Below, in pieces: positions 1 through 64,000 of a stretch of 64,000 nt of DNA. This DNA comes from Flavonifractor sp. An112. GTDB lineage: Bacteria > Bacillota > Clostridia > Oscillospirales > Oscillospiraceae. How positions within the stretch are numbered: the first letter of the stretch is position 1; the number at the start of each line of letters is the position of its first letter. The stretch lies in contig NZ_NFLU01000005.1 in assembly GCF_002161085.1 (NCBI RefSeq), forward strand, positions 1-64,000, given 5' to 3'. The position numbers and the translations under genes were made by a program. Under the pieces are notes generated by a model that did not search any database, was not told the origin of the DNA, and saw only the letters and a list, made by a program, of their open reading frames with translations.

Positions 1-610
1 CCCGGGACCGCAGTCCGTTCTGGATCAGGGTCTGATGGGTTTCCGCCAGGCCCAGCTCCCAGGGCAGACCGGCGTTGTGGATGGAGGTGCGGGGGGCGGC
101 GCCGGTGCCGGGGATAAATTCCTCCGCCCGGCGTACCGCCGTGTCGTCCTCCATGCCCTCCTCTTCAAACATATGCTCGGCGTAGTCGTCCGCCTTTTTC
201 AGCAGTCGGTTGATGCCCTGGGTGAGGGGGCTTTCCTCCGGCCCGGCGGCCTCCTCCGGAAAGTCCAGCACATTGTCCTCCACCGGAGGGGCTTTGGACG
301 GTTTTTGCGGGGTGGGTTCCGGCTTGGGCGGGGGGGCCTTCTCCACCGGCGGCTGCCGGGTGGCGGCGGCCTTGGGTTCCTTCTGAGCCTGCTCCTGACC
401 GCCGTCGGGGAAGGTGAGCACCCGCCCCGGCTTTTTGGAGGGGGAGGAGGGACGCTGGCTTTTGGGTACTACCGGGAAGGGTATGGTATCCTCCTCATCC
501 GGCTTTTTCTTTTTCTGCCCGCCGCCGAATTCCGCCAGAATGGATTCCAGGGAGAACTCGTCCCCGCCGGGCAGATCCTCATTCAGTTCGTCATCCCGGT
601 CTTTTGCCAT
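1..610 (-). CDS. Hypothetical acidic, low-complexity protein (partial)
   Basis: An open frame of 203 codons begins at ATG 610 and runs off the left edge, so the C-terminus is missing. The visible part is acidic and probably disordered. It has an Asp/Glu-rich start, a short hydrophobic stretch ([10 protein letters not shown], about residues 19-28), a four-lysine patch at about residue 33, and a long Pro/Lys/Glu linker to about residue 120. No membrane segment or known domain is visible. A GGAGCACGTTCCC-type leader precedes the start, and the gene sits 35 nt downstream of rlmB on the same strand, so the two may be cotranscribed. I do not recognise the family. Confidence 0.6.
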
Positions 611-645
611 GGGAACGTGCTCCTTTTTTTGAAGATCAGTGGTTG

Positions 646-1413
646 TCAGCCCATCCGCTGCCGCACGGCCTCATACAGCAGAATGGCGGCGGCGGCGCTG
701 GCGTTGAGGGAGTTGAGCTTGCCCTTCATGGGAATACGGACCAGGAAGTCGCAGGTCTCAGATACCAGACGGCCCATGCCGTCCCCCTCGCTGCCGATGA
801 CAATGGCGGCGGGGCCCTTCAGGTCGGCGTCGTAGAGTAGCCGGTCCCCGTCGGCAGCGGTGCCGAACACCCATACCCCTTCGTCCTTCAGCTCCTTGAG
901 CAGGGCGGGCAGGTTGGGCACCCGGGCCACCGGAATATGGCTCACCGCGCCGGCGGAGGTCTTGGCCACCACCGCCGTCAGGCCCGCCGAACGGCGCTTG
1001 GGGATAATGACGCCGTGGGCTCCGGCGCACTCGGCGGTGCGGATCACCGCGCCCAGATTGTGGGGGTCGGAAAGCTCGTCGCACACCACGATGAGAGGGG
1101 GCTCCCCCTTCTCCCGGGCGGCGTTCAGAATGTCGTCCACGCTGGCGTACTCCCGCACCGCGGCCTGGGCGATGACACCCTGGTGGGAGTGGGTGCGGCT
1201 CATAAAGTCCAGCTTCTTCCGGTCGCACTCCACCACCACGATGCCCTTGTCCCGGGCAGCGGCGGCGATGTGGGCCAGGGCAGAGTCGGTCTCTCCCCGG
1301 GCCAGGAAAATTTTATCAATGGGCGTGCCCGCCCGCAGGGCCTCAGTGACGGCGTTGCGCCCCTCGATGATGCCGTCTGCCTCGGCCTGAGGGGCCGGTC
1401 TGCGCTCCTTCAT
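646..1413 (-). CDS. rlmB: 23S rRNA (guanosine-2'-O)-methyltransferase, RlmB/TrmH family
   Basis: This is a SpoU-type methyltransferase of 255 residues, the usual length for RlmB, which methylates a guanosine 2'-hydroxyl in 23S rRNA using S-adenosylmethionine. The N-terminal substrate-binding domain starts with [12 protein letters not shown] (about residues 15-26). The C-terminal SPOUT knot carries the three family motifs: [16 protein letters not shown] (motif 1, about 135-150), [10 protein letters not shown] (motif 2, about 211-220) and [18 protein letters not shown] (motif 3). The start has an AAGGCGG Shine-Dalgarno site. The family is certain; the exact target nucleotide is inferred from similarity to RlmB. 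Confidence 0.93.
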
Positions 1414-1445
1414 AATTGGTTCCGCCTTTCTTGTTGATCGCTACC

Positions 1446-1454
1446 AGTATACCA
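1446..1454 (-). promoter_or_regulatory. Candidate extended -10 promoter of rlmB
   Basis: On the minus strand the sequence reads TGGTATACT, an extended -10 (TGn + TATACT), 33 nt upstream of the rlmB start. The -35 region is poor (T-rich only), which fits an extended -10 promoter. Assigned by motif alone. Confidence 0.35.
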
Positions 1455-1548
1455 CAAGACCTGCCGCAGAAAAAGATAAAAATTACCCCTTTGAACCCGG
1501 CTGGTTTCATAGAAAGTTTACAGCTTTCGGCCTTCCCTTTCTTGTTTT

Positions 1549-1576
1549 TTGAGGGTGCGTGTGCTATAACTATAAT
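1549..1576 (+). promoter_or_regulatory. Candidate sigma-A promoter of ftsH
   Basis: TTGAGG (1549-1554) and TATAAT (1571-1576) are separated by 16 nt and lie 43 nt upstream of the ftsH start. The -10 is a perfect consensus match and the -35 matches at four of six positions. It diverges from rlmB. Confidence 0.5.
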
Positions 1577-1618
1577 TACTTTCCAGATAGGAATGAATGC
1601 ACTCAAGGAGGCATCCTC

Positions 1619-3748
1619 TTGAATTTCGATCACCAGAACAACAACCGCGGAAAGGGCGGAGGCAATAACAAGCGCAACATCACCGCCATCGTGTCCATCA
1701 TCCTGTGGGCCCTGGTGCTGACGGTGCTGGTGAACTATGCCACCTCCATGTTCCGCCAGGCCAACTCGGTGGAGATCAGCTACGGCACCTTCCGGGAGTT
1801 GGTCAAGGAGGACTGCGTGGCAGGCGTGCTCATGGAGTCCAACAAGTACACCATTTATTTAAAAGACGGGGTGTCGGTGGACGCCAACGGCAACATCACT
1901 AAGACCGCCACCGCCGCCGGCCTCACCGGGGAGCAGGAGGAGACCACCGTGCCGCCCCCCTCCCAGTGGGACAAGACCAAAACCACCTACTACTGTGCCC
2001 CCATCACCCAGGCGGGGGTGCGGGACGACGGGCTGATCGACCTGCTGGAGGAGCACGACGTCACCAGCTTCGGCCCCGAGTATGTGGAGGAGCTTAACCC
2101 CATCGTCTCCATGCTCATCTCCTGGGTGCTGCCCATGGTGGTCATGGTGCTGCTCTTCTCCTTCCTGTTCCGCAGCATGGCGGGCAAGATGGGCGGCGGC
2201 CTGGGCAATCTGGGCAAGTCCAACGCCAAGGTCTATGTGGAGAAAAAGACCGGTGTCACCTTTAAAGACGTGGCCGGTCAGGACGAGGCCAAGGAGTCCC
2301 TGGTGGAGATCATTGACTTCCTCCACAACCCCCAGAAGTATACCGAGATCGGCGCCAAGCTGCCCAAGGGCGCTCTGCTGGTGGGCCCTCCCGGTACCGG
2401 TAAGACCCTGCTGGCCAAGGCCGTGGCCGGCGAGGCCAACGTGCCCTTCTTCTCCATCTCCGGCTCCGACTTCGTGGAGATGTTCGTAGGCATGGGTGCC
2501 GCCCGTGTCCGCGACCTGTTCAAGGAGGCCAACAAGATGGCCCCCTGTATCGTGTTCATCGACGAGATCGACACCATCGGTAAATCCCGCGATAACCGCA
2601 TGGGCGGCAATGACGAGCGGGAGCAGACCCTGAACCAGCTGCTGGCCGAGATGGACGGCTTCGACCCCACCAAGGGCGTCATCCTGCTGGCCGCCACCAA
2701 CCGGCCCGAGGTGCTGGACCAGGCCCTGCTGCGGCCCGGCCGCTTTGACCGGCGCATCACCGTGGACCGGCCCAACCTGGCCGGCCGTCTGGCAACCCTC
2801 CAGGTCCATACCCGCAAGATCAAGCTGGCGGAGGATGTGGATCTGAAGAAGGTGGCTCTGGCCACCGCCGGCGCCGTGGGCGCGGACCTGGCCAACCTGG
2901 TCAACGAGGCCGCCCTCCGTGCGGTCCGTCTGGGCCGCAAGGCGGTCAACCAGCAGGACCTGCTTACTGCCTTCGAGCTGGTCATTGCCGGCGCCGAGAA
3001 GAAGGGCAGCGTCCTCAGCGAGTTTGAGAAGAAGCTGGTGGCCTACCACGAGGTGGGTCATGCCATGGTGGCCTACCGGCAGAAGCACGCCGAGCCGGTG
3101 ACGAAGATCACCATTGTTCCCCACACCCAGGGCGCTCTGGGCTACACCCTCCACCTGCCGGAGGAGGACAAGAACCTCCACACCAAGGACGAGCTGCTGG
3201 CCCAGATCTGCGTCTCCATGGGCGGCCGTGTGGCCGAGGAGCTGGTCATGAAGACCATGACCAACGGCGCCGCGCAGGACATTCAGGATGCCACCAGCAT
3301 CGCCCGCAATATGGTGGCCATGTTCGGTATGAGTGAGGAGTTCGGCATGATGGCTCTGGCCTCCCGCCGCAACCAGTATCTGGACGGCGGCTACGGCCTG
3401 GACTGTGCCGACGATACCGCCGCGGCTATGGATCAGGCGGTGCGCAGCATCATCGACTCCTGCTACAAGAAGGCCACCGAGATCCTCTCCGAGAGCCGGG
3501 AGGACATGGACAAGGTAGTGGCTTACCTGCTGGAGAAGGAGACCATTACCGGCGCCGAGATGGTGGCCATTCTGGAGGGCCGTGACCCTGCTCTGGCCGA
3601 CCAGTACGCCGAGGCCGAGCGGCGGGAGCAGGAGAAGAACAAGCCGGAGGAGAAACCCCAGGCCATTCCCCTGTGGGGCAGCCAGGAGGAGTCCTCCGCT
3701 CCGTCCCAGCCGGATCAGCCCTCTGAGGACAAGACAACGGAAGAATAA
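1619..3748 (+). CDS. ftsH: ATP-dependent membrane zinc metalloprotease FtsH
   Basis: FtsH is a membrane-anchored AAA+ protease that extracts and degrades damaged or short-lived proteins. I chose TTG 1619 because an AAGGAGG site (1605-1611) stands 7 nt before it; the longer frame from 1559 would cross the promoter. The 709-residue product has a first membrane segment near residue 20, an extracytoplasmic domain, and a second segment around residues 165-185. Then come the AAA module with Walker A GPPGTGKT at 256-263, Walker B FIDEID and the arginine-finger region RPGRFDRR. The protease zinc site HEVGH is at 477-481. The C-terminal tail is Glu/Pro-rich, as in many clostridial FtsH proteins. The gene is monocistronic, with its own terminator. 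Confidence 0.97.
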
Positions 3749-3753
3749 GGAAA

Positions 3754-3793
3754 ATCCGGGCGCGCCGTCATGGCGCGCCCGGATTCTGCTTCT
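3754..3793 (+). terminator. Rho-independent terminator of ftsH
   Basis: A 13-bp GC-rich perfect stem (3754-3766 with 3772-3784, ATCCGGGCGCGCC and its complement) encloses the loop GTCAT. It starts 6 nt after the ftsH stop and is followed by a T-rich stretch. Confidence 0.85.
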
Positions 3794-3823
3794 AAAAAAT
3801 TTTGAGAAAAATGAAAAAAAGAG

Positions 3824-3852
3824 TTGACAGAGCGGGTGACCCGTGCTAAAAT
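3824..3852 (+). promoter_or_regulatory. Sigma-A promoter of tRNA-Ala
   Basis: TTGACA (3824-3829), a 17-nt spacer, then TAAAAT (3847-3852), 40 nt upstream of the mature tRNA. The -35 is perfect and the -10 matches five of six, as expected for a strong stable-RNA promoter. Confidence 0.8.
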
Positions 3853-3892
3853 ACGATTCGTTCGGTCGACCTGACCGGCGCCAAGTGAATAT

Positions 3893-3968
<76 letters not shown>

Positions 3969-3969
3969 A

Positions 3970-4003
3970 AAAGACTTGAAACTTCGGTTTCAAGTCTTTT
4001 TTT
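3970..4003 (+). terminator. Terminator of the tRNA-Ala unit
   Basis: A 13-bp perfect stem (3970-3982 with 3987-3999) with the stable tetraloop TTCG is followed by a run of T residues. It starts 1 nt after the encoded CCA. Confidence 0.9.
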
Positions 4004-4385
4004 GTTTGTCTGCCGTGGGGGTTCGGAGAAGTGCATGAAGTCTGAAAAATGAAAGCGGGGATTGCATGGTTTTGCAGTACGATGTAAAAAGAGATTCCTG
4101 CTGCCAAATATAGAAAAAACGCAAGTTATTCGATGTTATGCACAATTTAGATGGGCGTAACTTTGGCTAGTTTATCCGTATTGTGGTATTCTGGAACCTA
4201 TAGTATACTTTAAATATATCTGAAAGAACTGACGCGGGATATATGGGGATATATCCACGCGAAGCAGTGCTTTCGAACGGTACCGAATTTTTGAAAGAGG
4301 AAGGAGGACGCGGAGGTAGTTGATAAATATTCGGTATCGGGACCCGCGCAATAAGGCAATCGATTCAAAAAAGGAGGCATCATAG
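4004..4385 (+). promoter_or_regulatory. Intergenic region with candidate promoter of the M14-SLH gene
   Basis: This AT-rich, 382-nt gap holds no gene that I can support. A candidate promoter is TTGTGG (4181-4186), 17 nt, TATACT (4204-4209), which would leave a leader of about 170 nt before the start at 4386. An AAGGAGG ribosome site lies at 4371-4377. I see no recognisable riboswitch. Confidence 0.4.
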
Positions 4386-7300
4386 ATGCGGCAACATCAG
4401 AAACGCTCCCATTCTTTTCTTGCATTGCTGTTGGCATTATCCATGCTCTTCTCCCTGACGATTCTGCCTGTATCAGCTGAGGAACCAGTAAAAACCGATG
4501 CTGACCAGGGGACAGCCACACTCACGCTGGACGACGACCTGCTCACTCTGGATATGAGCGAGGAAACGTTTCATGCAACCCTGACGGTTCCGGTCTCCAC
4601 TGAGCAAAGCAAATGGACAACGGATCAGTGGAATACTTGGGCAAAAGGCATTACCTGGAGCCTGACGCGAGACGATGTGGATGTGCAGGACCCTGCGCTC
4701 TACCCGTACATCTACACCGGCGATGACCTGCAGAACTGGATGAGCTGGGGCACCATCAATCAGCATGGTGCTGACGGCGTCCCCTATTTCACCCTGGAAG
4801 ATCCCACGGTAACCGTGGCTGATGGCTACGCTACGGTGAAGCTGACCTTCAGCCATGGCATCTTCTTCAATATGAAGGATGACTCGCTGCCTCTGGTGAC
4901 CAACTCCCTGCAGGCCATTGGCAGCAATACCTTCCGCTACGCCCGTAACGTGTGGCCGGGCTTCATCGGCAACTACGAGCTGTCCGCCAAGGCCGGCGAT
5001 ACCGTTCTGGCCACCACCCCCATGGAGATCAACGTCTACGAGAGCAACGTCCGGCAGGACGAGCTGTACGATGAGCTGATGGAGATCAAGAAGCTGGCTG
5101 AGGCCAATGGCCGCTACTTCGACGTCCAGTCCTTCGGTAAAAGCACCGACGGCTATGACCAGTGGTATGCCGTGGTGTCCGACAGTGCCCAGTCCGTGGC
5201 CGACTTTAAGGAAATGAACGCCCTGGCTCAGACCGATCCCGATGCGGTGCTGGCCCAGATCGAAGGCGGCAAGGACTACCGCATCCCCATCATGATGAAC
5301 AACGTCCACCCCGACGAGGCCGGCGGTGTGGATGCCCATGTCAATCTGCTGCGTACCCTGGCCACCGAGGATACCGTCACCTGGAATACCATCACCGGTC
5401 TGACCGATGGCAAGACTGTGGATGAGGGCCAGTACGATCCCAAGATTGTGGACTTCGAGATCGACAGCGATGACGGCGATACCACCTACGGCTTCACCGG
5501 CTACGGTCTGAAGATCAGCGCCACCGACGTCAACGGCAACGGCAACGACGGCCGCACCGATGCCAGCAAGTACTATACCTTCAGTGCGAACAAGGAGCTG
5601 AAGGTGGACGAGATCCTGGACAACCTCATCATCATTGTCACCCCCGATGAGAACCCCGACGGCCGTACCTACAACACCCGTCCCAACGGCAACGGCTTCG
5701 ATCTGAACCGGGATGCCTCCAACCAGACTCAGGTGGAGACCCAGAACATCACCAAGCTGATTAACGAGTGGAATCCCGTGGCCTTCGTGGAGTTCCACGG
5801 CTTTACCGCTCAGTTCCTGGTAGAGCCCTGTACGCCTCCTCATGAGCCCAACCTGGAGTATGACCTGTTCGTGGAGCAGTTCCTGCTGGGCGCCGAGGCC
5901 TACGGCAACGCCGCTCTGGCCACCATGTCCGTCCAGCACAAGGACGAGTTTGAGACCAAGTATCAGACCTATTACACCCCCCTGCGCGACAGCTTTGATG
6001 CTGAAACCGGCTGGGACGCCTGGGATGACCTGAGCACCAACTACACCCCCAGCTATGCCATGCTCAACTGCGGTTCCATGGGCTTTACCATCGAGACCCC
6101 CTCCGGCGGCGAATCCAGCGTCCGCCTGCTGGAGTGCGGCGCCTACGGCCTGTGGCAGTTCCTGTCCGACTGTAAGGACACCTGTTACAAGGCCCAGCTG
6201 GAGTTCTTCCGCCGGGGCATCAACAACGAGGACCACCGGGAAGAGATGGAGCCCTGGTATGTGGATATGAGCAACCAGCAGCTGGATCCCGACACCTGGC
6301 GCGTTCCTTATGAGGGCAACAACAAGTACTTCCCCGAGTACTATGTGCTGCCTGTGGACGCCGAGTCCCAGCGCGATCCCGCTGACGCCTATGAGATGGC
6401 GGAGTTCCTCATGCGCAACGGCGTGAAGGTCTCCACCCTCACCAAGGACGTGACGGTGGACGGTGTGACCTACAAGGCCGGTTCTCTGGTGGTCAATATG
6501 TACCAGGCCAAGCGCAACTACGCCAACTGCGTGCTCAACCTGGGCTATGATGCATCTGCCTCCGGTTTCCCCTCCCTGTACTCTGAGTCCGTGGCCAGCT
6601 TCCCCAGTATGCGCGGCTTTGACTGCATTGCCATTGACACCATCGGCGCCTTTGACGGTGCCCTGAAGGAACTGACTGAGGTTACCGCTTCCGGTCAGGT
6701 CACCGGCAGCGGTTCCATCGTCATCCTGTCCAACAACGGTGACGAGACCGTCCGGGCCGTCAACGCGTTGCTGGACGCCGGCAAGGCGGTTGGTATGATC
6801 ACCGAAGGCGACTACAAGGGCGATTTCGTGGTGAGTGCTTCCTCCTATAACATGGTATCCTCCGACTATGCGCTGGTGGCTACCCGCACCAATGAGATGC
6901 CTGTGGCCCATCAGATCAGCAAGCCCACCCTGTTCCTCACCGGCCGCTATGCCGACTTCGGCGACGACAAGGTGACTTCTGGGTACTATACCGAGTGGTT
7001 TGCCAATGGCTATGGCTTCATCAACTACGATAACATCCACAACAACGGTACCTCCAATTACGATGTGATGGCCTATGTGAAGCAGCTGGGCTTCACCGTA
7101 ACGGATGATCCTGCCAAGGCGGATATCATCATTGGCTCGGTGGCGCTGGACAGCGGCGCCTATGGCGCTGAGGCCGTTGCGGCGGTCAAGGCCGGTACGC
7201 CCTATATTGCCACCGGTTCTGAGCCGCTCTCCTACATTCAGGAGAACCTGGTGACAGGAATTACTGCTGACTCCAGAGGTATGGAGGCCCTCCATCATGT

Positions 7301-8192
7301 CACTTATCCCTCCGAAAGCCTCATCACTGCCAGCCAAGAGGCGGATGGTGACGACGTGATTTACACGCTGGATTGTACCGTTCTCACTGCCTATCCTGAG
7401 AATGCTGAGGTGCTGATCCAGGCCACCGATAAGGACAGCTTTATCGTGGGCTGCATGGCCGGCGGTAGCATCGACGGCGGCGTGGAGGCCATTGCGGTGG
7501 AGCAGGACGGAATGGATATTACCATCTTCGCCAACTCCATTGTCAACCGTGCCCACCAGCAGGACGACTATCTGTTTGCCACCAACACCATCTATTCCAA
7601 GATGCTGTCTGAAGATACCATGGATATTGTGGTCAGCACCCTGCCGTTTGATGATGTATATGGCGACGACTGGTTCTATAATGCGGTGAAGTATGCCTAT
7701 GACAGCAAGCTGATGTCCGGCACTGCTTCCACCACCTTTGCTCCTCTCATGAGCACCAACCGTGCCATGGTGGTCACCATGCTGTGGCGGCTGGAAGGCC
7801 AGCCCAAGGCTGATGCCACCCTGTCCTTCACCGACGTGGAGAGCGGCGTGTGGTATACCGACGCTGTGAACTGGGCTGCCTCCAAGGGCATCGTCAAGGG
7901 CTACAGCGACACCGTGTTTGCCCCCAACGACACCGTGACCCGCGAGCAGCTGGCCACCATCCTGTACCGCTACGCTGAGAGCAAGGGCTACGATGTGTCC
8001 GCCAAGGGCGATCTGACCACCTTCACCGATGGCGCCAAGACCTCCTCCTGGGCCGCTGAGGCCATGGAGTGGGCGGTAGGCTCCAAGCTGCTGTCCGGCA
8101 AGGGCGGCAACGTTCTGGATCCCACCGGCACCGCCACCCGCGCGGAAGTGGCGCAGATCTTCACCAACTTTGCGCAGAACCTGAAGAAGTAA
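4386..8192 (+). CDS. Secreted M14-family zinc carboxypeptidase with three SLH domains
   Basis: This 1268-residue cell-surface protein starts with a clear signal peptide (residues 1-31, hydrophobic core then PVSA-E). The central part is an M14 zinc carboxypeptidase. The ligand pair HPDE is at H308/E311, the third ligand is the histidine of FHGF (H471), and the catalytic glutamate lies in TIETPSGG (E570). DLNRD supplies the substrate-binding Asn-Arg. The region from about 690 to 1080 has no obvious catalytic domain. Three SLH repeats (about 1085-1265) end the protein and should tether it to secondary cell-wall polymer. All catalytic residues are intact, so it is probably an active cell-bound peptidase; the substrate is not predictable. 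Confidence 0.88.
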   Translation: MRQHQKRSHSFLALLLALSMLFSLTILPVSAEEPVKTDADQGTATLTLDDDLLTLDMSEETFHATLTVPVSTEQSKWTTDQWNTWAKGITWSLTRDDVDVQDPALYPYIYTGDDLQNWMSWGTINQHGADGVPYFTLEDPTVTVADGYATVKLTFSHGIFFNMKDDSLPLVTNSLQAIGSNTFRYARNVWPGFIGNYELSAKAGDTVLATTPMEINVYESNVRQDELYDELMEIKKLAEANGRYFDVQSFGKSTDGYDQWYAVVSDSAQSVADFKEMNALAQTDPDAVLAQIEGGKDYRIPIMMNNVHPDEAGGVDAHVNLLRTLATEDTVTWNTITGLTDGKTVDEGQYDPKIVDFEIDSDDGDTTYGFTGYGLKISATDVNGNGNDGRTDASKYYTFSANKELKVDEILDNLIIIVTPDENPDGRTYNTRPNGNGFDLNRDASNQTQVETQNITKLINEWNPVAFVEFHGFTAQFLVEPCTPPHEPNLEYDLFVEQFLLGAEAYGNAALATMSVQHKDEFETKYQTYYTPLRDSFDAETGWDAWDDLSTNYTPSYAMLNCGSMGFTIETPSGGESSVRLLECGAYGLWQFLSDCKDTCYKAQLEFFRRGINNEDHREEMEPWYVDMSNQQLDPDTWRVPYEGNNKYFPEYYVLPVDAESQRDPADAYEMAEFLMRNGVKVSTLTKDVTVDGVTYKAGSLVVNMYQAKRNYANCVLNLGYDASASGFPSLYSESVASFPSMRGFDCIAIDTIGAFDGALKELTEVTASGQVTGSGSIVILSNNGDETVRAVNALLDAGKAVGMITEGDYKGDFVVSASSYNMVSSDYALVATRTNEMPVAHQISKPTLFLTGRYADFGDDKVTSGYYTEWFANGYGFINYDNIHNNGTSNYDVMAYVKQLGFTVTDDPAKADIIIGSVALDSGAYGAEAVAAVKAGTPYIATGSEPLSYIQENLVTGITADSRGMEALHHVTYPSESLITASQEADGDDVIYTLDCTVLTAYPENAEVLIQATDKDSFIVGCMAGGSIDGGVEAIAVEQDGMDITIFANSIVNRAHQQDDYLFATNTIYSKMLSEDTMDIVVSTLPFDDVYGDDWFYNAVKYAYDSKLMSGTASTTFAPLMSTNRAMVVTMLWRLEGQPKADATLSFTDVESGVWYTDAVNWAASKGIVKGYSDTVFAPNDTVTREQLATILYRYAESKGYDVSAKGDLTTFTDGAKTSSWAAEAMEWAVGSKLLSGKGGNVLDPTGTATRAEVAQIFTNFAQNLKK

Positions 8193-8203
8193 ACATTCAC
8201 GCC

Positions 8204-8242
8204 AACAGGGGCGCGATGCATCAGCAGCGCGCCCCTGTTTTG
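8204..8242 (+). terminator. Terminator of the M14-SLH gene
   Basis: A 12-bp perfect stem (8204-8215 AACAGGGGCGCG with 8228-8239) with a 12-nt loop is followed by a short T-rich tract, 12 nt after the stop codon. Confidence 0.75.
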
Positions 8243-8386
8243 TTATGCAGAGAAAAAAGTGCAAAAATGGATCATTTTTGGCCTCCATGGATTGGAAAGA
8301 AAAAATCCGCATAGAAAATCGGGCTGAGGCAAAGCTATGGTCGGATCACCGATCCAACAAAACGATTGCAAAGGAGATGCAACATC

Positions 8387-8593
8387 ATGTCCAACAGCAA
8401 CAGCAATCAGCCCGTGGTTTCCAGCGCTCGCGAGGCCCTGAACAAGTTCAAGATGGAGGCCGCCGCCGAGGTGGGCGTCAACCTGAAGCAGGGCTACAAC
8501 GGCGATCTGACCAGCCGTGAGGCCGGCTCCGTGGGCGGCCAGATGGTCAAGAAGATGATCCAGGCCTACGAGAACGGTATGTCCGGCAAGTAA
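8387..8593 (+). CDS. Alpha/beta-type small acid-soluble spore protein
   Basis: This 68-residue SASP coats forespore DNA and is degraded at germination as an amino-acid source. I chose ATG 8387, which has AAGGAGAT 8 nt upstream and starts MSNSNSNQ. Family motifs are present: REALNKFKMEAAAEVGV contains the region normally cut by the germination protease, followed by GYNGDLTSREAGSVGGQMVKKMI. A weak forespore-type (sigma-G-like) pair, GCATA at 8309 and CAAAGCTA at 8330, lies upstream, but this is only a motif guess. The gene supports a spore-forming host. Confidence 0.93.
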   Translation: MSNSNSNQPVVSSAREALNKFKMEAAAEVGVNLKQGYNGDLTSREAGSVGGQMVKKMIQAYENGMSGK

Positions 8594-8628
8594 AACGCCA
8601 TCAACAGAGATCCGCTCTGAACAACGTG

Positions 8629-8662
8629 GAAGAGCCGTCGGTCAATCGACCGGCGGCTCTTC
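8629..8662. terminator. Bidirectional terminator between convergent genes
   Basis: A 15-bp stem (8629-8643 with 8648-8662, one G-U pair) with loop AATC. It follows the SASP gene and overlaps the last codon and stop of the minus-strand gene at 8642, so it probably serves both. Confidence 0.75.
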
Positions 8663-9097
8663 TGCGTTTTCACAGGCCGTAGCCTGCCACTGATCCGGGG
8701 CTTCCTCCGGGCTCAACAGGCAGGCGTTTGCCAGACATCGGTACCGGGTCCCCCGGAAGGACACCACGTCTCCGACGGCGTAACCGTCCCGGTCCCCTGC
8801 CGGGCGGCTCCACAGGGGTACGCCCCTGCTGTCCAGACCTACCGGCTCATAGAGTTCCGGGGTGCGCTCCGGCACTACACCGGCGCTGGCACGGTGGTCC
8901 AGGGTTACCTGGTAGAGCTGGGGGTCCCCCACGGCATTGAACCCACGGCGGACATAGTCCCCCGTCTGGTACACCGTGCCGGGCGTAAATTCCGGATAGA
9001 CCCAGGCCACCTCCATAGCCCGGGCGGGCTCCAGCTGGGCGGCAAAGAGCTGGAGCAGATGGTAAAATTGTTGTCCCTGTCCATCCATATCCCACAT
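8642..9097 (-). CDS. Small protein with two carbohydrate-binding (CBM5/12-like) repeats
   Basis: ATG 9097 is preferred over the longer frame because AAGGGAGGG (9105-9113) precedes it by 7 nt. The product has 151 residues. After a helical N-terminus (about 1-35) there are two similar units. One runs from YPEFTPGTVYQTGDYVRRG to YQVTLDH; the other contains YAVGDVVSFRGTRYRCLA and ends PDQW. The pattern 'Y-x-x-G-D-x-V ... Y-x-C/V' with a closing Trp resembles chitin-binding ChtBD3/CBM5-12 folds found on phage tail and secreted proteins. There is no signal peptide, so a phage-like or cytoplasmic origin is possible. Function unknown. Confidence 0.6.
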   Translation of the reverse strand: MWDMDGQGQQFYHLLQLFAAQLEPARAMEVAWVYPEFTPGTVYQTGDYVRRGFNAVGDPQLYQVTLDHRASAGVVPERTPELYEPVGLDSRGVPLWSRPAGDRDGYAVGDVVSFRGTRYRCLANACLLSPEEAPDQWQATACENAEEPPVD

Positions 9098-9170
9098 ATG
9101 GCTACCCTCCCTTTTACCTATGGTGAAACAGGGGCATTTGTTGTACGTTTGCATACACCCAACACAAAAA

Positions 9171-9210
9171 ACAAGGAGACCCGCCGTTGGGCGGGTCTCC
9201 TTGTTTTGAA
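9171..9210. terminator. Isolated strong hairpin with flanking T/A runs
   Basis: A perfect 15-bp stem (9171-9185 ACAAGGAGACCCGCC with 9190-9204) has a T run on both strands. Read on the minus strand it lies upstream of the gene starting at 9097, where it could act as a leader attenuator. Read on the plus strand there is no obvious gene for it to end. The remaining gap 9211-9408 before eutG shows only a weak TATATT -10-like box near 9350. Confidence 0.6.
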
Positions 9211-9408
9211 CAGAGAGGTAAGAGAGAGGAGAATGGTTTGTCATTTGTACCTGACGCTGTTATCATATCCGTTTTTCGCCAAGGGATGGTGAACAGGCTG
9301 TGAACAGATTCTAAAGGAATGATGAAGCTTTTCTTTCGCAGGCTTTTGGTATATTCCTGACCGCCGCCGCCATACTAAGGCCATCAAGGAAGAAACAGGG
9401 GAACGCGC

Positions 9409-10494
9409 ATGGAAACATTTAAGCTGAAAACCGCCGTCTCCTTTGGAAAGGACGCCCTGGCTGCCCTGGAGGAGCTGGCCGGCGGGCGGGTGATGGTGGT
9501 CACCGACGATTTTCTGGCCAAGTCCGGCCTGCTGGACAAAGTGAAAGCCCGGCTGCCCGGCTGCACCGTGGAGACCTTTACCGGAGTGGTGCCTGACCCG
9601 CCTCTGGAGGTGGTGGCCAGGGGAGCCAGGGCATTGGCCGACTTCAAGCCCCAGGCGGTGGTGGCCTTTGGGGGCGGTTCCGCCCTGGATTGCGCCAAGG
9701 CCATGGTGGAGTACGGCAAGAAGCTGGGGGCTACAGGGGAGATTTCCTTCTGGGCGGTGCCCACCACCGCCGGGACCGGCTCGGAGGTCACCTCCTTTGC
9801 CGTCCTCACCGACAGCCAGAAGGGAGTGAAGTACCCCCTGGTGGACGACGCTCTGCTGCCCCACCGGGCGGTGCTGGACCCGGTATTCCTGGCTGGTGTG
9901 CCCGCCAAGGTGACGGCGGACACCGGCATGGACGTACTCACCCACGCCGCCGAGGCCTATGTGGCCGCCGGGGCTAATGTGTACACCGACGCCCTGGCGG
10001 AGAAAGCCTTTGCCCTGGCTTGGAAGAACTTGCCCGCCGCCTTTAACGGGGACCAGGAGGACAAGGGGCGTATGCTGTTGGCTTCCAACCTGGCGGGTAT
10101 GGCCTTCAACGCCGCCGGGCTGGGGCTAAGCCACAGCATGGCTCACGCCCTGGGCGGGCGGTTCCACATTCCCCACGGGCGGCTCAACGCCATGCTGCTG
10201 CCCCATGTGATCCGCTTCAACGCCGCACGGCGGGAGACGGCGGAGCGGTACGCCGCCCTGGCCAAGGCCTGCGGCCTGACGCCCACGGCCAGAGGTTTGG
10301 CCTTTGCCATCGAGCGGCTGCGGGGCCGCCTGGAACAGCCGGGCCGCCTGTCGGAGTGCGGGGTGGACGCAAAGACGGTGCGGGACCAGGGGGACGAGAT
10401 CGCCGCCGCCGCCCTGGCCGACCTGTGCGCCCCCTCCAATCCCCGGAGCGTCACCCCCCAGGATATCAAGGCCATTCTGCGGGAGTTGGCGTAA
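9409..10494 (+). CDS. eutG: Iron-dependent alcohol dehydrogenase EutG (ethanol-forming)
   Basis: A 361-residue group III Fe-dependent alcohol dehydrogenase that reduces acetaldehyde to ethanol with NADH and so recycles NAD+ inside the microcompartment. The nucleotide-binding motif AFGGGSALDCAKA lies at about residues 86-98. The metal-site region contains DTGMDVLTHAAEAYVA (about 171-186) and HALGGRFHIPHGRLNAMLLP with its conserved histidines. The gene heads the operon, and its stop overlaps the eutA start (ATAATG arrangement at 10492-10496). PduQ-type propanol dehydrogenase would be the alternative name, but the eut context decides. Confidence 0.88.
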   Translation: METFKLKTAVSFGKDALAALEELAGGRVMVVTDDFLAKSGLLDKVKARLPGCTVETFTGVVPDPPLEVVARGARALADFKPQAVVAFGGGSALDCAKAMVEYGKKLGATGEISFWAVPTTAGTGSEVTSFAVLTDSQKGVKYPLVDDALLPHRAVLDPVFLAGVPAKVTADTGMDVLTHAAEAYVAAGANVYTDALAEKAFALAWKNLPAAFNGDQEDKGRMLLASNLAGMAFNAAGLGLSHSMAHALGGRFHIPHGRLNAMLLPHVIRFNAARRETAERYAALAKACGLTPTARGLAFAIERLRGRLEQPGRLSECGVDAKTVRDQGDEIAAAALADLCAPSNPRSVTPQDIKAILRELA

Positions 10495-11909
10495 TGGGAG
10501 AACAGTTACTCTCTGTAGGTATTGATATCGGCACCTCCACCACCCAGCTCATCCTGTCCCGGCTGACCCTGGAGAACCGGGCCACCCCCTTTACGGTACC
10601 CCGGGTGTCCATCGCCGGGCGGGAGGTGCTTTACCGCTCGGCTATCCACTTCACCCCGCTCCTGTCCGATACCGTCATCGACGCCGCCGGGGTGCGGGCC
10701 ATTGTGGAAGAGGAGTACCGCAAGTCGGGCTTTGACAAGTCCCAGGTGGACACCGGGGCGGTCATCATCACCGGGGAGACCGCCCGGAAGGAGAACGCCC
10801 AGGAGGTGCTTGCCGCCCTGTCGGAGTTCGCCGGGGACTTCGTGGTGGCCACCGCCGGGCCCGACCTGGAGTCCATCCTGGCGGCTCGTGGAGCGGGTGC
10901 GGATGAATACGCAAAGGAACATCATACAACCGTATTACACTTTGATATCGGCGGCGGCACCGCAAACCTGGCGCTGTACCAAAATGGAGAGCTGGTGCGC
11001 ACCGGCTGCCTGGACGTGGGCGGGCGGCTCATCAAGGTGGACAAGGACGGGCGGGTCACCTATGTGTCGCCGGTCTTTGCACGGGCGGGATGTCCCGCCC
11101 CGGCGGTGGGTGATCGGGTGACGCCGGAGAGCTTACAGCCCACCCTTCAAATCATGGCGGAGGCGTTGGAGCAGGCGGCGGGCCTGCGGCCCGGCCGGGA
11201 CAGGCTGGACGCCTTTCTCACGGAGGGCACCCGCTGGACGGTGGAGGAGGTGCCGGTGGTGTCCTTCTCCGGCGGGGTGGCCGACTGCATCGATCATCCG
11301 CCATCGGACTGGCTGGCCTTCGGAGATATGGGCGTGCTGCTGGGCAGGGCCATCGCGGCCTCCCCGGCCTTCCAGAAGGCGGGCCGTTTCCGGGGGGCGG
11401 AGACTATAAGGGCCACGGTGGTGGGGGCGGGGAGCCACGCCACCGATTTGTCCGGCTCCACCATCTTCTACCGGGACATCACCTTTCCCTTGAAAAATAT
11501 TCCCATCCTCAAGCTGGCGAACCGGGAGGAGGGGGGAGGGCCGGAGGAACTGGCCCGACGGATCAAAGACAAGCTGAGCTGGTACCAGGACCAGGGGGGG
11601 CTGGTGCAGCTGGCCCTGGCCCTGCGGGGGGAGAAGAATCCCTCCTACCACCGCATTCAAGAACTGGCCCGGGGGGTGGCGGAGGGCCTGGCCCCTCTGG
11701 TGGAGGCGGGCTTTGTCCCCATCGTGGCGGTGGAGGCCGACCAGGCCAAGGTGCTGGGTCAGGCCATGGCCGCCCTGCTGTCCGGCCCCCTGCTCTGTCT
11801 GGACGGGGTGGAGATGGACAACGGGGACTATATCGACATCGGCGCCCCGGTGGCCGGAGGCGCGGTATTACCCATCGTTATCAAAACCCTTGTATTTAAC
11901 AAATCGTAG
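10494..11909 (+). CDS. eutA: Ethanolamine ammonia-lyase reactivating factor EutA
   Basis: A 471-residue ASKHA-fold ATPase that releases inactive cobalamin from ethanolamine ammonia-lyase. ATG 10494 overlaps the eutG stop by one base. Visible motifs are the phosphate-1 loop VGIDIGTSTTQLILSR (about residues 8-23), the phosphate-2 segment LHFDIGGGTANLALY and the C-terminal VAVEADQAKVLGQAMAALL. It is immediately upstream of its client eutB, as in Firmicute eut operons. Confidence 0.93.
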   Translation: MGEQLLSVGIDIGTSTTQLILSRLTLENRATPFTVPRVSIAGREVLYRSAIHFTPLLSDTVIDAAGVRAIVEEEYRKSGFDKSQVDTGAVIITGETARKENAQEVLAALSEFAGDFVVATAGPDLESILAARGAGADEYAKEHHTTVLHFDIGGGTANLALYQNGELVRTGCLDVGGRLIKVDKDGRVTYVSPVFARAGCPAPAVGDRVTPESLQPTLQIMAEALEQAAGLRPGRDRLDAFLTEGTRWTVEEVPVVSFSGGVADCIDHPPSDWLAFGDMGVLLGRAIAASPAFQKAGRFRGAETIRATVVGAGSHATDLSGSTIFYRDITFPLKNIPILKLANREEGGGPEELARRIKDKLSWYQDQGGLVQLALALRGEKNPSYHRIQELARGVAEGLAPLVEAGFVPIVAVEADQAKVLGQAMAALLSGPLLCLDGVEMDNGDYIDIGAPVAGGAVLPIVIKTLVFNKS

Positions 11910-11928
11910 CCGCAAAAGGAGCGATCAC

Positions 11929-13293
11929 ATGATACTCAAGACCAAGCTGCTGGGGCACGTCTATGAATTCAAATCGGTGAAGGACGCCCTGGCCAAAGCC
12001 AATGAAGAGAAGTCGGGAGACCGGCTGGCGGGCATTGCCGCCGAGAACGCCGAGGAGCGGGTGGCGGCCAAGGTGGTGGTGGCCAACCTGACCCTGGCCG
12101 ACCTGCGCAACCACCCCGCCGTCCCCTATGAGGAGGACGAGGTCACCCGCATCATTCAGGACGACGTAAACGAAAAGATCTACGACCAGATCAAGAACTG
12201 GACGGTGGCCGAGCTGCGGGAGTGGTTATTGGCGGAAAACCACGACGGCGACGCCATCCGGTGGGTGAGCCGTGGCCTGACGGCGGAGATGATCGCCGCC
12301 GTGGCCAAGCTGATGAGCAACATGGATCTCATTTACGCCGCCAAGAAGATCAAGGTCACCGCCCACTGCAACACCACCATCGGCCTGCCGGGCACTCTGT
12401 CCTGCCGGCTCCAGCCCAACCACCCCACCGACGACCCGGACGGCATCCTGGCCTCTCTGCTGGAGGGCCTGACCTACGGGGCGGGGGACGCGGTGCTGGG
12501 CCTGAACCCGGTGGACGATTCGGTGGAAAGTGTGCGCCGGGTGCTGGATCGGTTCCACGAGGTGCGCAACCGCTGGAATATCCCCACCCAGATCTGCGTG
12601 CTGGCCCACGTCACCACCCAGATGGAGGCGGTGCGCAAGGGTGCTCCCTGCGACCTGATCTTCCAGTCTATCGCCGGGTCCCAGAAGGGCAACGAGGCCT
12701 TCGGTCTGGACGGCAAGCTCATCGAGGAGGCCCGGCAGCTGGCCCTGAAGGAGGGGGCCGCCGTGGGGCCCAATGTGATGTACTTTGAGACCGGCCAGGG
12801 CTCCGAGCTGTCCTCCGAGGCCCACCACGGGGCGGACCAGGTGGTGATGGAGGCCCGGTGCTATGGCTTTGCCAAGCGGTTCCAGCCCTACCTGGTGAAC
12901 ACGGTGGTGGGCTTCATCGGGCCGGAATATCTGTATAATTCCAAGCAAGTAATACGGGCTGGATTGGAGGACCACTTCATGGGCAAGCTGACCGGCATCC
13001 CTATGGGGTGCGACGCCTGCTACACCAACCACATGAAGGCCGACCAGAACGACATCGAGGATCTGGCGGTGCTGCTCACCGCCGCCGGGTGCAACTACTT
13101 TATGGGCATCCCCCACGGGGACGACGTGATGCTCAACTACCAGACCACCGGCTTCCATGAGACCGCCGCCCTGCGGGAGATGTTCGGCCTGACTGCCATC
13201 CCGCCCTTCCAGCGGTGGCTGGAGGACATGGGCTTTGTGGAGAACGGCAAGCTGACCCCCCTGGCGGGTGACGCTTCGGTGCTGCTGGGGTAA
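11929..13293 (+). CDS. eutB: Ethanolamine ammonia-lyase large subunit EutB
   Basis: EutB forms the TIM-barrel catalytic core of the adenosylcobalamin-dependent lyase that converts ethanolamine to acetaldehyde and ammonia. ATG 11929 has AAGGAG at 11916-11921; the 454-residue product matches the family length. Characteristic stretches include [71 protein letters not shown] and [17 protein letters not shown]. The active enzyme needs EutC, whose gene follows after an unusual 124-nt hairpin-bearing spacer. Confidence 0.97.
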
Positions 13294-13417
13294 GGAGACC
13301 ACGGGGCCCCCAACGAAGCCCAGCGAAAGCGGGTTCGTTGGGGAGAGGACGAACAACGGAATGAATAAGCCCTGCCGTTTACGGCGGGGCGAAGAATATG
13401 GAGTATGTGAGGACGTT
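13294..13417 (+). repeat. Hairpin-bearing spacer between eutB and eutC
   Basis: CCCCAACGAA (13308-13317) pairs with TTCGTTGGGG (13334-13343) around a CAGCGAAAGC core. A second hairpin, CCCTGCCG with CGGCGGGG, follows near 13371-13388. The other eut gene junctions, apart from the 174-nt one between eutC and eutL and the 48 nt before eutH, overlap or are at most about 20 nt apart. An inserted palindromic repeat or an internal regulatory hairpin is therefore likely. Confidence 0.5.
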
Positions 13418-14290
13418 ATGAATGAACAAGAACTGCGCTCCATGGTGGAGCGGATGGTGCTGGAGTTGGCGGGGAAGCCTGCTGCCGTGACCACGGCCCG
13501 GCCTGCCCCCCGGCAGGAAGACGTGAGCCAGGGTTGCCTGGAGGATATCACCCAGATCGACCTGCGGCGGCAGTACCTGGTGGACAACCCCCGCAGCGGC
13601 CAGGCCTTTCAGGATCTGAAATTAAAAACCCCGGCCCGGCTGGGGCTGGGACGGGCGGGAGCCCGATACAGGACCATCTCCATGCTGCGGATGCGGGCCG
13701 ACCACGCCGCCGCCCAGGATTCGGTGTTCTCCCATGTACCTGACGAGTTCGCGGTAAACAACGGCTTTGTGCCTGTCCAGACCCTGTGCCAGACCAAGGA
13801 CGAGTATTTGACCCGGCCCGACCGGGGCCGCCGGTTTGACGAGGAGAACCAGGCTATCATCAAAAAGACCTTTGGGCAGAACCCGAAGATTGCCCTGGTG
13901 GTAGGGGACGGACTCAGCTCCGCCGCCATTGAGGCCAACGCCGTGGACTGCCTCCAGGCGGTGCGGGCGGGCCTGAAGGCCTACGGCCTGGAGGGCGGCC
14001 CGGTACTCTATGTAAAGTACTGCCGGGTGGGCGCCTCCGACCACATTGGCGATCTGACGGGTGCAGAAGTGGTGTGTATGCTGGTAGGGGAGCGGCCCGG
14101 CCTGGTGACCGCGGAATCCATGTCGGCCTACCTGACCTACAAGCCCCATATCGGCATCCCCGAGTCCAAGCGGACGGTGATCTCCAACATCCACAAGGGG
14201 GGCACCACCGCCGTAGAGGCGGGGGCGCACATTGCGGAACTCATCAAGACCATGCTGGAAAGGAAGGCGAGTGGAATTGACCTGCGTTGA
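13418..14290 (+). CDS. eutC: Ethanolamine ammonia-lyase small subunit EutC
   Basis: EutC, 290 residues, completes the ethanolamine ammonia-lyase and contributes to the cobalamin site. ATG 13418 is preceded by GTGAGGACGTT. Family stretches seen are [80 protein letters not shown] and [16 protein letters not shown]. The N-terminal about 50 residues are variable, as in other EutC proteins, and may contain the microcompartment-targeting helix ([19 protein letters not shown]). Confidence 0.95.
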
Positions 14291-14464
14291 GGATAGCAGC
14301 GGCAACGGGGCCCCGCACGGCGGGGCGCGCGTCAGCGCGTACAAGCGTTTTGCCGCCAGGCAAAACCTTGATGCCGGGCGAATTCACTTCGCCCGAGCAG
14401 ATGAAAATACACTTGGGGTCCCCGCGGGGCCTGCCCCGTGGGGAAAGTTTGAGGGGGTGACGGT
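14291..14464 (+). repeat. Multi-hairpin spacer between eutC and eutL
   Basis: At least three palindromes stand in tandem: GCCCCGC/GCGGGGC near 14310-14326, GTTTTGCC/GGCAAAAC (14347-14354 with 14359-14366) and CGGGCGAA/TTCGCCCG (14375-14382 with 14388-14395). A GC-rich CCCCGCGGGG/CCCCGTGGGG block follows near 14419-14444. No coding sequence is supported. The structure resembles an inserted REP/BIME-like cluster or a processing/attenuation region inside the operon. Confidence 0.5.
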
Positions 14465-15118
14465 ATGACAGACGATCTGATCCCGGTCAAGGTGCTCTCT
14501 ACCCGCACCATCGCCAACGTCAGCGAGACCTTAGCCAAGAAGCTGGGCCTGCCCCGGCAGTACCGCTCCATCGGCCTCATCACCGCCGACAGCGACGACA
14601 TGACCTATTGCGCCCTGGACGAGGCCACCAAGGCGGCGGCGGTGGAGGTGGTGTACGGCAAGTCCCTATATGCCGGTGCGGCCAATGCCTCCACCGCCCT
14701 GGCCGGCGAGGTCATCGGCATCCTGGCCGGGCCCAACCCGGCGGAGGTTCAGTCCGGCCTGCGGGCCTGCGTGGACTTTATGAACAGCGGGGCGGGGTTC
14801 CGCTCCGCCAATCAGGATGACTCCGTCATCTACTTTGCCTACACCGTCTCCCGCACCGGCACCTACCTGTCCAAGGTGGCCGGGGTGCGGGAGGGGGAGG
14901 CTCTGGCCTACCTCATCGCCCCGCCTCTGGAGGCCATGGTGGGTCTGGACGAGGCCATGAAGGCCTCCGACGTGGAGCTGGTGGCCCTCTTTGAGCCCCC
15001 CAGCGAGACCAACTTCGGCGGCGGCCTGCTCACCGGCACCCAGAGTGCCTGCGACGCGGCGGCGGCCGCCTTTGCCGAGGCGGTAAAGGCGGTGGCGGAC
15101 CATCCCAAGGAGGTGTGA
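14465..15118 (+). CDS. eutL: Microcompartment shell protein EutL (tandem BMC trimer)
   Basis: EutL, 217 residues, is a tandem-domain shell protein that forms trimers with a gated pore. Recognised stretches are IPVKVLSTRTIANVSETLAK at the N-terminus, LGLPRQYRSIGLITADSDD, SLYAGAANASTALAGEVIGI, GPNPAEVQSGL, GAGFRSANQDDSVIYFAYT and FEPPSETNFGGGLLTGTQSA. GAGGGGGTGACGGT precedes the start. It opens the shell and enzyme block eutL-E-M. Confidence 0.95.
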   Translation: MTDDLIPVKVLSTRTIANVSETLAKKLGLPRQYRSIGLITADSDDMTYCALDEATKAAAVEVVYGKSLYAGAANASTALAGEVIGILAGPNPAEVQSGLRACVDFMNSGAGFRSANQDDSVIYFAYTVSRTGTYLSKVAGVREGEALAYLIAPPLEAMVGLDEAMKASDVELVALFEPPSETNFGGGLLTGTQSACDAAAAAFAEAVKAVADHPKEV

Positions 15119-15122
15119 TCCT

Positions 15123-16577
15123 ATGGAATTTGATAAAGATCTGAGATCGGTTCAGGAGGTCCGGGACCTGCTGGCCCAGGCCAAGCAGGCCCAAAAGGCC
15201 CTGGCCGTCATGAGCCAGCAGCAGCTGGACGCCATTACGGCGGCCATCTCCCGGGCCGGCGCCCAGCACGCCAGGCGGCTGGCCGACATGGCGGTGGAGG
15301 AGACCGGCTTTGGCCGGAAGGAGGACAAGGAGATCAAAAACCGCTTTGCGGCGGAGACCTTGTACGAGGCCATCCGGGACCAAAAGACCCACGGCATCCT
15401 GGCTGAGGACCGGGAGCACCGGACGGTGGACATCGGCGTGCCGGTAGGTGTGGTGGCCGGACTGGTGCCCTCCACCAATCCCACCTCCACGGTGATCTAC
15501 AAGGCCATGATCTGCATGAAGGCGGGTAACCCCATCGTGTTCTCCCCCCATCCCGGGGCGGCCAACTGCATCCAGGAGACGGTTAACGTGATCCGCCGGG
15601 CGGCGGAGGAGGCGGGGGCCCCGGCGGGGGCCATCTCCTGCATCACCACCCCCACCATCGAGGCCACCAACGCCCTCATGCGCCACGACACCACCCGGCT
15701 CATCCTGGCCACCGGCGGCGCGGCCATGGTGAAGGCGGCCTACTCCTCCGGCACCCCCGCCATCGGCGTGGGCGCCGGCAACGGCCCGGCCTATATTCAC
15801 CACACCGCCAACGTGGAGCAGGCAGTAAAACGGATTCTGGACTCCAAGACCTTCGACAATGGCACCATCTGCGCCAGCGAGCAGAGCGTTATCATGACCC
15901 GGCGAATGGAACCGGCGGTAAAGGCCGCCCTCCGTGCCCAGGGGGCCTATCTGCTGGACGAGGAGGAGACCAAGCAGCTCTCCCGCTTCATCCTGCGGCC
16001 CAACGGCACCATGAACCCGGCCATCGTGGGCAAGAGTGTGTCCACCGTGGCCCAGCTGGCGGGCCTGAACCGGGTGCCCCCCTCCGCCCGGGTGCTGGTG
16101 GCCCGGGAGACCGGGGTGGGCAAGGGCCACCCCTATTCCAGCGAGAAGCTGGGCCTCATCCTGGGCTGCTTTGTGGAGGAGGACGAGGAGGCGGTGCTCA
16201 ACCGCTGCATCGAGATCCTGGAGTGGGAGGGCGCGGGCCACACCTTCTCCATCCACACCGAGGACGAACAGGTAGCCAAGCGCTTTGCCGCCGCTGTCCC
16301 CGCCAGCCGTGTGCTGGTGAACACCCCCTCCGCCCTGGGGGGCATCGGGGCCACCACCTGCCTGTTCCCCGCCCTCACCCTGGGCTGCGGCGCGGTGGGC
16401 GGGTCGTCCAGCTCCAACAACATCGGGCCCCTGGATCTCATCAACATCAAGCGGGTGGCCTGGGGTGTGAAGGAACTGGAGGAGCTGCGGGGGAGCAGCC
16501 CGGCCCTTTCCTCCTGCACCGTGGACGAGACCCTGCTCAACCGCCTGGTGGAGCAGATCATGGGGAGGCTGAGGTAA
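15123..16577 (+). CDS. eutE: CoA-acylating acetaldehyde dehydrogenase EutE
   Basis: EutE, 484 residues, oxidises acetaldehyde to acetyl-CoA with NAD+ and CoA inside the compartment. It belongs to the aldehyde dehydrogenase superfamily: the nucleotide fold contains [20 protein letters not shown], the catalytic cysteine is C250 in [11 protein letters not shown], and [10 protein letters not shown] and [20 protein letters not shown] are family signatures. The N-terminal helix [20 protein letters not shown] is probably the encapsulation peptide. It starts 4 nt after eutL. Confidence 0.95.
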
Positions 16578-16578
16578 G

Positions 16579-17187
16579 ATGAGCGAAGTCAACGCCGACG
16601 GCGTGCTGCTGGACCCCCATGAGGCCATCTTACAGGAGGCCCAGAACCTGACCAACTCCCTGATGGCCGAGCGCCCCCAGGGTCTGGAGGAGGACATGGA
16701 GCACGATGTCCAGGCTGCCAACGGGGAGGAGGCCGGCGAGGCGGGGGGAGCGCCCCATATGCCGGTGGCCGAGACGCCCCGGCAGGCCCCCAAAAAGAAG
16801 GCCCAGCCGGGCCGGGGCAGAAGAAGCAAACCGGCTCCAGCCCAACCGGCGGAGCCTATGAAACAGACAACTGACAGGAGGAAACAGAACATGGCAAATA
16901 CAAACGCGCTGGGTATGGTGGAGACCAAGGGACTGGTGGGGGCCATTGAGGCCGCCGACGCCATGGTAAAGGCTGCCAACGTGCAGCTGGTAGGCAAGGA
17001 GCAGGTGGGCGGCGGTCTGGTGACCGTCATGGTCCGGGGCGACGTGGGAGCCGTCAACGCCGCCACCGACGCAGGCGCCGCCGCCGCCGAGAAGGTGGGC
17101 GAGCTGATCTCCGTCCACGTCATTCCCCGCCCCCACGCCGAGGTGGACCACATCCTGCCCCACGGCGGCGAGGGCATGAGCGAATAA
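16579..17187 (+). CDS. eutM: BMC hexamer shell protein EutM with a 104-residue N-terminal extension
   Basis: The frame opens 1 nt after the eutE stop and encodes 202 residues. Residues 105-202 are a standard 98-residue EutM/PduA-type shell domain ([20 protein letters not shown], then [20 protein letters not shown]). Residues 1-104 are unusual: an amphipathic helix ([20 protein letters not shown]), an acidic stretch, then a Lys/Arg/Pro/Ala-rich linker. A strong internal start at ATG 16891 (AGGAGG at 16876-16881) would give the short form alone. Two products from one frame, or a long form carrying a docking arm, are both possible. The shell-domain assignment is secure; the extension is not recognised. 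Confidence 0.85.
16876..16893 (+). promoter_or_regulatory. Internal ribosome-binding site and start for short EutM
   Basis: AGGAGG (16876-16881), 9 nt, ATG 16891, in frame with the upstream start at 16579. It is stronger than many gene starts in this operon and lies exactly at the N-terminus of a normal EutM (MANTNALGM). Confidence 0.75.
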
Positions 17188-17910
17188 ATGGAGCTGCTCA
17201 CCCGTGAGGACGTGCGGCGTATGTCGGACAACGGCACCCGGGGGCCGGTGGTGGTCAACAAGGACCAGAAGCTGACCCCCGGGGCCCGGGACTGGCTGGC
17301 CGCCCACAAGATCCAGGCGGTCTTTCCCCAGGGGCGGGAGGACCCGGCTGCGCCCGCCTCTGCCAAGTACCGCACGCTCTTTGGCGCAACCCTCAACGAA
17401 AAACCGGAGCACATGACCCATCTGAAGGGCAACATCCTGGTGCGGAAGGACCACCCCCGCATCGCCTTCCGGGGCATGATCGACGCCTTGGAGGGGGAAC
17501 TCATGCTGGCCCAGCAGGCCAGCCGTGATTACCCGGCTCTGGTGAAGGAGCTGGAGGAGGCCCTGGCCCTGGTGCGGCGGCTCATCCGGTGCGACGTGCT
17601 GGACGAGCCGGTGGGGGAGCTGCATCTGTGCGGCTACGACGCCGGGCAGCTGCGGGAGTATTCCCACTATCCGGACAAGTATCTGGGGCAGCCCCACTTC
17701 CTGCCCGCCTACACCGACGGGCCGGCCCTGCTGGCGGTGAACAAGGTGCGCACCCTGGTGCGGCAGACCGAGCTTTCGGCCTACGCCGCCTTCAAGGATG
17801 TAGAGGGCAATGTGACCCGGGGGGACATCATCCTGGCCCTGAACCGGCTGTCCTCCCTCATGTGGATCATCATGATCAAGCTAAAGGCGGGACAATATGA
17901 ACACGCTTAA
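17188..17910 (+). CDS. eutT: ATP:cob(I)alamin adenosyltransferase EutT
   Basis: EutT, 240 residues, makes the adenosylcobalamin cofactor of EutBC. The start follows the eutM stop directly (TAAATG). The N-terminal part is LTREDVRRM...VNKDQKLTPGARDWL, and the C-terminal helical domain includes HPRIAFRGMIDALEGELMLAQ and LNRLSSLMWIIMIKLK. I see no HX11CCXXC metal motif of the enterobacterial type, which fits the metal-independent EutT subgroup. It overlaps pduL by 14 nt, indicating translational coupling. Confidence 0.88.
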   Translation: MELLTREDVRRMSDNGTRGPVVVNKDQKLTPGARDWLAAHKIQAVFPQGREDPAAPASAKYRTLFGATLNEKPEHMTHLKGNILVRKDHPRIAFRGMIDALEGELMLAQQASRDYPALVKELEEALALVRRLIRCDVLDEPVGELHLCGYDAGQLREYSHYPDKYLGQPHFLPAYTDGPALLAVNKVRTLVRQTELSAYAAFKDVEGNVTRGDIILALNRLSSLMWIIMIKLKAGQYEHA

Positions 17911-18520
17911 TACCATTAATATCGAAGCTCTGGCGGAGCAGATCGTCCGCCGTTTGACGGTGGAGGTGGAGGCCAGCGGCCGCCACGTCCATCTGTCCCG
18001 GGCCGACCTGGACACCCTCTTTGGCCCTGGCTTTCAGCTCACCCGGGTAAAGGACTTGTCCCAGCCGGGGCAGTTTGTGTGCGCCCAGCGGGTTACCCTG
18101 GAGGGACCCAAAGGGTCCATCCCCAACGTGGTGGTGCTGGGCCCCGAGCGGAAGGAGAGCCAGGTGGAGATCTCCCTTACCGACGGCGTGGTGCTGGGCA
18201 TCACACCCCCGGTGCGGCTGTCGGGGGACATCGGGGGCACACCCGGCATCACCCTGCGCAACGGGGACCGGGTGCTGCGGCTGGACCGGGGGCTCATCGC
18301 CGCCAAGCGGCACATCCACATGACTCCGGAGGACGCCGCCCGCTTCGGGATGGAGAATGGCCGGGAGGTGCGGCTCAAGTGCCTCACCCAGCGGCCTCTG
18401 ACCCTGGAAGGGGTGGAGGTGCGGGTGTCCCCCCAGTTCGCCACCTTCGCCCACATTGACTACGACGAGGCCAACGCCTGCGGCTTTAAAAAAGGGGATA
18501 GAGCCCTGATTTTGCCGTGA
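17897..18520 (+). CDS. pduL: Phosphate acyltransferase PduL/EutD-type
   Basis: The enzyme interconverts acetyl-CoA and acetyl phosphate and regenerates CoA within the compartment. It has two PduL domains with zinc-binding histidine motifs: EASGRHVHLSRADLDTLFG (about residues 25-43) and AAKRHIHMTPEDAARFGM (about 135-152). The C-terminal signature is FATFAHIDYDEANACG. The first 20 residues (MNTLNTINIEALAEQIVRRL) form an amphipathic helix typical of encapsulation peptides. The length of 207 residues is normal. In Firmicute eut operons this gene is often labelled eutD. Confidence 0.93.
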   Translation: MNTLNTINIEALAEQIVRRLTVEVEASGRHVHLSRADLDTLFGPGFQLTRVKDLSQPGQFVCAQRVTLEGPKGSIPNVVVLGPERKESQVEISLTDGVVLGITPPVRLSGDIGGTPGITLRNGDRVLRLDRGLIAAKRHIHMTPEDAARFGMENGREVRLKCLTQRPLTLEGVEVRVSPQFATFAHIDYDEANACGFKKGDRALILP

Positions 18521-18789
18521 GGCTGGAGTGGCGGGGGCGTACTCTGGTCATCACCTGGCTGCCGGTGGGGGCCATGGGGCGGCTGGCTGCTCTGGCCCCG
18601 GCCAGTCGGGGGGAGACCGAGGTGCTGGCCGCCCTGCTGGCGGGGGCACGGGTGTGCCTGGAGCGGAAGGCCCTGGAGTACCGGCTCTACCGCCGCACCG
18701 CCCCGCCGTCAATCTATCGCCGCTGCCTGTCCCTGGAGCGGCAGCTGAGGGAGATGGGGATCTGTGTTGCTGGGACAGGTGGCCGGTAA
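18517..18789 (+). CDS. Small hypothetical protein of the eut operon
   Basis: Ninety residues, starting with GTG 18517 that overlaps the pduL stop (GTGA) and ending 26 nt inside eutN, so it is translationally coupled to both. It is basic, with RLEWRGRTLVITWLPVGAMG at the N-terminus and an Arg-rich second half (RKALEYRLYRRTAPPSIYRR). A small gene of unknown role occupies this position between pduL and eutN in other Firmicute eut operons. I cannot assign a function. The tight coupling on both sides argues that it is real. Confidence 0.65.
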   Translation: MRLEWRGRTLVITWLPVGAMGRLAALAPASRGETEVLAALLAGARVCLERKALEYRLYRRTAPPSIYRRCLSLERQLREMGICVAGTGGR

Positions 18790-18994
18790 GGTATGGGCCA
18801 CGAAAAAAGCCCCCAACCTGACCGGTCAGGCCTTCCTGACGGTGGAGGTGGGGGACAGGCTGCTGCTGTGCGCCGACTGCGTAGGGGCGGGGGCGGGCGA
18901 GCGGGTCCTCATCGCCACCGGCGGGGCGGCCCGCATCGCCGCCGGGACAAATGTGCCGGTGGACGCCGCCATCATCGGGATCATTGATCCATAA
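18764..18994 (+). CDS. eutN: Microcompartment pentamer (vertex) protein EutN
   Basis: EutN/CcmL proteins form pentamers that cap the vertices of the shell. This 76-residue frame starts with GTG 18764. It shows the fold signature MLLGQVAGKVWATKK at the N-terminus and GAGAGERVLIATGGAAR followed by VPVDAAIIGIID at the C-terminus. It is slightly shorter than the usual 90-95 residues, mainly in the middle loop, but keeps both ends of the beta-barrel. Confidence 0.93.
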   Translation: MLLGQVAGKVWATKKAPNLTGQAFLTVEVGDRLLLCADCVGAGAGERVLIATGGAARIAAGTNVPVDAAIIGIIDP

Positions 18995-19042
18995 GGGGGC
19001 GGCCCACCTGCCGCCCCGTTTCACAAAAGGGAGGGACAGTTT

Positions 19043-20134
19043 ATGTCCATCAACGAGATCATCGTCTATCTGATGGTGCTCTTTATGGCCCTGGGGGCCA
19101 TCGACCGCATCCTGGGCAACCGCTTCGGGCTGGGCGAGAAGTTTGAGGAGGGCATTATGGCCATGGGCTCTCTGGCCCTGGCTATGATCGGTATTATCTG
19201 CCTGGCCCCCGTGTTGGCCAACCTGCTGCGGCCGGTGGTGGTGCCCTTCTATCAGTTCCTGGGGGCCGATCCGGCCATGTTCGCCGGTACCATCCTGGCC
19301 AACGACATGGGGGGAGCCACCCTGGCTCAGGAGCTGGCCCTGACGGAGGAGGCGGGCCAGTTCGGCGGCCTCATCGTAGGGGCAATGCTGGGCCCCACCA
19401 TCGTCTTTACTATTCCGGTGGGCCTGGGCATCATCAAGGCGGAGGACCGGCCCGCTCTGGCCACCGGCGTGCTGGCCGGCGTCATCACCATCCCCATCGG
19501 CAGCTTTGTGGGCGGCTTGGTGGCGGGATTCCCGGTGATGATGGTGCTGCGTAACCTGCTGCCCATCGTGCTCTTTGCGGTGCTCATCGCCCTGGGGCTG
19601 GCCTTTGTGCCCAACGGCATGGTGAAGGGCTTCCAGGTCTTTGGCCGCATCATTGTCATCATCATCACCATCGGTCTGGCCGCCGCCATCATTGAGGCCC
19701 TGACGCCCCTGACTATTATCCCTGGCCTCAACTCCATTGAGGAGGGCATCGGCATTGTGGGTGATATCGCCATCGTGCTGGCGGGCGCCTTCCCCCTGGT
19801 GTACGTCATCACCAAGGTGTTTAAAAAGCCCCTGATGAAGCTGGGCAGCCTGCTGGGCATGAACGACGTGGCGGCAGCCGGGATGGTGGCCACCCTGGCC
19901 AACAATATTCCCATGTTTCAGATGATGGGCGACATGGACCGCAGGGGCAAGATTATCAACGTGGCTTTTGCTGTGTCGGCGGCCTTTGTGTTCGGTGACC
20001 ACCTGGGCTTTACCGCCGGCTTTGATTCCACCATGATTTTCCCCATGATCGTGGGCAAGCTGGTGGGCGGCGTCACCGCCGTGGCGGTGGCCATGTTCCT
20101 CACCCGAAAGGAGACCCGTCATGGACAAGCATAA
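19043..20134 (+). CDS. eutH: Ethanolamine permease EutH
   Basis: EutH, 363 residues, is a polytopic membrane protein that facilitates ethanolamine entry. About ten hydrophobic segments can be seen, starting INEIIVYLMVLFMALGAIDR. Family stretches are ILGNRFGLGEKFEEGIMAMG, FAGTILANDMGGATLAQELA and FVFGDHLGFTAGFDSTMIFP. It follows a 48-nt gap after eutN with an AAAGGGAGGGAC site, and overlaps eutQ by 14 nt. Confidence 0.95.
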   Translation: MSINEIIVYLMVLFMALGAIDRILGNRFGLGEKFEEGIMAMGSLALAMIGIICLAPVLANLLRPVVVPFYQFLGADPAMFAGTILANDMGGATLAQELALTEEAGQFGGLIVGAMLGPTIVFTIPVGLGIIKAEDRPALATGVLAGVITIPIGSFVGGLVAGFPVMMVLRNLLPIVLFAVLIALGLAFVPNGMVKGFQVFGRIIVIIITIGLAAAIIEALTPLTIIPGLNSIEEGIGIVGDIAIVLAGAFPLVYVITKVFKKPLMKLGSLLGMNDVAAAGMVATLANNIPMFQMMGDMDRRGKIINVAFAVSAAFVFGDHLGFTAGFDSTMIFPMIVGKLVGGVTAVAVAMFLTRKETRHGQA

Positions 20135-20537
20135 GCTGGAAGAAATCATCCGCCAGGTGTTGCTGGAGCACCTGGGGGGCGGGGTGCAGGCGGTGAAGGT
20201 GCCTGCCCTTACCGTCACCGAGGATCACCGGATGAACACCGGTAACCCCGGTGACAAGGTGTATACCCGGGACCTGTTCACCCTGGAGCAGTCTCCCAGG
20301 CTGGGGGTGGGCATCATGGAGATGACCGACACCACCTTCCCCTGGACCCTGAACTACGACGAGATGGACTATGTGGTGGAGGGGCGGCTGGACATCCTGT
20401 GCAATGGGCAGAAGGTGTCCGCCGGGCCGGGGGAGCTGATCCACATTCCCAAGGGAAGCGAAATTCAGTTTTCCGTCACCGGCCATGCCCGGTTCCTCTA
20501 CTTCGTCTACCCCGCCGACTGGCAAAATCAGCAGTAA
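20121..20537 (+). CDS. eutQ: EutQ-type cupin, probable acetate kinase of the eut pathway
   Basis: This 138-residue protein has one C-terminal cupin barrel: a WTLNYDEMDYVVEGRLDI strand pair and PGELIHIPKGSEIQFSV. In Salmonella, EutQ has acetate-kinase activity, which would yield ATP from the acetyl phosphate made by PduL. The N-terminal helix DKHKLEEIIRQVLLEHL is a likely encapsulation peptide. It is the last gene before the operon terminator. Confidence 0.9.
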   Translation: MDKHKLEEIIRQVLLEHLGGGVQAVKVPALTVTEDHRMNTGNPGDKVYTRDLFTLEQSPRLGVGIMEMTDTTFPWTLNYDEMDYVVEGRLDILCNGQKVSAGPGELIHIPKGSEIQFSVTGHARFLYFVYPADWQNQQ

Positions 20538-20539
20538 AA

Positions 20540-20575
20540 AAGGTCCAGCCCATACAATGGGCTGGACCTTCTGTT
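20540..20575 (+). terminator. Terminator of the eut operon
   Basis: A perfect 14-bp stem (20540-20553 with 20557-20570) with loop ACA. It also faces the end of the convergent minus-strand gene at 20575, so it may act in both directions. Confidence 0.85.
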
Positions 20576-20847
20576 TAGAATTGCGCTTTGGAAATAAACG
20601 ATATCACAATAATGGCCACAGCCAGGACACGGGTGACATGGACAGCACGCTCCTTGCCGTAGCGGCGCTGGAAGGAGTGGGGCGGGACGGGGAAGATCAG
20701 CAGGAATACGCTCAGGGCGGCCCCGGTGATGCTGACCAGCAGGCTATTCTGCACCGTCTGCATATTGATCATGAGCAGCAAAAAGAAGAGGGCGAACCAG
20801 ATAAAGAACACCTTGGTGAATGTCACATCTTTCAAAAACTTGTTCAT
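20575..20847 (-). CDS. Small integral membrane protein
   Basis: Ninety residues from ATG 20847, chosen because AAAAGGAG (20858-20865) precedes it; a longer frame exists but lacks a site. Three hydrophobic segments are evident: VFFIWFALFFLLLMINM (about 12-28), SLLVSITGAALSVFLLIFPV (about 35-54) and VLAVAIIVISFIS near the C-terminus. Between the last two lies a basic loop (HSFQRRYGKER). No family is recognised. It is convergent with the eut operon and probably unrelated to it. Confidence 0.65.
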   Translation of the reverse strand: MNKFLKDVTFTKVFFIWFALFFLLLMINMQTVQNSLLVSITGAALSVFLLIFPVPPHSFQRRYGKERAVHVTRVLAVAIIVISFISKAQF

Positions 20848-20981
20848 GTATGCTGCACTCCTTTTCCCTATCATACTCCATAGTGGACAGGATCGTCAAC
20901 CACTGTCTGTATCGGGTGGGCATAGCGGGGGACAAACCCGCATATAGATGCCACAGCTACCCAAAACAGGCAGGAGTGTGG

Positions 20982-21599
20982 ATGGATATGCAGACAGGAT
21001 GGAATGAGAATCGGGCAATGCTCCGGGGGACCGTCACGGCGGACCCGGTGTGGTCCCATGAGACCCACGGGGTCGTGTACGAGACCTTTCCCCTTACGGT
21101 GCTCCGGCTGTCCGGCTCGGAGGACACCATCAACGTCATTGCGCCTAAAGAACTGCTGGAGGAGTATCCGGTAAAGGCGGGGACGCCGGTGGAGGTGGAG
21201 GGGGAGGTGCGCTCCTTCAACAACAAAAGCGGCACCGGCAGCAAGCTGGTCATCACCCTGCACGCCAAGAGCATCAAGCCGGGAGAGGGGCCCAATGAGA
21301 ACCGGCTTACCCTGGCGGGGGTGCTGTGCAAGCCGCCGGTGTTCCGGCGCACCCCTCTGGGCCGGGAGATCTGCGATCTCATGCTGGCGGTAAATCGGAA
21401 GTATGGCCGGGCGGACTATCTGCCCTGCATCTCCTGGGGGGCGCTGGCCCGCTGCTGCGGCGAGTTGGAAGTGGGGGACGGGGTGCGGCTGGAGGGCCGC
21501 CTCCAGAGCCGGGCCTACACCAAGCTGGAGAACGGCCAGAGCCGCCAGCGCACCGCCTTCGAGGTGTCGGTGATGCGGTTGGAGGGGGTGGAGACATAA
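20982..21599 (+). CDS. Tandem OB-fold protein, single-stranded-DNA-binding (SSB) type
   Basis: The 205-residue product has two similar halves. The first starts NENRAMLRGTVTADPV (about 5-20) and ends with the strand SKLVITLHAKSI. The second starts NENRLTLAGVLCKPPVF (about 105-121) and continues RRTPLGREICDLMLAVNRKY, the classic SSB/PriB beginning of an OB barrel. ATG 20982 has CAGGAG 5 nt upstream; ATG 20988 is the alternative. Standard SSB has one OB domain per chain and an acidic tail, both different here, so this is probably an auxiliary ssDNA-binding protein and not the main replication SSB. Confidence 0.75.
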   Translation: MDMQTGWNENRAMLRGTVTADPVWSHETHGVVYETFPLTVLRLSGSEDTINVIAPKELLEEYPVKAGTPVEVEGEVRSFNNKSGTGSKLVITLHAKSIKPGEGPNENRLTLAGVLCKPPVFRRTPLGREICDLMLAVNRKYGRADYLPCISWGALARCCGELEVGDGVRLEGRLQSRAYTKLENGQSRQRTAFEVSVMRLEGVET

Positions 21600-21612
21600 G
21601 AGGGAAAGAGAC

Positions 21613-21641
21613 TTGCATACCGGTACGGCCTATCGTATACT
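21613..21641 (+). promoter_or_regulatory. Sigma-A promoter of the AIM24-family gene
   Basis: TTGCAT (21613-21618), a 17-nt spacer and TATACT (21636-21641), 35 nt upstream of the start at 21677 with its TAAGGAGG site. Confidence 0.65.
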
Positions 21642-21676
21642 TGCCTTAGAGACCCATTTTATAAGGAGGCGATGGT

Positions 21677-22357
21677 ATGCAGTATGAGATCAAGGGCGAG
21701 CCCATGCCGGTAGTGATCTGTCAGGTGGCCGCCGGTGAGTCCATGATCACCGAGCGGGGTTCCATGGTGTGGATGTCCCCCAATATGGAGATGTCTACCG
21801 GCGCAGGTGGCATTGGCAAGGCCTTTGGACGGATGTTTTCCGGCGATTCCATCTTCCAGAATACATATACGGCGGTAGGCGGCCCGGGCATGATTGCCTT
21901 TGGTTCCAGCCTGCCCGGCACCATTCGGGCCATTCCCATCGATCCTGCCCACCCGGTCATCGTGCAGAAGCGGGGCTTTCTGGCCTCGGAGCAGGGAGTG
22001 GAGTTGTCCATCCACTTCCAGAAAAAGATGAAAACCGGCTTTTTCGGCGGTGAGGGCTTTATCATGCAGAAGCTGTCCGGCTATGGCATGGCCTTTGTGG
22101 AACTGGACGGCTCGGTGGTGGAATATGAGCTGAAGCCGGGGCAGAGCATTGTGGTGGATACCGGCAACCTGGCCATGATGGACGCCACCTGCTCCATCGA
22201 TGTGCAGATGATTCACGGCGTGAAAAACGTCCTCTTCGGCGGGGAGGGCCTGTTCAATACGGTGATCACCGGCCCCGGCAAGGTGACCCTTCAGACCATG
22301 CCGGTCACCGGCCTGGCCGACGCCCTGCTCCCCTTCCTGCCCAAGGGCAGCAACTAA
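21677..22357 (+). CDS. AIM24 / TIGR00266 family protein
   Basis: A 226-residue, Gly- and Met-rich beta protein of the DUF124/AIM24 family, whose bacterial members are of unknown function and form a trimeric beta-helix-like fold. Diagnostic stretches are MPVVICQVAAGESMITERGS, MVWMSPNMEMSTGAGG, FTAVGGPG-like YTAVGGPGMIAFGSSLPG, KTGFFGGEGFIMQKLSG and VLFGGEGLFNTVITGPG. It is full length, has its own promoter and terminator, and lacks a signal peptide or membrane segment. Confidence 0.88.
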   Translation: MQYEIKGEPMPVVICQVAAGESMITERGSMVWMSPNMEMSTGAGGIGKAFGRMFSGDSIFQNTYTAVGGPGMIAFGSSLPGTIRAIPIDPAHPVIVQKRGFLASEQGVELSIHFQKKMKTGFFGGEGFIMQKLSGYGMAFVELDGSVVEYELKPGQSIVVDTGNLAMMDATCSIDVQMIHGVKNVLFGGEGLFNTVITGPGKVTLQTMPVTGLADALLPFLPKGSN

Positions 22358-22365
22358 ATAGAAAA

Positions 22366-22396
22366 GGGACGCTGCCTTTGGCAGCGTCTCTTTTTA
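22366..22396 (+). terminator. Terminator of the AIM24-family gene
   Basis: An 11-bp stem (22366-22376 with 22380-22390, one G-U pair) with loop TTT is followed by TTTTT. Confidence 0.85.
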
Positions 22397-22424
22397 GTGG
22401 TATAAGGACAGTTCCACAGGCAAG

Positions 22425-22454
22425 AAAAATGCCGCCCGAAAGGGCGGCATTTTT
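22425..22454 (-). terminator. Original terminator of the rplM-rpsI operon (displaced)
   Basis: A perfect 13-bp stem (22425-22437 AAAAATGCCGCCC with 22442-22454) has a GAAA tetraloop. It lies 19 nt beyond the stop codon of the stranded rpsI tail, on the same strand, so before the island integrated it would have ended the rpsI transcript. Confidence 0.8.
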
Positions 22455-22472
22455 GATTGCTCTGCAATAAAA

Positions 22473-22526
22473 TCAGCGCTTGCTGAACTGAGGAGCACGA
22501 CGGGCAGCCTTGAGGCCGTACTTTTT
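22473..22526 (-). pseudogene. Stranded 3' end of rpsI (original chromosomal copy)
   Basis: Read on the minus strand, this encodes [17 protein letters not shown] and stop, the same protein sequence as the C-terminus of the intact rpsI at 42523 but with different codons (for example stop TGA instead of TAA). Only the tail is present; the rest of the frame on its 5' side is island DNA. It is the piece of rpsI cut off when the island integrated. Confidence 0.9.
22513..22526. repeat. Left attachment core of the rpsI island (attL)
   Basis: AGGCCGTACTTTTT is repeated exactly and in the same orientation at 42563-42576. Both copies fall at the same position of the rpsI reading frame, as expected for the crossover core of a tyrosine integrase. 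Confidence 0.8.
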
Positions 22527-22584
22527 GTAGTCTGTCGTTTGAAACCATTGAAAACACTGGCTTTTTTTACTTTGAAATCTGAAA

Positions 22585-22616
22585 TAACCTCTACTGTAAC
22601 CTCAATATTGAGGTTA
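22585..22616. repeat. Left TAACCTC iterons, candidate integrase arm sites
   Basis: TAACCTC occurs at 22585-22591 and 22597-22603, 12 bp apart, with an inverted GAGGTTA at 22610-22616. The same word with the same 12-bp period occurs near the right end. Binding by the integrase or excisionase is inferred. Confidence 0.6.
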
Positions 22617-22801
22617 TTTTCATCGTGCTGAGCTTTTCGCAAGTATCCATTCATCAACAGCATTACTTAAATATGCGTAATATTTGAATGTTTTGGATGC
22701 GCATACATGAACCTATTTATCAGATCGTTAGTGAAAAAGAACTCGCCCATGGACCCTAACAGGAATCATAGGCGAGTTCCAGGCTTTTCTTAGAAAACGC
22801 G

Positions 22802-23167
22802 TCAATTCCCCGTAACTGCACCAGGAGCAAAAGCCATATTGATCTTCTCAATAATCTCTTCGGGGCGATTATATGTGAGATGGGCATAGATATCAAGGGT
22901 GATCTTTGCGCGTTCATGCCCAGCAAGATACTGGACGGTTTTGATATCTACGCCCCTGAGCAACAGGTTTGTGATGTATGTGTGGCGAAGGATATGCGGG
23001 GTCACCTTATCTCCGTACACATTCTTCCGGTTGGCACGGATGCTCGCATCTTCCCAATATCTCAGGATATCCGCACCGGATACGAAATGGGTTTCATCCG
23101 TCTGTTCATACAGCAGCTTCAGCAGCAGGAGCAGGCGGCGTTGATTATCTTTTGCAACGCAATTCTC
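22802..23167 (-). pseudogene. Truncated tyrosine recombinase (integrase C-terminus)
   Basis: The open frame of 121 codons from 23167 encodes only the end of a phage-type integrase. The HILRHTYIT box carries the HxxR motif, then come LAGHERAKITLDIYAHL with the second histidine and the tyrosine nucleophile. The N-terminal DNA-binding domains and the first catalytic arginine are absent. A TAG stop at 23168-23170 lies immediately upstream, beside the terminator of the next gene. A GTG at 23020 could start a shorter peptide but would be inactive. Its position and orientation next to attL fit the island's own integrase, broken by later insertion or deletion. Confidence 0.85.
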
Positions 23168-23177
23168 CTATATACAG

Positions 23178-23203
23178 CCTGGGGCCGGATTTCCGGCCCC
23201 AGG
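23178..23203 (-). terminator. Terminator of the SLH surface-protein operon
   Basis: A perfect 11-bp GC-rich stem (23178-23188 with 23193-23203) with loop ATTT lies just beyond the stop of the SLH gene. The T tract on the minus strand is weak. Confidence 0.6.
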
Positions 23204-23210
23204 TCCAATC

Positions 23211-26200
23211 TTATTCCGCCACGACCTCATTAAACCGCGTGAGGATGACTGCCGCCTCGGCGCGGGTGGCCTGGCCCTTGGGATCCAAAACGCCGTCCCC
23301 CTTGCCGTTGATCAGCCCTTCCGCGTTGGCCCACTGGAGGGCCTCAAGGGCGTAGTTGCTGATCTCGTCCGCATCTGTAAATTTGTTCAGATCTGCTTTT
23401 GCGCTTACGTCATAGCCCTTGTACTGAGCGTAGCGGTAGAGGATGGCTGCCAGCTGTTCCCGGGTGATGGGATCATTGGGTCCGAAAGCCGTGTCGCTGT
23501 ATCCTTCGACAATCCCGTGTTCCGCCGCCCAGGCCACCGCATCGGCATACCACGCGTCCAGAGGAACATCCAGGAAAGCAGTGCTTTCCTGGATTGAGGG
23601 CTTGCCCTCAATCCGATGGAGGATTGTCACGATCATGGCCCGGGAGGTGGTGCTCCCCGGTGCGAAGGTGGTGCTGGTGGTTCCGTTCATCCACCCATTC
23701 TCGTAGGCATAGGCCACCGCATCGTAGTACCACTCGTCTTCAGGTACGTCGGTGAAAGGCAGTTTCTCCGCTTCTTCTGGGACGAACTCCGCCTCCACGG
23801 TCACCTTACCGCTGGGCATCTCAAAGGTGTACTTGCCGCCGCCCTTATTGGTCAGCTCCAACTCCTTGCCCTTGCTGTCGGTGACGGTAAGGGTATCCAG
23901 CTCGTAACCTTCATCCGGCGTGACGGTCAAAGTCACCGTGTCACCCCGGGCGGCTCTTGTCCGGCTGCTCTCCACTTCACCATTCTCGCTGTCCTCCACC
24001 GTGATGGCATAGGTGCTCACGCCGCCACTGTCGCCACCGGGGGTGGGATCGGGCACCTTTGCTGCCCAGGCAAAGGCGTATTCCACATTGTTGTAGATAT
24101 TGTCCTCCAGCTTCTCGGCATTGGTGAGCTTTTCGGCAATGTCCGTCATAGCGTAAGCCTTGCCGCTGCCACTCAGGGCTACATTGACACTCAGATTACC
24201 GACGGCCTCGCCCTCGCCCTTGTCCAGCGTGAGAATACCTTGATTGGTGATGCCGCCGCTGCCGTTAACAGTGCCTGCGGAACCGATGCTCAGATGCCCG
24301 GTGATATCCACGGCACCGTCCACCGTCAGTATAGAGTTGTTGGCCACATGGAATTCGCCGGCCACAGCGAGGGTGGAGCCGGTCTCCACCGCCAGGTTTA
24401 CATTTGCGGAGGGGGTGTCCATGCCGACCTTCAGTGTCCAGCGTTTGCCGGTGGGGACGGTGGCCCGGGCGTTTTCGGTGAGCGCGGCGGCGATTGTTCC
24501 ACTTGCGATGCCGCCGAAGTCCAGCGTCATGCGGCCGGCGGTGAGGTTCACATTGCCGCCGGTGCCGATCCAGTCCTCACCGCCCACAGCAACGGAGCCG
24601 CCGGCGGCGATAGTGGCCTTGCCCAGCACTTTGCCGGAAAGCAGGGAGGCGGGGTTCAGGGTGACTTTGCCGCCCCGTTCCACTGCAACCTTGGCGTACT
24701 TTGCCACGGAGAGGGTACCGCCGGAGGCGTCCAGCGTGCCTTTCACAGTGAGGGTGGAGCCGCTCTGGTTGGTGCCGGAGATCGCATTCAGCGTACCATT
24801 GACCGTCAGCTTCGCGCCGGTCTCAATGACGGCATCCAGCGGGGTCTTCGTTGTGCCGTCCGTGCTCTGGAGGAGCCACGCCTCCTGATTCTCCGGGATC
24901 TCTGTCACGGCATTCTCGCTGAGGGTCAGCAGATCCTCCCCCATATCAAGGGTCAGCGTGCCGGAAGTGAGGTGGATTCGGGCGTTATTGTCTGCGCCCA
25001 CAAAGGCTTCCGTCGTTCCATTAGCCGCCGGGATCTTCAGCGTGCCGCCGGCGTCAACCGCGATGGACCCCTCGCTGTCCAGGAAGGCGGGATTCGCCAG
25101 CTGCAGGGTCTTGCCTTCCGGCACCGTCAACGTGGCGTTTTCGTTGATTTTAAGTTCGGCCGTACCCGGGATGCTCAGAATACTGCTGTCGTCTGTGCCG
25201 ACTACTTCGGCGCTTCGCAGCAGAGTGATAACACCCTCATTTTCTCCCAGAGCCGCTACCGCACTTTCCAGGGTTTCATATTCCGTCACCTCTCCTCCCT
25301 GGGTGACCGTAGCTGCCGCGGACGGAACGTCCATGATCGTTACGGACAGCAGGTCGTAGGGATGTAAAACACCAAAGCCCACCGTGTATATCTGCGCGTC
25401 GCTACCGTTGTATTTGACGGAGAGCTTGCTCGGAATCTCAAAATAGTGTCCGCTGGGCACGGCCAGATCCAGATACAGTCGGCCACTGCCAGACCACCAA
25501 GACCACCATATATCCTCAACCGTAACGTCTCCATCCACCTTGAATTGCGCCAACTGTTCCTCACTGAGGGAAAAAATCGTTTCATCACCCAGCGCATCCC
25601 GCAGGACTTCCGGTCCGGTGATGTTGATCGAGGTGATTTTCTTCGGCTCAGATGTAGCGCCATCAACCGTGAACCAGTAACGATAGCTTTGTTTAAAGTG
25701 GGGGTCGTCATTGGTCAGCGCTTCTTTGCGCGCGTAGTTGATGATCTCGTCAATATTATTATAGTTTACAAATTTCTCCACCTCAAATGGGCCGCCAAAG
25801 GAATATTCCCCACTGGTTTCGCATTCGAAGTCTACCGCCAGCATATAGGTTTTTCCGGACTCAAAAGTTTCCGGTCTATCCTTAAGCACATATGTGGAGC
25901 CCACATAAGGCACCTCGTACCAATGGCCGTTTGCCTTCAGTCCCAGGGAACGGCTCGTTACGACTGCGGCGGCATATTTCTCCTGCACCAGGGTTGAGGC
26001 TCCCGCCACAGGCTTGTTGATAGCAATGGGGACGCTGTCGTCATCCCAGATTGTATCACCGCCGGACATACTAGAGACGCCCGCGTTTTTATACACCCGC
26101 AGATGGTCGCGGTATATCTCGGCCGTTTTCCCATCATTCGATACCTGAACCGAAGCTGCTCCATTGATTGACGCCGTCATATTGGGGTCAAACTTCGCAC

Positions 26201-27806
26201 CTTCCCGTGCTTCTACTGTGACGAAGAAGCCGTACCGAAACCGTTGGGCAAAGTGCGTATCCGTCGACTTCAAAGAACGCCATGTAGAGCCCTGATCCTC
26301 GCTGATCTTCAGCTCCGCTTCCTTGATGGTGAACATCGCCATATCACCGTAGGAGTGGATATAGTCATTGATTTGGAAGTTGTCCTCCTCAATTTGGATT
26401 TCCACCTTATCATGGGGCCATGCTTTGCTATTAATCTCGACATAATTGATTATGATTGGATTATCAGGGTTAAACAGCATAAACACTTCGATGGAATAGT
26501 CGGATTGGGATATGATTCTGGCGGTCTTTCCGTTTACCGTGACCGTGATGTCCTCGCCAAATTTGTATCCATCCGCTGCCTTTAGTTCAAGGCCAAGGGC
26601 ATAGTGCCCGTTTTCATCATAAGCGTCGCTGCTGTATTGCCAATCCCAGTCTTTTACTCCATCCCATTTGTAATAGCTTACTCTGGCCTGGTATATCCCT
26701 GCCACACTATCATTGATATGGGTTTGTGCCGCTTCCTGAGCCTCGGTGAAATTGATTCCGCTCGTTGGCTCCGGAATATTGGAAAAAGTCAGCTCTGAAA
26801 TCTCCGTCGGCACCGTCGGCGCACCTACGGTAAACCATGCAACAATCGAGCTGATGTCTCCGTGCTCGGAAGTTTCTATTTCTATTCGATCGGGTGAGCG
26901 GCCACTGAAGGTAGCCGTCGCATTCTCCGAGATCACGCAGTTAAATTCAGCCTGCAATCCTATGTACAGACGGTAACACTTACCATCCTCAAAATTGTCT
27001 TCCCCGGAGAACAGATACTCTATGCCGCTGCCGCCGGGACCGGCGCACAGCTGCCAGCTAAAACCATCCACTTGGTACAGCGCATCCTCCGCTGTCCTCG
27101 GTCTTCCCAGCGGCTGCCCGGCAGCCGGCGCTTCCATATCCAGTTCAATTCTTTCAATTACGGTCGGGTTATAGGGTTGTTCTTCCTCGCTCCCAGTCTC
27201 ATTGATATAGGCCGGGCTTTGCGCCGCCCAGTGCGGTACCGGTCCCGGATAAGAATAGGTATAGCCTGCTTGCATAGGGGCTACAGTGAAATAAAACTCG
27301 CCCGGATCCTTCAACCATCCGCCAAAATCCCTTTCAGTGGCTTTAACGTCTTGAGCCCACATGAGTTTGCCGTTTTGATAGAGGGTGAGCCTGTAATTGC
27401 CTGCATTCTCCACAGGATCCCATCTGGCAACCGTGCCGTCCCAGCGAAGGTTCGTGGGTACAGCCAGGTCCGGATAGTCCGGGTCATAGCCGCAAACCGT
27501 GCAGCTGCCATCGGTGTCCATGAGGTGGGCTGCCTTATCAGTCTGTTCGATGCAGCCCTCCTCCAGACAGTTGCGCCAGTGGTTTTCTTCATCCCAGCGC
27601 CAAACAATCGCCCATTGATGTGTGTCTGTTGGCGAATTTGATACTTTCTCCTGCTTCGGGTCATGGGGCTCAATCTCAAAGCGCAGGTTGGTGGGCGCCG
27701 CCGGCGCATCCGATGCCAGGGCCGCTGTGGTGAGCAGCCCCGCCGACAGGCACAGGGACAGCAGCAGGGCGGCTGCCCGCCGCAGTCGTTTTCCAGTTTT
27801 CTTCAT
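23211..27806 (-). CDS. Giant secreted SLH-domain surface protein
   Basis: From ATG 27806 (AAAGGAGG at 27816-27823) this encodes 1531 residues. A signal peptide (KKTGKRLRRAAALLLSLCLS, cleavage near AALA-SD) is followed by a fibronectin-III-like unit (VPTNLRWDGTVARWDPVENA). Next is a long tract of divergent beta-sandwich modules, then a repetitive Thr/Gly/Ala/Leu region (about 890-1240) that looks like a beta-helix stalk. A short InlB-B-type repeat (YAITVEDSENGEVESSRTRA) precedes three SLH repeats (about 1350-1525) that should anchor the protein to the wall. No catalytic motif is apparent. An adhesin or surface-layer role is inferred. It is the last gene of the island's surface operon. Confidence 0.85.
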   Translation of the reverse strand: MKKTGKRLRRAAALLLSLCLSAGLLTTAALASDAPAAPTNLRFEIEPHDPKQEKVSNSPTDTHQWAIVWRWDEENHWRNCLEEGCIEQTDKAAHLMDTDGSCTVCGYDPDYPDLAVPTNLRWDGTVARWDPVENAGNYRLTLYQNGKLMWAQDVKATERDFGGWLKDPGEFYFTVAPMQAGYTYSYPGPVPHWAAQSPAYINETGSEEEQPYNPTVIERIELDMEAPAAGQPLGRPRTAEDALYQVDGFSWQLCAGPGGSGIEYLFSGEDNFEDGKCYRLYIGLQAEFNCVISENATATFSGRSPDRIEIETSEHGDISSIVAWFTVGAPTVPTEISELTFSNIPEPTSGINFTEAQEAAQTHINDSVAGIYQARVSYYKWDGVKDWDWQYSSDAYDENGHYALGLELKAADGYKFGEDITVTVNGKTARIISQSDYSIEVFMLFNPDNPIIINYVEINSKAWPHDKVEIQIEEDNFQINDYIHSYGDMAMFTIKEAELKISEDQGSTWRSLKSTDTHFAQRFRYGFFVTVEAREGAKFDPNMTASINGAASVQVSNDGKTAEIYRDHLRVYKNAGVSSMSGGDTIWDDDSVPIAINKPVAGASTLVQEKYAAAVVTSRSLGLKANGHWYEVPYVGSTYVLKDRPETFESGKTYMLAVDFECETSGEYSFGGPFEVEKFVNYNNIDEIINYARKEALTNDDPHFKQSYRYWFTVDGATSEPKKITSINITGPEVLRDALGDETIFSLSEEQLAQFKVDGDVTVEDIWWSWWSGSGRLYLDLAVPSGHYFEIPSKLSVKYNGSDAQIYTVGFGVLHPYDLLSVTIMDVPSAAATVTQGGEVTEYETLESAVAALGENEGVITLLRSAEVVGTDDSSILSIPGTAELKINENATLTVPEGKTLQLANPAFLDSEGSIAVDAGGTLKIPAANGTTEAFVGADNNARIHLTSGTLTLDMGEDLLTLSENAVTEIPENQEAWLLQSTDGTTKTPLDAVIETGAKLTVNGTLNAISGTNQSGSTLTVKGTLDASGGTLSVAKYAKVAVERGGKVTLNPASLLSGKVLGKATIAAGGSVAVGGEDWIGTGGNVNLTAGRMTLDFGGIASGTIAAALTENARATVPTGKRWTLKVGMDTPSANVNLAVETGSTLAVAGEFHVANNSILTVDGAVDITGHLSIGSAGTVNGSGGITNQGILTLDKGEGEAVGNLSVNVALSGSGKAYAMTDIAEKLTNAEKLEDNIYNNVEYAFAWAAKVPDPTPGGDSGGVSTYAITVEDSENGEVESSRTRAARGDTVTLTVTPDEGYELDTLTVTDSKGKELELTNKGGGKYTFEMPSGKVTVEAEFVPEEAEKLPFTDVPEDEWYYDAVAYAYENGWMNGTTSTTFAPGSTTSRAMIVTILHRIEGKPSIQESTAFLDVPLDAWYADAVAWAAEHGIVEGYSDTAFGPNDPITREQLAAILYRYAQYKGYDVSAKADLNKFTDADEISNYALEALQWANAEGLINGKGDGVLDPKGQATRAEAAVILTRFNEVVAE

Positions 27807-27849
27807 TGCCTGATTCCTCCTTTGACAAAGCAATTATTTGATATAATCT

Positions 27850-28878
27850 TTATCCAATGAAGCATTGGACCCAGTAGATCCCCATTTCACCGCCAAGGAC
27901 TACCCCGATTCCCACCTGATCCACCTCCGGATCCAGGATGTTGTAGCGGTGGTCGGGGGAGGCCATCCAGCCGTCAAAGATGACCTCCGGTGACACATTG
28001 CCGGCAGCGATGTTCTCACTGATCAGATAATAGGAGATGCCGGCGGCGTCCGCCCGGTAGTCCGGGCCGCGGCCCTCCGGATCCACATGGTCATAGTAGC
28101 CACGCTGGATCATGTCCGCGCCATGGTTTCGGGCAATGCCGGCCAGGGCGTTGCTCCAGGACAACGCGGGAAGTCCGTTCTCCGTCCGTGCCGTGTTCAC
28201 CATCTCAAAGAGCGCCTGCTCATACTCCTCGGAATAGCCCTCCACAGTGCCCGGCACCCCCTGGGCAGGCGCGCTGGCGGCCACATCGTCGATCAGGCCG
28301 TCAATGATGCCGTTAAGCTTTTCCACATCGGCTTCCTCAGGATTCAGCCGGCTGAGCAGGGTGCACAGCTCCGCCCGGGTCATGTATTCGTAAGGCGCGA
28401 AGCCGCTGCCCGTTCCTTTCATGATGCCCCTGTCCAGCGCCGTGGAGATTACGGCGCACACGTCCGCGTCGCCGGCGTATCCGGCATAGTCGCCCATGGA
28501 CTGGGCCGATGTGCTCTCATAGTCAAATTCGATGTCATGGGTCATGAGGATGGCGTAGGCCGCATCCAGCCGGGTCAGGGGCTCCTCCGGATAGATATAG
28601 TGCCCCGGATACAGCGGCAGCAGCAGGCCGGCTCCCATACAGGGGGCGTACCATGCGTCAGAGCGGACGTCTGTCCAAAGGATATAAGCGTCTGACCGTT
28701 CCGTCAGGCCATACATGGAGGTCAGGATCCTCATGAACTCCGCCCGGCGGATGGTGTTGTTCGGCCCAAAGGTGCCGTCCGGATAGCCGCTGAGATACCC
28801 CTTTTCCGTCATGGCCTGGATGGTTTCCTCCGCCCAGTGCCCCCGGGTATCGCTGAAGGCGAAGGCCGTCACGGACAT
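27850..28878 (-). CDS. SLH-CAP surface protein, start region frameshifted
   Basis: The open frame encodes 342 residues: three SLH repeats (FSDTRGHWAEETIQAM at the start, then about 65-110 and 125-175) and a C-terminal CAP/SCP (YkwD-like) domain (about 215-340) with ENIAAGN and DGWMASPDHRYNILDP. The true start is probably ATG 28940, which has AAGGAG just upstream and reads MVK. The A6 run right after it (28930-28935) is one base short for joining the frame. With A7 the product would begin MVKKWGRKLLSLFLALVLAL, a perfect signal peptide. As it stands, ATG 28878 gives a protein without an export signal. The cause may be a real mutation, slippage, or a sequencing error. Confidence 0.78.
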   Translation of the reverse strand: MSVTAFAFSDTRGHWAEETIQAMTEKGYLSGYPDGTFGPNNTIRRAEFMRILTSMYGLTERSDAYILWTDVRSDAWYAPCMGAGLLLPLYPGHYIYPEEPLTRLDAAYAILMTHDIEFDYESTSAQSMGDYAGYAGDADVCAVISTALDRGIMKGTGSGFAPYEYMTRAELCTLLSRLNPEEADVEKLNGIIDGLIDDVAASAPAQGVPGTVEGYSEEYEQALFEMVNTARTENGLPALSWSNALAGIARNHGADMIQRGYYDHVDPEGRGPDYRADAAGISYYLISENIAAGNVSPEVIFDGWMASPDHRYNILDPEVDQVGIGVVLGGEMGIYWVQCFIG

Positions 28879-28974
28879 CGCCAGGGCAAGTACCAGTGCG
28901 AGGAACAGGGATAGCAGCTTCCTGCCCCATTTTTTACCATTTTCTCCACTCCTTCCTTTCTGTCAATTTCAGTG

Positions 28975-30078
28975 TCAGACCAGCGGATCTATAATCGGAT
29001 TTTTGTAGGTAAACCGGTGCCCGTTCAACTCCATATCCAGCGCGACAGTCGCCTTGGCATCGGCGGAAATGGGCTGCGGCAGTGTGGCGGTGATCACTCG
29101 GATATAATCTGTGACAGTCTCCACCTCATCCGGAGTATCCATATGGGACACCTGGCTTTCCTCTGTTTCATCCGCAACCGTGTAGTTTTCCTGTGGGATG
29201 GGCTGGCCGTCCACGAACACCGTCACGCTGACCGTCTCGCCCGCAGCGTCTTCCGGCGCGCCGCACACCACCGGGATGAAATCCTCGCCCCGCAAGTTAT
29301 ACAGCCGGACCTTCACCGCGCCGGCATCCTTTTCGTACCGCACGGATATGGAGCTCGGGCCGTCTCCCATATGCTCGGACGCGTATTCCTCGCTTTCTCC
29401 GTCTGTCCGCTCGATGGTCAGTGTGAACGCAAAGTCAGGGAAAGCGCCCTCGCCGTTGGCCGCCCAGTAGGCTTCAAAATCCGGTACATAATTATAATAT
29501 GTAGTGCTATAATGCCCGGTCTTAATATCCTCCTGGGGAATACCGGCACCAAATTGATCTTCATAGTATGTTTCTCCTGAAATCTGATCGAACATGGTGA
29601 TCTTGGCCGATGAAATGGTCTCAGGATCCGCCAGGGTCACATCGATCAGGCCGTAAGAGCCGCCTATGGTAGCGGTGTAAATGGAGCTTTCCTCTTTAGG
29701 CTCTGGGGGCAGTTCCTCTGCTGATGGCGGAACCTGCATAGAATTATCATTAGGCTGTACTTGCGTTGCATCGTCGGGTGGGATAGAAGAGGTCATATCT
29801 CCAGCTTCTGGCAATCCGGCCTCATACACCGCAACGGCCAACAATATCAGCGAGAACAACATAGTTGCCATACGCCATATGTTCTTGCGCTTCATCCTAA
29901 ACGAATTGTTTTTTCCGCTGCTGTGAAACTCAGGAGGTAACGGTGCGCGTTCTGGTCCAGGAGAAGGTTCCGGCGGGATCATATACTCCTCTGGCAGAGG
30001 AAATTGTTCAGGTAAAGTATCCTCTGACGGAAGCTTATGCTCTAAAGGCGGCTCATGCCGCACATCTTTCCTTTTCAT
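28975..30078 (-). CDS. Hypothetical single-pass membrane protein of the surface operon
   Basis: A 367-residue protein with a Pro/Glu-rich cytoplasmic N-terminus (about 1-60), a basic stop-transfer MKRKNIWR, and one membrane segment (MATMLFSLILLAVAVYEAG, about 70-88). An acidic Pro-rich linker and a large extracellular beta-rich domain (about 130-367) follow, without Cys motifs. No family is recognised. It starts 3 nt after the MscS-like gene and ends 35 nt before the SLH-CAP gene, so it belongs to the same operon. A sensing or envelope-binding role is possible but unproven. Confidence 0.7.
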   Translation of the reverse strand: MKRKDVRHEPPLEHKLPSEDTLPEQFPLPEEYMIPPEPSPGPERAPLPPEFHSSGKNNSFRMKRKNIWRMATMLFSLILLAVAVYEAGLPEAGDMTSSIPPDDATQVQPNDNSMQVPPSAEELPPEPKEESSIYTATIGGSYGLIDVTLADPETISSAKITMFDQISGETYYEDQFGAGIPQEDIKTGHYSTTYYNYVPDFEAYWAANGEGAFPDFAFTLTIERTDGESEEYASEHMGDGPSSISVRYEKDAGAVKVRLYNLRGEDFIPVVCGAPEDAAGETVSVTVFVDGQPIPQENYTVADETEESQVSHMDTPDEVETVTDYIRVITATLPQPISADAKATVALDMELNGHRFTYKNPIIDPLV

Positions 30079-30081
30079 AGC

Positions 30082-30969
30082 CTATCTGCTGTGAACATCC
30101 AACTGCGGGAAGGGGCACTCCACTCCCAGCCGACGGAAGCCTAGCAACAGCTCTCGATTGAGGATTCGGATTGCTGAGTAGATATCTTTCTCTCTCACAT
30201 CCACACAAAAACGCAGTATAACAGCGCTGTCGGCCAGACTTTGCACACCCAAGTAGACAGGCCCCGCTTTCATTGCATCACTATGTGCTTTGTAGATCTC
30301 ATCAAGCAGCCCTGGAAGAGCTGCCTCCAAGTCTTCCAAGTCGGTCTTGTAGGGAATAGGTATATCGCAAATAGACTTTGAGACGCGATCAGATCGATTT
30401 AAAATGTTGCGCATATCCGCGTTATTGATGACTTTGATGTTCTCGCTGGCATCGGTAATTGATGTCGTGCGAATGCCAATATCGGTCACTGTCCCACGAA
30501 ATCCCCCTATCTCCACAATGTCTCCCACGTTGTATTGATTTTCAAAGAGCATAAATAGGCCAGTTACAAGATCAGCAATAAGACTCTCTGCACTGAACCC
30601 AACGATCAACGTCAGTACCCCTACGCTGGCCAATACCACCGTAATATTTACTCCAATGATCGTCAGGCCCCAACAGAGTATAACGATGGCAGCTGCGTAT
30701 CTCAACAGGCTGCGGATAATTGTAATCACCGACCGGGCACGATGTGCCTCTGGCTTGCAATATCCCAAGATAAGCTCTACCAGGTATTCCACGAACAGTA
30801 CCCCTGCCATCATGATAACAAGGCGCAGCAACACATCGGCACTAAACGCCCAACTGGAAGCAAGCGCATCTGGTTGTATTGCCCCAGTTAAAAAACCGGT
30901 AATTATCGCAGCGACTAGTACCACTGCCAAGATCAAAAGCTTTATTACTCCTGCACGTTTCTTATCCAT
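30082..30969 (-). CDS. MscS-family mechanosensitive channel
   Basis: A small-conductance mechanosensitive channel of 295 residues. Three membrane segments precede the conserved pore and beta domain: LTLIVGFSAESLIADLVTGL (pore helix, about 138-157), then FENQYNVGDIVEIGGFRGTV with the hallmark DIVEIGGFxGTV strand and DIGIRTTSI. The C-terminal alpha-beta domain runs to about residue 290. It would release solutes on osmotic downshock or, in an envelope operon, respond to wall tension. It overlaps the upstream small gene by 8 nt, so the two are translationally coupled. Confidence 0.92.
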   Translation of the reverse strand: MDKKRAGVIKLLILAVVLVAAIITGFLTGAIQPDALASSWAFSADVLLRLVIMMAGVLFVEYLVELILGYCKPEAHRARSVITIIRSLLRYAAAIVILCWGLTIIGVNITVVLASVGVLTLIVGFSAESLIADLVTGLFMLFENQYNVGDIVEIGGFRGTVTDIGIRTTSITDASENIKVINNADMRNILNRSDRVSKSICDIPIPYKTDLEDLEAALPGLLDEIYKAHSDAMKAGPVYLGVQSLADSAVILRFCVDVREKDIYSAIRILNRELLLGFRRLGVECPFPQLDVHSR

Positions 30970-31312
30970 ATTTATCCTCCTGCGGCATTATTATAGCAGC
31001 GCGATTATTCATCAAAAGCTCGTTTTCCAGATATTGTACGATTCGATCCATCACAGCGGTCATGGCCCGCTCTTTTCCCTGCTCAGACAATCCCACGCAG
31101 GACTGCAGCATGGTGACCTTCAGCTCGGTCCCCATCTCTTGCTCCTCGGCAGAGATAGAAAAGGTGCTGAGATTGCCGTATACCTCCGCTTTGGCCACGA
31201 CCGTGTCCTCTTTCTTTTGATAAGGCACTCTTTCGCCGTCCAGCACGTCATAAATTCCAAGGAGCACATACCGACGGACATATGGGATGATCTTCGAGAT
31301 GCTATAATTCAT
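30962..31312 (-). CDS. Hypothetical 116-residue protein coupled to mscS
   Basis: A soluble alpha-beta protein of 116 residues, starting MNYSISKIIPYVRRYVLLGI and rich in Glu, Lys and Met. There is no signal peptide, membrane segment or Cys pair. Its last 8 nt overlap the mscS start, so it is translated together with the channel. The amphipathic first 20 residues might associate with the membrane. Family unknown. Confidence 0.65.
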   Translation of the reverse strand: MNYSISKIIPYVRRYVLLGIYDVLDGERVPYQKKEDTVVAKAEVYGNLSTFSISAEEQEMGTELKVTMLQSCVGLSEQGKERAMTAVMDRIVQYLENELLMNNRAAIIMPQEDKYG

Positions 31313-31372
31313 TCACGCTCCTCCTGTTCGTTAAAAAAATGCAGCTACCTGTCGTTGTAAGCAGGGCAGTTT

Positions 31373-32524
31373 TCACTCAATATAGCCGCTGATGGGCTGT
31401 ACGTACATCTCGTCTTCCGTCACCGGCTGATAGCGCTCCCCAGAATAGCTGTCGCTCCAGCCGTTCTCCGCCCGGTAGATATCACCTGTTTCCGTGTCGT
31501 AAACGCGCTCATATCCCAATGTGGCGTCGCTCTGCTTCTGGCTCTGGATGTCCACGCTGGTGTCTCGCGCCTTCCAGGAAGACATGATCCCGTTCAGCAC
31601 CTCGTTTGCATTTCGGCTGAAGTCCATGGCCTGCTGTACCACTTCCTGCCCCGCCTGGATGGTGGCGTTTACAAAGTTTTCCGAGTACTCCAGTGTGCCG
31701 AGGCTCTCGGTCAAAATGCCCTCCCACTCAACGAAGGTGTCCTTGGCCGCTGTGACCGCCATGATGTTATACGCCATATAATACCCGCCGTCCGCCTGGG
31801 GGAGCTGGTAGCCTACCGGCGGGCCGGCCGCGATGGGAACACTGCCAAAATCCACGACCGACGCGGCAAACATCCCCTCTCCCTCTCTGCCGTCTTCGGT
31901 GAAGGTGGCCCGCAGCAGCTCATCGCCCAGCGCGTAGGCGCTCAGGCTGCCGGTGGACGGGAAACGCTCGGTCACAGTGAAGGCCTCAAACTGGGGGAAG
32001 GTATAGCCGGCATAGCCGGGGCCATATTGGGCGGCAAAGTCGGCGTACTGCGGGAAGATCTGATAAAAATTCTCTGTAGATGGGCTGGACAGCACGGGAG
32101 CCTGGGCAAATATCTGCATATCAGGCATACCGGTCACGCCGGAATAATAGGTCCAGGCGTCCTTTCCCTCCTGACTGTGGAGCAGGATATCCGCCTTCAA
32201 GAGAACGAACATCTGATTGAGGGGCTCAGCGGGGTCCTGAATCCGGATGGAGTGATACATCCCTGTACCGCCGCTGGTGACCGTCCAGCCCTTGGGAATC
32301 TGGATGCTGAAATCTGGGGTTTCATACAGTTCCAAATCCACAGTCCTGGCCGCCGTTTCCGTGATCGACACCGCGGGTTCCCGGGAAGATGGGGCAGGCT
32401 CCGATGTTATCTGACCATCTCCCTTCGGCACGCTTTCGCTCTCCGGTTCGTTTCCCGGACCGCCGCAGGCAGTCAGGCCAAACAGGAGCAGCAGGGCCAC
32501 TAAAATAGATCCTGTTTTTCTCAA
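31373..32524 (-). CDS. Surface lipoprotein, function unknown
   Basis: The 383-residue product starts at TTG 32524, with AAGGAGG 9 nt upstream. An ATG a few bases earlier is in another frame. A lipoprotein signal is clear: RKTGSILVALLLLFGLTAC with the lipobox LTAC and modified Cys20, followed by a Glu/Ser/Pro-rich linker to about residue 60. The mature domain contains FSIQIPKGWTVTSGGTGMYH, similar to the first strand of lipoproteins with a PsbP-like or DUF-type beta fold. It is the first gene of the island's surface operon. Confidence 0.75.
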   Translation of the reverse strand: MRKTGSILVALLLLFGLTACGGPGNEPESESVPKGDGQITSEPAPSSREPAVSITETAARTVDLELYETPDFSIQIPKGWTVTSGGTGMYHSIRIQDPAEPLNQMFVLLKADILLHSQEGKDAWTYYSGVTGMPDMQIFAQAPVLSSPSTENFYQIFPQYADFAAQYGPGYAGYTFPQFEAFTVTERFPSTGSLSAYALGDELLRATFTEDGREGEGMFAASVVDFGSVPIAAGPPVGYQLPQADGGYYMAYNIMAVTAAKDTFVEWEGILTESLGTLEYSENFVNATIQAGQEVVQQAMDFSRNANEVLNGIMSSWKARDTSVDIQSQKQSDATLGYERVYDTETGDIYRAENGWSDSYSGERYQPVTEDEMYVQPISGYIE

Positions 32525-32593
32525 ATTTCATTTCCTCCTTATACAGCGACTGCCTGGCCTGAGCGTCCCACACCGCTGCGGACGGGGTGGACG

Positions 32594-32627
32594 CAAAAAA
32601 CCGCGCCAGGAGATCCTGACGCGGTTT
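32594..32627 (-). terminator. Terminator between the LuxR gene and the lipoprotein operon
   Basis: A 14-bp stem with one C-A mismatch (32598-32611 with 32614-32627) is followed on the minus strand by TTTTTTG. It lies downstream of the LuxR-type gene, but also downstream of the candidate operon promoter at 32669-32674. It could therefore attenuate the lipoprotein operon as well as end the luxR message. Confidence 0.7.
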
Positions 32628-32668
32628 GTCGTAGGCCGGGATGCTGCGCCAGTATCTGTGGAAAGCGT

Positions 32669-32760
32669 AGCATAGATGGCCTTAAAATATAAGGTTACAT
32701 TTGTCTCTTTTTTTATTTTACATCGTTTTTTTCGAATGACAGGGGGGGTACATTTGTCTC
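32669..32760 (-). promoter_or_regulatory. Candidate activator sites and -10 box of the surface operon
   Basis: The 12-bp word GAGACAAATGTA (minus strand) occurs exactly at 32749-32760 and 32696-32707. The copies are 53 bp apart, which is five DNA turns. A -10-like TATGCT (32669-32674) lies 21 bp beyond the nearer copy, with no -35 box. This is the arrangement of an activator-dependent promoter. Binding by the adjacent LuxR-type regulator is inferred. Confidence 0.45.
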
Positions 32761-34225
32761 ACGCCTTGAAATCCGGGCTTTTTTCAGGGGTAACGCCCTT
32801 GTTCTCCGGCATCCACTCATAATAGAACTGCAGCAGGCCGATCCGGCTCTGGGTTCCGGTCTTTTCATTCAGGCTTCTGATATGGCGATACAGCACAGGA
32901 CGGGAAAGGGCCATCTGCTGCGCGATATCCTGCACGCTGCCGTCCGAGACCAGTAAATACTGCAGCACATCCCGCTCCCGGTCAGTCAATGAATAGAGGC
33001 TGGCAAAGGAAGAGAACTTTTCCTTCGGCGTGTAGCCCGCCGCCGGAGCCGGGGGCGGCGCCAATACGGCATGAGCCTTGACCGTGTAGGCAAACATCAG
33101 GATGCTGGCCGCGACAAACAGCACCAGCATGAGGACGATCAGCGTAATACTCCTGCCGGCAAGGAGCAGCGTCACCGAGCCGTTGGTAACCAGCGCCGCC
33201 ACGAGATTATTCACCGCCCGTCCCATGCCGGCCCAGAGGTCCGGCAGGCGCATACAGGCAGCGAGCTCCAAAAAACTGGTGGTAAAAAACACGACAAAAA
33301 ATCCGGAGGCCACATAGGCGACCGCTACTCCGGTCAGGAATGGCCCGCCCCACCGGAGAACAATCACACACAGCACCGAGAGCACCATCACACAGTACAT
33401 CATCAGCGTCATATATTTTCTTTTCCGGATATCAAAGAGGAAACCGGCAGCCAGGCCGCTCAGGGCCAGCAGCATACGGGGCCATTGCCCGATGTCCATC
33501 GTGCCCGCCGCATGGCCCAGGGTGATCGCGTTATCCAATGTGCTGAATACGCAGGCCATCAGGGCCACCAGAAGTACCAGGAGCAGTCCCGCCGGTATTT
33601 TCTTTCTGGACATTTCATCGGGGCGGAGCGCGGTTCGGAGCGGCGCCGTTTCATCCGATGCGAGTGCTTCTTTGTGGATGCGGCGTGTGCGCATGATCAA
33701 AACACTCAGTACCGCAAGGGAAACAGAGAGTACCGCGGCCTCCGCGATCTCTATATTTACCAAATTGTTGTTTGCGTACTGTAGCAGGATGCCGGCCGCG
33801 TAGGAGATTCCCACCAGGCCGGCTATGCGTTCGGTCCGGATCGTGCAGGCAGCCAGATAATGAACGGAGCCGCCAAAAACGCCCAGCAACAGAAACAGAA
33901 CCACGCCTGCCGCAAGCGTGACGGAAAACGAGATGTGCTGTTGGATCAAAAATATGCAGATAATGGAGAGGAACGATAGGGAAAATATAAGGATCGTCTT
34001 GTTCCTCTCGCGGACAGAGCGGTTTATCAGCGGGTATATAAGAAATCCAAGGGCATTGACGCCCAGCGCATAATTTTGTGCAATGACCGTCTGGCTTTCC
34101 TCGACAATGCGGGAGACCATATTGACATATAGATATTCCGAACCAAGAAACACAAATGTAAAAATACTCAGCAATAAAAATATGGCGCTATGCGACGCCA
34201 TAGCCTGCGTTTTCCTTCTCTCCAT
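32759..34225 (-). CDS. Membrane-embedded LuxR-type transcriptional regulator (MFS-like sensor plus HTH)
   Basis: The 488-residue product starts at ATG 34225 (GGAGGA just upstream; an ATG at 34243 is less likely). Residues 1-400 hold about twelve hydrophobic helices arranged as in a transporter (FLLLSIFTFVFLGSEYLYVN, then VVLFLLLGVFGGSVHYLAAC and others). The C-terminal 70 residues are a LuxR helix-turn-helix (SLTDRERDVLQYLLVSDGSV, QDIAQQMALSRPVLYRHI). Such MFS-like/LuxR fusions are common in gut Coriobacteriia and some Firmicutes, where many act as one-component sensors of small molecules. The neighbouring surface operon is the likely target. Confidence 0.88.
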   Translation of the reverse strand: MERRKTQAMASHSAIFLLLSIFTFVFLGSEYLYVNMVSRIVEESQTVIAQNYALGVNALGFLIYPLINRSVRERNKTILIFSLSFLSIICIFLIQQHISFSVTLAAGVVLFLLLGVFGGSVHYLAACTIRTERIAGLVGISYAAGILLQYANNNLVNIEIAEAAVLSVSLAVLSVLIMRTRRIHKEALASDETAPLRTALRPDEMSRKKIPAGLLLVLLVALMACVFSTLDNAITLGHAAGTMDIGQWPRMLLALSGLAAGFLFDIRKRKYMTLMMYCVMVLSVLCVIVLRWGGPFLTGVAVAYVASGFFVVFFTTSFLELAACMRLPDLWAGMGRAVNNLVAALVTNGSVTLLLAGRSITLIVLMLVLFVAASILMFAYTVKAHAVLAPPPAPAAGYTPKEKFSSFASLYSLTDRERDVLQYLLVSDGSVQDIAQQMALSRPVLYRHIRSLNEKTGTQSRIGLLQFYYEWMPENKGVTPEKSPDFKA

Positions 34226-34691
34226 TGCTCCTCCATATGGCATGAGTATACTGCACTCATATCATTGCTCTGGCACCTGTAACCATCTTAGGGGCCGTTC
34301 TCGTTTTACTTCTTGTTTGTTGTCCAAGTGGCTATACTTTATTGTAATTTCTGACGGCCCATTATACCACAACAAGAAACGTCAGGGAACTACAACTGAT
34401 TCCAAACACATAATACGGGAGGAAATATTATACCACAACAAGAAACGTCAGAAAAGTGATTTTCAAAGATCAAAGCCGATCCGAAAAATGGCCTCCCGCT
34501 GGTGTCCCGGGGCTGTGTGGTCCGTGCGTATCGGCCATAAAGTTTTCCCTTATAGTTTCCCTTACGCGCTTAACACAGGTCTTTCGGCGGCGGTACAATC
34601 CAACACAACAGCGGATGATCTTTTCCCGAAAACAAATCAAAAAAGACCACAACGCAGTCAAAAAGATACGCTAACAACGCTATCTTATAAT
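34226..34691. repeat. Intergenic region with a duplicated 25-bp sequence
   Basis: ATTATACCACAACAAGAAAC + GTCAG occurs exactly at 34361-34385 and again at 34427-34451, 66 bp apart. The first copy is also flanked by CTGACG (34351-34356), giving a CTGACG...CGTCAG palindrome. No supported gene lies here; short frames on either strand look accidental. The repeats may be regulatory sites for the upstream LuxR gene or ends of a lost small element. Confidence 0.5.
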
Positions 34692-34934
34692 TCATTTTTT
34701 CCGTTGATAATACCATGCAACCGCAGTGATAACCAATACTTCAACGGCCATTACGCCGATGGTGGGTAACGACGCCGCTTGCAGAATGGTGGCAAGGCAT
34801 CCACCAGCACCGGTCAGCAACAATGCTTTCCGCTCCAAAGAAAAATCCGTCAGCCTTGCCACGAGATAAACCCCTAAAAACAGGCGCAGTTCATTGGTGA
34901 AAAGGCAAGAAACCACCCGTACCCAATCCATCAT
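34692..34934 (-). CDS. Short membrane protein, probable sensor-kinase remnant
   Basis: Eighty residues, coupled to the LytTR gene by an ATGA overlap (34931-34934). Three hydrophobic stretches (about 15-32, 38-56, 57-75) end in YYQRKK and stop. The position directly after a LytTR response regulator, and the membrane topology, match the first part of a GHKL-type sensor histidine kinase. The rest of the kinase is absent; beyond the stop lies the repeat region. It is best read as a truncated sensor, although a stand-alone small membrane protein cannot be excluded. Confidence 0.5.
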   Translation of the reverse strand: MMDWVRVVSCLFTNELRLFLGVYLVARLTDFSLERKALLLTGAGGCLATILQAASLPTIGVMAVEVLVITAVAWYYQRKK

Positions 34935-35575
34935 ATATGCGCCCCCCAAAATTGATTGATTTGTCGCTTGACTTCCTGCAAGTGGGAGCGGCTGATGGGT
35001 AGCTGATCGCCGTTTTTCAGTATGGCAATGCTATCGCTGACCTTCATAATCTGGACGATATTGACGATATAACCACGGTCAATAAAAATAAATTCCGGTG
35101 CATTCAGTTCATCAAATACCCGCTGCAAGCTCTTTCGTACTTTTGAAGTTCCAACGCTGGACACGATACTGGAATTCTTGCCGTCCCGTTGGATATAGAA
35201 AATATCCTTGTAGGGAATCTTCTCCATGTGGTTTGCGGTCTGAATCGTGTATTCCTGTCCAGCCTCCAACTCAATCAGTTTTGCGGCATCAGTTATAGCG
35301 GCGGTCAGCTTCGTTTCCAGATTATTTTTCGGCACATAGCGGAAAATGGACAGTTCAAATGCATCAATCGCATACTCCGTATGTGAGGTCACAAAGATAA
35401 TTCTGGCATTGGGCAGAAACCCTTTGACCTGCTGAGGGATTTCCATGCCGCTGATCCCCGGCATTTCAATGTCCAGCAAAATCAGGTCATAGAAAAAGCC
35501 ATCATCGGTTATGTCGTAAAGCAAGTTCCGGCTTTGGGTAATCGATATACAACCAATGAAATAAATCCCGGACAA
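34931..35575 (-). pseudogene. LytTR response regulator lacking its N-terminus (AgrA/VirR type)
   Basis: The frame encodes most of a LytTR-type regulator. The receiver has the phospho-acceptor aspartate in YDLILLDIEMPGISGMEI and the switch region IIFVTSHTEYAIDAF. The LytTR DNA-binding domain ends ISRSHLQEVKRQINQF. The first 40 or so residues of the receiver, including the acidic pair, are missing. The sequence MSGIYFIGCISITQSR before LLYDITDDG is not receiver-like and comes from a fused foreign segment. The gene is therefore probably inactive as a phosphorylatable regulator. Confidence 0.75.
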
Positions 35576-35606
35576 AATCTTCGATATCGGTTGCTGTCGG
35601 TTTCAT
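35502..35606 (-). CDS. 34-codon frame fused to the broken LytTR gene (remnant)
   Basis: ATG 35606 with a GGGGGGAT site 6 nt upstream opens a frame (MKPTATDIEDFVRDLFHWLY...) that ends after 34 codons, 70 nt inside the LytTR reading region but in another frame. It looks like the start of a different gene joined by deletion to the interior of the response regulator. Probably non-functional. Confidence 0.35.
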   Translation of the reverse strand: MKPTATDIEDFVRDLFHWLYIDYPKPELALRHNR

Positions 35607-35712
35607 GTCTATCCCCCCTTGCTTTTGTACTACCATCATAACGGACAGAGGACAAGTTGTGTAGGACTATTTTTGTCGCATGCAATGTGCAATCCCAGTA
35701 AACAAAGCAATC

Positions 35713-35742
35713 GCTCCCTCCGAGCAAAGGAGGGAGCGGTTT
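35713..35742. terminator. Terminator of the DUF3990 / HTH operon
   Basis: A perfect 9-bp stem (35713-35721 GCTCCCTCC with 35729-35737) with a 7-nt loop lies directly beyond the stop codon of the HTH gene. The T run is better on the plus strand, so it may be bidirectional. Confidence 0.55.
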
Positions 35743-36387
35743 TTATACGACCTTTTCGAGAATATCTTCTATGTCGCAGCACAGAATTCTGGCAAGCATT
35801 ACAAGGTATTCGACTTGTGCTTTATTGATGTTTTTCTGGCGCTGTTCGTATTGCTGGATCGTCCGGATGGGCACTCCGGACGCATCGGCCAGCTCTTTCT
35901 GGGTGAGCTTCACCTTCTGCCGGCGCAGTTTCAGGTTGGTATCCGGTTTCGCAATCCGGTATAACTCGTTCATCCGATCACAGAACTGGCGGATATCCAT
36001 CTCATGGAAGGGATGATACAGTGCGGATACTTGCCGAATGGGAATATAGGCATTGATCTCCTCAAAGGAAAGTCCTGTCTCCCATTGATAATAGGCCAGG
36101 GCCCAGCCGGTCCAGTATTCGACGCTGCGGTCAACCGGATAGTTTGGTTTGATCCGCTTTCTGCTGATGCCGGATTGCTCCAGAACATCATAGGCAAGCT
36201 CTACTCCGGACTGACCAACGATGACTGTGAAGTCACCACGGCCAAATCGGTCTGCGATACCGGAGGCCAAAAAGAGGCCGTAGAACGTCTCCAGACTGTA
36301 TCCCAGGTCATGCACTGCAAAGTCCAGCATACGCCCGAGGGCGGTGCGCGCCTTCTCCAGATAAACCTTATCGTAAGCGTTCATCAT
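35743..36387 (-). CDS. Antitoxin-like protein with C-terminal XRE helix-turn-helix
   Basis: A 214-residue protein. Residues 1-140 are a helical domain of unknown family (LGYSLETFYGLFLASGIADR, then VELAYDVLEQSG). The C-terminus is a Cro/CI-type helix-turn-helix: LRRQKVKLTQKELADASGVP, then RTIQQYEQRQKNINKAQVEY (about 155-195). It overlaps the upstream DUF3990 gene by 20 nt. The inverted repeat in the operon promoter suits a DNA-binding autorepressor. By analogy with type II modules this would be the antitoxin; the order toxin first, antitoxin second is the reverse of the commonest arrangement. Function inferred from context. Confidence 0.7.
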   Translation of the reverse strand: MMNAYDKVYLEKARTALGRMLDFAVHDLGYSLETFYGLFLASGIADRFGRGDFTVIVGQSGVELAYDVLEQSGISRKRIKPNYPVDRSVEYWTGWALAYYQWETGLSFEEINAYIPIRQVSALYHPFHEMDIRQFCDRMNELYRIAKPDTNLKLRRQKVKLTQKELADASGVPIRTIQQYEQRQKNINKAQVEYLVMLARILCCDIEDILEKVV

Positions 36388-37045
36388 CGGGCTTCATCTC
36401 CTCGTCCAAAATCTGCGTGATATACAGATCGCCACGCTGCCGCTTTTTGCGCTCAACGCTGAAGTACTCGCGTCGGGCTGACCGGTCTCGCAGCATCTTT
36501 TTTGCGTACCATTCATCATGATCAGCCACTTCATAACCAAGGAATTGAATCCGATCAAATGCCTGTTTGCTCTTCAAAACGAATTGCTGCCCCAGTTTTC
36601 CCAGATGCATCGCATTGTTGAGCTGCCGATAGGAGATCGTGCCGTTGATAAAGTCCTGGGCAAAAGAAAAGTAACTGTCGTCGGCGCGATATCCGATGAT
36701 GGCATCCTGTGACTGATAATCTACGCGAAAAGTATTCAGGATATATTCTTTGGCCTCCAGCGCCAGCCCGGAGGGCACATCAAACTCACGGTTTTCCAAA
36801 AGCACAGCGAGCCAGTGAAGGATATTGAAAGAAGGTCCGTTCAGATCCAAAATTTTGAGACCTTCACAGTCCAGCTCATAGCGGTTGGCATACCCGTTCC
36901 GATTCTGAGCCACGCCCCATTCTTTTGCCATTTCCAGACTGTCGGTACAGTAAAATCCCAGGCCATAGTCATTATATACCTTACCATAACCAAATTGGGG
37001 CTTCTCTATGATGCTGGGGGATCCATGAAATAACTGACGGATCAT
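36368..37045 (-). CDS. DUF3990-family protein, ADP-ribosyltransferase-like putative toxin
   Basis: 225 residues from ATG 37045, with a near-perfect AAGGAGGTGG site. The N-terminus LFHGSPSIIEKPQFGYGKVY followed by NDYGLGFYCTDSLEMAKEWG is the DUF3990 signature. The early H-G-S, the central F-Y-x-T and later acidic residues match the conserved layout of ADP-ribosyltransferase folds. It is the first gene of a two-gene, tightly overlapped operon with an HTH protein, so a toxin role is likely. The substrate and the catalytic status are not established here. Confidence 0.72.
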   Translation of the reverse strand: MIRQLFHGSPSIIEKPQFGYGKVYNDYGLGFYCTDSLEMAKEWGVAQNRNGYANRYELDCEGLKILDLNGPSFNILHWLAVLLENREFDVPSGLALEAKEYILNTFRVDYQSQDAIIGYRADDSYFSFAQDFINGTISYRQLNNAMHLGKLGQQFVLKSKQAFDRIQFLGYEVADHDEWYAKKMLRDRSARREYFSVERKKRQRGDLYITQILDEEMKPDDERLR

Positions 37046-37065
37046 ACTGCCACCTCCTTAAAAGG

Positions 37066-37094
37066 ATTATACTCCTTTGGGAGTATAAAGTCAA
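37066..37094 (-). promoter_or_regulatory. Promoter with embedded palindromic operator of the DUF3990 / HTH operon
   Basis: On the minus strand: TTGACT (37089-37094), 17-nt spacer, TATAAT (37066-37071), 20 nt before the DUF3990 start. A perfect inverted repeat, TTATACTCC (37067-37075) and GGAGTATAA (37080-37088), fills the spacer and the -10. A repressor bound here would block RNA polymerase, as in autoregulated toxin-antitoxin operons. Confidence 0.78.
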
Positions 37095-37119
37095 CTTGGT
37101 TGGATACCGGGGTGAATGG

Positions 37120-37148
37120 TTGTCTTTCCATTGTCATTCCCGTATAAT
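37120..37148 (+). promoter_or_regulatory. Divergent promoter of the NYN-type gene
   Basis: TTGTCT (37120-37125), 17-nt spacer, TATAAT (37143-37148). It lies 26 bp from the divergent DUF3990 promoter, so the palindromic operator could influence both. Confidence 0.6.
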
Positions 37149-37190
37149 AAACTAAAAAGGAGAATCAACGCGAAAGGGGGACAATGGCTT

Positions 37191-38603
37191 GTGAAAGAGG
37201 AGCAGCTGATTGCCGAAGTGTTGTATGGCGAGGAAACTGCAGATCGTTCCCGATATGCGTTATATGAGAATGGTACATACATGGTGATCTCCAAGTTCGC
37301 ATATCTCATCGGTGTTCCGTTCCATATCTTTGAAAATGAGCATGAGCCCCCGAAGATGGAGTGGTATGAGGCGCTTGAAAAAGATAAGAATGCCCGGATC
37401 ATTCGGAACCTCTGTATGTTGCGGACAGCATTTGAGCGCAACTACCGGAACATCTATCAGGCTATGCGGTATGATTTGAAGGGCATTGCCAGTATGCCGG
37501 AGTATATTCCGAGAGAATGTATCGATCAGCTGTCGGCAGATGGCCTTTCCATCTATCGAGCCAATGCTCAGCCCATTCAGTACATTATAGACATCAACAG
37601 CCATATCGCAAACCGGATCAACAACTGCAAGAACCTTTTCCCCATCTGGTTGAATTGGTCTTACATCCGCCAACTGTTTATCATGCCAGGCGGTACAACG
37701 GAGAAAGGCGCCAAAGGCGCTGCCGCTGACTATTATGCCCATAAGGAGATTTATCCCTATCAAGTTTACATGAACTGGTCAGCACCATCCAATGTGGGCA
37801 ACATCCTATATAACGATAAGAAATTTGTCCGTCTTCTCTACGAGCATCATGAGGACTACTTCACGGACATGAGCAAGGTCACAGATGCAGGGCTCATAGC
37901 CAAAAACGGAATCTATGACTTTTTGGAGCGAAGCAGCAGAACCGCTGTCGTTGTAGACTGCGAGAATGCGGATCCCTACAAGCTCTATGCCACGCTGAAC
38001 AATCTGGACCAGGCGGCACTTCTGGGAAAAATCAGCAAGATTATTTTGTACGATGATGTCCATACCACCACTGCCTGGAAGATCCTTGAGAAATTCACCC
38101 AGATCCCGATCGAGCACAATTTGATTGAGCGCATCAAGGAGAACAAATCTCTGGTGGATATTCGCCTTACCACCGGAACTTGCCGGGAATTTTTTCAGAA
38201 CGACACAGATTCCTTTATTCTGGCCTCCAGCGATTCAGATTACTGGGGTCTGATCTCTGCCATGCCGGAGGCGCATTTCCTGGTCCTTGTGGAGTCGGAC
38301 AAGTGTGGGCCGGATATCAAGCGAGCCATGATCGATGCGGGAATTACCTATTGCTATATGGACGATTTCTGCACCGGAAACAGCGACGAGATTCGCATTC
38401 AGTCGGTTTTGAATGAGGTCAGAAAGAGCTTGGACGAAGCAGTCCATTTCAATATCCAGGAATTGTTTCAAGAGGCCATCCGCCGCACCAGGGCCGAGCT
38501 CTCCACCGGTGAGCAGGCGCAGTTTTACGATCGCTACCTTAGACCCATGCGGCTGAATGTGGACAAAGAGGGGAATGTGGAAGTCCTGCTGGGGCCACTC
38601 TGA
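37191..38603 (+). CDS. NYN/PIN-like nuclease-fold protein
   Basis: GTG 37191 (AAAGGGGG at 37173-37180) gives 470 residues. The N-terminal about 245 residues are helical and unrecognised. The region from about residue 247 to 400 looks like a NYN/PIN nuclease fold: TAVVVDCENADPYKLYATLN supplies the first acidic residue, FILASSDSDYWGLISAMPEA the Asp-containing strand, and FLVLVESDKCGPDIKRAMID a late strand. NYN proteins are RNases or RNA-binding scaffolds. The gene is divergent from the DUF3990/HTH pair with only 145 bp between starts, which suggests shared regulation. It is intact and monocistronic. Confidence 0.65.
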   Translation: MKEEQLIAEVLYGEETADRSRYALYENGTYMVISKFAYLIGVPFHIFENEHEPPKMEWYEALEKDKNARIIRNLCMLRTAFERNYRNIYQAMRYDLKGIASMPEYIPRECIDQLSADGLSIYRANAQPIQYIIDINSHIANRINNCKNLFPIWLNWSYIRQLFIMPGGTTEKGAKGAAADYYAHKEIYPYQVYMNWSAPSNVGNILYNDKKFVRLLYEHHEDYFTDMSKVTDAGLIAKNGIYDFLERSSRTAVVVDCENADPYKLYATLNNLDQAALLGKISKIILYDDVHTTTAWKILEKFTQIPIEHNLIERIKENKSLVDIRLTTGTCREFFQNDTDSFILASSDSDYWGLISAMPEAHFLVLVESDKCGPDIKRAMIDAGITYCYMDDFCTGNSDEIRIQSVLNEVRKSLDEAVHFNIQELFQEAIRRTRAELSTGEQAQFYDRYLRPMRLNVDKEGNVEVLLGPL

Positions 38604-38711
38604 GGAAATAAATAAGGTGGAGAACGGGATAGTTAATAAAAGCTGGCTGTCCCGTTCCTATAAGCTCTATGGAAATAATAGGCGGATAGATTGCAAATAA
38701 CAAATAGCGGG

Positions 38712-38751
38712 AAGAAGGGCGGACTTCTATACGAAGTCCGCCCTTCTTTTG
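38712..38751 (+). terminator. Terminator of the NYN-type gene
   Basis: A perfect 16-bp stem (38712-38727 with 38733-38748) with loop TATAC and trailing TT. The stretch 38604-38711 before it holds no supported gene. Confidence 0.85.
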
Positions 38752-38770
38752 CGTTTTCAAATTTACTTAG

Positions 38771-39289
38771 ATTCTCACCCTCAAGCCAATCAGATTAGCG
38801 AATCCGCCTCGTATCGGAGTCCGGGAAATCAAATGCGGAGGAAGGCTGTTTCGGGAAGGAGATCGCATTATCCAAACGAAAAGTGAGGGTGATGTCTCCA
38901 ACGGAGATGTCGGGGTAATCACTGCCATTCGTGAGGATGGCGAGGGGGAACCCACAATCCACATCCGGCTGCTGGACGGTCGAGAGTTCGAGTATTCTGC
39001 GGACATGCTGGAAAAAGTGGATCTCTCATATTGTATCAGCATCCATAAAAGCCAGGGCGCTGAATTCCCGGTAGTCATTATCCCGATACTGAAGGAGCAC
39101 TACATCATGCTGCGCCGAAATCTGCTGTATACCGCGATTTCCCGAGCCAAGGTAAAAGTGATCCTGATTGGTCAGAAACAAGCGGTCTTTATGGCCATTC
39201 ACAAGAGTGATGTGGACAAGCGCAATACGATCCTATCCGATCGGATTGTAGCCTACTATGCCCGCGAGAAACAGAATTTGGTTGGTTAA
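38771..39289 (+). pseudogene. C-terminal remnant of a RecD2-like superfamily 1 helicase
   Basis: The frame is open from 38771 (after a TAG) with no good start before ATG 39005. It encodes the helicase C-terminal core: LFREGDRIIQTKSEGDVSNG, then GDVGVITAI, the motif V region YCISIHKSQGAEFPVVIIPI, and motif VI NLLYTAISRAKVKVILIGQ. Walker A and B and the N-terminal half are missing. It sits directly after the terminator of the preceding unit. This is a truncated gene, probably non-functional as a helicase. Confidence 0.82.
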
Positions 39290-39349
39290 GTCCGGAGGAA
39301 CAGGTGGTATCGATGCCCCTGTTCCTCCATCAGAATGGAGGTTACGCCC

Positions 39350-39565
39350 ATGTCTTTGGATGACTATCTGAACACCATGACGCTGGAGGATGCCAAGGCA
39401 GTGAAAGTGGATTGTGGCTATAATGCCGGAAAGACGCTGGGCGAGGTGGCGATGCGGAAACCAAGTGATCTGGATTGGTATGTTCAGAAGTACAATGGGC
39501 GAAATCTGGCGCTGAAGGCCGCTGCGATCCTTCTGGTCAATGCGGCAGCTCAGAGAGCCAGCTAA
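39350..39565 (+). CDS. Small protein resembling an exonuclease-X C-terminal module
   Basis: 71 residues from ATG 39350 (GGAGG at 39337-39341). The central stretch VKVDCGYNAGKTLGEVAMRK, followed by PSDLDWYVQKYNGRNLAL, matches the pattern 'G-x-x-x-G-K-T-L-x-E-V ... D-L-x-W' of small domains found at the C-termini of exonuclease X-like proteins and as free-standing genes on mobile elements. Probable nucleic-acid-related accessory factor; this rests on pattern only. Confidence 0.55.
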   Translation: MSLDDYLNTMTLEDAKAVKVDCGYNAGKTLGEVAMRKPSDLDWYVQKYNGRNLALKAAAILLVNAAAQRAS

Positions 39566-39596
39566 GGATGCAGCCCGTGAGAAGAGGTGATGCTAT

Positions 39597-40724
39597 ATGG
39601 GTGTTTCCAATCATCTGCCATGCAATATTGAAGATGTGGTAGACTTGCTCAGCATTCCGGTCGTTCGCAGTTCCGGGACACAACTGCATTGCAGATGTCC
39701 GTTCTGTGATGACCGGAAGGCGCACCTCAATATCAATCTGAGCAAAAATGTGTTTCGCTGCAATCGCTGTGGAACGGGCGGCGGTGTACTGCACCTCTAC
39801 GCTGAAGTGAATAACATCTCAATAAACACAGCGTATGAGGAACTGTGCCGGATTTTCCAGTCGGGAGAAAAGCCACCGGAGCATCCAGTCCGCAAGGCTC
39901 AGACGAAGGTAAAGCAGAGTAAGCCGGCCCTTGAACTGGCCTCCGTTGAGGCCCGGGACAATACCTACAGCAACTTGCTCTCCATGCTTTCCCTGGGCAC
40001 CGCTCACCGGGAAGCCCTTTTGGGACGAGGGCTCTCTGGCAGCGAAATCATACGGCTTGGTTATAAAACTACGCCGGCTGTCAGATCTGCTAAAATCGTG
40101 ACGGAGTTGCTGGAGCGTGGATGTGACTTGAAAGGTGTGCCTGGTTTCTATGTGGATGAAGAGACCGGACAGTGGAAACTGGATATTCGAGCCACCGGTA
40201 TCATGGTTCCGGACAGGAACTGCGAAGGGCAGATTGAGGCTATCCAAATCAGGTTGGACAAGGATACTCATTCCAAATTCAACACACTGACCAGTGTGGA
40301 CAAGTATTATGGGGCAACGGCTTCGTGCTGTCCACATTTTGCTGGTGTAACCGGTGAGGATGATGCCGTCTATCTGACGGAGGGCGTGATGAAGGCCGAC
40401 ATTGCTCGATACTTTTCCACAGTTCTGGGCCATCCCTGTGCATTCGTTGGGTTAACCGGTGTCTCAAATATCAATCAGTATGTGCGAATGCTTGAGGAAT
40501 TGAAGCGCTTTGGGATCAATACCATCAAAGTTGCCTTCGATATGGATCTCCATGTGAATGAAAATGTTCGCAAAGCTCGTGATCGAGTGATCCAGGTCGG
40601 ATGCGAAAATGGATTCGAGGTTATCCCAAAACGCTGGAGCTCGAACTATAAGGGCATTGATGATCTGCTGCTCTCCTTTATTGAGCGCCGGCGGATCACA
40701 GATTCGATTTTTGGAAGGTTGTAA
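39597..40724 (+). CDS. CHC2 zinc-finger DNA primase-like protein
   Basis: 375 residues. The N-terminal zinc finger reads CRCPFCDDRKAHLNI ... FRCNRCGTGGGVLHLY (about residues 34-66), as in DnaG-type primases. The C-terminal part has a Toprim/DUF3854-like domain: AVYLTEGVMKADIARYFS (acidic motif), FVGLTGVSNINQYVRMLEEL and VAFDMDLHVNENVRKARDRV with the DxD pair. Such proteins are common on Firmicute integrative elements, where they prime element replication. It is the best-preserved gene of the island's replication module. Confidence 0.85.
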   Translation: MGVSNHLPCNIEDVVDLLSIPVVRSSGTQLHCRCPFCDDRKAHLNINLSKNVFRCNRCGTGGGVLHLYAEVNNISINTAYEELCRIFQSGEKPPEHPVRKAQTKVKQSKPALELASVEARDNTYSNLLSMLSLGTAHREALLGRGLSGSEIIRLGYKTTPAVRSAKIVTELLERGCDLKGVPGFYVDEETGQWKLDIRATGIMVPDRNCEGQIEAIQIRLDKDTHSKFNTLTSVDKYYGATASCCPHFAGVTGEDDAVYLTEGVMKADIARYFSTVLGHPCAFVGLTGVSNINQYVRMLEELKRFGINTIKVAFDMDLHVNENVRKARDRVIQVGCENGFEVIPKRWSSNYKGIDDLLLSFIERRRITDSIFGRL

Positions 40725-40792
40725 GCAAAGGGGACTGTGTATGGAGACATACGCAGCCCCCTTTCTTACCGTATGAGTGGAGGAATTTAACC

Positions 40793-40945
40793 ATGGAAGA
40801 GTTGAAAATCTTTTTTTCTGATTTGAATGAGGAGACACAGCAGCGTGTCCTGAAATTCTACGGCATTTCTGATCCCAAAGAGGGCAATTTCGATTCAGAT
40901 ATTGTCCCACTGTTTATCCTGGAATGCCCTGAGGAGGGAATGTGA
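40793..40945 (+). CDS. 50-residue hypothetical protein of the ICE backbone
   Basis: ATG 40793, with GTGGAGG 9 nt upstream, encodes MEELKIFFSDLNEETQQRVL... ending PLFILECPEEGM. It is acidic and helical. The stop is 1 nt before the next start, so it is translationally coupled to it. The spacing and Shine-Dalgarno site make it likely to be real despite its length. Role unknown. Confidence 0.6.
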   Translation: MEELKIFFSDLNEETQQRVLKFYGISDPKEGNFDSDIVPLFILECPEEGM

Positions 40946-40946
40946 T

Positions 40947-41552
40947 ATGGGATACAGAAGCAACTTCTTGCTGACGGCAAAACCGATGACGGAAGATCTC
41001 TATCAGAGAATCAGCGATGAACTGAAACAGTATGTTCCGTTCATCATGTGTGAGTGCATGGAAGACGGGGCTGGGGTTTGGCTGAATGAGGACGATACAT
41101 GGTATAGCTGCCAGAGTGATATGATTCAGCTCTCCAAAGACTTCCCTGACACTTTTTTTGAACTGTCTGTCGAAGGTGAAAATCACAACGATGACTGGAG
41201 AGCATATTTTTCAGATGGTAAGTATCAGGTAAACGATGCCCTGCGGCTGTTCTGGCCATTTATCCCAAGCGAACTGCGCGAGGACCACTCGGATGAGGAC
41301 GCTTTGGACTATGCCGGTTGTGTCAGGCTTGAGCATTTGAAAGTGACAAGGGCAGCAATTTATCATAGCCTCCGAATACTCTTAGCAAAAGACGAAAAGG
41401 ACTTTCCGTGGGATGAAAATTTGATCCAGGCAGCTGAGGCTATGTGCAGAGAATTCCTTACATCAAAAGGTTTTGCAGTTCCGGCGGCTGAGCAGCCTGA
41501 TGGCAAGCAGGAAAAAGACGGAGGAAACGATGATGAACGAGAAAAAACATGA
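40947..41552 (+). CDS. Hypothetical element-borne protein, possibly YubB-like
   Basis: 201 residues from ATG 40947 (GAGGAGGG upstream). The protein is acidic and Trp-rich, with MGYRSNFLLTAKPMTEDLYQ at the start and FFELSVEGENHNDDWRAYFS, DGKYQ in the middle. The alternating pattern and the 'W-x-x-Y-F-x-D-G-K' element resemble ferredoxin-like YubB/Api92 domains seen on plasmids and phages. That likeness is weak. The charged tail (DGKQEKDGGNDDEREKT) overlaps the next gene. Confidence 0.6.
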   Translation: MGYRSNFLLTAKPMTEDLYQRISDELKQYVPFIMCECMEDGAGVWLNEDDTWYSCQSDMIQLSKDFPDTFFELSVEGENHNDDWRAYFSDGKYQVNDALRLFWPFIPSELREDHSDEDALDYAGCVRLEHLKVTRAAIYHSLRILLAKDEKDFPWDENLIQAAEAMCREFLTSKGFAVPAAEQPDGKQEKDGGNDDEREKT

Positions 41553-41769
41553 ACGCTTTATCCGCATTGTTGAGCGGCGTATGGATGTCCTGATCAACGA
41601 TTTTGAGAAGTTGGGAAACTGCACTTCCAAGGTGTCGTATGACTATACTGAAGAAGAGGTCACGCGTATTGTGGAGGAGCTGGAACGGCAGGTTGCGCTG
41701 CTGCGTGAACGCTTTGCCGGAAAGAAGAGCTTTACTCTTTCCGTAGATGCCAATACACCCGAGCAATAG
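41530..41769 (+). CDS. Small helical protein of the element backbone
   Basis: 79 residues, starting ATG 41530 (GGAGG at 41520-41524) inside the end of the preceding gene (23-nt overlap). The composition is helical and charged: FIRIVERRMDVLINDFEKLG, then YTEEEVTRIVEELERQVALL. Similar short coiled-coil genes are common on Clostridiales integrative elements. Function unknown. Confidence 0.65.
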   Translation: MMNEKKHERFIRIVERRMDVLINDFEKLGNCTSKVSYDYTEEEVTRIVEELERQVALLRERFAGKKSFTLSVDANTPEQ

Positions 41770-41991
41770 AAAATTTGTACAGAGGCAATTCCAATAATCT
41801 GACCAATTGCCCAAGCATTATTGTAAAAGACAAAGACGCCTGTGCTGAGCATAGGCGTCTTTCATTTTGGGTCAAAGCATAGGGGAGCACCAGAATTACA
41901 ATGAAAAGGCCGAAGAAAGGGGCAAGGTTCAGTTTACTTTTTCTCCATTTATATAAAGGGATATTTTATGCTCAGTCAGGAGGTGTTTCTC

Positions 41992-42189
41992 TTGGAACTC
42001 TACTCGCGCAGTCAGGCCGCTGCCATGTTGGGAATTACGGTACGGAAACTGGATATGCTTCGAGCCAATAGATTGATTGGCTATTACCAGCCATACCCTG
42101 GAGGGAAGGTACAGTTTTCGCAGGCTCATATTGAGAAGTATCTCCAGCGAATTGAAAAGCCGCCCAGGGCAATTACCAAGTCCAGATAG
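41992..42189 (+). CDS. Excisionase-like MerR-type helix-turn-helix protein
   Basis: 65 residues from TTG 41992, chosen for the AGGAGGTG site 6 nt upstream; ATG 41968 is possible but has no site. The sequence LYSRSQAAAMLGITVRKLDM, LRANRLIGYYQPYPGGKVQF, SQAHIEKYL is a winged HTH_17/excisionase fold (helix-turn-helix, then a Tyr/Pro wing). Its place beside the right attachment site suits a recombination directionality factor for the broken integrase at the other end. Confidence 0.72.
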   Translation: MELYSRSQAAAMLGITVRKLDMLRANRLIGYYQPYPGGKVQFSQAHIEKYLQRIEKPPRAITKSR

Positions 42190-42320
42190 GTGGTCACCTT
42201 ATCAGAAAACAGCACGCGCGGCAGAAGCCTTGCCACGTGTGCTGTTCTATTGCATTCAAAAATACTGCATCCTTATCCAAGAGACACAGTCAGCTTACTA
42301 CCATTTTGGGAGGGCACTCG

Positions 42321-42367
42321 TAACCTCTTTTGTAACCTCAAATGTGAAAATTAAGTTTTGTAACCTC
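42321..42367. repeat. Right TAACCTC iterons, candidate integrase/excisionase sites
   Basis: TAACCTC at 42321-42327, 42333-42339 (12 bp apart) and 42361-42367, with a related TAACCC at 42373. Same word and period as near the left end of the island. The surrounding stretch 42190-42480 contains no supported gene. Confidence 0.65.
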
Positions 42368-42482
42368 TAAATAACCCTATATATTGTGTCCAAAATTAGT
42401 CTAATGAACTATATATAGTACCACGTTGCAACGACGAAATGCGAATGGCAAAAAACAAGTTTAGAACAATTACATAAAAAAA

Positions 42483-42508
42483 TCCCGGAAAACCGAAGTT
42501 TTCCGGGA
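42483..42508 (-). terminator. Island-supplied terminator of rplM-rpsI
   Basis: A perfect 11-bp stem (42483-42493 with 42498-42508) with loop CGAA is followed on the minus strand by TTTTTTT. It lies within the island, 15 nt beyond the rpsI stop, and replaces the chromosomal terminator now at 22425. Confidence 0.88.
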
Positions 42509-42522
42509 TAATTTGAAACATT

Positions 42523-42927
42523 TTAGCGCTTGGAGAACTGGGGAGCACGCCGCGCGGCTTTCAGGCCGTACTTTTTACGCTCCTTCATACGAGGATCGCG
42601 GGTCAGGAAGCCGGCAGCCTTCAGGGCAGCGCGGTACTCGGGGTTGACCTGCAGCAGGGCACGGGCGATGCCGTGACGGATGGCGCCAGCCTGGCCGGTC
42701 ACGCCGCCGCCGGTAACGGTGGTCTCGATGTCCACCTTGCCCAGGGTGTCGGTGGTGGCCAGAGGCTGACGCACGATCAGCTTCAGGGTCTCCAGGCCGA
42801 AGTAATCGTCGATATCACGGCCGTTGATGGTGATAGCACCAGTGCCGTTGGGGAACAGATGCACGCGGGCCACGGAGGACTTCCGGCGGCCGGTGCCATA
42901 CAGATAAGGCTTCTTGCTCTTATACAT
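42523..42927 (-). CDS. rpsI: 30S ribosomal protein S9
   Basis: 134 residues from ATG 42927 with AGGAGGT upstream. S9 hallmarks are [20 protein letters not shown] at the N-terminus, [20 protein letters not shown] in the middle and [17 protein letters not shown] at the C-terminus, whose basic tail reaches the ribosomal P site. The last 13-17 codons, downstream of the core repeat at 42563-42576, come from the island; the gene nevertheless keeps a perfect S9 tail. It is cotranscribed with rplM, 17 nt apart. Confidence 0.97.
42563..42576. repeat. Right attachment core of the rpsI island (attR)
   Basis: Second copy of AGGCCGTACTTTTT, lying within rpsI at the same codons as the stranded left copy (22513-22526). 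The distance between copies, about 20.05 kb, gives the island's length. Confidence 0.8.
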
Positions 42928-42944
42928 TCCTTTGTACCTCCTGC

Positions 42945-43376
42945 TTAGTTGGCCGCCCAGGCTTCGGGCTTCTGGGCGTTGTGGGGATGCTCGGCGCCGC
43001 GGTAGATGTGCAGGCGGGAGAGAGAATCCTTGGTGATGATGTTGCGGGGCATCATGCCGCGGATGGCCACACGCATGGCCAGCTCGGGCTTCTGCTGCAT
43101 CAGCAGGCGGTAGGGGGTCTCCTTCAGGCCGCCCACCCAACCGGAGTGGGTGCGGTAGTACTTCTGCTCCAGCTTCTTGCCGGTCAGAACGGCCTTCTCG
43201 GCGTTAACGACCACGACGAAGTCGCCGCAGTCAGCGTGAGGAGTATACTCGGGCTTGTGCTTGCCGCGCAGCAGGTTGGCCGCGGTAGCGGCAGTCTTGC
43301 CCAGGGGCTTACCAGCCGCATCGAGGATATACCACTTGCGGACGATGTTCCCCTTGTTGGCCATAAAAGTGGACAT
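42945..43376 (-). CDS. rplM: 50S ribosomal protein L13
   Basis: 143 residues, the standard length. Signatures: [60 protein letters not shown] and [28 protein letters not shown] site precedes the start. L13 is the first gene of the universally conserved L13-S9 operon, whose transcript carries a structured leader in Firmicutes. Confidence 0.97.
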
Positions 43377-43389
43377 GGTGAAACCTCCA

Positions 43390-43490
43390 ATTTTGATGAT
43401 ATCTTAAAAAATATGTCTAAACAGAATACAGGCCCCAATCTTTACGATTGGAGCGTTTTGTATTATAATACCTTGACTGCAGAGTGTCAA
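43390..43490 (-). promoter_or_regulatory. Strong promoter and structured leader of rplM-rpsI
   Basis: On the minus strand TTGACA (43485-43490), 17 nt, TATAAT (43462-43467): a perfect consensus promoter. The leader of about 80 nt contains the hairpin CCAATC-GTAAA-GATTGG (near 43435-43451), in the position of the L13 leader that mediates autoregulation in Firmicutes. The promoter is certain by motif; assigning the hairpin to the L13-leader family is inference. Confidence 0.75.
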
Positions 43491-43600
43491 CACGTTTTCC
43501 GATTTTTTTAAATAGAAAAAGTGTATGCTCTTGAAATCGCGTGATATCTCTTGCTTTCTCTTGAATGCTCCATTTCGATTTTCAATTTTTTGAGGTGCCT

Positions 43601-44356
43601 ATGAACAAGATTTTGAGCTATGTCCGCCGCTGTGTGGAGGATTACGACATGATTCAGGCCGGAGACCGCATTGCCGTAGGGGTGTCCGGCGGCAAGGATT
43701 CTCTGGTGCTGCTCACCGCTCTGGCCCGGCTGCGGGAGTTCTATCCCAAGCCCTTCACCGTGGAGGCCTACACCCTGGATATGGGTCATGTGGACGGGGG
43801 AGAGGGGATGGACTTTGCCCCGGTGGCCGCCTACTGTGAGCAGATTGGCGTGCCCTTCACTCTGCTGCCCTCCGAGATCCACCACATTATCTTCGACCTG
43901 CGGAAGGAGAAAAATCCCTGCTCCATGTGCGCCAAAATGCGGCGGGGCGCCCTCCACAACGCCATCAAGGAGCGGGGCATCAGCAAGATCGCCCTGGGCC
44001 ACCACTTTGACGACGCGGTGGAGACCTTCTTCCTGTCCCTGTTCTACGAGGGACGGCTGTCCTGTTTCCAGCCGGTGACCTGGCTGGACCGGATGGGCAT
44101 CAGCCAGATCAGGCCCATGCTCTACTGCGGGGAGGGGCTTATCCGCAACGCCGCCCAGCGCAACCACCTGCCGGTGGTGTTCAATCCCTGCCCCGCCGAC
44201 GGCTACACCAAGCGGCAGGAGGTCAAGGAGCTGATCCACACCCTGGACCAGCAGTACCCCGGTTTGAAGAGCCGGGTGTTCGGGGCCATGCAGGGCCTGC
44301 CCCTGCCCACCTGGGGGCCGGTGGAGCACCGCCGGGTGCCCCTGCCCGAGGGATAA
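43601..44356 (+). CDS. TtcA-type tRNA thiolase (PP-loop, adenylating)
   Basis: 251 residues from ATG 43601 (GAGGTG upstream). The PP-loop motif SGGKDSLVLLTALARL lies at about residues 28-43. The Cys pair NPCSMCAKMRRGALHNAIKE and a downstream Cys in FNPCPADGYTKR would bind an iron-sulfur cluster. LGHHFDDAVETFFLSLFYEG is the TtcA/TtuA signature. Members thiolate C32 or other tRNA bases in an ATP-dependent reaction. The exact target in this organism is not determined by sequence. Confidence 0.88.
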   Translation: MNKILSYVRRCVEDYDMIQAGDRIAVGVSGGKDSLVLLTALARLREFYPKPFTVEAYTLDMGHVDGGEGMDFAPVAAYCEQIGVPFTLLPSEIHHIIFDLRKEKNPCSMCAKMRRGALHNAIKERGISKIALGHHFDDAVETFFLSLFYEGRLSCFQPVTWLDRMGISQIRPMLYCGEGLIRNAAQRNHLPVVFNPCPADGYTKRQEVKELIHTLDQQYPGLKSRVFGAMQGLPLPTWGPVEHRRVPLPEG

Positions 44357-44370
44357 CAGTCAAACGTAAA

Positions 44371-44404
44371 AAAGCCGCTGCGGAAGTTTCCGCAGCGGCT
44401 TTTG
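44371..44404. terminator. Bidirectional terminator after the TtcA-like gene
   Basis: A perfect 15-bp stem (44371-44385 with 44388-44402) with loop GT and A/T runs on both sides. It separates the TtcA-like gene from the convergent miaA fragment. Confidence 0.85.
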
Positions 44405-44407
44405 CGT

Positions 44408-44757
44408 TTAAGGCTCTTTCAAAAACTGTTCCACCGCCTGGGTGGCCTGGGTGAGGAAGTCCCCCTCCATGTCCAGCCACAGCACGTCCTTATCCCGGCT
44501 GAACCACTGGACCTGCCGTTTGGCAAAGCGCTTGATGGCCCGGCCCAGCTCGTCCTTCAGAGCGTCCAGAGAGGGGATCTCCCCCTTCAGGTAGCGAAGG
44601 ATATAGCGGTACTCCAGCCCCAGACCCTCCAGGAACTCGTCGGTGGCCCCGGCTTCCCGCAGACCGGCCACCTCCTCGATCATGCCCGCATCAATGCGGG
44701 CCTGGAGCCGGTCGTCGATGCGCTGACATACTGTTTCCCGGGGGAAGTTCACCCCCA
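44408..44757 (-). pseudogene. Displaced 3' fragment of miaA
   Basis: About 350 bp nearly identical in protein sequence to the C-terminal quarter of the intact miaA domain at 45934-46290 (both contain RIDAGMIEEVAGLREAGATD, GLGLEYRYILRYLKGEIPSL and AIKRFAKRQVQWF). The DNA has many scattered substitutions, mostly silent, so it is not a recent copy. Homology stops abruptly at about 44757, within LGVNFPR, and the upstream sequence is unrelated. It looks like a stranded gene end left by insertion of a foreign segment, or the scar of a recombination. Confidence 0.85.
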
Positions 44758-44856
44758 GTTTATTCCACCTAATTTTCCGGCTGCAGCCGTTTATTTTGTA
44801 AAATAAAGGTAGGAAACAGGAGGGCGCATTTGAGGGTTTCCGGCGGAAGAAATATG

Positions 44857-45175
44857 TTATGCAACCCAAATTTTGTACCCAAAGAAGTAGGGATAGTAGT
44901 CAAATTTCACAAAACGACCATTCGTATTCCAACCATCCATAACAAACAGGTATTTGGCGCCAGTGTTGCTTTCGGCATAACCGAAATTCATTACACAATG
45001 TCCTTCACCCTTATCAAAGATACTATCGTTGGTATGGAGCACAAGATGAATTGGACAATGATCTTTGAGAGCTGTTTGGTAAGTACTATAAGAAGAACCA
45101 TCGGAGAGCATCTTATATGACCAAGTTCCTTTGCCAGATGGCTCGCGGAAGAAAAAATGACAATAACTTTTTCAT
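44857..45175 (-). pseudogene. Degenerate secreted C39-like peptidase remnant
   Basis: ATG 45175 with AAAGGAG starts a signal-like MKKLLSFF. A frame change and an apparent internal deletion then lead to the last 84 codons of a papain-like C39-type domain: GEGHCVMNFGYAESNTGAKY and LFVMDGWNTNGRFVKFDYYP (conserved His and Asp/Asn context). The catalytic cysteine half is missing. Low GC compared with neighbours. A broken secreted peptidase or bacteriocin-type gene. Confidence 0.55.
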
Positions 45176-45282
45176 AATAAGCTCCTTTTGCAAATATGAG
45201 TGGCACATGGTATAATACTTGTATATAACAATGTATTAGGGAGAAAAGTGCCAGGTCCTAGTTTAATGAAGGAGGAATTGCA

Positions 45283-45621
45283 ATGAAAAGCCATAAAAAG
45301 ATTCTTTTGGTAGCCGCACTATTGGTTGTAGTTGTGGCCGTGGTCGGTGGAAGCTATGCTGCATATCGGGTTTACTATGTGCAAAAAAGTTACTATCCAA
45401 TGGCAGGAGAAGTCACAATTATAGATAAGTCTGAGTCCAGGGATGACCATTATATTGTGATTCAAGAAGCAACCGGCGAACAATTTACTCTATCGTGCAG
45501 TGAAAGTGACTATGAGCAGGTAAAGATAGGAGACACGGTAAACTGTGAGCGCAATCAGAGTATTGTAACACATAAAGGGGAAGTGCATAAAATAGAAACG
45601 ATTAGTAAAACATGGGACTAA
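45283..45621 (+). CDS. Small membrane-anchored hypothetical protein
   Basis: 112 residues with AAGGAGGAATTGCA before ATG 45283. One N-terminal membrane segment (KILLVAALLVVVVAVVGGSY, about 6-25) is followed by a small beta-rich extracytoplasmic domain (YYPMAGEVTIIDKSESRDDH, VIQEATGEQFTLSCSESDYE, VKIGDTVNCERNQSIVTH) that looks like an OB-type or DUF3221-like barrel. Two cysteines could form a disulfide. It lies in the AT-rich insert between the two miaA 3' ends. Confidence 0.65.
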   Translation: MKSHKKILLVAALLVVVVAVVGGSYAAYRVYYVQKSYYPMAGEVTIIDKSESRDDHYIVIQEATGEQFTLSCSESDYEQVKIGDTVNCERNQSIVTHKGEVHKIETISKTWD

Positions 45622-45778
45622 CCTCTTTCTGATTATTATTGCCTGCTATAATGGGGGATCGCACTCAATACTATACAGTGTTTTAGACCGCCGGTCAACG
45701 AGGAATAAGGATCATAACAGAAAGTGAAGAAAAATAATTTTGACCACAGCTACCCCCATAATCCGCATAAGAGCGTAC

Positions 45779-45830
45779 AAAAGCACTTTCGCACTGACAT
45801 TCCATGTGGTGTCAGTGCGAAAGTGCTTTT
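45779..45830. terminator. Long perfect hairpin in the insert between miaA copies
   Basis: A 21-bp perfect stem (45779-45799 AAAAGCACTTTCGCACTGACA with 45810-45830) with a 10-nt loop and A/T runs at both ends. It could be a bidirectional terminator for the insert or the end of a lost element. The rest of 45622-45930 holds no supported gene. Confidence 0.6.
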
Positions 45831-45933
45831 ATGTATTTTTCAAAGAAGAGAATGAAATGGGGGCGTTAGTGGCTCTATATGTCTATTTAGACAGAAATAC
45901 TGTACACTGTATTTGCGTTATGACAGGTTCTTT

Positions 45934-47286
45934 TTACTGGCCCTTCAAAAACCGCTCCACCGCCTGGGTGGCCTGGGTGAGGAAATCCCCCTCCATATCC
46001 AGCCACAGCACGTCGCGGTCCCGGTTGAACCACTGGACCTGCCGCTTGGCAAAGCGCTTGATGGCCCGGCCCAGCTCGTCCTTCAGAGCGTCCAGAGAGG
46101 GGATCTCCCCCTTCAGGTAGCGGAGGATGTAGCGGTACTCCAGCCCCAGGCCTTCCAGGAACTCGTCGGTGGCTCCAGCTTCCCGCAGACCGGCCACCTC
46201 CTCGATCATGCCCGCGTCAATGCGGACCTGGAGCCGGTCGTCGATGCGCTGACACACTTTGTCCCGGGGGAAATTCACCCCAAGCAGCAGGCAGCGGTAG
46301 CGGGGATGGGCCTGGGGGGCCTCCCAGCCGTCGGCCAGAGCCTTCTCCACCGAGCGTACCAGCCGCTGGTGGTTGTTTTCCTCCCCGTTGGCCAGGGTGA
46401 CCCCCGTCTTTTCCCGCAGGATGGCGTACAGCTCTGCGGCAGTCTTGCCCTCCAGTTCGGCCCGCAGAGCGGGGTCGGGGGTGGCGTCGGTGAAGGCAAA
46501 GCCCTCAGTCACAGCCCGGACGTACAGTCCGGAGCCGCCCACCAGGAAGGGGACCTTGCCCCGGGCGATGATGTCGTCGATAGCGGCGTAGGCCCCCACC
46601 TGGAAATCGGCCACCGAGTAGGGCTGGTTGGGGGCCACCACGTCCAGCATATGGTGGGGCACACCGTCCATCTCCTCCTCGGTCACCTTGCCGGTGCCCA
46701 GGTCCAGGCCGGTATACACCTGACGGGAGTCGGCGGACACGATCTCGCCGCCAAAGCGCTTGGCCAGTTCCACCCCCAGGCCGCTCTTGCCGCAGGCGGT
46801 GGTGCCCAGCACCACCACCAGCTTGGGCAGCTTCTCCCCGGTCAGGGCGGCCAGCAGGGCGGAGCAGCCGGCGTACACGTCCCGCCAGGTGGCCTCAAAG
46901 TTGCCGGAGTACCAGGGGTCGGAGATATCCCGGTCCTCTCCAATATAGGACAGCAGTGCCTTGACCTTGCCGTCCGGGTCGCCCCCAAAGAGCCGGCGCA
47001 TATTCCGCAGGTTGGCGCTGTCCATGCCCAGAAACAGGTCCCACCGGCCATAGTCCGCCGCCGTCAGCTGGCGGGCGGCGTGGCCGGAGCAGCGGATGCC
47101 ATGTTCGGCCAGCTTCCGCCGGGCGGGGGGATAGACCGGATTGCCGATCTCCTCGGCGCTGGTGGCGGCGGAGGCGATGGTGAACTGATCCTCCAGCCCC
47201 GCCTTTTTGACCAGATCCTTCATGACAAACTCAGCCATAGGGCTGCGGCAGATGTTGCCGTGACATACAAAAAGCAGTTTTTTCAT
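45934..47286 (-). CDS. miaA: Fused low-molecular-weight protein tyrosine phosphatase - tRNA dimethylallyltransferase MiaA
   Basis: One 450-residue frame from ATG 47286 (GGGAGGA upstream) joins two enzymes. Residues 1-150 are a low-molecular-weight tyrosine phosphatase: KLLFVCHGNICRSPMAEFVM with the C-x5-R-S loop, and ISDPWYSGNFEATW with the general-acid Asp. Residues about 152-450 are MiaA, which transfers a dimethylallyl group to A37 of tRNAs: Walker A VVVLGTTACGKSGLGVEL (GTTACGKS in place of the usual GPTASGKS), SADSRQVYTGLDLGTGKV, PHHMLDVV and the tRNA-binding C-terminus. No stop or start lies at the junction (AALTGEKLPKL). Both active sites are intact. Confidence 0.92.
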   Translation of the reverse strand: MKKLLFVCHGNICRSPMAEFVMKDLVKKAGLEDQFTIASAATSAEEIGNPVYPPARRKLAEHGIRCSGHAARQLTAADYGRWDLFLGMDSANLRNMRRLFGGDPDGKVKALLSYIGEDRDISDPWYSGNFEATWRDVYAGCSALLAALTGEKLPKLVVVLGTTACGKSGLGVELAKRFGGEIVSADSRQVYTGLDLGTGKVTEEEMDGVPHHMLDVVAPNQPYSVADFQVGAYAAIDDIIARGKVPFLVGGSGLYVRAVTEGFAFTDATPDPALRAELEGKTAAELYAILREKTGVTLANGEENNHQRLVRSVEKALADGWEAPQAHPRYRCLLLGVNFPRDKVCQRIDDRLQVRIDAGMIEEVAGLREAGATDEFLEGLGLEYRYILRYLKGEIPSLDALKDELGRAIKRFAKRQVQWFNRDRDVLWLDMEGDFLTQATQAVERFLKGQ

Positions 47287-47352
47287 GCTGTCCTCCCGGG
47301 GGCGGCGTAACTGCGCCGCAATGTAAACCCATTCTACCACATTTTCGGCCTG

Positions 47353-47381
47353 AAAAAAAGCAGGCGCGTTTCCGCGCCTGC
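47353..47381 (-). terminator. Terminator of the 89-residue gene
   Basis: GCAGGCGCG (47360-47368) pairs with CGCGCCTGC just downstream. On the minus strand TTTTTTT follows, directly beyond the stop of the gene at 47387. Confidence 0.75.
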
Positions 47382-47386
47382 CGTGT

Positions 47387-47656
47387 TTACAGCAGAATAG
47401 CCAGCAGCCAGCATACCGTGGCCCCCAGGGCACCGCCGGCGGCATACACCGGGGCGGGGATCTTCCGGCACACCCGCCGCCAGCCGGAGGCGCGTTTGAG
47501 ATAGCCGTCGGCAGCCCGGCGGGCCTCCTGGAGCACCGCCTCGGCGGAGGCCCCCTTGCCGAAGGCATCCTCTTTTACAATAAAAATGGCCTGCTCAAAA
47601 AATCGGGGATCGGGGGATTTTACCACAATGACCTGCCGGGATACGCCCTGTACCAC
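47387..47656 (-). CDS. Small protein with C-terminal membrane anchor
   Basis: 89 residues from GTG 47656, chosen because AGGAAAGGA stands upstream; a TTG at 47695 would add 13 residues. The N-terminal domain reads QVIVVKSPDPRFFEQAIFIV + KEDA, the middle is an Ala/Glu/Arg helix (EAVLQEARRAADGYLKR), and the C-terminal membrane segment is PVYAAGGALGATVCWLLAIL. Tail-anchored small proteins with the 'VVVKSPDPRFFEQAIFIV' start are seen in related Firmicutes, but I know of no function. Confidence 0.7.
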   Translation of the reverse strand: MVQGVSRQVIVVKSPDPRFFEQAIFIVKEDAFGKGASAEAVLQEARRAADGYLKRASGWRRVCRKIPAPVYAAGGALGATVCWLLAILL

Positions 47657-47789
47657 CTGCCCACATCCTTTCCTGTTTTGTACCAGTATTTCCAAAAACC
47701 ACTGGCCCTATGCAGGCAGGAAGGGATTGGCGCACATAACCGGCCCGCCGCCGCCGTACACTACCTCCAGTGAGATTGGAGGGGTAGGT

Positions 47790-48449
47790 ATGAACAGACG
47801 CAGACGCATCGCGGCACTGGCTCTGGTGTTCGCGGTCAACATTTCCCTCATCGCCTTTGCCCAGCAGGCCCAGGCGGCCACCTACCGCCAGGGCTCCAGC
47901 GGGGAGCAGGTGCGGGTGATCCAGACCAAACTGAAGAACTGGGGCTACTACGACGGGGCGGTGGACGGGGTATTCGGCAGTCAGACCACCCAGGCGGTGA
48001 AGTATTTTCAGCGGAAAAACGGCCTGACCGCCGACGGCATCGTGGGACCCGCCACCCTGGAGGCCCTGGGGATGTCGGGCGGGGGTTCGCCTGCCCAGGA
48101 TACCAGCGTGGATCTGCTGGCCCGGGTGATCTCGGCGGAGGCCCGGGGGGAGCCCTACAGCGGCCAGGTGGCGGTGGGGGCGGTGATCCTCAACCGGGTG
48201 GAGCACCCCTCCTTCCCCAACACCATCGCCGGAGTGGTGTACCAGCCGGGGGCCTTTACCTGTATGGTGGACGGCCAGTTCAATGAGCCGGTGGCGGAAT
48301 CGGCAGTGCGGGCGGCCCGGGACGCCCTTAACGGGGTGGACCCCAGCGGCGGGGCCATCTATTATTTCAACCCCGCCACCGCCACCAGCAGCTGGATCTG
48401 GAGCCGGCCTCTCATCCTCCAGATCGGCAACCATCGGTTCTGTGCCTGA
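47790..48449 (+). CDS. sleB: Spore cortex-lytic hydrolase SleB
   Basis: 219 residues from ATG 47790 (GGAGGGG upstream). A signal peptide (RRRIAALALVFAVNISLIAF, cleavage after QAA) precedes a peptidoglycan-binding domain (GSSGEQVRVIQTKLKNWGYY, DGAVDGVFGSQTTQAVKYFQ) and the Hydrolase_2/SleB catalytic domain (LLARVISAEARGEPYSGQVA with the catalytic Glu, VGAVILNRVEHPSFPNTIAG). It depolymerises spore cortex at germination. It is slightly compact but complete. The family is secure; CwlJ-like function cannot be excluded, but the binding domain favours SleB. Confidence 0.9.
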   Translation: MNRRRRIAALALVFAVNISLIAFAQQAQAATYRQGSSGEQVRVIQTKLKNWGYYDGAVDGVFGSQTTQAVKYFQRKNGLTADGIVGPATLEALGMSGGGSPAQDTSVDLLARVISAEARGEPYSGQVAVGAVILNRVEHPSFPNTIAGVVYQPGAFTCMVDGQFNEPVAESAVRAARDALNGVDPSGGAIYYFNPATATSSWIWSRPLILQIGNHRFCA

Positions 48450-48451
48450 GC

Positions 48452-48470
48452 GCGGGCGGCCTCCGCCCGC
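48452..48470 (+). terminator. Short hairpin after sleB
   Basis: GCGGGCGG (48452-48459) pairs with CCGCCCGC (48463-48470), 2 nt after the sleB stop. There is no clear T tract, so the assignment as a terminator is weak. It lies between convergent sleB and thpR. Confidence 0.4.
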
Positions 48471-48476
48471 TACATA

Positions 48477-49004
48477 TCAAAGGGCCGCCCGGTACAGAGG
48501 CAAGTAGCGCAGCACGCCGTCCACCCGCTCCGAGGAGAAGAGGGTGAGCCGGTTTGCCTCTGTTTCCAGGGTGGGGAAAAGTCCGGGGATGGTAAGGGGC
48601 TCCAGCCCGGCGGGAGAGCGCACCTTCCGGGCCAGGGTGATGTGGGGGCGATAGGGCCGCCGTTCCGGGGAAAACCCGGCTTCTCTCAGGGCGGCCTCCA
48701 GCTGCCGCTGGGCGGTCATCAGGCCGGGGAGGGGCTCCACCCCCAGCCACCAGATATCCCCGCCCTTTTTGGAAAAACAGCCGGGAGAGGCGGAGCGGAG
48801 GGCAAAGGGGGGTGCGTCCACCTGGTCCAGGGCGGCGGCAGCTGCCTCCGCCCGGTCGGTCTCCCCCAGAAAGACCAGTGTGAGATGATAGTTGTCCCGC
48901 CGGGTGAAGTTGGCCCGCACCCCGGCCTTCTTCAGCGCGGCGGCCCCCCGGTCCAGCGCTTCGCGCCAGACGGTTGGCAGCTCCACGCCCAGAAACAGAC
49001 GCAT
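48477..49004 (-). CDS. thpR: RNA 2',3'-cyclic phosphodiesterase ThpR (2H family)
   Basis: 175 residues. The two catalytic His-x-Thr/Leu motifs are present: NYHLTLVFLG (about residue 40) and YRPHITLARKV (about 118-128). The N-terminus MRLFLGVELP is the family signature. The enzyme hydrolyses 2',3'-cyclic phosphates at RNA ends. It follows spoVT by 54 nt on the same strand. Its AAAGGAGG ribosome site lies in one arm of a 16-bp perfect hairpin (separate entry), which could limit translation. Confidence 0.92.
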   Translation of the reverse strand: MRLFLGVELPTVWREALDRGAAALKKAGVRANFTRRDNYHLTLVFLGETDRAEAAAAALDQVDAPPFALRSASPGCFSKKGGDIWWLGVEPLPGLMTAQRQLEAALREAGFSPERRPYRPHITLARKVRSPAGLEPLTIPGLFPTLETEANRLTLFSSERVDGVLRYLPLYRAAL

Positions 49005-49006
49005 AA

Positions 49007-49048
49007 AGACCGCCTCCTTTGCCCACAGTATAGCAAAGGAGGCGGTCT
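49007..49048 (-). promoter_or_regulatory. Hairpin sequestering the thpR ribosome-binding site
   Basis: On the minus strand AGACCGCCTCCTTTGC (from 49048-49033) is exactly complementary to GCAAAGGAGGCGGTCT (49022-49007), which contains the AAAGGAGG Shine-Dalgarno of thpR and ends 2 nt before its ATG. The 10-nt loop holds TATACTGTGG. If transcribed from upstream (spoVT) the site would be closed; a start within the loop would free it. Confidence 0.7.
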
Positions 49049-49058
49049 GTTACAAGGG

Positions 49059-49571
49059 TCAGGGCTCCATGTGGCGGCCCAGAAAGCCGGCGATGGTCTG
49101 AACCAGCTTGTACTGGGTTTCGCTGTCGTGGAGAGCTCCCTCGGTACCGGCAAAGAGTACGCAGCCCAGCACATCCCCTTCCGAGAGGATAGGGGCGGCG
49201 CAGGACACCAGATAGGCGTCGTTGCCCTCGCACACGGGGATGGGAGCGGAGCCCTCCTTGTGTTGGTAGATCTGGCGGCCCTCCATGATCTGCTCCAGAG
49301 CGGGAGAGATCTGCTTGTCGGCCAGATCCCGCCGTCCGCTGCCGGCCACGGCGATGCAGCTGTCCCGGTCGGTGATGACAGCAATCTCGCCGGTGGTCTT
49401 GTTCAGGGTCTCGCACATATGGCCGGCAAAGTCCCCCAGCCCGCCCATGAGGGAGTACTTTTTAAAGATGACGCCGCCGTCCTTGTCAGTGTAGATCTCC
49501 AGGGGATCGCCCTCCCGGATCCGCATGGTGCGGCGGATCTCCTTGGGGATCACGATGCGCCCCAGATCGTC
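49059..49571 (-). pseudogene. spoVT: spoVT, stage V sporulation regulator, 5' end cut off by a mobile element
   Basis: From codon 11 onward this is a normal SpoVT: DDLGRIVIPKEIRRTMRIRE (AbrB-type swapped-hairpin DNA-binding domain), GDPLEIYTDKDGGVIFKKYS, then a GAF domain to the end (TIAGFLGRHMEP). The first ten codons, normally MKATGIVRRI, are absent. Immediately before GAC (D11) there is a TAG (49572-49574) and unrelated AT-rich DNA. GTG 49553 could start a 164-residue protein lacking the first DNA-binding strand. The missing 5' part must lie beyond the other end of the inserted element, outside the window. Confidence 0.88.
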
Positions 49572-49783
49572 CTAATGTGTCAACTAAAACATAAAATGTA
49601 ATTTATCCGCTTTAGTTGCGCCTGTTTTACACAATATATCAGAATATCCTCGACTTTTCAATCAACTTTATTACCAGAACCGCACGCTTAAATTCTTTGA
49701 AAATCATGAGGAAAAATGTTCGTTTTTCTGATTGCCAAGTGAACAAAAAGAAGGACTCATGGATTGTCATGAGTCCTTCTTTT
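49572..49783. other. Left end of the spoVT element with terminator
   Basis: The end DNA contains an inverted CAACTAAA (49580-49587) / TTTAGTTG pair around 49580-49620, a candidate recombinase-binding arrangement. A strong terminator (49747-49761 with 49768-49782, loop GATTGT) closes the recombinase operon. No gene is supported here. Confidence 0.5.
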
Positions 49784-49786
49784 CAT

Positions 49787-50197
49787 TTACTTGTGCCGAA
49801 GTGTTCTGCTGTGACGGCGCTGATAATAGTCCTTCCTTAGGGCATCAAAAACCATCGTATATCCTGAGAGAACGTCTCCAGACTCACCAGAAGAAAAGAC
49901 CTTGACTCCGGAATTTTCGAGGGTCTCCGAAAGCGACAATGCGAGTGCGGTCTCCCGTACAAGTCTGCTGACACCATGCACGGCTACGGCTTCAAACCGA
50001 TTCTGATTTATTTCACTGAGCAGAGCCTGAAGACCGGGACGGTCCAGCGTATTTCCTGGAGCCATATCTTGAAACACCGCCACAACCTCATGTTCCTGTT
50101 CCCTTGCCCATTCCCTCAGCCTGGTTTCCTGCCATAACAGCACATTGTTATCATTCTGGTCCGCACTTGCGACTCTCAAATATAGGGCAACCTTCAT
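49787..50197 (-). CDS. Small serine recombinase (resolvase-domain only)
   Basis: 136 residues consisting of the resolvase catalytic domain alone. The N-terminus MKVALYLRVASADQNDNNVL carries the nucleophile context (LRVAS, Ser11), followed by AVFQDMAPGNTLDRPGLQAL and VSRLVRETALALSLSETLEN (in place of the usual D-L-S-R-L-x-R). It lacks the long C-terminal DNA-binding part of large recombinases. It overlaps the upstream recombinase by 4 nt. It may be an accessory partner or directionality factor, or a decayed recombinase. Confidence 0.75.
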   Translation of the reverse strand: MKVALYLRVASADQNDNNVLLWQETRLREWAREQEHEVVAVFQDMAPGNTLDRPGLQALLSEINQNRFEAVAVHGVSRLVRETALALSLSETLENSGVKVFSSGESGDVLSGYTMVFDALRKDYYQRRHSRTLRHK

Positions 50198-51786
50198 ATA
50201 GCTCTCCTTTCTTCCTTGTGGAATTTTGCGAACAGATCTTCAAATTTCCAGCGCACCTCAATATGATGGTTGCTGAATACGGTTACCCGGTCGATTGCAT
50301 CATACATACTCGCTTTGAATGCCTCACCGCTCACCGTGAAGGCCGATAAATACTTTTCCGCTTCACCCTGGACTGCACGTCGTTCAGACTGTTCCTCTTG
50401 CTCTCGCTGCCGCTCTGCTTCGATTTTTGCACGCTCCGTCTGTAGTTCAGAAATGCGGTCTGCCAGCGCAGCTTTCCGCTGGGAAAACAGGTCACGGCTC
50501 ATTTCTCCGCTCCGGTATTCCTCGTAGTATTGGATCTTCCGGGCATTCTGCCGGGCAATTTCCTGGTCAATTTTCTCCAATCGGTTATCCCAGTTGATCT
50601 TAGGATGTTGCTGAAAGGCAGCCTGGATGTTCCGGGCCTGCTCTCCCATCAGAACAAGCTGTGTACGGTAGATGGGGAGGAGAACCGCTTCCAGGTCGGT
50701 CTTACTCCACCGGATTCCGGCGCAGGCGGCCTGCTCCTGATAAAGCTGAGTATCGCAGGCAAAGTACGTGTCCAGCCCAAATGATTTTCGCAGCTTGCGT
50801 CCGCAATGGCCGCAAAAGAACACGCTGTCAGAACCATCCGGCGGTTTACGCCCATAGTTTTTCACGGTCCTGATTTGTGCCTGGGCTGCTTCATATTCCG
50901 CTTTAGTCACGATGGCCTCGTGTGTCCCTTCTGTGACAATCCACTCTTCCTGAGGCACTCTTCGTTGGTTTCGGTCTCGCATATAGCGACTTTCTCTGGT
51001 GTGATTGGTCATAACCCCGGTATACTTGATATTTCGGAGGATATTGAGGACGGTCACATGGGACCACATGAGATCCCGTTCCCGGCAGGCCGGCTTGAGG
51101 CGGTGTTGCTTATACTCCAGGGGGGTAAGCACGCCGCGCGCATTGAGTTCCTTGGCAATTTGCGTGGTGCTTTTCCCAGCTATGATGGAGAGAAATATTT
51201 CACGGACGATCGGTGCCGTCTCTTTATCCGGCACCATCTGGTGCTTATCCGATGGGTGCTTCTGGTATCCGTATGGCACATGGTTCACAAAACGTCCCTC
51301 CTTCATACGCGCTTGCATGGCGGAGCGGACTTTTATGGAAAGGTCTCGGCTGTAATTCTCATACATGAAGTTCCGAAAGGCAACATCCATGCCGCCGGTC
51401 ATACCGATATATTTCTGACTGTCATAACCATCATTGACGGCAATGACACGCACGCCCAGAAATGGGAATATGTGTTCGAGGTAGTCACCCACATCCAAGT
51501 AGTTCCGCCCAAAACGAGACAGATCCTTTACAACGATGCAGGTCACCTCTCCCTGGCGGGCCGCTTCGATCATAGCCTGGAATTGGGGACGGTCGGTATT
51601 GGTACCAGTCAATCCGTCGTCAATAAATTCAAGGACAGAATAGGCAGACAACTCGCCACTTCCTCGCAGGTATTCCATGATGACTTTTCGCTGATTTTCA
51701 ATGGATTGGCTCTGGTTGGCCAAGCCGTGAGCACGGTTAAAATCTTCCAGCGAGGTTCGGTAATAGGCCGCAAGTCTTTCCGCCAC
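50194..51786 (-). CDS. Large serine recombinase 1
   Basis: 530 residues. The resolvase domain has ERLAAYYRTSLEDFNRAHGL (nucleophile Ser12), IDDGLTGTNTDRPQFQAMIE and VVKDLSRFGRNYLDVGDYLE. The Recombinase domain (about 165-270) reads PYGYQKHP ... REIFLSIIAGKSTTQIAKEL. A zinc ribbon (FFCGHCGRKL ... CAGIRWSK) and a coiled-coil (RISELQTERAKIEAERQREQ) complete the TndX/TnpX-type architecture. It is the third recombinase of the operon and overlaps the next gene. Confidence 0.93.
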   Translation of the reverse strand: MAERLAAYYRTSLEDFNRAHGLANQSQSIENQRKVIMEYLRGSGELSAYSVLEFIDDGLTGTNTDRPQFQAMIEAARQGEVTCIVVKDLSRFGRNYLDVGDYLEHIFPFLGVRVIAVNDGYDSQKYIGMTGGMDVAFRNFMYENYSRDLSIKVRSAMQARMKEGRFVNHVPYGYQKHPSDKHQMVPDKETAPIVREIFLSIIAGKSTTQIAKELNARGVLTPLEYKQHRLKPACRERDLMWSHVTVLNILRNIKYTGVMTNHTRESRYMRDRNQRRVPQEEWIVTEGTHEAIVTKAEYEAAQAQIRTVKNYGRKPPDGSDSVFFCGHCGRKLRKSFGLDTYFACDTQLYQEQAACAGIRWSKTDLEAVLLPIYRTQLVLMGEQARNIQAAFQQHPKINWDNRLEKIDQEIARQNARKIQYYEEYRSGEMSRDLFSQRKAALADRISELQTERAKIEAERQREQEEQSERRAVQGEAEKYLSAFTVSGEAFKASMYDAIDRVTVFSNHHIEVRWKFEDLFAKFHKEERRAI

Positions 51787-51787
51787 C

Positions 51788-53494
51788 TCACGCCACCTCC
51801 TCTCGGAGTATTTTGTGTTGGGCCTGAAGGGCTTTCAGTTCATTGTCAAAGAGGAACGTGATTTTGATGGAACCATCCGCCCAGACTTGAATCCGGTCCA
51901 CAAAAGCAGAAATCAGCTCTTGTGAGATCACTTTGGCGTATCGGTATTCCTCGAACCGCTTTTCCCACTCTTTTGATTTCTCAACGGCTTGGGCAGCTTT
52001 GTCCTCAGGGCACTCCAGACGTTCCACCTGCTCTCTCAGGGCCTCGATTTCCTTTTGGTACTGTTCCCGTGCCATAACACATTCTTCCTTTGTCAGGAGT
52101 CCGGATTTGTAATCCTCGTACAGTGCCAGGGCATATCCTTGCTTTCGCTTGATTTCCTGCTGAAGTTTTTGTATCTCACTTTTGGCCTGTGTGTCATGGT
52201 CACGATCCGACGCTCTCTTTTCTGCCAGTTTCATAAGAACCGCCTGGGTATTGCAGAAGAGTTCAATCTGCACCCGCAGTGCCTGTAAAACGGCGGCATC
52301 CAAGTCATCACAGCGGATCGACTTTTTGGTGCATCGCAGTTCGCGATGTTCCTCATAGGTCGGGCAGATATAAACGAAATATGCCTTTTTTCGGTCATGG
52401 CTTATGCTCCGGTAGAGCTTCAGTTGGGTCCCACAGTCTGCGCATACCAGCTTCTCGCGGTATGGATTGCTGCGTGTAGGCAGGTGGCTGCAAGTACCAT
52501 AAGCTGCCTTATAAGCCTTTGCGTTGGCCTCATTTACCGCCTGCACCCGATCAAAAAGCTCTTGTGATACGATAGGCGCATGGGTGTTATAGACGATATC
52601 CCACTCTGACTCAGGGGTGCGGTGGATAGGTATTCCACGAATCAGGCTTGCTGTGCATTTTCCCTGTGCCAGATGTCCGATATAAGCGATATTGCGGAGA
52701 ATATCAGAAAGAGCATGGCGGTTCCACAATAGTGCGCTGCCTTTTTTATTGTTGTTGGTAATGATCCCGTGCTCAAACCGATACCGGCCCGGAGATGGGA
52801 TATCCCGCTCATTAAGCATCCGGGCGATGGTCCCGATACCGAGCCCCTGGGCACGCCACTCATAAATCTGCTGGATCACCGGCGCTGTTTCCGGATCGAC
52901 CAAGAGACGATTCTTGTTTTCGGGGTCCTTGCGATAGCCGTGGGGGGCATAATTACCGATATAATCGCCATTTTGACGTTTGGCTTTCAGCGCTGCGCCG
53001 GATTTCATGGAGATATCCTTTGCATAATAGTCGTTTACAATATTTTTAACGGAGACCGTCAGTTCGTCCCGGGAGTGGATGTTGTGGGTATCGTAGTTGT
53101 CATTGACTGAAATAAACCGAATGCCCAGATTCGGGCAGATACGCTCCAGAAAATTGCCGGTCTCGATATAGTTTCTTCCCAGGCGGGATAAGTCCTTGAC
53201 AATGATGCAGTCGATTTTACCAGCCTTTACATCATCCATCAGTCGCTCCCACTGAGGACGTTCAAAGCTGACCCCAGAATAGCCGTTGTCCAGGTATTGG
53301 TCCACCAGTTTCAGCTCTGAGTGCTCCGAGAGGTACTGCTCCATGATCTTGACCTGGCTTTCAATGGGGTCTCCATCCGCTTTGCCATTATCAAGCACAG
53401 ACAGGCGGGCATATAGTCCAGTGTTGAATGTGATGGATGTTTCCTGGGGGGATGCTTCCACTGCCACAGGTGCCGTTCTCTTTTTTCTTGCCAT
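51788..53494 (-). CDS. Large serine recombinase 2
   Basis: 568 residues. A basic N-terminal leader (MARKKRTAPVAVEASPQ) precedes the resolvase domain (TGLYARLSVLDNGKADGDPI with nucleophile Ser, LDNGYSGVSFERPQWERLMD, VVKDLSRLGRNYIETGNFLE). Then come the Recombinase domain (APHGYRKDPENKNRLLVDPE), the zinc ribbon (KLVCADCGTQLKLYRS ... RCTKKSIRCDDLD) and a C-terminal coiled coil. Spacing to its neighbours is 1-2 nt. It is distinct from the other two paralogues along its whole length, so the set did not arise by recent duplication. Confidence 0.93.
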   Translation of the reverse strand: MARKKRTAPVAVEASPQETSITFNTGLYARLSVLDNGKADGDPIESQVKIMEQYLSEHSELKLVDQYLDNGYSGVSFERPQWERLMDDVKAGKIDCIIVKDLSRLGRNYIETGNFLERICPNLGIRFISVNDNYDTHNIHSRDELTVSVKNIVNDYYAKDISMKSGAALKAKRQNGDYIGNYAPHGYRKDPENKNRLLVDPETAPVIQQIYEWRAQGLGIGTIARMLNERDIPSPGRYRFEHGIITNNNKKGSALLWNRHALSDILRNIAYIGHLAQGKCTASLIRGIPIHRTPESEWDIVYNTHAPIVSQELFDRVQAVNEANAKAYKAAYGTCSHLPTRSNPYREKLVCADCGTQLKLYRSISHDRKKAYFVYICPTYEEHRELRCTKKSIRCDDLDAAVLQALRVQIELFCNTQAVLMKLAEKRASDRDHDTQAKSEIQKLQQEIKRKQGYALALYEDYKSGLLTKEECVMAREQYQKEIEALREQVERLECPEDKAAQAVEKSKEWEKRFEEYRYAKVISQELISAFVDRIQVWADGSIKITFLFDNELKALQAQHKILREEVA

Positions 53495-53496
53495 GG

Positions 53497-55164
53497 TCAG
53501 CTCACCTCCGCTTCAGGAACACTCTTTGTTGCATCCTGTTCCCGCAGGAACTCTACCATATTGGCAAGCTGATCCTGATAGCGGAGAACCACCCGGATTT
53601 TCTTATCGGGATACAGCTCTATCTTATCCACCAGATTGACAACCGAGGCACGGCTCAGGCTCGGCAGATTCTGATATTCCCGAAACTGGGAGAGCCAGCC
53701 ACTTCGATTTGCCACCCCGTCCTGGATCATGGCCCGTTCTTTCTTTAATTTTCCAATGTCCTGCTCAATCTCGCTGATTTGCTGGGAGTAGCCGTCTTTC
53801 ATCTGGAGGAACTCCTCCTGAGAGATCAAACCGTCCTGTAGGTCCTCATATATGCTGACCTTCATCGTCCGGCACTTCTGCATCTCGGCCGATTTTACCT
53901 CAATAGCCTTATCCAGACGGGCTGTCTCCCGGTGTTCCCAGGCCAGTTCCTCAATCTGGTTCAGGGCCTTCTCCATATTCAAAATCAACTTAATCTCAGA
54001 TTGTAGAATGGCAAGGACAGTGCTCTCCAGTTCCTTTTCCGAGATCCTGCGCTTTTCGCAGCTACCATCCTTTTTGGCATTTGGGCAGGTGTAATAGGCA
54101 TATTTTGCCCCATTGTTGGTTACGGAGTACCTTTTTGCTAGGGTTCCGCAGGTTCCACAATAGACCCGACCAGACAGAGGATAGACGGTATCGGAGCCGG
54201 ATGCCCGGCGGCTGTCCTCCTGCATCAGCTTCTGGACCAGTTCAAATTCCCGCACCTGGATGATCGGCTCATGGGCATGTTCAATCCGGCTCCAATCCTG
54301 TTCGTCTTTTATGATGGTGTGCTTTACCTTGTAGTTTGGTGTGGTACGCTTTCCCTGGATCAGTACGCCGGTATAGACCTCATTGGTGAGAATCCGGATT
54401 ACCGATTTTGGGCTCCACTTACTGCGGGCATTCGTTTGAAAGGCGGTCTTATAATTGATACCCAGCGAGCGCTTGTGCTCGGACGGGGACAATACACCGC
54501 GGGCATTTAGCTTTTCCGCGATAGTCACCGGGCTCATGCCCTCGACCTTCCAGCGGAAAATGTCCCGGACGACTTCACCTGCTACTTCATCTATGACAAG
54601 CTGAGTCTTATCGTCCGGGGCCCGCAGGTATCCATAGGGGGTGTAGTTGGAGACAAATTCTCCGTTTCTTCTCCGGCTTTCAAAGTTGCTCCGTACCTTG
54701 ATGGAGATATCCCGGCAGTATGAATCATTGAGAAAATTCTTGATGGGGACGATCAAGCTGTCGCTTGTGGAGAATTTGAGGCTATCGTAATTGTCGTTGA
54801 CAGCGATAAAACGTACCCCGAGCTGAGGAAAGATCTTCTCAATGTAGCGGCCTGCATCAATATACTCTCGGCCAAACCGGGACAGGTCCTTGACGATGAT
54901 ACAGTTAATCTTTCCCGCCTTCACCGCTTCCATCATTTTTTGAAATTGGGGGCGCTCAAAATTGGTTCCCGTATAGCCATCGTCGGTATACTCCGCAACC
55001 AGTTCAATGTCTGGCTGCTGCGCCACAAACCGCTCGATGATTTTTCTCTGGCTGGAGATACTGTCGCTCTCCGCTTTTTTGCTGGAAAAAGAAAAGTCGC
55101 CGTCTTCCTTAGAGAGTCTAAGGTAGTCGGCGGCTTTATAAATCTTCTCTGATGAGATTAGCAT
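53497..55164 (-). CDS. Large serine recombinase 3
   Basis: 555 residues and first of the operon. The resolvase domain reads KAADYLRLSKEDGDFSFSSK (nucleophile Ser), TDDGYTGTNFERPQFQKMME and VKDLSRFGREYIDAGRYIEK. The Recombinase domain contains PYGYLRAPDDKTQLVIDEVA, the zinc ribbon GRVYCGTCGTLAKRYSVTNN ... CPNAKKDGSCEKRRI, followed by a coiled coil. All catalytic residues visible (Ser, D-L-S-R-x-x-R) are intact. One of the three is presumably the integrase that entered spoVT. Confidence 0.93.
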   Translation of the reverse strand: MLISSEKIYKAADYLRLSKEDGDFSFSSKKAESDSISSQRKIIERFVAQQPDIELVAEYTDDGYTGTNFERPQFQKMMEAVKAGKINCIIVKDLSRFGREYIDAGRYIEKIFPQLGVRFIAVNDNYDSLKFSTSDSLIVPIKNFLNDSYCRDISIKVRSNFESRRRNGEFVSNYTPYGYLRAPDDKTQLVIDEVAGEVVRDIFRWKVEGMSPVTIAEKLNARGVLSPSEHKRSLGINYKTAFQTNARSKWSPKSVIRILTNEVYTGVLIQGKRTTPNYKVKHTIIKDEQDWSRIEHAHEPIIQVREFELVQKLMQEDSRRASGSDTVYPLSGRVYCGTCGTLAKRYSVTNNGAKYAYYTCPNAKKDGSCEKRRISEKELESTVLAILQSEIKLILNMEKALNQIEELAWEHRETARLDKAIEVKSAEMQKCRTMKVSIYEDLQDGLISQEEFLQMKDGYSQQISEIEQDIGKLKKERAMIQDGVANRSGWLSQFREYQNLPSLSRASVVNLVDKIELYPDKKIRVVLRYQDQLANMVEFLREQDATKSVPEAEVS

Positions 55165-55291
55165 AGCTACCGCTCCTGTCGCAATATTGGTGGCCGGACC
55201 ACCGAATGACGACCGGAGTTTCGCTGATTTTGTCCATGCTTATCTTATCACAGCCTCCTCAGAAAGTCCAGTCGCGTCTTGTGGTAAATCA

Positions 55292-55516
55292 TTACAGGAT
55301 CGACAGCATATCCGCAAAGCAATCATTCAGAGTAGCGCCCCCCTCCGTATAGGCTACGTTGACGACAACATTGCCCACTTTGAAACAGTAAGGGTTCTTG
55401 ATCTGCCGGAGGAACGAGCGGATGCGCTCTGGCTGTTCCAGGCCGCTGTCCAGCTTTACATCACGGATGTCTACCAACGGCTGCGAGTCCTTTTTATTCT
55501 GCTGTTCCTGCTTCAT
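55292..55516 (-). CDS. Small element-borne protein, DUF6870-like
   Basis: 74 residues from ATG 55516 (GAGGTGG upstream; a start 12 nt earlier has no site). The sequence DIRDVKLDSGLEQPERIRSF, LRQIKNPYCFKVGNVVVNVA, YTEGGATLNDCFADMLSIL is typical of short genes next to serine-recombinase modules. A C-terminal 'F-K-V-G-x-x-V-V-x-V-x-Y-x-x-x-G-x-x-L' pattern is conserved in that group. Function unknown. It is separated from the recombinase operon by about 130 nt. Confidence 0.7.
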   Translation of the reverse strand: MKQEQQNKKDSQPLVDIRDVKLDSGLEQPERIRSFLRQIKNPYCFKVGNVVVNVAYTEGGATLNDCFADMLSIL

Positions 55517-55849
55517 GATCACAACCACCTCACAGTTATCATTACCAATTTTTGGGCTGCTATACTTTGGCGGAAAAATGGCAATACAAAAGGGACCGCC
55601 CTATTACGGCGATCCCTATTTGCTCACAATGACATGATAACAGAAAAGTATGGTACATACAAGTCCACACTCAGTGCTTGTTTTATTGTAGAGAGCTGAT
55701 ATAAATGTTGCATAGCTTATTGCACACTGTTGGTTTCATGGCTCTGAAAATGCAATAAGGAACTATTTCCATGTCGCACGACAACTAGCAAGAATCAATC
55801 CGTCAATAATTTGCTTCACTTCTGAATCTTATTGAGGTTTTGCTTCGGG

Positions 55850-57196
55850 TTAATCTTCAGATTCTGTTTCTGAATCACAGTCCTGGTCAGTTCTAAGTCT
55901 ATAAATCTGACTTTTATTACTTTCTACAGCTGTAACCGTCATAACCGCTGCCCTAAACATTTTCATGATCTTATTCTCTGCAATAGTCTCTAAACTCTCT
56001 TTCGGTTTACCAATAGTCCAGAAATAAGTCAAAACTCCTTTTACCGCACTGTTTGACGGCCACAAAGGACCTATTCGACAAATTGGGTGACGTCCTGACA
56101 GAAACGTTTTACGCCTACTTTTATCAATTGAAGATGCTTTAAGCAATACAACAGCACAACACAAACAGGGTACGCGGAGTCCGCCAATATTATCTATATC
56201 AAATGGAGACCCTCTAGACAATAATTCTAAAACTATTCTCACCTCGGCATGCATCCCATCTGTTTCCGATATTTCTCGATATTTATCGGTGTCTGGAGGA
56301 TCAACTGTCCGTATATGGAAGGTATCATAATCGCTGAAAGCTTCAAGCTCCGAGATATGAGCCTTTGACCTTGGTTTTCTGGCATCAGCAGACTTAAATA
56401 ACTTTTTTAAGTCGCCCAAAGTTTTGTATTCAGCAACTAATTTTTTAATACTTTTCAGCGTTGTGTTCAAATTTGCACTTACAATAATTGTTTTGCTGGG
56501 TCCATCAAAATAACATTGAATTTCATCCGATGCTTTTACGAGATTTGCAAATACTGTTGACACCCACCGCATATGTTGCTTTGTTTCATAACCTTTATAA
56601 GATGTTGGAGTATGCGCAAATACTACCCTACCATCAAATTGAAGTCTACGCGCAAGTGTAGAGGAAGTTGTAGTCGGCCCGGAACCCCAATATGGAAGCT
56701 CTGTTTCTCTGGGGGCGCGTAAGTAGATGAGGCTTGGGACATGTCCGTGTTTTATAGGTACTACACTTTCCACAGAACCATCATCAGCTTCCACAGAACC
56801 ATCATCAGCTCGTTTTTTAATAATCTCACCCAAAGTTTTCTTTAACTTTGCCGAAACAGTACCAGCAATTGTGTCCAAAGGAATAATAGTTCTAGGCTTT
56901 TTAGCTTTCCTTTCGACTTTATCATCTGGCGAATCTGATTTCGGGCGCACTGCACCCTTTTTAGGAACCGGTTGATCCATTTTTTGTATTACATACTGAG
57001 TATTATTGAGCATTGAAACGGAGTCAATCTTTCCCGCTGATGCCATGTTTTCGTAATATGCTGAATCATTTACCGGCAGTCCGTTAATCCAGGTGGTCGG
57101 CCGCACGATGCCCTGTTTCTGCTGCACCACATGGCCCAGCTCATGCCGCAGGTACCGCTCCTGGCCAGGCGCGATATGTACCTGGGGGATCTGCGT
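55850..57196 (-). pseudogene. 5'-truncated DUF4157-deaminase toxin gene
   Basis: The open frame, including the codons upstream of GTG 57130, begins in the middle of a DUF4157 domain: QVHIAPGQERYLRHELGHVV with HELGH, then QQKQGIVRPTTWINGLPVND. A long linker with a duplicated ADDGSVE unit follows. The C-terminal region has the deaminase-fold marks GMHAEVRIVLELLSRG (His-Ala-Glu) and VPCLCCAVVLL (P-C-x-x-C-like), so the payload is probably a nucleic-acid or nucleotide deaminase. DUF4157 proteins often carry toxins of contractile injection or secretion systems. The N-terminus, promoter and any immunity gene are missing; GC is low. About 427-448 residues remain. Confidence 0.65.
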
Positions 57197-57642
57197 ACAC
57201 CGACTATGACAACGGGTATGCGGTAGTTTCCTTTTTGAAGGGCTGGGAAAAAGAATATGAGCCGATGGTGATTGGGAACTCGACCCTCTGCCCCTGCTGC
57301 GGAGAGCCGACAGCGCACAATAATAGCCTCACATGTGGGCACTGCGAACCGGTTGTGCTTTGCAAGGAGTGCGGTCAGGAAATTCCGAAGGGCGATGCCC
57401 AATATGTGGATGGGGCCTATTACTGCCACACCTGCCGGCCCGTCTGTTCCAAGTGCGGAGCCGTCGTCCAGCACGAAGCGCACGCTGCTATTGACCATGA
57501 GGGCAACCAAGTCATTCTATGTGACGACTGCTATGCGGAAGCGGCTGTACATTGTCAGGAGTGCGGTATCTACGGAATCTGCAAAAATCTGGCGGCTATC
57601 CGGTTCTGTCCATGGACGGACGTTATGGCCGACGCCGCATAA
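57196..57642 (+). pseudogene. 5'-truncated zinc-ribbon protein gene
   Basis: The frame is open from about 57184 and shows meaningful sequence from YTDYDNGYAVVSFLKGWEKE. TTG 57235 is the first possible start. It carries four to five Cys pairs (CPCCGE, CGHCEPVVLCKECGQ, CHTCRPVCSKCG, CDDC, CQECG), suggesting several zinc ribbons. The 5' end collides head to head with the broken toxin gene at about 57195, so both were cut by one rearrangement. The downstream peptidase gene follows after 12 nt. Function unknown. Confidence 0.6.
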
Positions 57643-57654
57643 TGGAGGAAAGCT

Positions 57655-58668
57655 ATGAGGTATGAAAATCTAAGCCTGGAGCAAATCCTACGTTTTACAC
57701 AGGCTGAATTGAAAGCGGCACTCGCCGCAGAGCTGGAAAGCAGAGGATACTCCCCCGTTGTCCAAGAAGGATACCTTTACGCCCCAGGCACACTGCCGGT
57801 ATTGCTGGTGGCCCATCTGGATACCGTACACCATGAGCCGGTGCGGGATATTTGCCGCTCCGGGGACGGGACGATCCTGATGTCTCCCCAGGGGATCGGC
57901 GGAGATGACCGGGCCGGCGTCTATATGGCCCTGCGGATTTTGGAACAGGCCCGCTGCCATGTCTTGTTCTGCGAGGACGAGGAGACCGGCGGCCAAGGGG
58001 CCCGGAAGTTCACCGCAAGCGACCTTGCCCCGGACGTCAATTACATCGTTGAGATGGATCGCCGTGGGCATGATGACGCCGTTTTTTACAGGTGCGACAA
58101 CCGGGAGTTCGTGGATTTTGTCACGGAATTTGGCTTTCAGGAGGCATACGGCAGCTTCAGCGATATTTCGGTCATCGCCCCCTATCTGGGGATTGCCGCC
58201 GTCAATATCAGCGCCGGGTACTACAACGAACACCGTCCCCATGAGCATATCAATCTGGCCCATGTGGAGCACAACATCGCCCGTATTCTGGAGATGGTGA
58301 TGACCCCGTCCGGACAGTTTGAGTACATTGAGCGGGAAACCTATGGCTTTGGTACCTTTGATAGTCAGATCCGTCTGTGGGATCATTTTCCCAGTGTGGA
58401 GAGCACACGGGATGATGGAAAGATGTTGATGCCGGTGCCGGAGACCGCCTATGTGGAGGTCAACGGCAGGCAGGTAGAAAACGGCCTGGCCCACTTTATG
58501 GACAAGCAGGGCATTGTCTATGACTATCTGGAGGAACTGGATGTAGCGGTACGCGCAAACTATACGAAAGCGTATGAGGAGGACGGAACGCCCTTGAAAT
58601 TTTCCAAGAGCGCCGCAACGAGGATTAAAGTTGTCTCGCTGGAGGAAGCGATGGCGAGATTAGTATGA
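57655..58668 (+). CDS. M20/M42-like zinc metallopeptidase of the element
   Basis: 337 residues. Di-zinc peptidase motifs occur in order: LLVAHLDTVHHEP (HLDT, about residue 55), IGGDDRAGVYMALRILEQ (about 80-97), LFCEDEETGGQGARKF (catalytic Glu pair, about 105), IVEMDRRGHDD and YYNEHRPHEHINLAHVEH (late His). The C-terminal about 110 residues are an extra domain without a recognised fold. There is no signal peptide, so it acts in the cytoplasm. Genes of this type recur on Firmicute integrative elements; their substrate is unknown. Confidence 0.82.
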   Translation: MRYENLSLEQILRFTQAELKAALAAELESRGYSPVVQEGYLYAPGTLPVLLVAHLDTVHHEPVRDICRSGDGTILMSPQGIGGDDRAGVYMALRILEQARCHVLFCEDEETGGQGARKFTASDLAPDVNYIVEMDRRGHDDAVFYRCDNREFVDFVTEFGFQEAYGSFSDISVIAPYLGIAAVNISAGYYNEHRPHEHINLAHVEHNIARILEMVMTPSGQFEYIERETYGFGTFDSQIRLWDHFPSVESTRDDGKMLMPVPETAYVEVNGRQVENGLAHFMDKQGIVYDYLEELDVAVRANYTKAYEEDGTPLKFSKSAATRIKVVSLEEAMARLV

Positions 58669-58674
58669 TGCACA

Positions 58675-58717
58675 AAAGGGAGCGTTCAGCCGTGAGGCCG
58701 AACGCTCCCCTTTTTTG
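58675..58717 (+). terminator. Terminator after the metallopeptidase gene
   Basis: A GC-rich stem, GGGAGCGTTC plus GCC with its complement (about 58678-58712, one mismatch, loop GTGA), is followed by TTTTTT. Confidence 0.8.
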
Positions 58718-58786
58718 CATTTTTGTTGCGTTTATGCGTATTAAAATCGTAAAGGACAGGTATAGAGCAAAAAGGAGGAAATGATA

Positions 58787-59701
58787 ATGCTCGTATCTGT
58801 CGATCATGGAAATAAACAGGTCAAAACCACCCACGCTCTCTGTGCGCCGTTTACCTCCGGCCTGCGGGAGAGCGCCACGCCGCCCTTTGGGGGCGATGTT
58901 CTCCAGTACGGAGGAAAATACTACACCCTTGTGGACGAGCGCATCCCCTACCGGCGAGATAAGACGGAGGACGAGCGGTTTTTCGTTCTCACCCTGTTTG
59001 CCGTTGCCAGGGAGATCGAGGCCAGAGGGGCTTATTCCATGGGAACGATTCCCGTTCAGCTCGCGGTGGGTCTGCCGCCGGCCCACTATGGGGCGCAGTA
59101 TCAGAAGTTTGAGCAATACTTCATGGGCCGTGGAGAAGTTTGCTTTTCCCTCAATCAGAAAGCGTTTTCCATTGAGATTACCTATGCGCTGTGCTTCCCC
59201 CAAGCGTATGCCGCCGCCGTGACCATGTTCCAATCTCTGGGCAGCGCCCCCAAGGTGCTGGTGGTGGATATCGGCGGGTTTACCGCCGACTATCTCTTTA
59301 TCAAACAGGGCAAGGCCCAGCTTGGGACCTGTGATTCCTTGGAAAACGGTGTGATCGTCCTCTACAACCGCATCCGCTCTAAGGTCAACGGGGACTTTGA
59401 TATGCTGCTGGAGGAGGGGGATATTGACGCCATTCTCAGGGGCCAAGGAAGTTATGCCCCGGAAGTGCGGCAGCTGGTGGAGCAGGAGACAGCGGCATTT
59501 GTCAGCGACCTGTTCAACGCCCTCCGGGAGCGGATGATCGACCTGCGCTCCGGCCAGGTGGTGTTCATCGGCGGCGGCTCCATCCTGCTGCGCCGGTTTA
59601 TCGAGCAGTCCGGCAAAGTGAGGCAGGCCCTCTTTGTGGACGACATCAAGGCCAACGCCAAAGGTTATGAGATCCTCTACCAAGTGGCCGCAAGAAGGTG
59701 A
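58787..59701 (+). CDS. ParM/StbA-like actin-type segregation ATPase
   Basis: 304 residues from ATG 58787 (AAGGAGG 8 nt upstream; ATG 58781 is too close to the site). Actin-fold motifs are the phosphate-1 loop LVSVDHGNKQVKTT at the N-terminus, the phosphate-2 loop VLVVDIGGFTADYLFIKQG (about 160-178) and the adenosine motif VVFIGGGSILLRRFIEQSG (about 262-280). ParM-type filaments push plasmid or element copies apart. It overlaps the next gene (GTGA), the arrangement of a parM-parR pair. Confidence 0.85.
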   Translation: MLVSVDHGNKQVKTTHALCAPFTSGLRESATPPFGGDVLQYGGKYYTLVDERIPYRRDKTEDERFFVLTLFAVAREIEARGAYSMGTIPVQLAVGLPPAHYGAQYQKFEQYFMGRGEVCFSLNQKAFSIEITYALCFPQAYAAAVTMFQSLGSAPKVLVVDIGGFTADYLFIKQGKAQLGTCDSLENGVIVLYNRIRSKVNGDFDMLLEEGDIDAILRGQGSYAPEVRQLVEQETAAFVSDLFNALRERMIDLRSGQVVFIGGGSILLRRFIEQSGKVRQALFVDDIKANAKGYEILYQVAARR

Positions 59702-60090
59702 TCCCTGTGGCCGAGAAAAAGTCGCTGTATCGGTTCACCATCGGCTTCAATCCCGGCGATCCGGCCCACCGGCAGGTGGCGGAGCTGCTGAACCGGCAGG
59801 GCCGCCGAAAGGCGCAGTTCCTTGTGAACGCCATCCTCCATTATATCCACTGTTCGGAAACGCCGGAGATTCCCGAGACAGCCGAGCCGCCCACCGGGAT
59901 GGGCCGGGCGGAGATGGAGGCCCTGGTGGTGCGGATCTTGGAGGAGCGGGGGTACCGAAAAGCCGGGGAGAACCAGTCTGATGGACAGGCGACCCAGGAG
60001 CTGCCGGAACCAGTTTTGGGCGGAGAGCTGGACGCCGCCGGGTTTGCGGCCATAGCGGATACGCTGGCAGCGTTCCGGGGGAAAGAATAA
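59698..60090 (+). CDS. ParR-like partition adaptor
   Basis: 130 residues from GTG 59698, overlapping the ParM stop by 4 nt. The N-terminal part (KKSLYRFTIGFNPGDPAHRQ, VAELLNRQGRRKAQFLVNAI) is a ribbon-helix-helix-type DNA-binding pattern. The rest is an acidic Pro-rich linker and a C-terminal helix that would contact the filament (AAGFAAIADTLAAFRGK). A centromere-like repeat array is not obvious upstream (58718-58786 is short). Confidence 0.72.
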   Translation: MIPVAEKKSLYRFTIGFNPGDPAHRQVAELLNRQGRRKAQFLVNAILHYIHCSETPEIPETAEPPTGMGRAEMEALVVRILEERGYRKAGENQSDGQATQELPEPVLGGELDAAGFAAIADTLAAFRGKE

Positions 60091-60136
60091 AAGAGCGGGA
60101 AACATAGGACCGTTTTGGCCTTATGCTTCCCGCTCT
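60090..60136. terminator. Bidirectional terminator between parR-like and XRE genes
   Basis: AAGAGCGGGAA near 60091-60101 pairs with TTCCCGCTCTT (60126-60136), with a further inner pairing CATAAGG/CCTTATG. It overlaps the stop of the minus-strand XRE gene. Confidence 0.65.
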
Positions 60137-60453
60137 TCCAATGCGGTGATATATGCGTTTATCATATCCTCTAAATGCTGGTACTGAGAGGGGGTTAGTT
60201 TGGAGACCTTTTGGGAGAGAATATCATAGTCGCTTGACCCCACTTTGCCCATCAAGAGATAATCCGCGCTGATGTCCAAAGCGATACACAGCTTGATGAT
60301 GTTCTCCGGCCGCAGCCCCTTTTTCCCCGTTTCGGCGGTGGAAATGATTTGTGAGTTCATATCCGCACGCTCTGCCAGTTCTTCTTGGGTCAGCCGGAGC
60401 TGCTTTCTCCGAGCAACCAGGCGTTTTCCCATTTGATCCAGTAAATCATCCAT
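60121..60453 (-). CDS. XRE-family transcriptional regulator
   Basis: 110 residues from ATG 60453 (AGGAGGG upstream). A Cro/CI helix-turn-helix occupies residues about 8-62: RLVARRKQLRLTQEELAERA, DMNSQIISTAETGKKGLRPE, NIIKLCIALDISADYLLMG. A short C-terminal helix follows (KLTPSQYQHLEDMINAYITA). Probably a repressor of element genes. The upstream region to 60545 has repeated TAACGGCTTT / CGGCTAAAG / CCGCTACGG words that may be its operators. Confidence 0.88.
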   Translation of the reverse strand: MDDLLDQMGKRLVARRKQLRLTQEELAERADMNSQIISTAETGKKGLRPENIIKLCIALDISADYLLMGKVGSSDYDILSQKVSKLTPSQYQHLEDMINAYITALEEREA

Positions 60454-60716
60454 AGGCGACCCTCCTATGGACACTATTTTATCCGCTACGGCGTAAAAAA
60501 TTAACGGCTTTTAGATGGATTAAATCGGCTAAAGCGTATATAATAGAAAAAACGGCTGGCGACACGGATGTGAAACCAGTTTATTTTGCTTTATGAAAAG
60601 GGTGTCCAGTAGTTTTGGGGCGGCGGTACCCTGGGATAGAAATGCGGGCTGGTGGAAACCTTCTTCTTCAAAAATCAGGAGAGAGGTATTCCGTCTCTCT
60701 CCTGATTCAAATTGTA
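60454..60716. promoter_or_regulatory. Regulatory gap with XRE operator-like words and a terminator
   Basis: Related words ATCCGCTACGG, TTAACGGCTTTTAG and ATCGGCTAAAGCG (about 60480-60536) lie just upstream of the XRE gene, followed by TATAAT on the plus strand at about 60540. A terminator for the convergent alarmone-synthetase gene is clear: a 12-bp stem, 60673-60684 with 60696-60707. No gene is supported in 60545-60670. Confidence 0.45.
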
Positions 60717-61514
60717 CTATATCGGTAAATCCAATTTCCGCAGCTTATCCAGTAAGTCATTTTCAACAGATCGGTCTGATGCCATTTCCAGTTTCCGTCG
60801 GATATGTTGCATCTCAGAATCAATCTCAGAGATTGTGTCTGCACAGTTCCGCAGCCTTTGGACAATTTCCTGCTGTTCAGGGATTTCCTGCTTATACTTT
60901 AATTGATGCTCCAGGCTGGCCCAAAAATCCATGGCGATGGTACGGATCTGCACTTCGACCGGAATCTGCTTCTTTTGATCTGCAAAGTAGACAGGCACAC
61001 TGACTACTAAGTGTAAGCTTCGGTATCCGTTCGGTTTTGGGTTGGAAATATAGTCCTTTTTCTTCAAGAGAATAACATCGTCCTGTTGAGTCAGCGCATC
61101 AGCCAGCAAATAAATATCATCAATATAAGAACAAATTACCCGTACCCCCGCAATGTCCTGGATATGCTCTTCAATATTTTCCAGTGTAGGTTTTAACTCT
61201 TTCCGAAATAGCTTTTCCAACACACTGGCATTGCTCTTGAGCCGGGTGTTGATAGAATGGATTGGGTTGCTACGGTTCCGAATCTTAAATTCATTGTCCA
61301 ATGTCTCAAATTTGACTTGTACATTTCGCATGGCGCAGGAATACATCATCATTCGTTCTCTGTAGCCTACCAGAGTGTCGGTCAACTTCACTGCCTGCTG
61401 GAATAGGAAATACTCAACGGATTCGGGAGATGCGGGAAGTGAACCGTCTGCTCTGTATTCCAACCATTTTTGTATGGTCTCGTTATCCAGCACTTCAAAG
61501 AGCGGCTGTTCCAT
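60717..61514 (-). CDS. Small alarmone synthetase (RelA/SpoT synthetase domain)
   Basis: 265 residues holding only the (p)ppGpp synthetase domain with flanking helices. Motifs in order: FKIRNRSNPIHSINTRLKSN, HIQDIAGVRVICSYIDDIY, KDYISNPKPNGYRSLHLVVS, VEVQIRTIAMDFWASLEHQL and KYKQEIPE. There is no HD hydrolase, TGS or ACT domain, so it belongs to the RelP/RelQ-like group. Such enzymes make alarmones, and some mobile-element versions are toxins. It is divergent from the SLOG-family gene 127 bp away. Confidence 0.92.
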   Translation of the reverse strand: MEQPLFEVLDNETIQKWLEYRADGSLPASPESVEYFLFQQAVKLTDTLVGYRERMMMYSCAMRNVQVKFETLDNEFKIRNRSNPIHSINTRLKSNASVLEKLFRKELKPTLENIEEHIQDIAGVRVICSYIDDIYLLADALTQQDDVILLKKKDYISNPKPNGYRSLHLVVSVPVYFADQKKQIPVEVQIRTIAMDFWASLEHQLKYKQEIPEQQEIVQRLRNCADTISEIDSEMQHIRRKLEMASDRSVENDLLDKLRKLDLPI

Positions 61515-61641
61515 TTACATAGTCCTCTCCTCTCCATAATTCTTTTGTCCTGTGTCCCATCGTCCATCTGTTGCGGCATTAAAAATAATATGTGATTGAT
61601 AGATTAAAAAAGTAAGAAAAATTGATTGGAAGGAGTTAAAT

Positions 61642-62184
61642 ATGTTTTTTACCTGTGCAATTACGGGCCATCGCCCAACTCGGTTTAAGTGGAAATATAA
61701 TGAAAATAACAACGGCTGCAAACGACTGAAGAAGCGGTTGCAGGAGCAATTTGCTATGCTCTACGAAAAAGGTGTGCGGCAGTTCTGGGTTGGTGGCTCC
61801 CTGGGTGTAGATATGTGGGCCGGCGAGATCCTTTTGCGGCTCAAAGAGCAACCGGAGTACAGAGAAATAAAGCTGATGATGGCCTTGCCCTTCGAAGGTC
61901 ACAATGCAGACTGGGACGAGCGGAGTAAAAAACGGCTGGCATTTCTTGTACGGCACAGCGAAAAAACAGTTGTGATTGGAGAAAAAGGACAAGCCCCAGG
62001 GGTCAGCTTCCGCCAGCGGAATGAGTATATGGTGGATCAGGCTGACTGTTTACTGGCGGTCTATGACAATGACCGTACTATCCGCAGCGGGACAGGTATG
62101 ACGGTAAACTATGCCCAAAAAGTGGGAAAGCCGATTATCCTTATTCACCCAGATACTGGAAAGATTACAAATAGTCTATGTTAA
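61642..62184 (+). CDS. SLOG-family (DUF1273/YpsA-like) nucleotide-binding protein
   Basis: 180 residues from ATG 61642 (GGAAGGAG upstream). A Rossmann-like fold with CAITGHRPTRFKWKYNENNN, FWVGGSLGVDMWAGEILLRL, MMALPFEGHNADWDERSKKR and DQADCLLAVYDNDRTIRSGT, GMTVNYAQKVGKPIILIHPD: the G-G-S-x-G-x-D and S-G-T-x-x-T elements are typical of SLOG domains, which bind nucleotide-derived ligands in several immunity and stress systems. It is a single domain without an effector. Confidence 0.85.
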   Translation: MFFTCAITGHRPTRFKWKYNENNNGCKRLKKRLQEQFAMLYEKGVRQFWVGGSLGVDMWAGEILLRLKEQPEYREIKLMMALPFEGHNADWDERSKKRLAFLVRHSEKTVVIGEKGQAPGVSFRQRNEYMVDQADCLLAVYDNDRTIRSGTGMTVNYAQKVGKPIILIHPDTGKITNSLC

Positions 62185-62637
62185 AACAAAGGACAACTCA
62201 TAATTGCCGATCCTTTTTAATAGCAGCCCTTTGTCGGGTAACGCTCCGCCTAACTACACGCAGGATACAAAGAAGTGCGGAAAGATTTTTTGCATGATTT
62301 CCGCTTGCTTTGTGCCGTTTCCGCTCCATTCCATTTGCTTTCCGTCACTCTCTAAAGCTGCTATTTCCACGTGTTCCGCACCGCACTGTGGCTGAAAATG
62401 TGGTCAAAAACGCTCCCTGTCCTTTGCCGGAGACGGTTCCCCGGCTGTGGTAGGGAGCCTCCTTATATCTCTGTATATCCGTTTTGCCAGTAAGAGCAGG
62501 ACAAGGCAGGCGATTTCCGTTGTCTGCGGCTCAAGATTTACGCCGCTGTAAACAAAGCAAGAATGTCCCCACGGGTATCATAAAACAGATAGGCTTCCTG
62601 ATTTCTCATGCAAAAGCGAAAGTTAAATCTAACCGTG
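62185..62637. other. Gap with short coding remnants
   Basis: No intact gene is supported. On the minus strand two short open pieces occur: one ends NQEAYLFYDTRGDILALF (about 62545-62615), and one contains TTEIACLVLLLLAKRIYRDI + RR (about 62405-62530), a single hydrophobic helix with a basic tail. They overlap in different frames and look like remnants of element genes. I cannot name them. Confidence 0.35.
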
Positions 62638-63243
62638 TCACCAAGTGCCTCTGGCCCAGGTGATGATCTGTTCCGCTGTCCCCTCGATCCCCATCACAGA
62701 ACTGTTGATGCAAAAATCGTAGTTCTCCGGCGCACCCCAGTTTCGCCCGGTATAGGTATCATAGTATTTCTTCCGCTGCTTATCAATTTTCCTGACGGCA
62801 TCTTCCGCCTCTTTTTGCCCGATGCTCTCGATCTCCATCCGGCGTCTGACCCGGTCCTCAAAGGGGGCGCAGATGAACAGGCTGACCGTCGGGATGCCGG
62901 TGGCGCGGAGAACAACATCGGCGCACCGCCCCACGATGATGCAGGGACCCATCCGGGCCAGTTCCAGGATCACCTGGCTCTGCATCTCAAACAGGATGTC
63001 CTCCGCCGGCTGGCCCTTCCGCACCTGTGGGCCGCCCTCATAGACGCCGGTAAACAGCCACGGGTTCGGGGCCTTTTCTTCCCTGCCCGCGAACAGTTCC
63101 TCCCGTACTTCCGCCTTCTGTGCCGCCAGCGTAATCAGTTCCCGGTCATAGCACCTGACGTTCAGTCTCTCCGCCAGCTGTTTCCCGATTTCCCGGCCGC
63201 CGCTGCCGAACTGTCGGCCCAAAGCGATGATTGACGTATTCAT
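62638..63243 (-). CDS. Cytidylate kinase-like family protein
   Basis: 201 residues. The P-loop GRQFGSGGREIGKQLAERLN at the N-terminus and the NMP-binding region (MGPCIIVGRCADVVLRATGI, PTVSLFICAPFEDRVRRRME) match the cytidylate-kinase-like family (PF13189), which is distinct from housekeeping Cmk. Many members are cotranscribed with regulators or transport genes and have unknown substrates. It starts 1 nt after the TetR stop, so the two form an operon. Confidence 0.85.
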   Translation of the reverse strand: MNTSIIALGRQFGSGGREIGKQLAERLNVRCYDRELITLAAQKAEVREELFAGREEKAPNPWLFTGVYEGGPQVRKGQPAEDILFEMQSQVILELARMGPCIIVGRCADVVLRATGIPTVSLFICAPFEDRVRRRMEIESIGQKEAEDAVRKIDKQRKKYYDTYTGRNWGAPENYDFCINSSVMGIEGTAEQIITWARGTW

Positions 63244-63244
63244 A

Positions 63245-63877
63245 TCACGTTTCCTCCCTGCAAGTCTGTTCTGCGGCCGGGTGCGGCTCCGCCATCCGCA
63301 GGGCCGCTCCCCGGACGTGGTCCTTCAAAAGCTGATCGGCAAACCGAATCAGCTCCTCGGGCGTTTCCTGAATGTTCCCCAGCAGCCACTCCTCCATCAT
63401 GCTTGCCAGCGCCCCCACATAGAACTTTGTCAGCAGATCAATTTCTCCGTCGGATACCTGATAGTTCAGTTCCTCGGCGATCCTTTGGATCGTGCCCTGT
63501 ATGATAACATGCACATCCGTCTGAAAGAATCGTTTCAGATGCTCCCGGCTGATGGAGTGCAGGGCGCACAGACACACCGCCCGGTTCTCCTGGAGGTACT
63601 GAAACATCTGGAGCAGGCCGTCCTGCCACAGCATGACTCCCTCGTGCTCCCGCAGCAGCGCCACAGCCTCCTGGTCGAACATCCAGCGCACCGCGTCGTA
63701 GATGTCCTCAAAGTGATAGTAGAAATGCTGCCGGGCCATGCTGCAGGACTGCATGATCTCCGCAACGGTGATTTTGTTCAGGGGCTTTTGTGCCATCAAC
63801 GCTTTCAATACGGCACAGATCTCCCGCTTGGCGGCCTCACTGGCCTCATATGTTCGTTTTTTCATCCCAACTGCCAC
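63245..63877 (-). CDS. TetR-family transcriptional regulator
   Basis: 210 residues from GTG 63877, or 206 from ATG 63865; AGAAAGG lies 3 or 15 nt away, so the start is uncertain. The N-terminal TetR helix-turn-helix reads MAQKPLNKITVAEIMQSCSM, ARQHFYYHFEDIYDAVRWMF. The C-terminal ligand domain resembles the TetR_C type of dihydroxyacetone-kinase regulators (HLKRFFQTDVHVIIQGTIQR). It probably controls its own operon with the kinase-like gene. Confidence 0.88.
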   Translation of the reverse strand: MAVGMKKRTYEASEAAKREICAVLKALMAQKPLNKITVAEIMQSCSMARQHFYYHFEDIYDAVRWMFDQEAVALLREHEGVMLWQDGLLQMFQYLQENRAVCLCALHSISREHLKRFFQTDVHVIIQGTIQRIAEELNYQVSDGEIDLLTKFYVGALASMMEEWLLGNIQETPEELIRFADQLLKDHVRGAALRMAEPHPAAEQTCREET

Positions 63878-63935
63878 AGACCTTTCTTCTCGCTGTTTCC
63901 CTTATTTTAGCACAGCTTCTGGAACTTATCATAGA

Positions 63936-63985
63936 TGCAGAATGGGGTCAAGTGTCAGAAATCTGACACTTGACCCCATTCTGCA
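63936..63985. repeat. Perfect 50-bp palindrome
   Basis: TGCAGAATGGGGTCAAGTGT + CAGA (63936-63959) is repeated exactly in inverted orientation at 63962-63985, with only AA between. It has no T tract and stands about 60 bp upstream of the TetR gene. It resembles two transposon inverted-repeat ends fused head to head, or a large operator. Confidence 0.75.
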
Positions 63986-64000
63986 CCTTGTATTCTCTGG

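Follow-up and report, generated by a model that had tools for sequence, protein, structure and literature searches.

What has separated a sporulation gene from its start, beside a row of serine recombinases, and can the separation be undone? These questions are raised by a locus of Flavonifractor sp. An112, whose genome (2.96 Mb in 41 contigs; hereafter G000) was compared with relatives in a genus set of 20 genomes and a family sample of 400, both including G000 itself. "The window" is the whole stretch of DNA analysed, 64,000 nucleotides at C37:1-64000. We consider it very probable that the truncated gene marks one end of a 66.9-kb triplet-serine-integrase element, inserted at a GA site in codon 11 of spoVT, whose insertion would be reversible and which would leave as a circle with its own maintenance genes.

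Anatomy of the split spoVT gene

An open frame of 170 codons on the minus strand encodes an AbrB-like domain lacking its first 10 residues, followed by a SpoVT_C domain. As the original prediction held, spoVT homology ends before residue D11, with a stop codon and element DNA beyond: LTH* stands in frame before D11, and TTTTAGTTGACACATTAG is the element sequence directly 5' of this frame. The cut falls between codons 10 and 11, at window position 49571, and the earliest in-frame ATG, GTG or TTG of the remaining part is a GTG at codon 17. The tandem serine recombinases expected about 200 bp away are present, the small recombinase gene ending 215 bp from the cut (at 49787) and three large ones following it. 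The features are listed below, in window positions unless a contig is named.

49059-49571, minus strand: 3' part of the split spoVT, from codon 11 to the stop, open frame (PF15714, E 1.2e-37; PF04014, E 1.1e-10)
49570-49571, minus strand: GA crossover core, with a second copy at the other element end (C37:116463-116464)
49572-64000, no strand assigned: part of the element inside the window, running on to C37:116462
49578-49583, minus strand: TTGACA, putative -35 half; its partner TATAAT lies at C37:116448-116453, and the pair is complete only with the element ends joined
49787-50197, minus strand: 136-aa protein with a resolvase N-terminal domain only (PF00239, 9.5e-18)
50194-51786, minus strand: external large serine recombinase, 530 aa (PF00239, PF07508)
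51788-53494, minus strand: middle large serine recombinase, 568 aa (PF00239, PF07508, PF13408)
53497-55164, minus strand: internal large serine recombinase, 555 aa (PF00239, PF07508, PF13408)
55292-55528, minus strand: 78-aa DUF6870 protein adjoining the triplet (PF21757, 4.7e-27)
58781-59701, plus strand: actin-like protein (PF17989 and PF21522)
59698-60090, plus strand: 130-aa frame after the actin-like gene, without a Pfam match
C37:116463-116494, minus strand: spoVT codons 10-1, the missing 5' part, found 66.9 kb from the 3' part on the same strand of the contig

Elsewhere in the window, the 3' end of miaA seems to be doubled, a partial copy at 44408-44869 being very like the end of the frame at 45934-47568 (by eye, from translations).

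The missing 5' fragment was sought at the far end of the element and was found there. A degenerate pattern for the spoVT start matched exactly at C37:116469-116494 (minus strand) and had no other exact match in the genome; allowing up to two mismatches added one further place, an AbrB-like gene. The missing start itself is ATGAAAGCGACTGGTATCGTGCGCCGGATCGA (C37:116494-116463, minus strand). With the element inserted, the 5' part follows its own ribosome site and reads MKATGIVRRIEE*, a 12-codon stub. The element body occupies C37:49572-116462 (66,891 bp) and is flanked by GA on both sides, as are both element ends in the genomes G339, G337 and G155. Sequence comparison indicates that recombination at the GA core would yield the uncut form of spoVT present in other species.

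A second full-length spoVT, which would have spoken against the original prediction, was not found in the G000 genome in a profile search with TIGR02851. The only other match to this model (E 4.1e-16, model positions 1-61) was rejected as a second copy, being the AbrB-like gene just mentioned, an 80-aa frame that adjoins an RsmI-like frame (named by eye). A join error at 49571 had been named as a possible artefact; it is unlikely because the same junction word, TTGACACA-N4-GACGAYCTGGG, recurs in G339, G337 and G155, and in a near form in G188. Although the genome is a draft, an assembly artefact can be dismissed with near certainty: the contig itself contains the reciprocal junction, 66.9 kb from the first and with the same GA, and these junctions recur in other, independent assemblies, which argue strongly against an artefact.

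Integration would thus leave a stub of 12 codons with the promoter side and ribosome site, and a 3' part of 170 codons. As the 3' part lacks its start, SpoVT would be off while the element is integrated, and the split gene is presumably non-functional.

Element genes and the sequence at the joined ends

A mechanical list of open reading frames gave 69 for the element, some certainly spurious, and 46 element proteins, not all from this list and one of them cut short by a locus end, were scanned against Pfam. RepA_N, ParA-type and ParB_N domains are encoded in the element, and the four recombinase frames are free of stops. The DUF6870 protein also occurs in other elements (83, 73 and 68% identity in G339, G337 and G155), and its place and conservation make it a candidate directionality factor. 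The actin-like protein is probably of the plasmid-partition type. Other cargo of the G000 copy amounts to roughly 45 kb. Its Pfam matches include RelA/SpoT, YpsA, cytidylate kinase, TetR regulators, an MMPL transporter, DegV, a mechanosensitive channel, an E1-E2 ATPase, the MCRA hydratase family, an ABC transporter, and VbhA and Fic. The element also contains a MetK fragment, the 232-aa N-terminal part of an S-adenosylmethionine synthetase (L004 16103-16801, i.e., C37:76103-76801), and a 629-aa protein with a SpoIID (Stage II sporulation protein) domain (L006 2480-4369, i.e., C37:102480-104369).

No conjugation gene was recognised among the 46 scanned proteins. Self-transfer of the G000 copy is unlikely because C37 carries no PF03432 relaxase, the three PF03432 matches of the genome all lying elsewhere. 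In G155, where ten proteins were scanned against Pfam, a TraG P-loop protein lies in the interval between sortase and RepA, together with a protein that falls just short of the PrgI cut-off and a weak match to NlpC/P60; in G000 this interval measures about 3 kb. Given this short interval and the lack of a recognised conjugation gene, the G000 copy looks like a relative of integrative and conjugative elements (ICEs) that has lost its transfer genes and kept both ends. The element appears to resemble triplet-serine-integrase integrative elements most closely, and not skin-type prophages, a naming based on architecture and best matches only.

Joining the element ends around GA creates a promoter-like sequence, TTGACA-CATTAGGAGGAATGAGA-TATAAT in G000 and G339, with one change in G337, and TTGACA-CAAGCCGACTAACGCGG-TATAAT in G155. 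Both hexamers and the 17-bp spacing are kept in all four elements with both ends read (G000, G339, G337 and G155), and remain unchanged between G155 and G000 while 9 of the 17 spacer positions differ. When element DNA was joined at random 200,000 times, a perfect promoter with a spacing of 16-18 never arose across the join. By the same definition, neither the 66.9-kb element nor 55.5 kb of G155 contains a perfect promoter, and the remaining 143.7 kb of C37 contains two. At the integrated junctions the best partner hexamers match only 1-3 of 6 places, so integration would destroy the joined-end promoter. For G000, neither an excised circle nor a rejoined spoVT was seen. The joined-end pattern had no match in viral_contigs, where circular or cut forms were likewise absent; plasmid records with a match numbered 389, all under 60% identity and the best listed at 34%.

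The joined-end sequence, which probably works as a promoter, points at parA, whose frame in G000 lies 193 bp from TATAAT. A search with ten parA-side proteins of G000 placed ParA nearest the element end in G000, G401, G337, G339 and G155. ParB comes next, over its length in G401 and G337, over 76 residues in G339 and over 147 residues at 29% in G155. Sortase, RepA_N and other genes follow further downstream on the parA strand in G000. In the integrated state the spoVT promoter would presumably read into parA.

In the mechanism that we favour, the recombinases would excise the element and rejoin spoVT codons 10 and 11 exactly, and the same event would bring TTGACA to TATAAT at a 17-bp spacing, giving a promoter towards parA, parB, the sortase gene and RepA_N. 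The element would then switch between integration, which keeps SpoVT off, and existence as a plasmid-like circle, during which both its maintenance genes and SpoVT are on. That excision does take place is what we infer from this arrangement.

Occupied and uncut sites in related genomes

Relatives of the external recombinase, taken at E<=1e-150, are rare: they were found in five of the 400 family genomes (G000, G339, G337, G155 and G188; 100, 88, 71, 52 and 48% identity), which belong to four genera. All five adjoin spoVT codon 11, which argues that this codon is a dedicated attachment site, with the GA dinucleotide as its likely core. In G188, the contig ends at about spoVT codon 33, and the fragment differs from the uncut spoVT of the same bin. 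The presence of an uncut and a cut spoVT in one bin was therefore rejected as evidence of excision, the difference between the two copies pointing to another strain or a binning mix. The 5' junction, on the codon 10 side, is present in G401 as well. Element sizes are 66.9 kb in G000, about 54 kb in G155 and about 153 kb in G337.

G000, G339 and G401 have almost the same sequence over about 190 bp at the parA-side end of the element, but the spoVT bases next to it are those of the respective host (CGGATCGA or CGTATCGA). Near-identical ends beside host-specific flanks indicate that the element family moves between species into one site. At the recombinase-side end, G000 and G339 agree in their last bases only, so that in this part neither element is a recent copy of the other. 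Movement between species is at least as compatible with a mobile element that has a dedicated site in spoVT as with a developmental switch.

A second insertion site in spoVT is used by other elements, which are inserted at GGCGACCC, i.e., codons 30-32. Its 5' junctions were found in G271, G393 and G339, and its 3' junctions in G339, G401, G403 and G406; both spoVT sites are occupied in G339. At the 3' junctions, the 3' part of spoVT is in frame with an upstream open reading frame and the whole is open in all four genomes, two of the frames reaching the contig start. The G401 fusion (L074 7519-9693) is a 724-aa frame with full serine recombinase domains and SpoVT_C, the SpoVT portion starting from about codon 30. 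Recombinase-SpoVT fusion frames also occur at L050, L052 and L053, and in G271, G393 and G339 SpoVT residues 1-32 are extended at the 5' junctions by short peptides that resemble one another. By eye, the codon 32 element carries polysaccharide-like genes (glycosyltransferase-, sugar transferase- and ligase-like) at L034 8172-15210 (Flavonifractor sp. An306) and L074 2148-7152 (G401). Cargo differs among the codon 32 elements, since the G271 DNA past the junction ends in coding DNA that looks, again by eye, phage-baseplate-like. With such DNA, and not a recombinase, at the end of contig C10, the contig ends of G271 do not support a mixture of cells with the element excised and integrated.

Intact spoVT genes, which had been sought in related genomes, are present in 11 of the 20 genus genomes and read RRIDDLG over the cut point. 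Seven others are cut, three of them at codon 11 (G000, G339 and G401), one is undecided (G232), and in one (G402, 89% complete) the gene was not found. G232 was dropped as an interruption and counted as undecided because its contigs break off within codons 33-36 and would read through. Over the stretch compared, both flanks in G000 equal the natural uncut allele of G400 save for one synonymous base. From codon 11 to the stop, G000 differs from G400 by 26 synonymous and 5 non-synonymous codons, and from the other four near relatives with an uncut spoVT by 29-41 synonymous and 12-14 non-synonymous codons. The ten pairs among these five relatives differ by 22-40 synonymous and 4-19 non-synonymous codons. 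This codon comparison with uncut alleles gave no sign of decay in the spoVT remnant; either the insertion is young or the gene is still in use.

A recent parasitic insertion that knocks out spoVT would account for several of these observations; sporulation of the strain would then be poor or absent until a chance loss of the element. The insertion is absent from G400, the nearest relative found, a lack of decay is what a young insertion should display, and the parA-side end is nearly identical across hosts. The same gene and codon are hit in four genera, however, which indicates a dedicated site and not a chance hit, and the four stop-free recombinase frames make reversal likely. We regard an accidental knock-out of this kind as a serious possibility, somewhat short of an even chance.

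Split sporulation genes and comparison with known systems

A scan with TIGR02980 detected a second split gene, which we take from its sequence to be sigG. It is split at about model position 64 in 11 of the 20 genus genomes, including G000, while the remaining nine have a whole match over the cut-off. The two parts in G000 are as follows (both L129, TIGR02980).

C20:407-754: N part of sigG
C20:7157-7648: C part of sigG

The 6.4-kb element between them encodes an Fe-alcohol dehydrogenase, an aldehyde ferredoxin oxidoreductase, ThiF and a 475-aa serine recombinase. In eight genomes the parts have the same orientation and lie 3.1-6.5 kb apart. The N part is inverted in G409, G232 and G403 (3.7 kb), so that in these genomes sigG could be joined by inversion and not by deletion. 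Identity of the sigG recombinase (66-98%) tracks the divergence of sigG, with a Spearman coefficient of 0.69 over 55 non-independent pairs; this pairwise correlation suggests long joint inheritance of element and gene. None of the 22 sigG halves contains a stop. Over the 55 pairs, synonymous and non-synonymous codon differences number 2144 and 406 in the C part, and 1412 and 213 in the N part, both halves being under purifying selection. In the family sample, where recombinase relatives were taken at E<=1e-120 and sigG parts were located by motif search, 21 of the 400 genomes have such a relative. The sigG C part lies within 1.5 kb in 15 of them, only the N part in three and neither in three; a TGA lies inside three of the 21 recombinase frames. 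A split kept for so long would be best explained by regular rejoining, i.e., by a working rearrangement.

The spoIVA gene is whole in 15 of the 20 genus genomes, G000 among them, and split at about model position 404 in G271 and G339. In G271 (C13; L168/L169), the parts lie 46 kb apart, with an open reading frame near the C part that is a serine recombinase by eye; in G339 (L170/L171), they are on two contigs, with junctions similar to those of G271. A split in G406 was not counted, as two matches overlapping by 25 model positions at a contig start probably reflect a contig break without insertion. The gene was not found in G401 and G404 (81 and 82% complete). Taking spoVT, sigG and spoIVA together, only G307, G404, G405, G407 and G408 are free of interruptions, and the other 15 of the 20 genus genomes have one or more. 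Among the matches listed from the openly licensed literature, by title and start of abstract, none concerned a split sigG, spoVT or spoIVA. Likewise, no openly licensed paper was found that links sigG, inversion and a serine recombinase in sporulation, that links spoVT with integrative serine-recombinase elements, or that deals with spoVT in Flavonifractor spores.

The original prediction drew a parallel between the split spoVT and skin. This is borne out by the position of the split (codon 11), by the 5' part found at the other end of the element and by the restorable frame, but the element is not of the skin class and the compartment differs. In the accessible parts of the sources, the SpoVT of B. 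subtilis is controlled by sigma-G and belongs to the forespore, and B. cereus requires SpoVT to complete sporulation (PMC5061766), while the developmental excisions for which a compartment is stated act in the mother cell (PMC5025042, PMC5595907). The skin parallel is therefore imperfect. If the insertion were a developmental switch, the element would be excised during sporulation, SpoVT would be made only in the developing forespore, and the circle would re-integrate after germination. Because the forespore is the germ line, the circle would have to be kept by Rep/Par, and forespore excision would be heritable, unlike the mother-cell cases. Clean restoration of spoVT is possible, the remnant does not decay (26 synonymous against 5 non-synonymous codons relative to G400), and replication and partition genes are preceded by a promoter-like sequence that appears only when the ends join. 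The conserved, stop-free sigG halves of the same genome, with a split common to 11 of the 20 genus genomes, and the whole spoIVA of G000 point the same way. Against this stand the mobility and rarity of the element family, the mother-cell setting of the known excisions, and the lack of decay, which may mean only that the insertion is young. A circle that has Rep and Par functions and can re-enter would resolve the problem of heritable excision, and for this reason we keep a developmental switch as a distinct minority possibility and do not rate it lower.

More broadly, we tentatively propose, at clearly less than an even chance, that the genus stores its sporulation programme in pieces, with sigG, spoVT and, in some species, spoIVA each split by a serine-recombinase element and rejoined in every round of sporulation. 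As sigG and spoVT act in the forespore, the rearrangement would take place in the germ line and would need a way back. In three genomes inversion would provide this for sigG; for spoVT it would be a partitioning circle that re-enters after germination and alone has the parAB promoter. As for the spoVT element itself, a single recombination event would activate a host regulator together with the maintenance genes of the element, a precise and testable link between a mobile element and spore formation. The split sigG would add a forespore sigma factor to the targets of gene-intervening elements, with heritable excision in contrast to the mother-cell cases, and split genes would make predictions of sporulation from gene content misleading in these bacteria.

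Our favoured reading, a reversible triplet-serine-integrase element at spoVT codon 11, can be compared with three known systems. Streptococcal ICEs with a serine-integrase triplet are described, in the available part of PMC4701971, as interrupting a gene, with a direct repeat of 2-8 bp, the targets named there being mutT, traG and hsdM. The spoVT element likewise has three large serine recombinases in tandem and in the same orientation at one end, and lies inside a gene with a repeat of 2 bp (GA). Its recombinases match their positional counterparts best in G339, G337 and G155 (external 88/71/52%, middle 86/64/55%, internal 93/71/61% identity, against 32-37% across positions). The element differs in its target, which is not among the three named in that portion of the source, in the G000 copy having no recognisable conjugation module, as needed for ICE status, and in a fourth, resolvase-only protein at the element end, which has matches in G339 and G337 and none in G155 at E 1e-5.

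The sporulation gene-intervening elements described in the accessible text of PMC5595907, PMC10747680 and PMC5025042 include skin (sigK), SPbeta (spsM), vfbin (spoVFB), gin (gerE) and yin (yabG). The split genes named there are sigK, spsM, spoVFB, spoVR, gerE and yabG, and not spoVT, sigG or spoIVA. As in these systems, a serine-recombinase element splits a sporulation gene whose frame precise excision would restore. The spoVT element differs in its target, a forespore regulator, in belonging to another class of element and in having three large recombinases, and its excision during sporulation is hypothetical.

The third system is the Tn4451/TnpX group, which uses a GA target dinucleotide. 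In the circular intermediate of Tn4451, the joined element ends reportedly form a promoter that serves the recombinase TnpX (Lyras and Rood 2000). The spoVT element resembles this system in its GA core and in having a complete promoter-like sequence only at its joined ends. Unlike that of Tn4451, the predicted promoter points not at a recombinase gene but at parA-parB, at the end opposite the recombinases.
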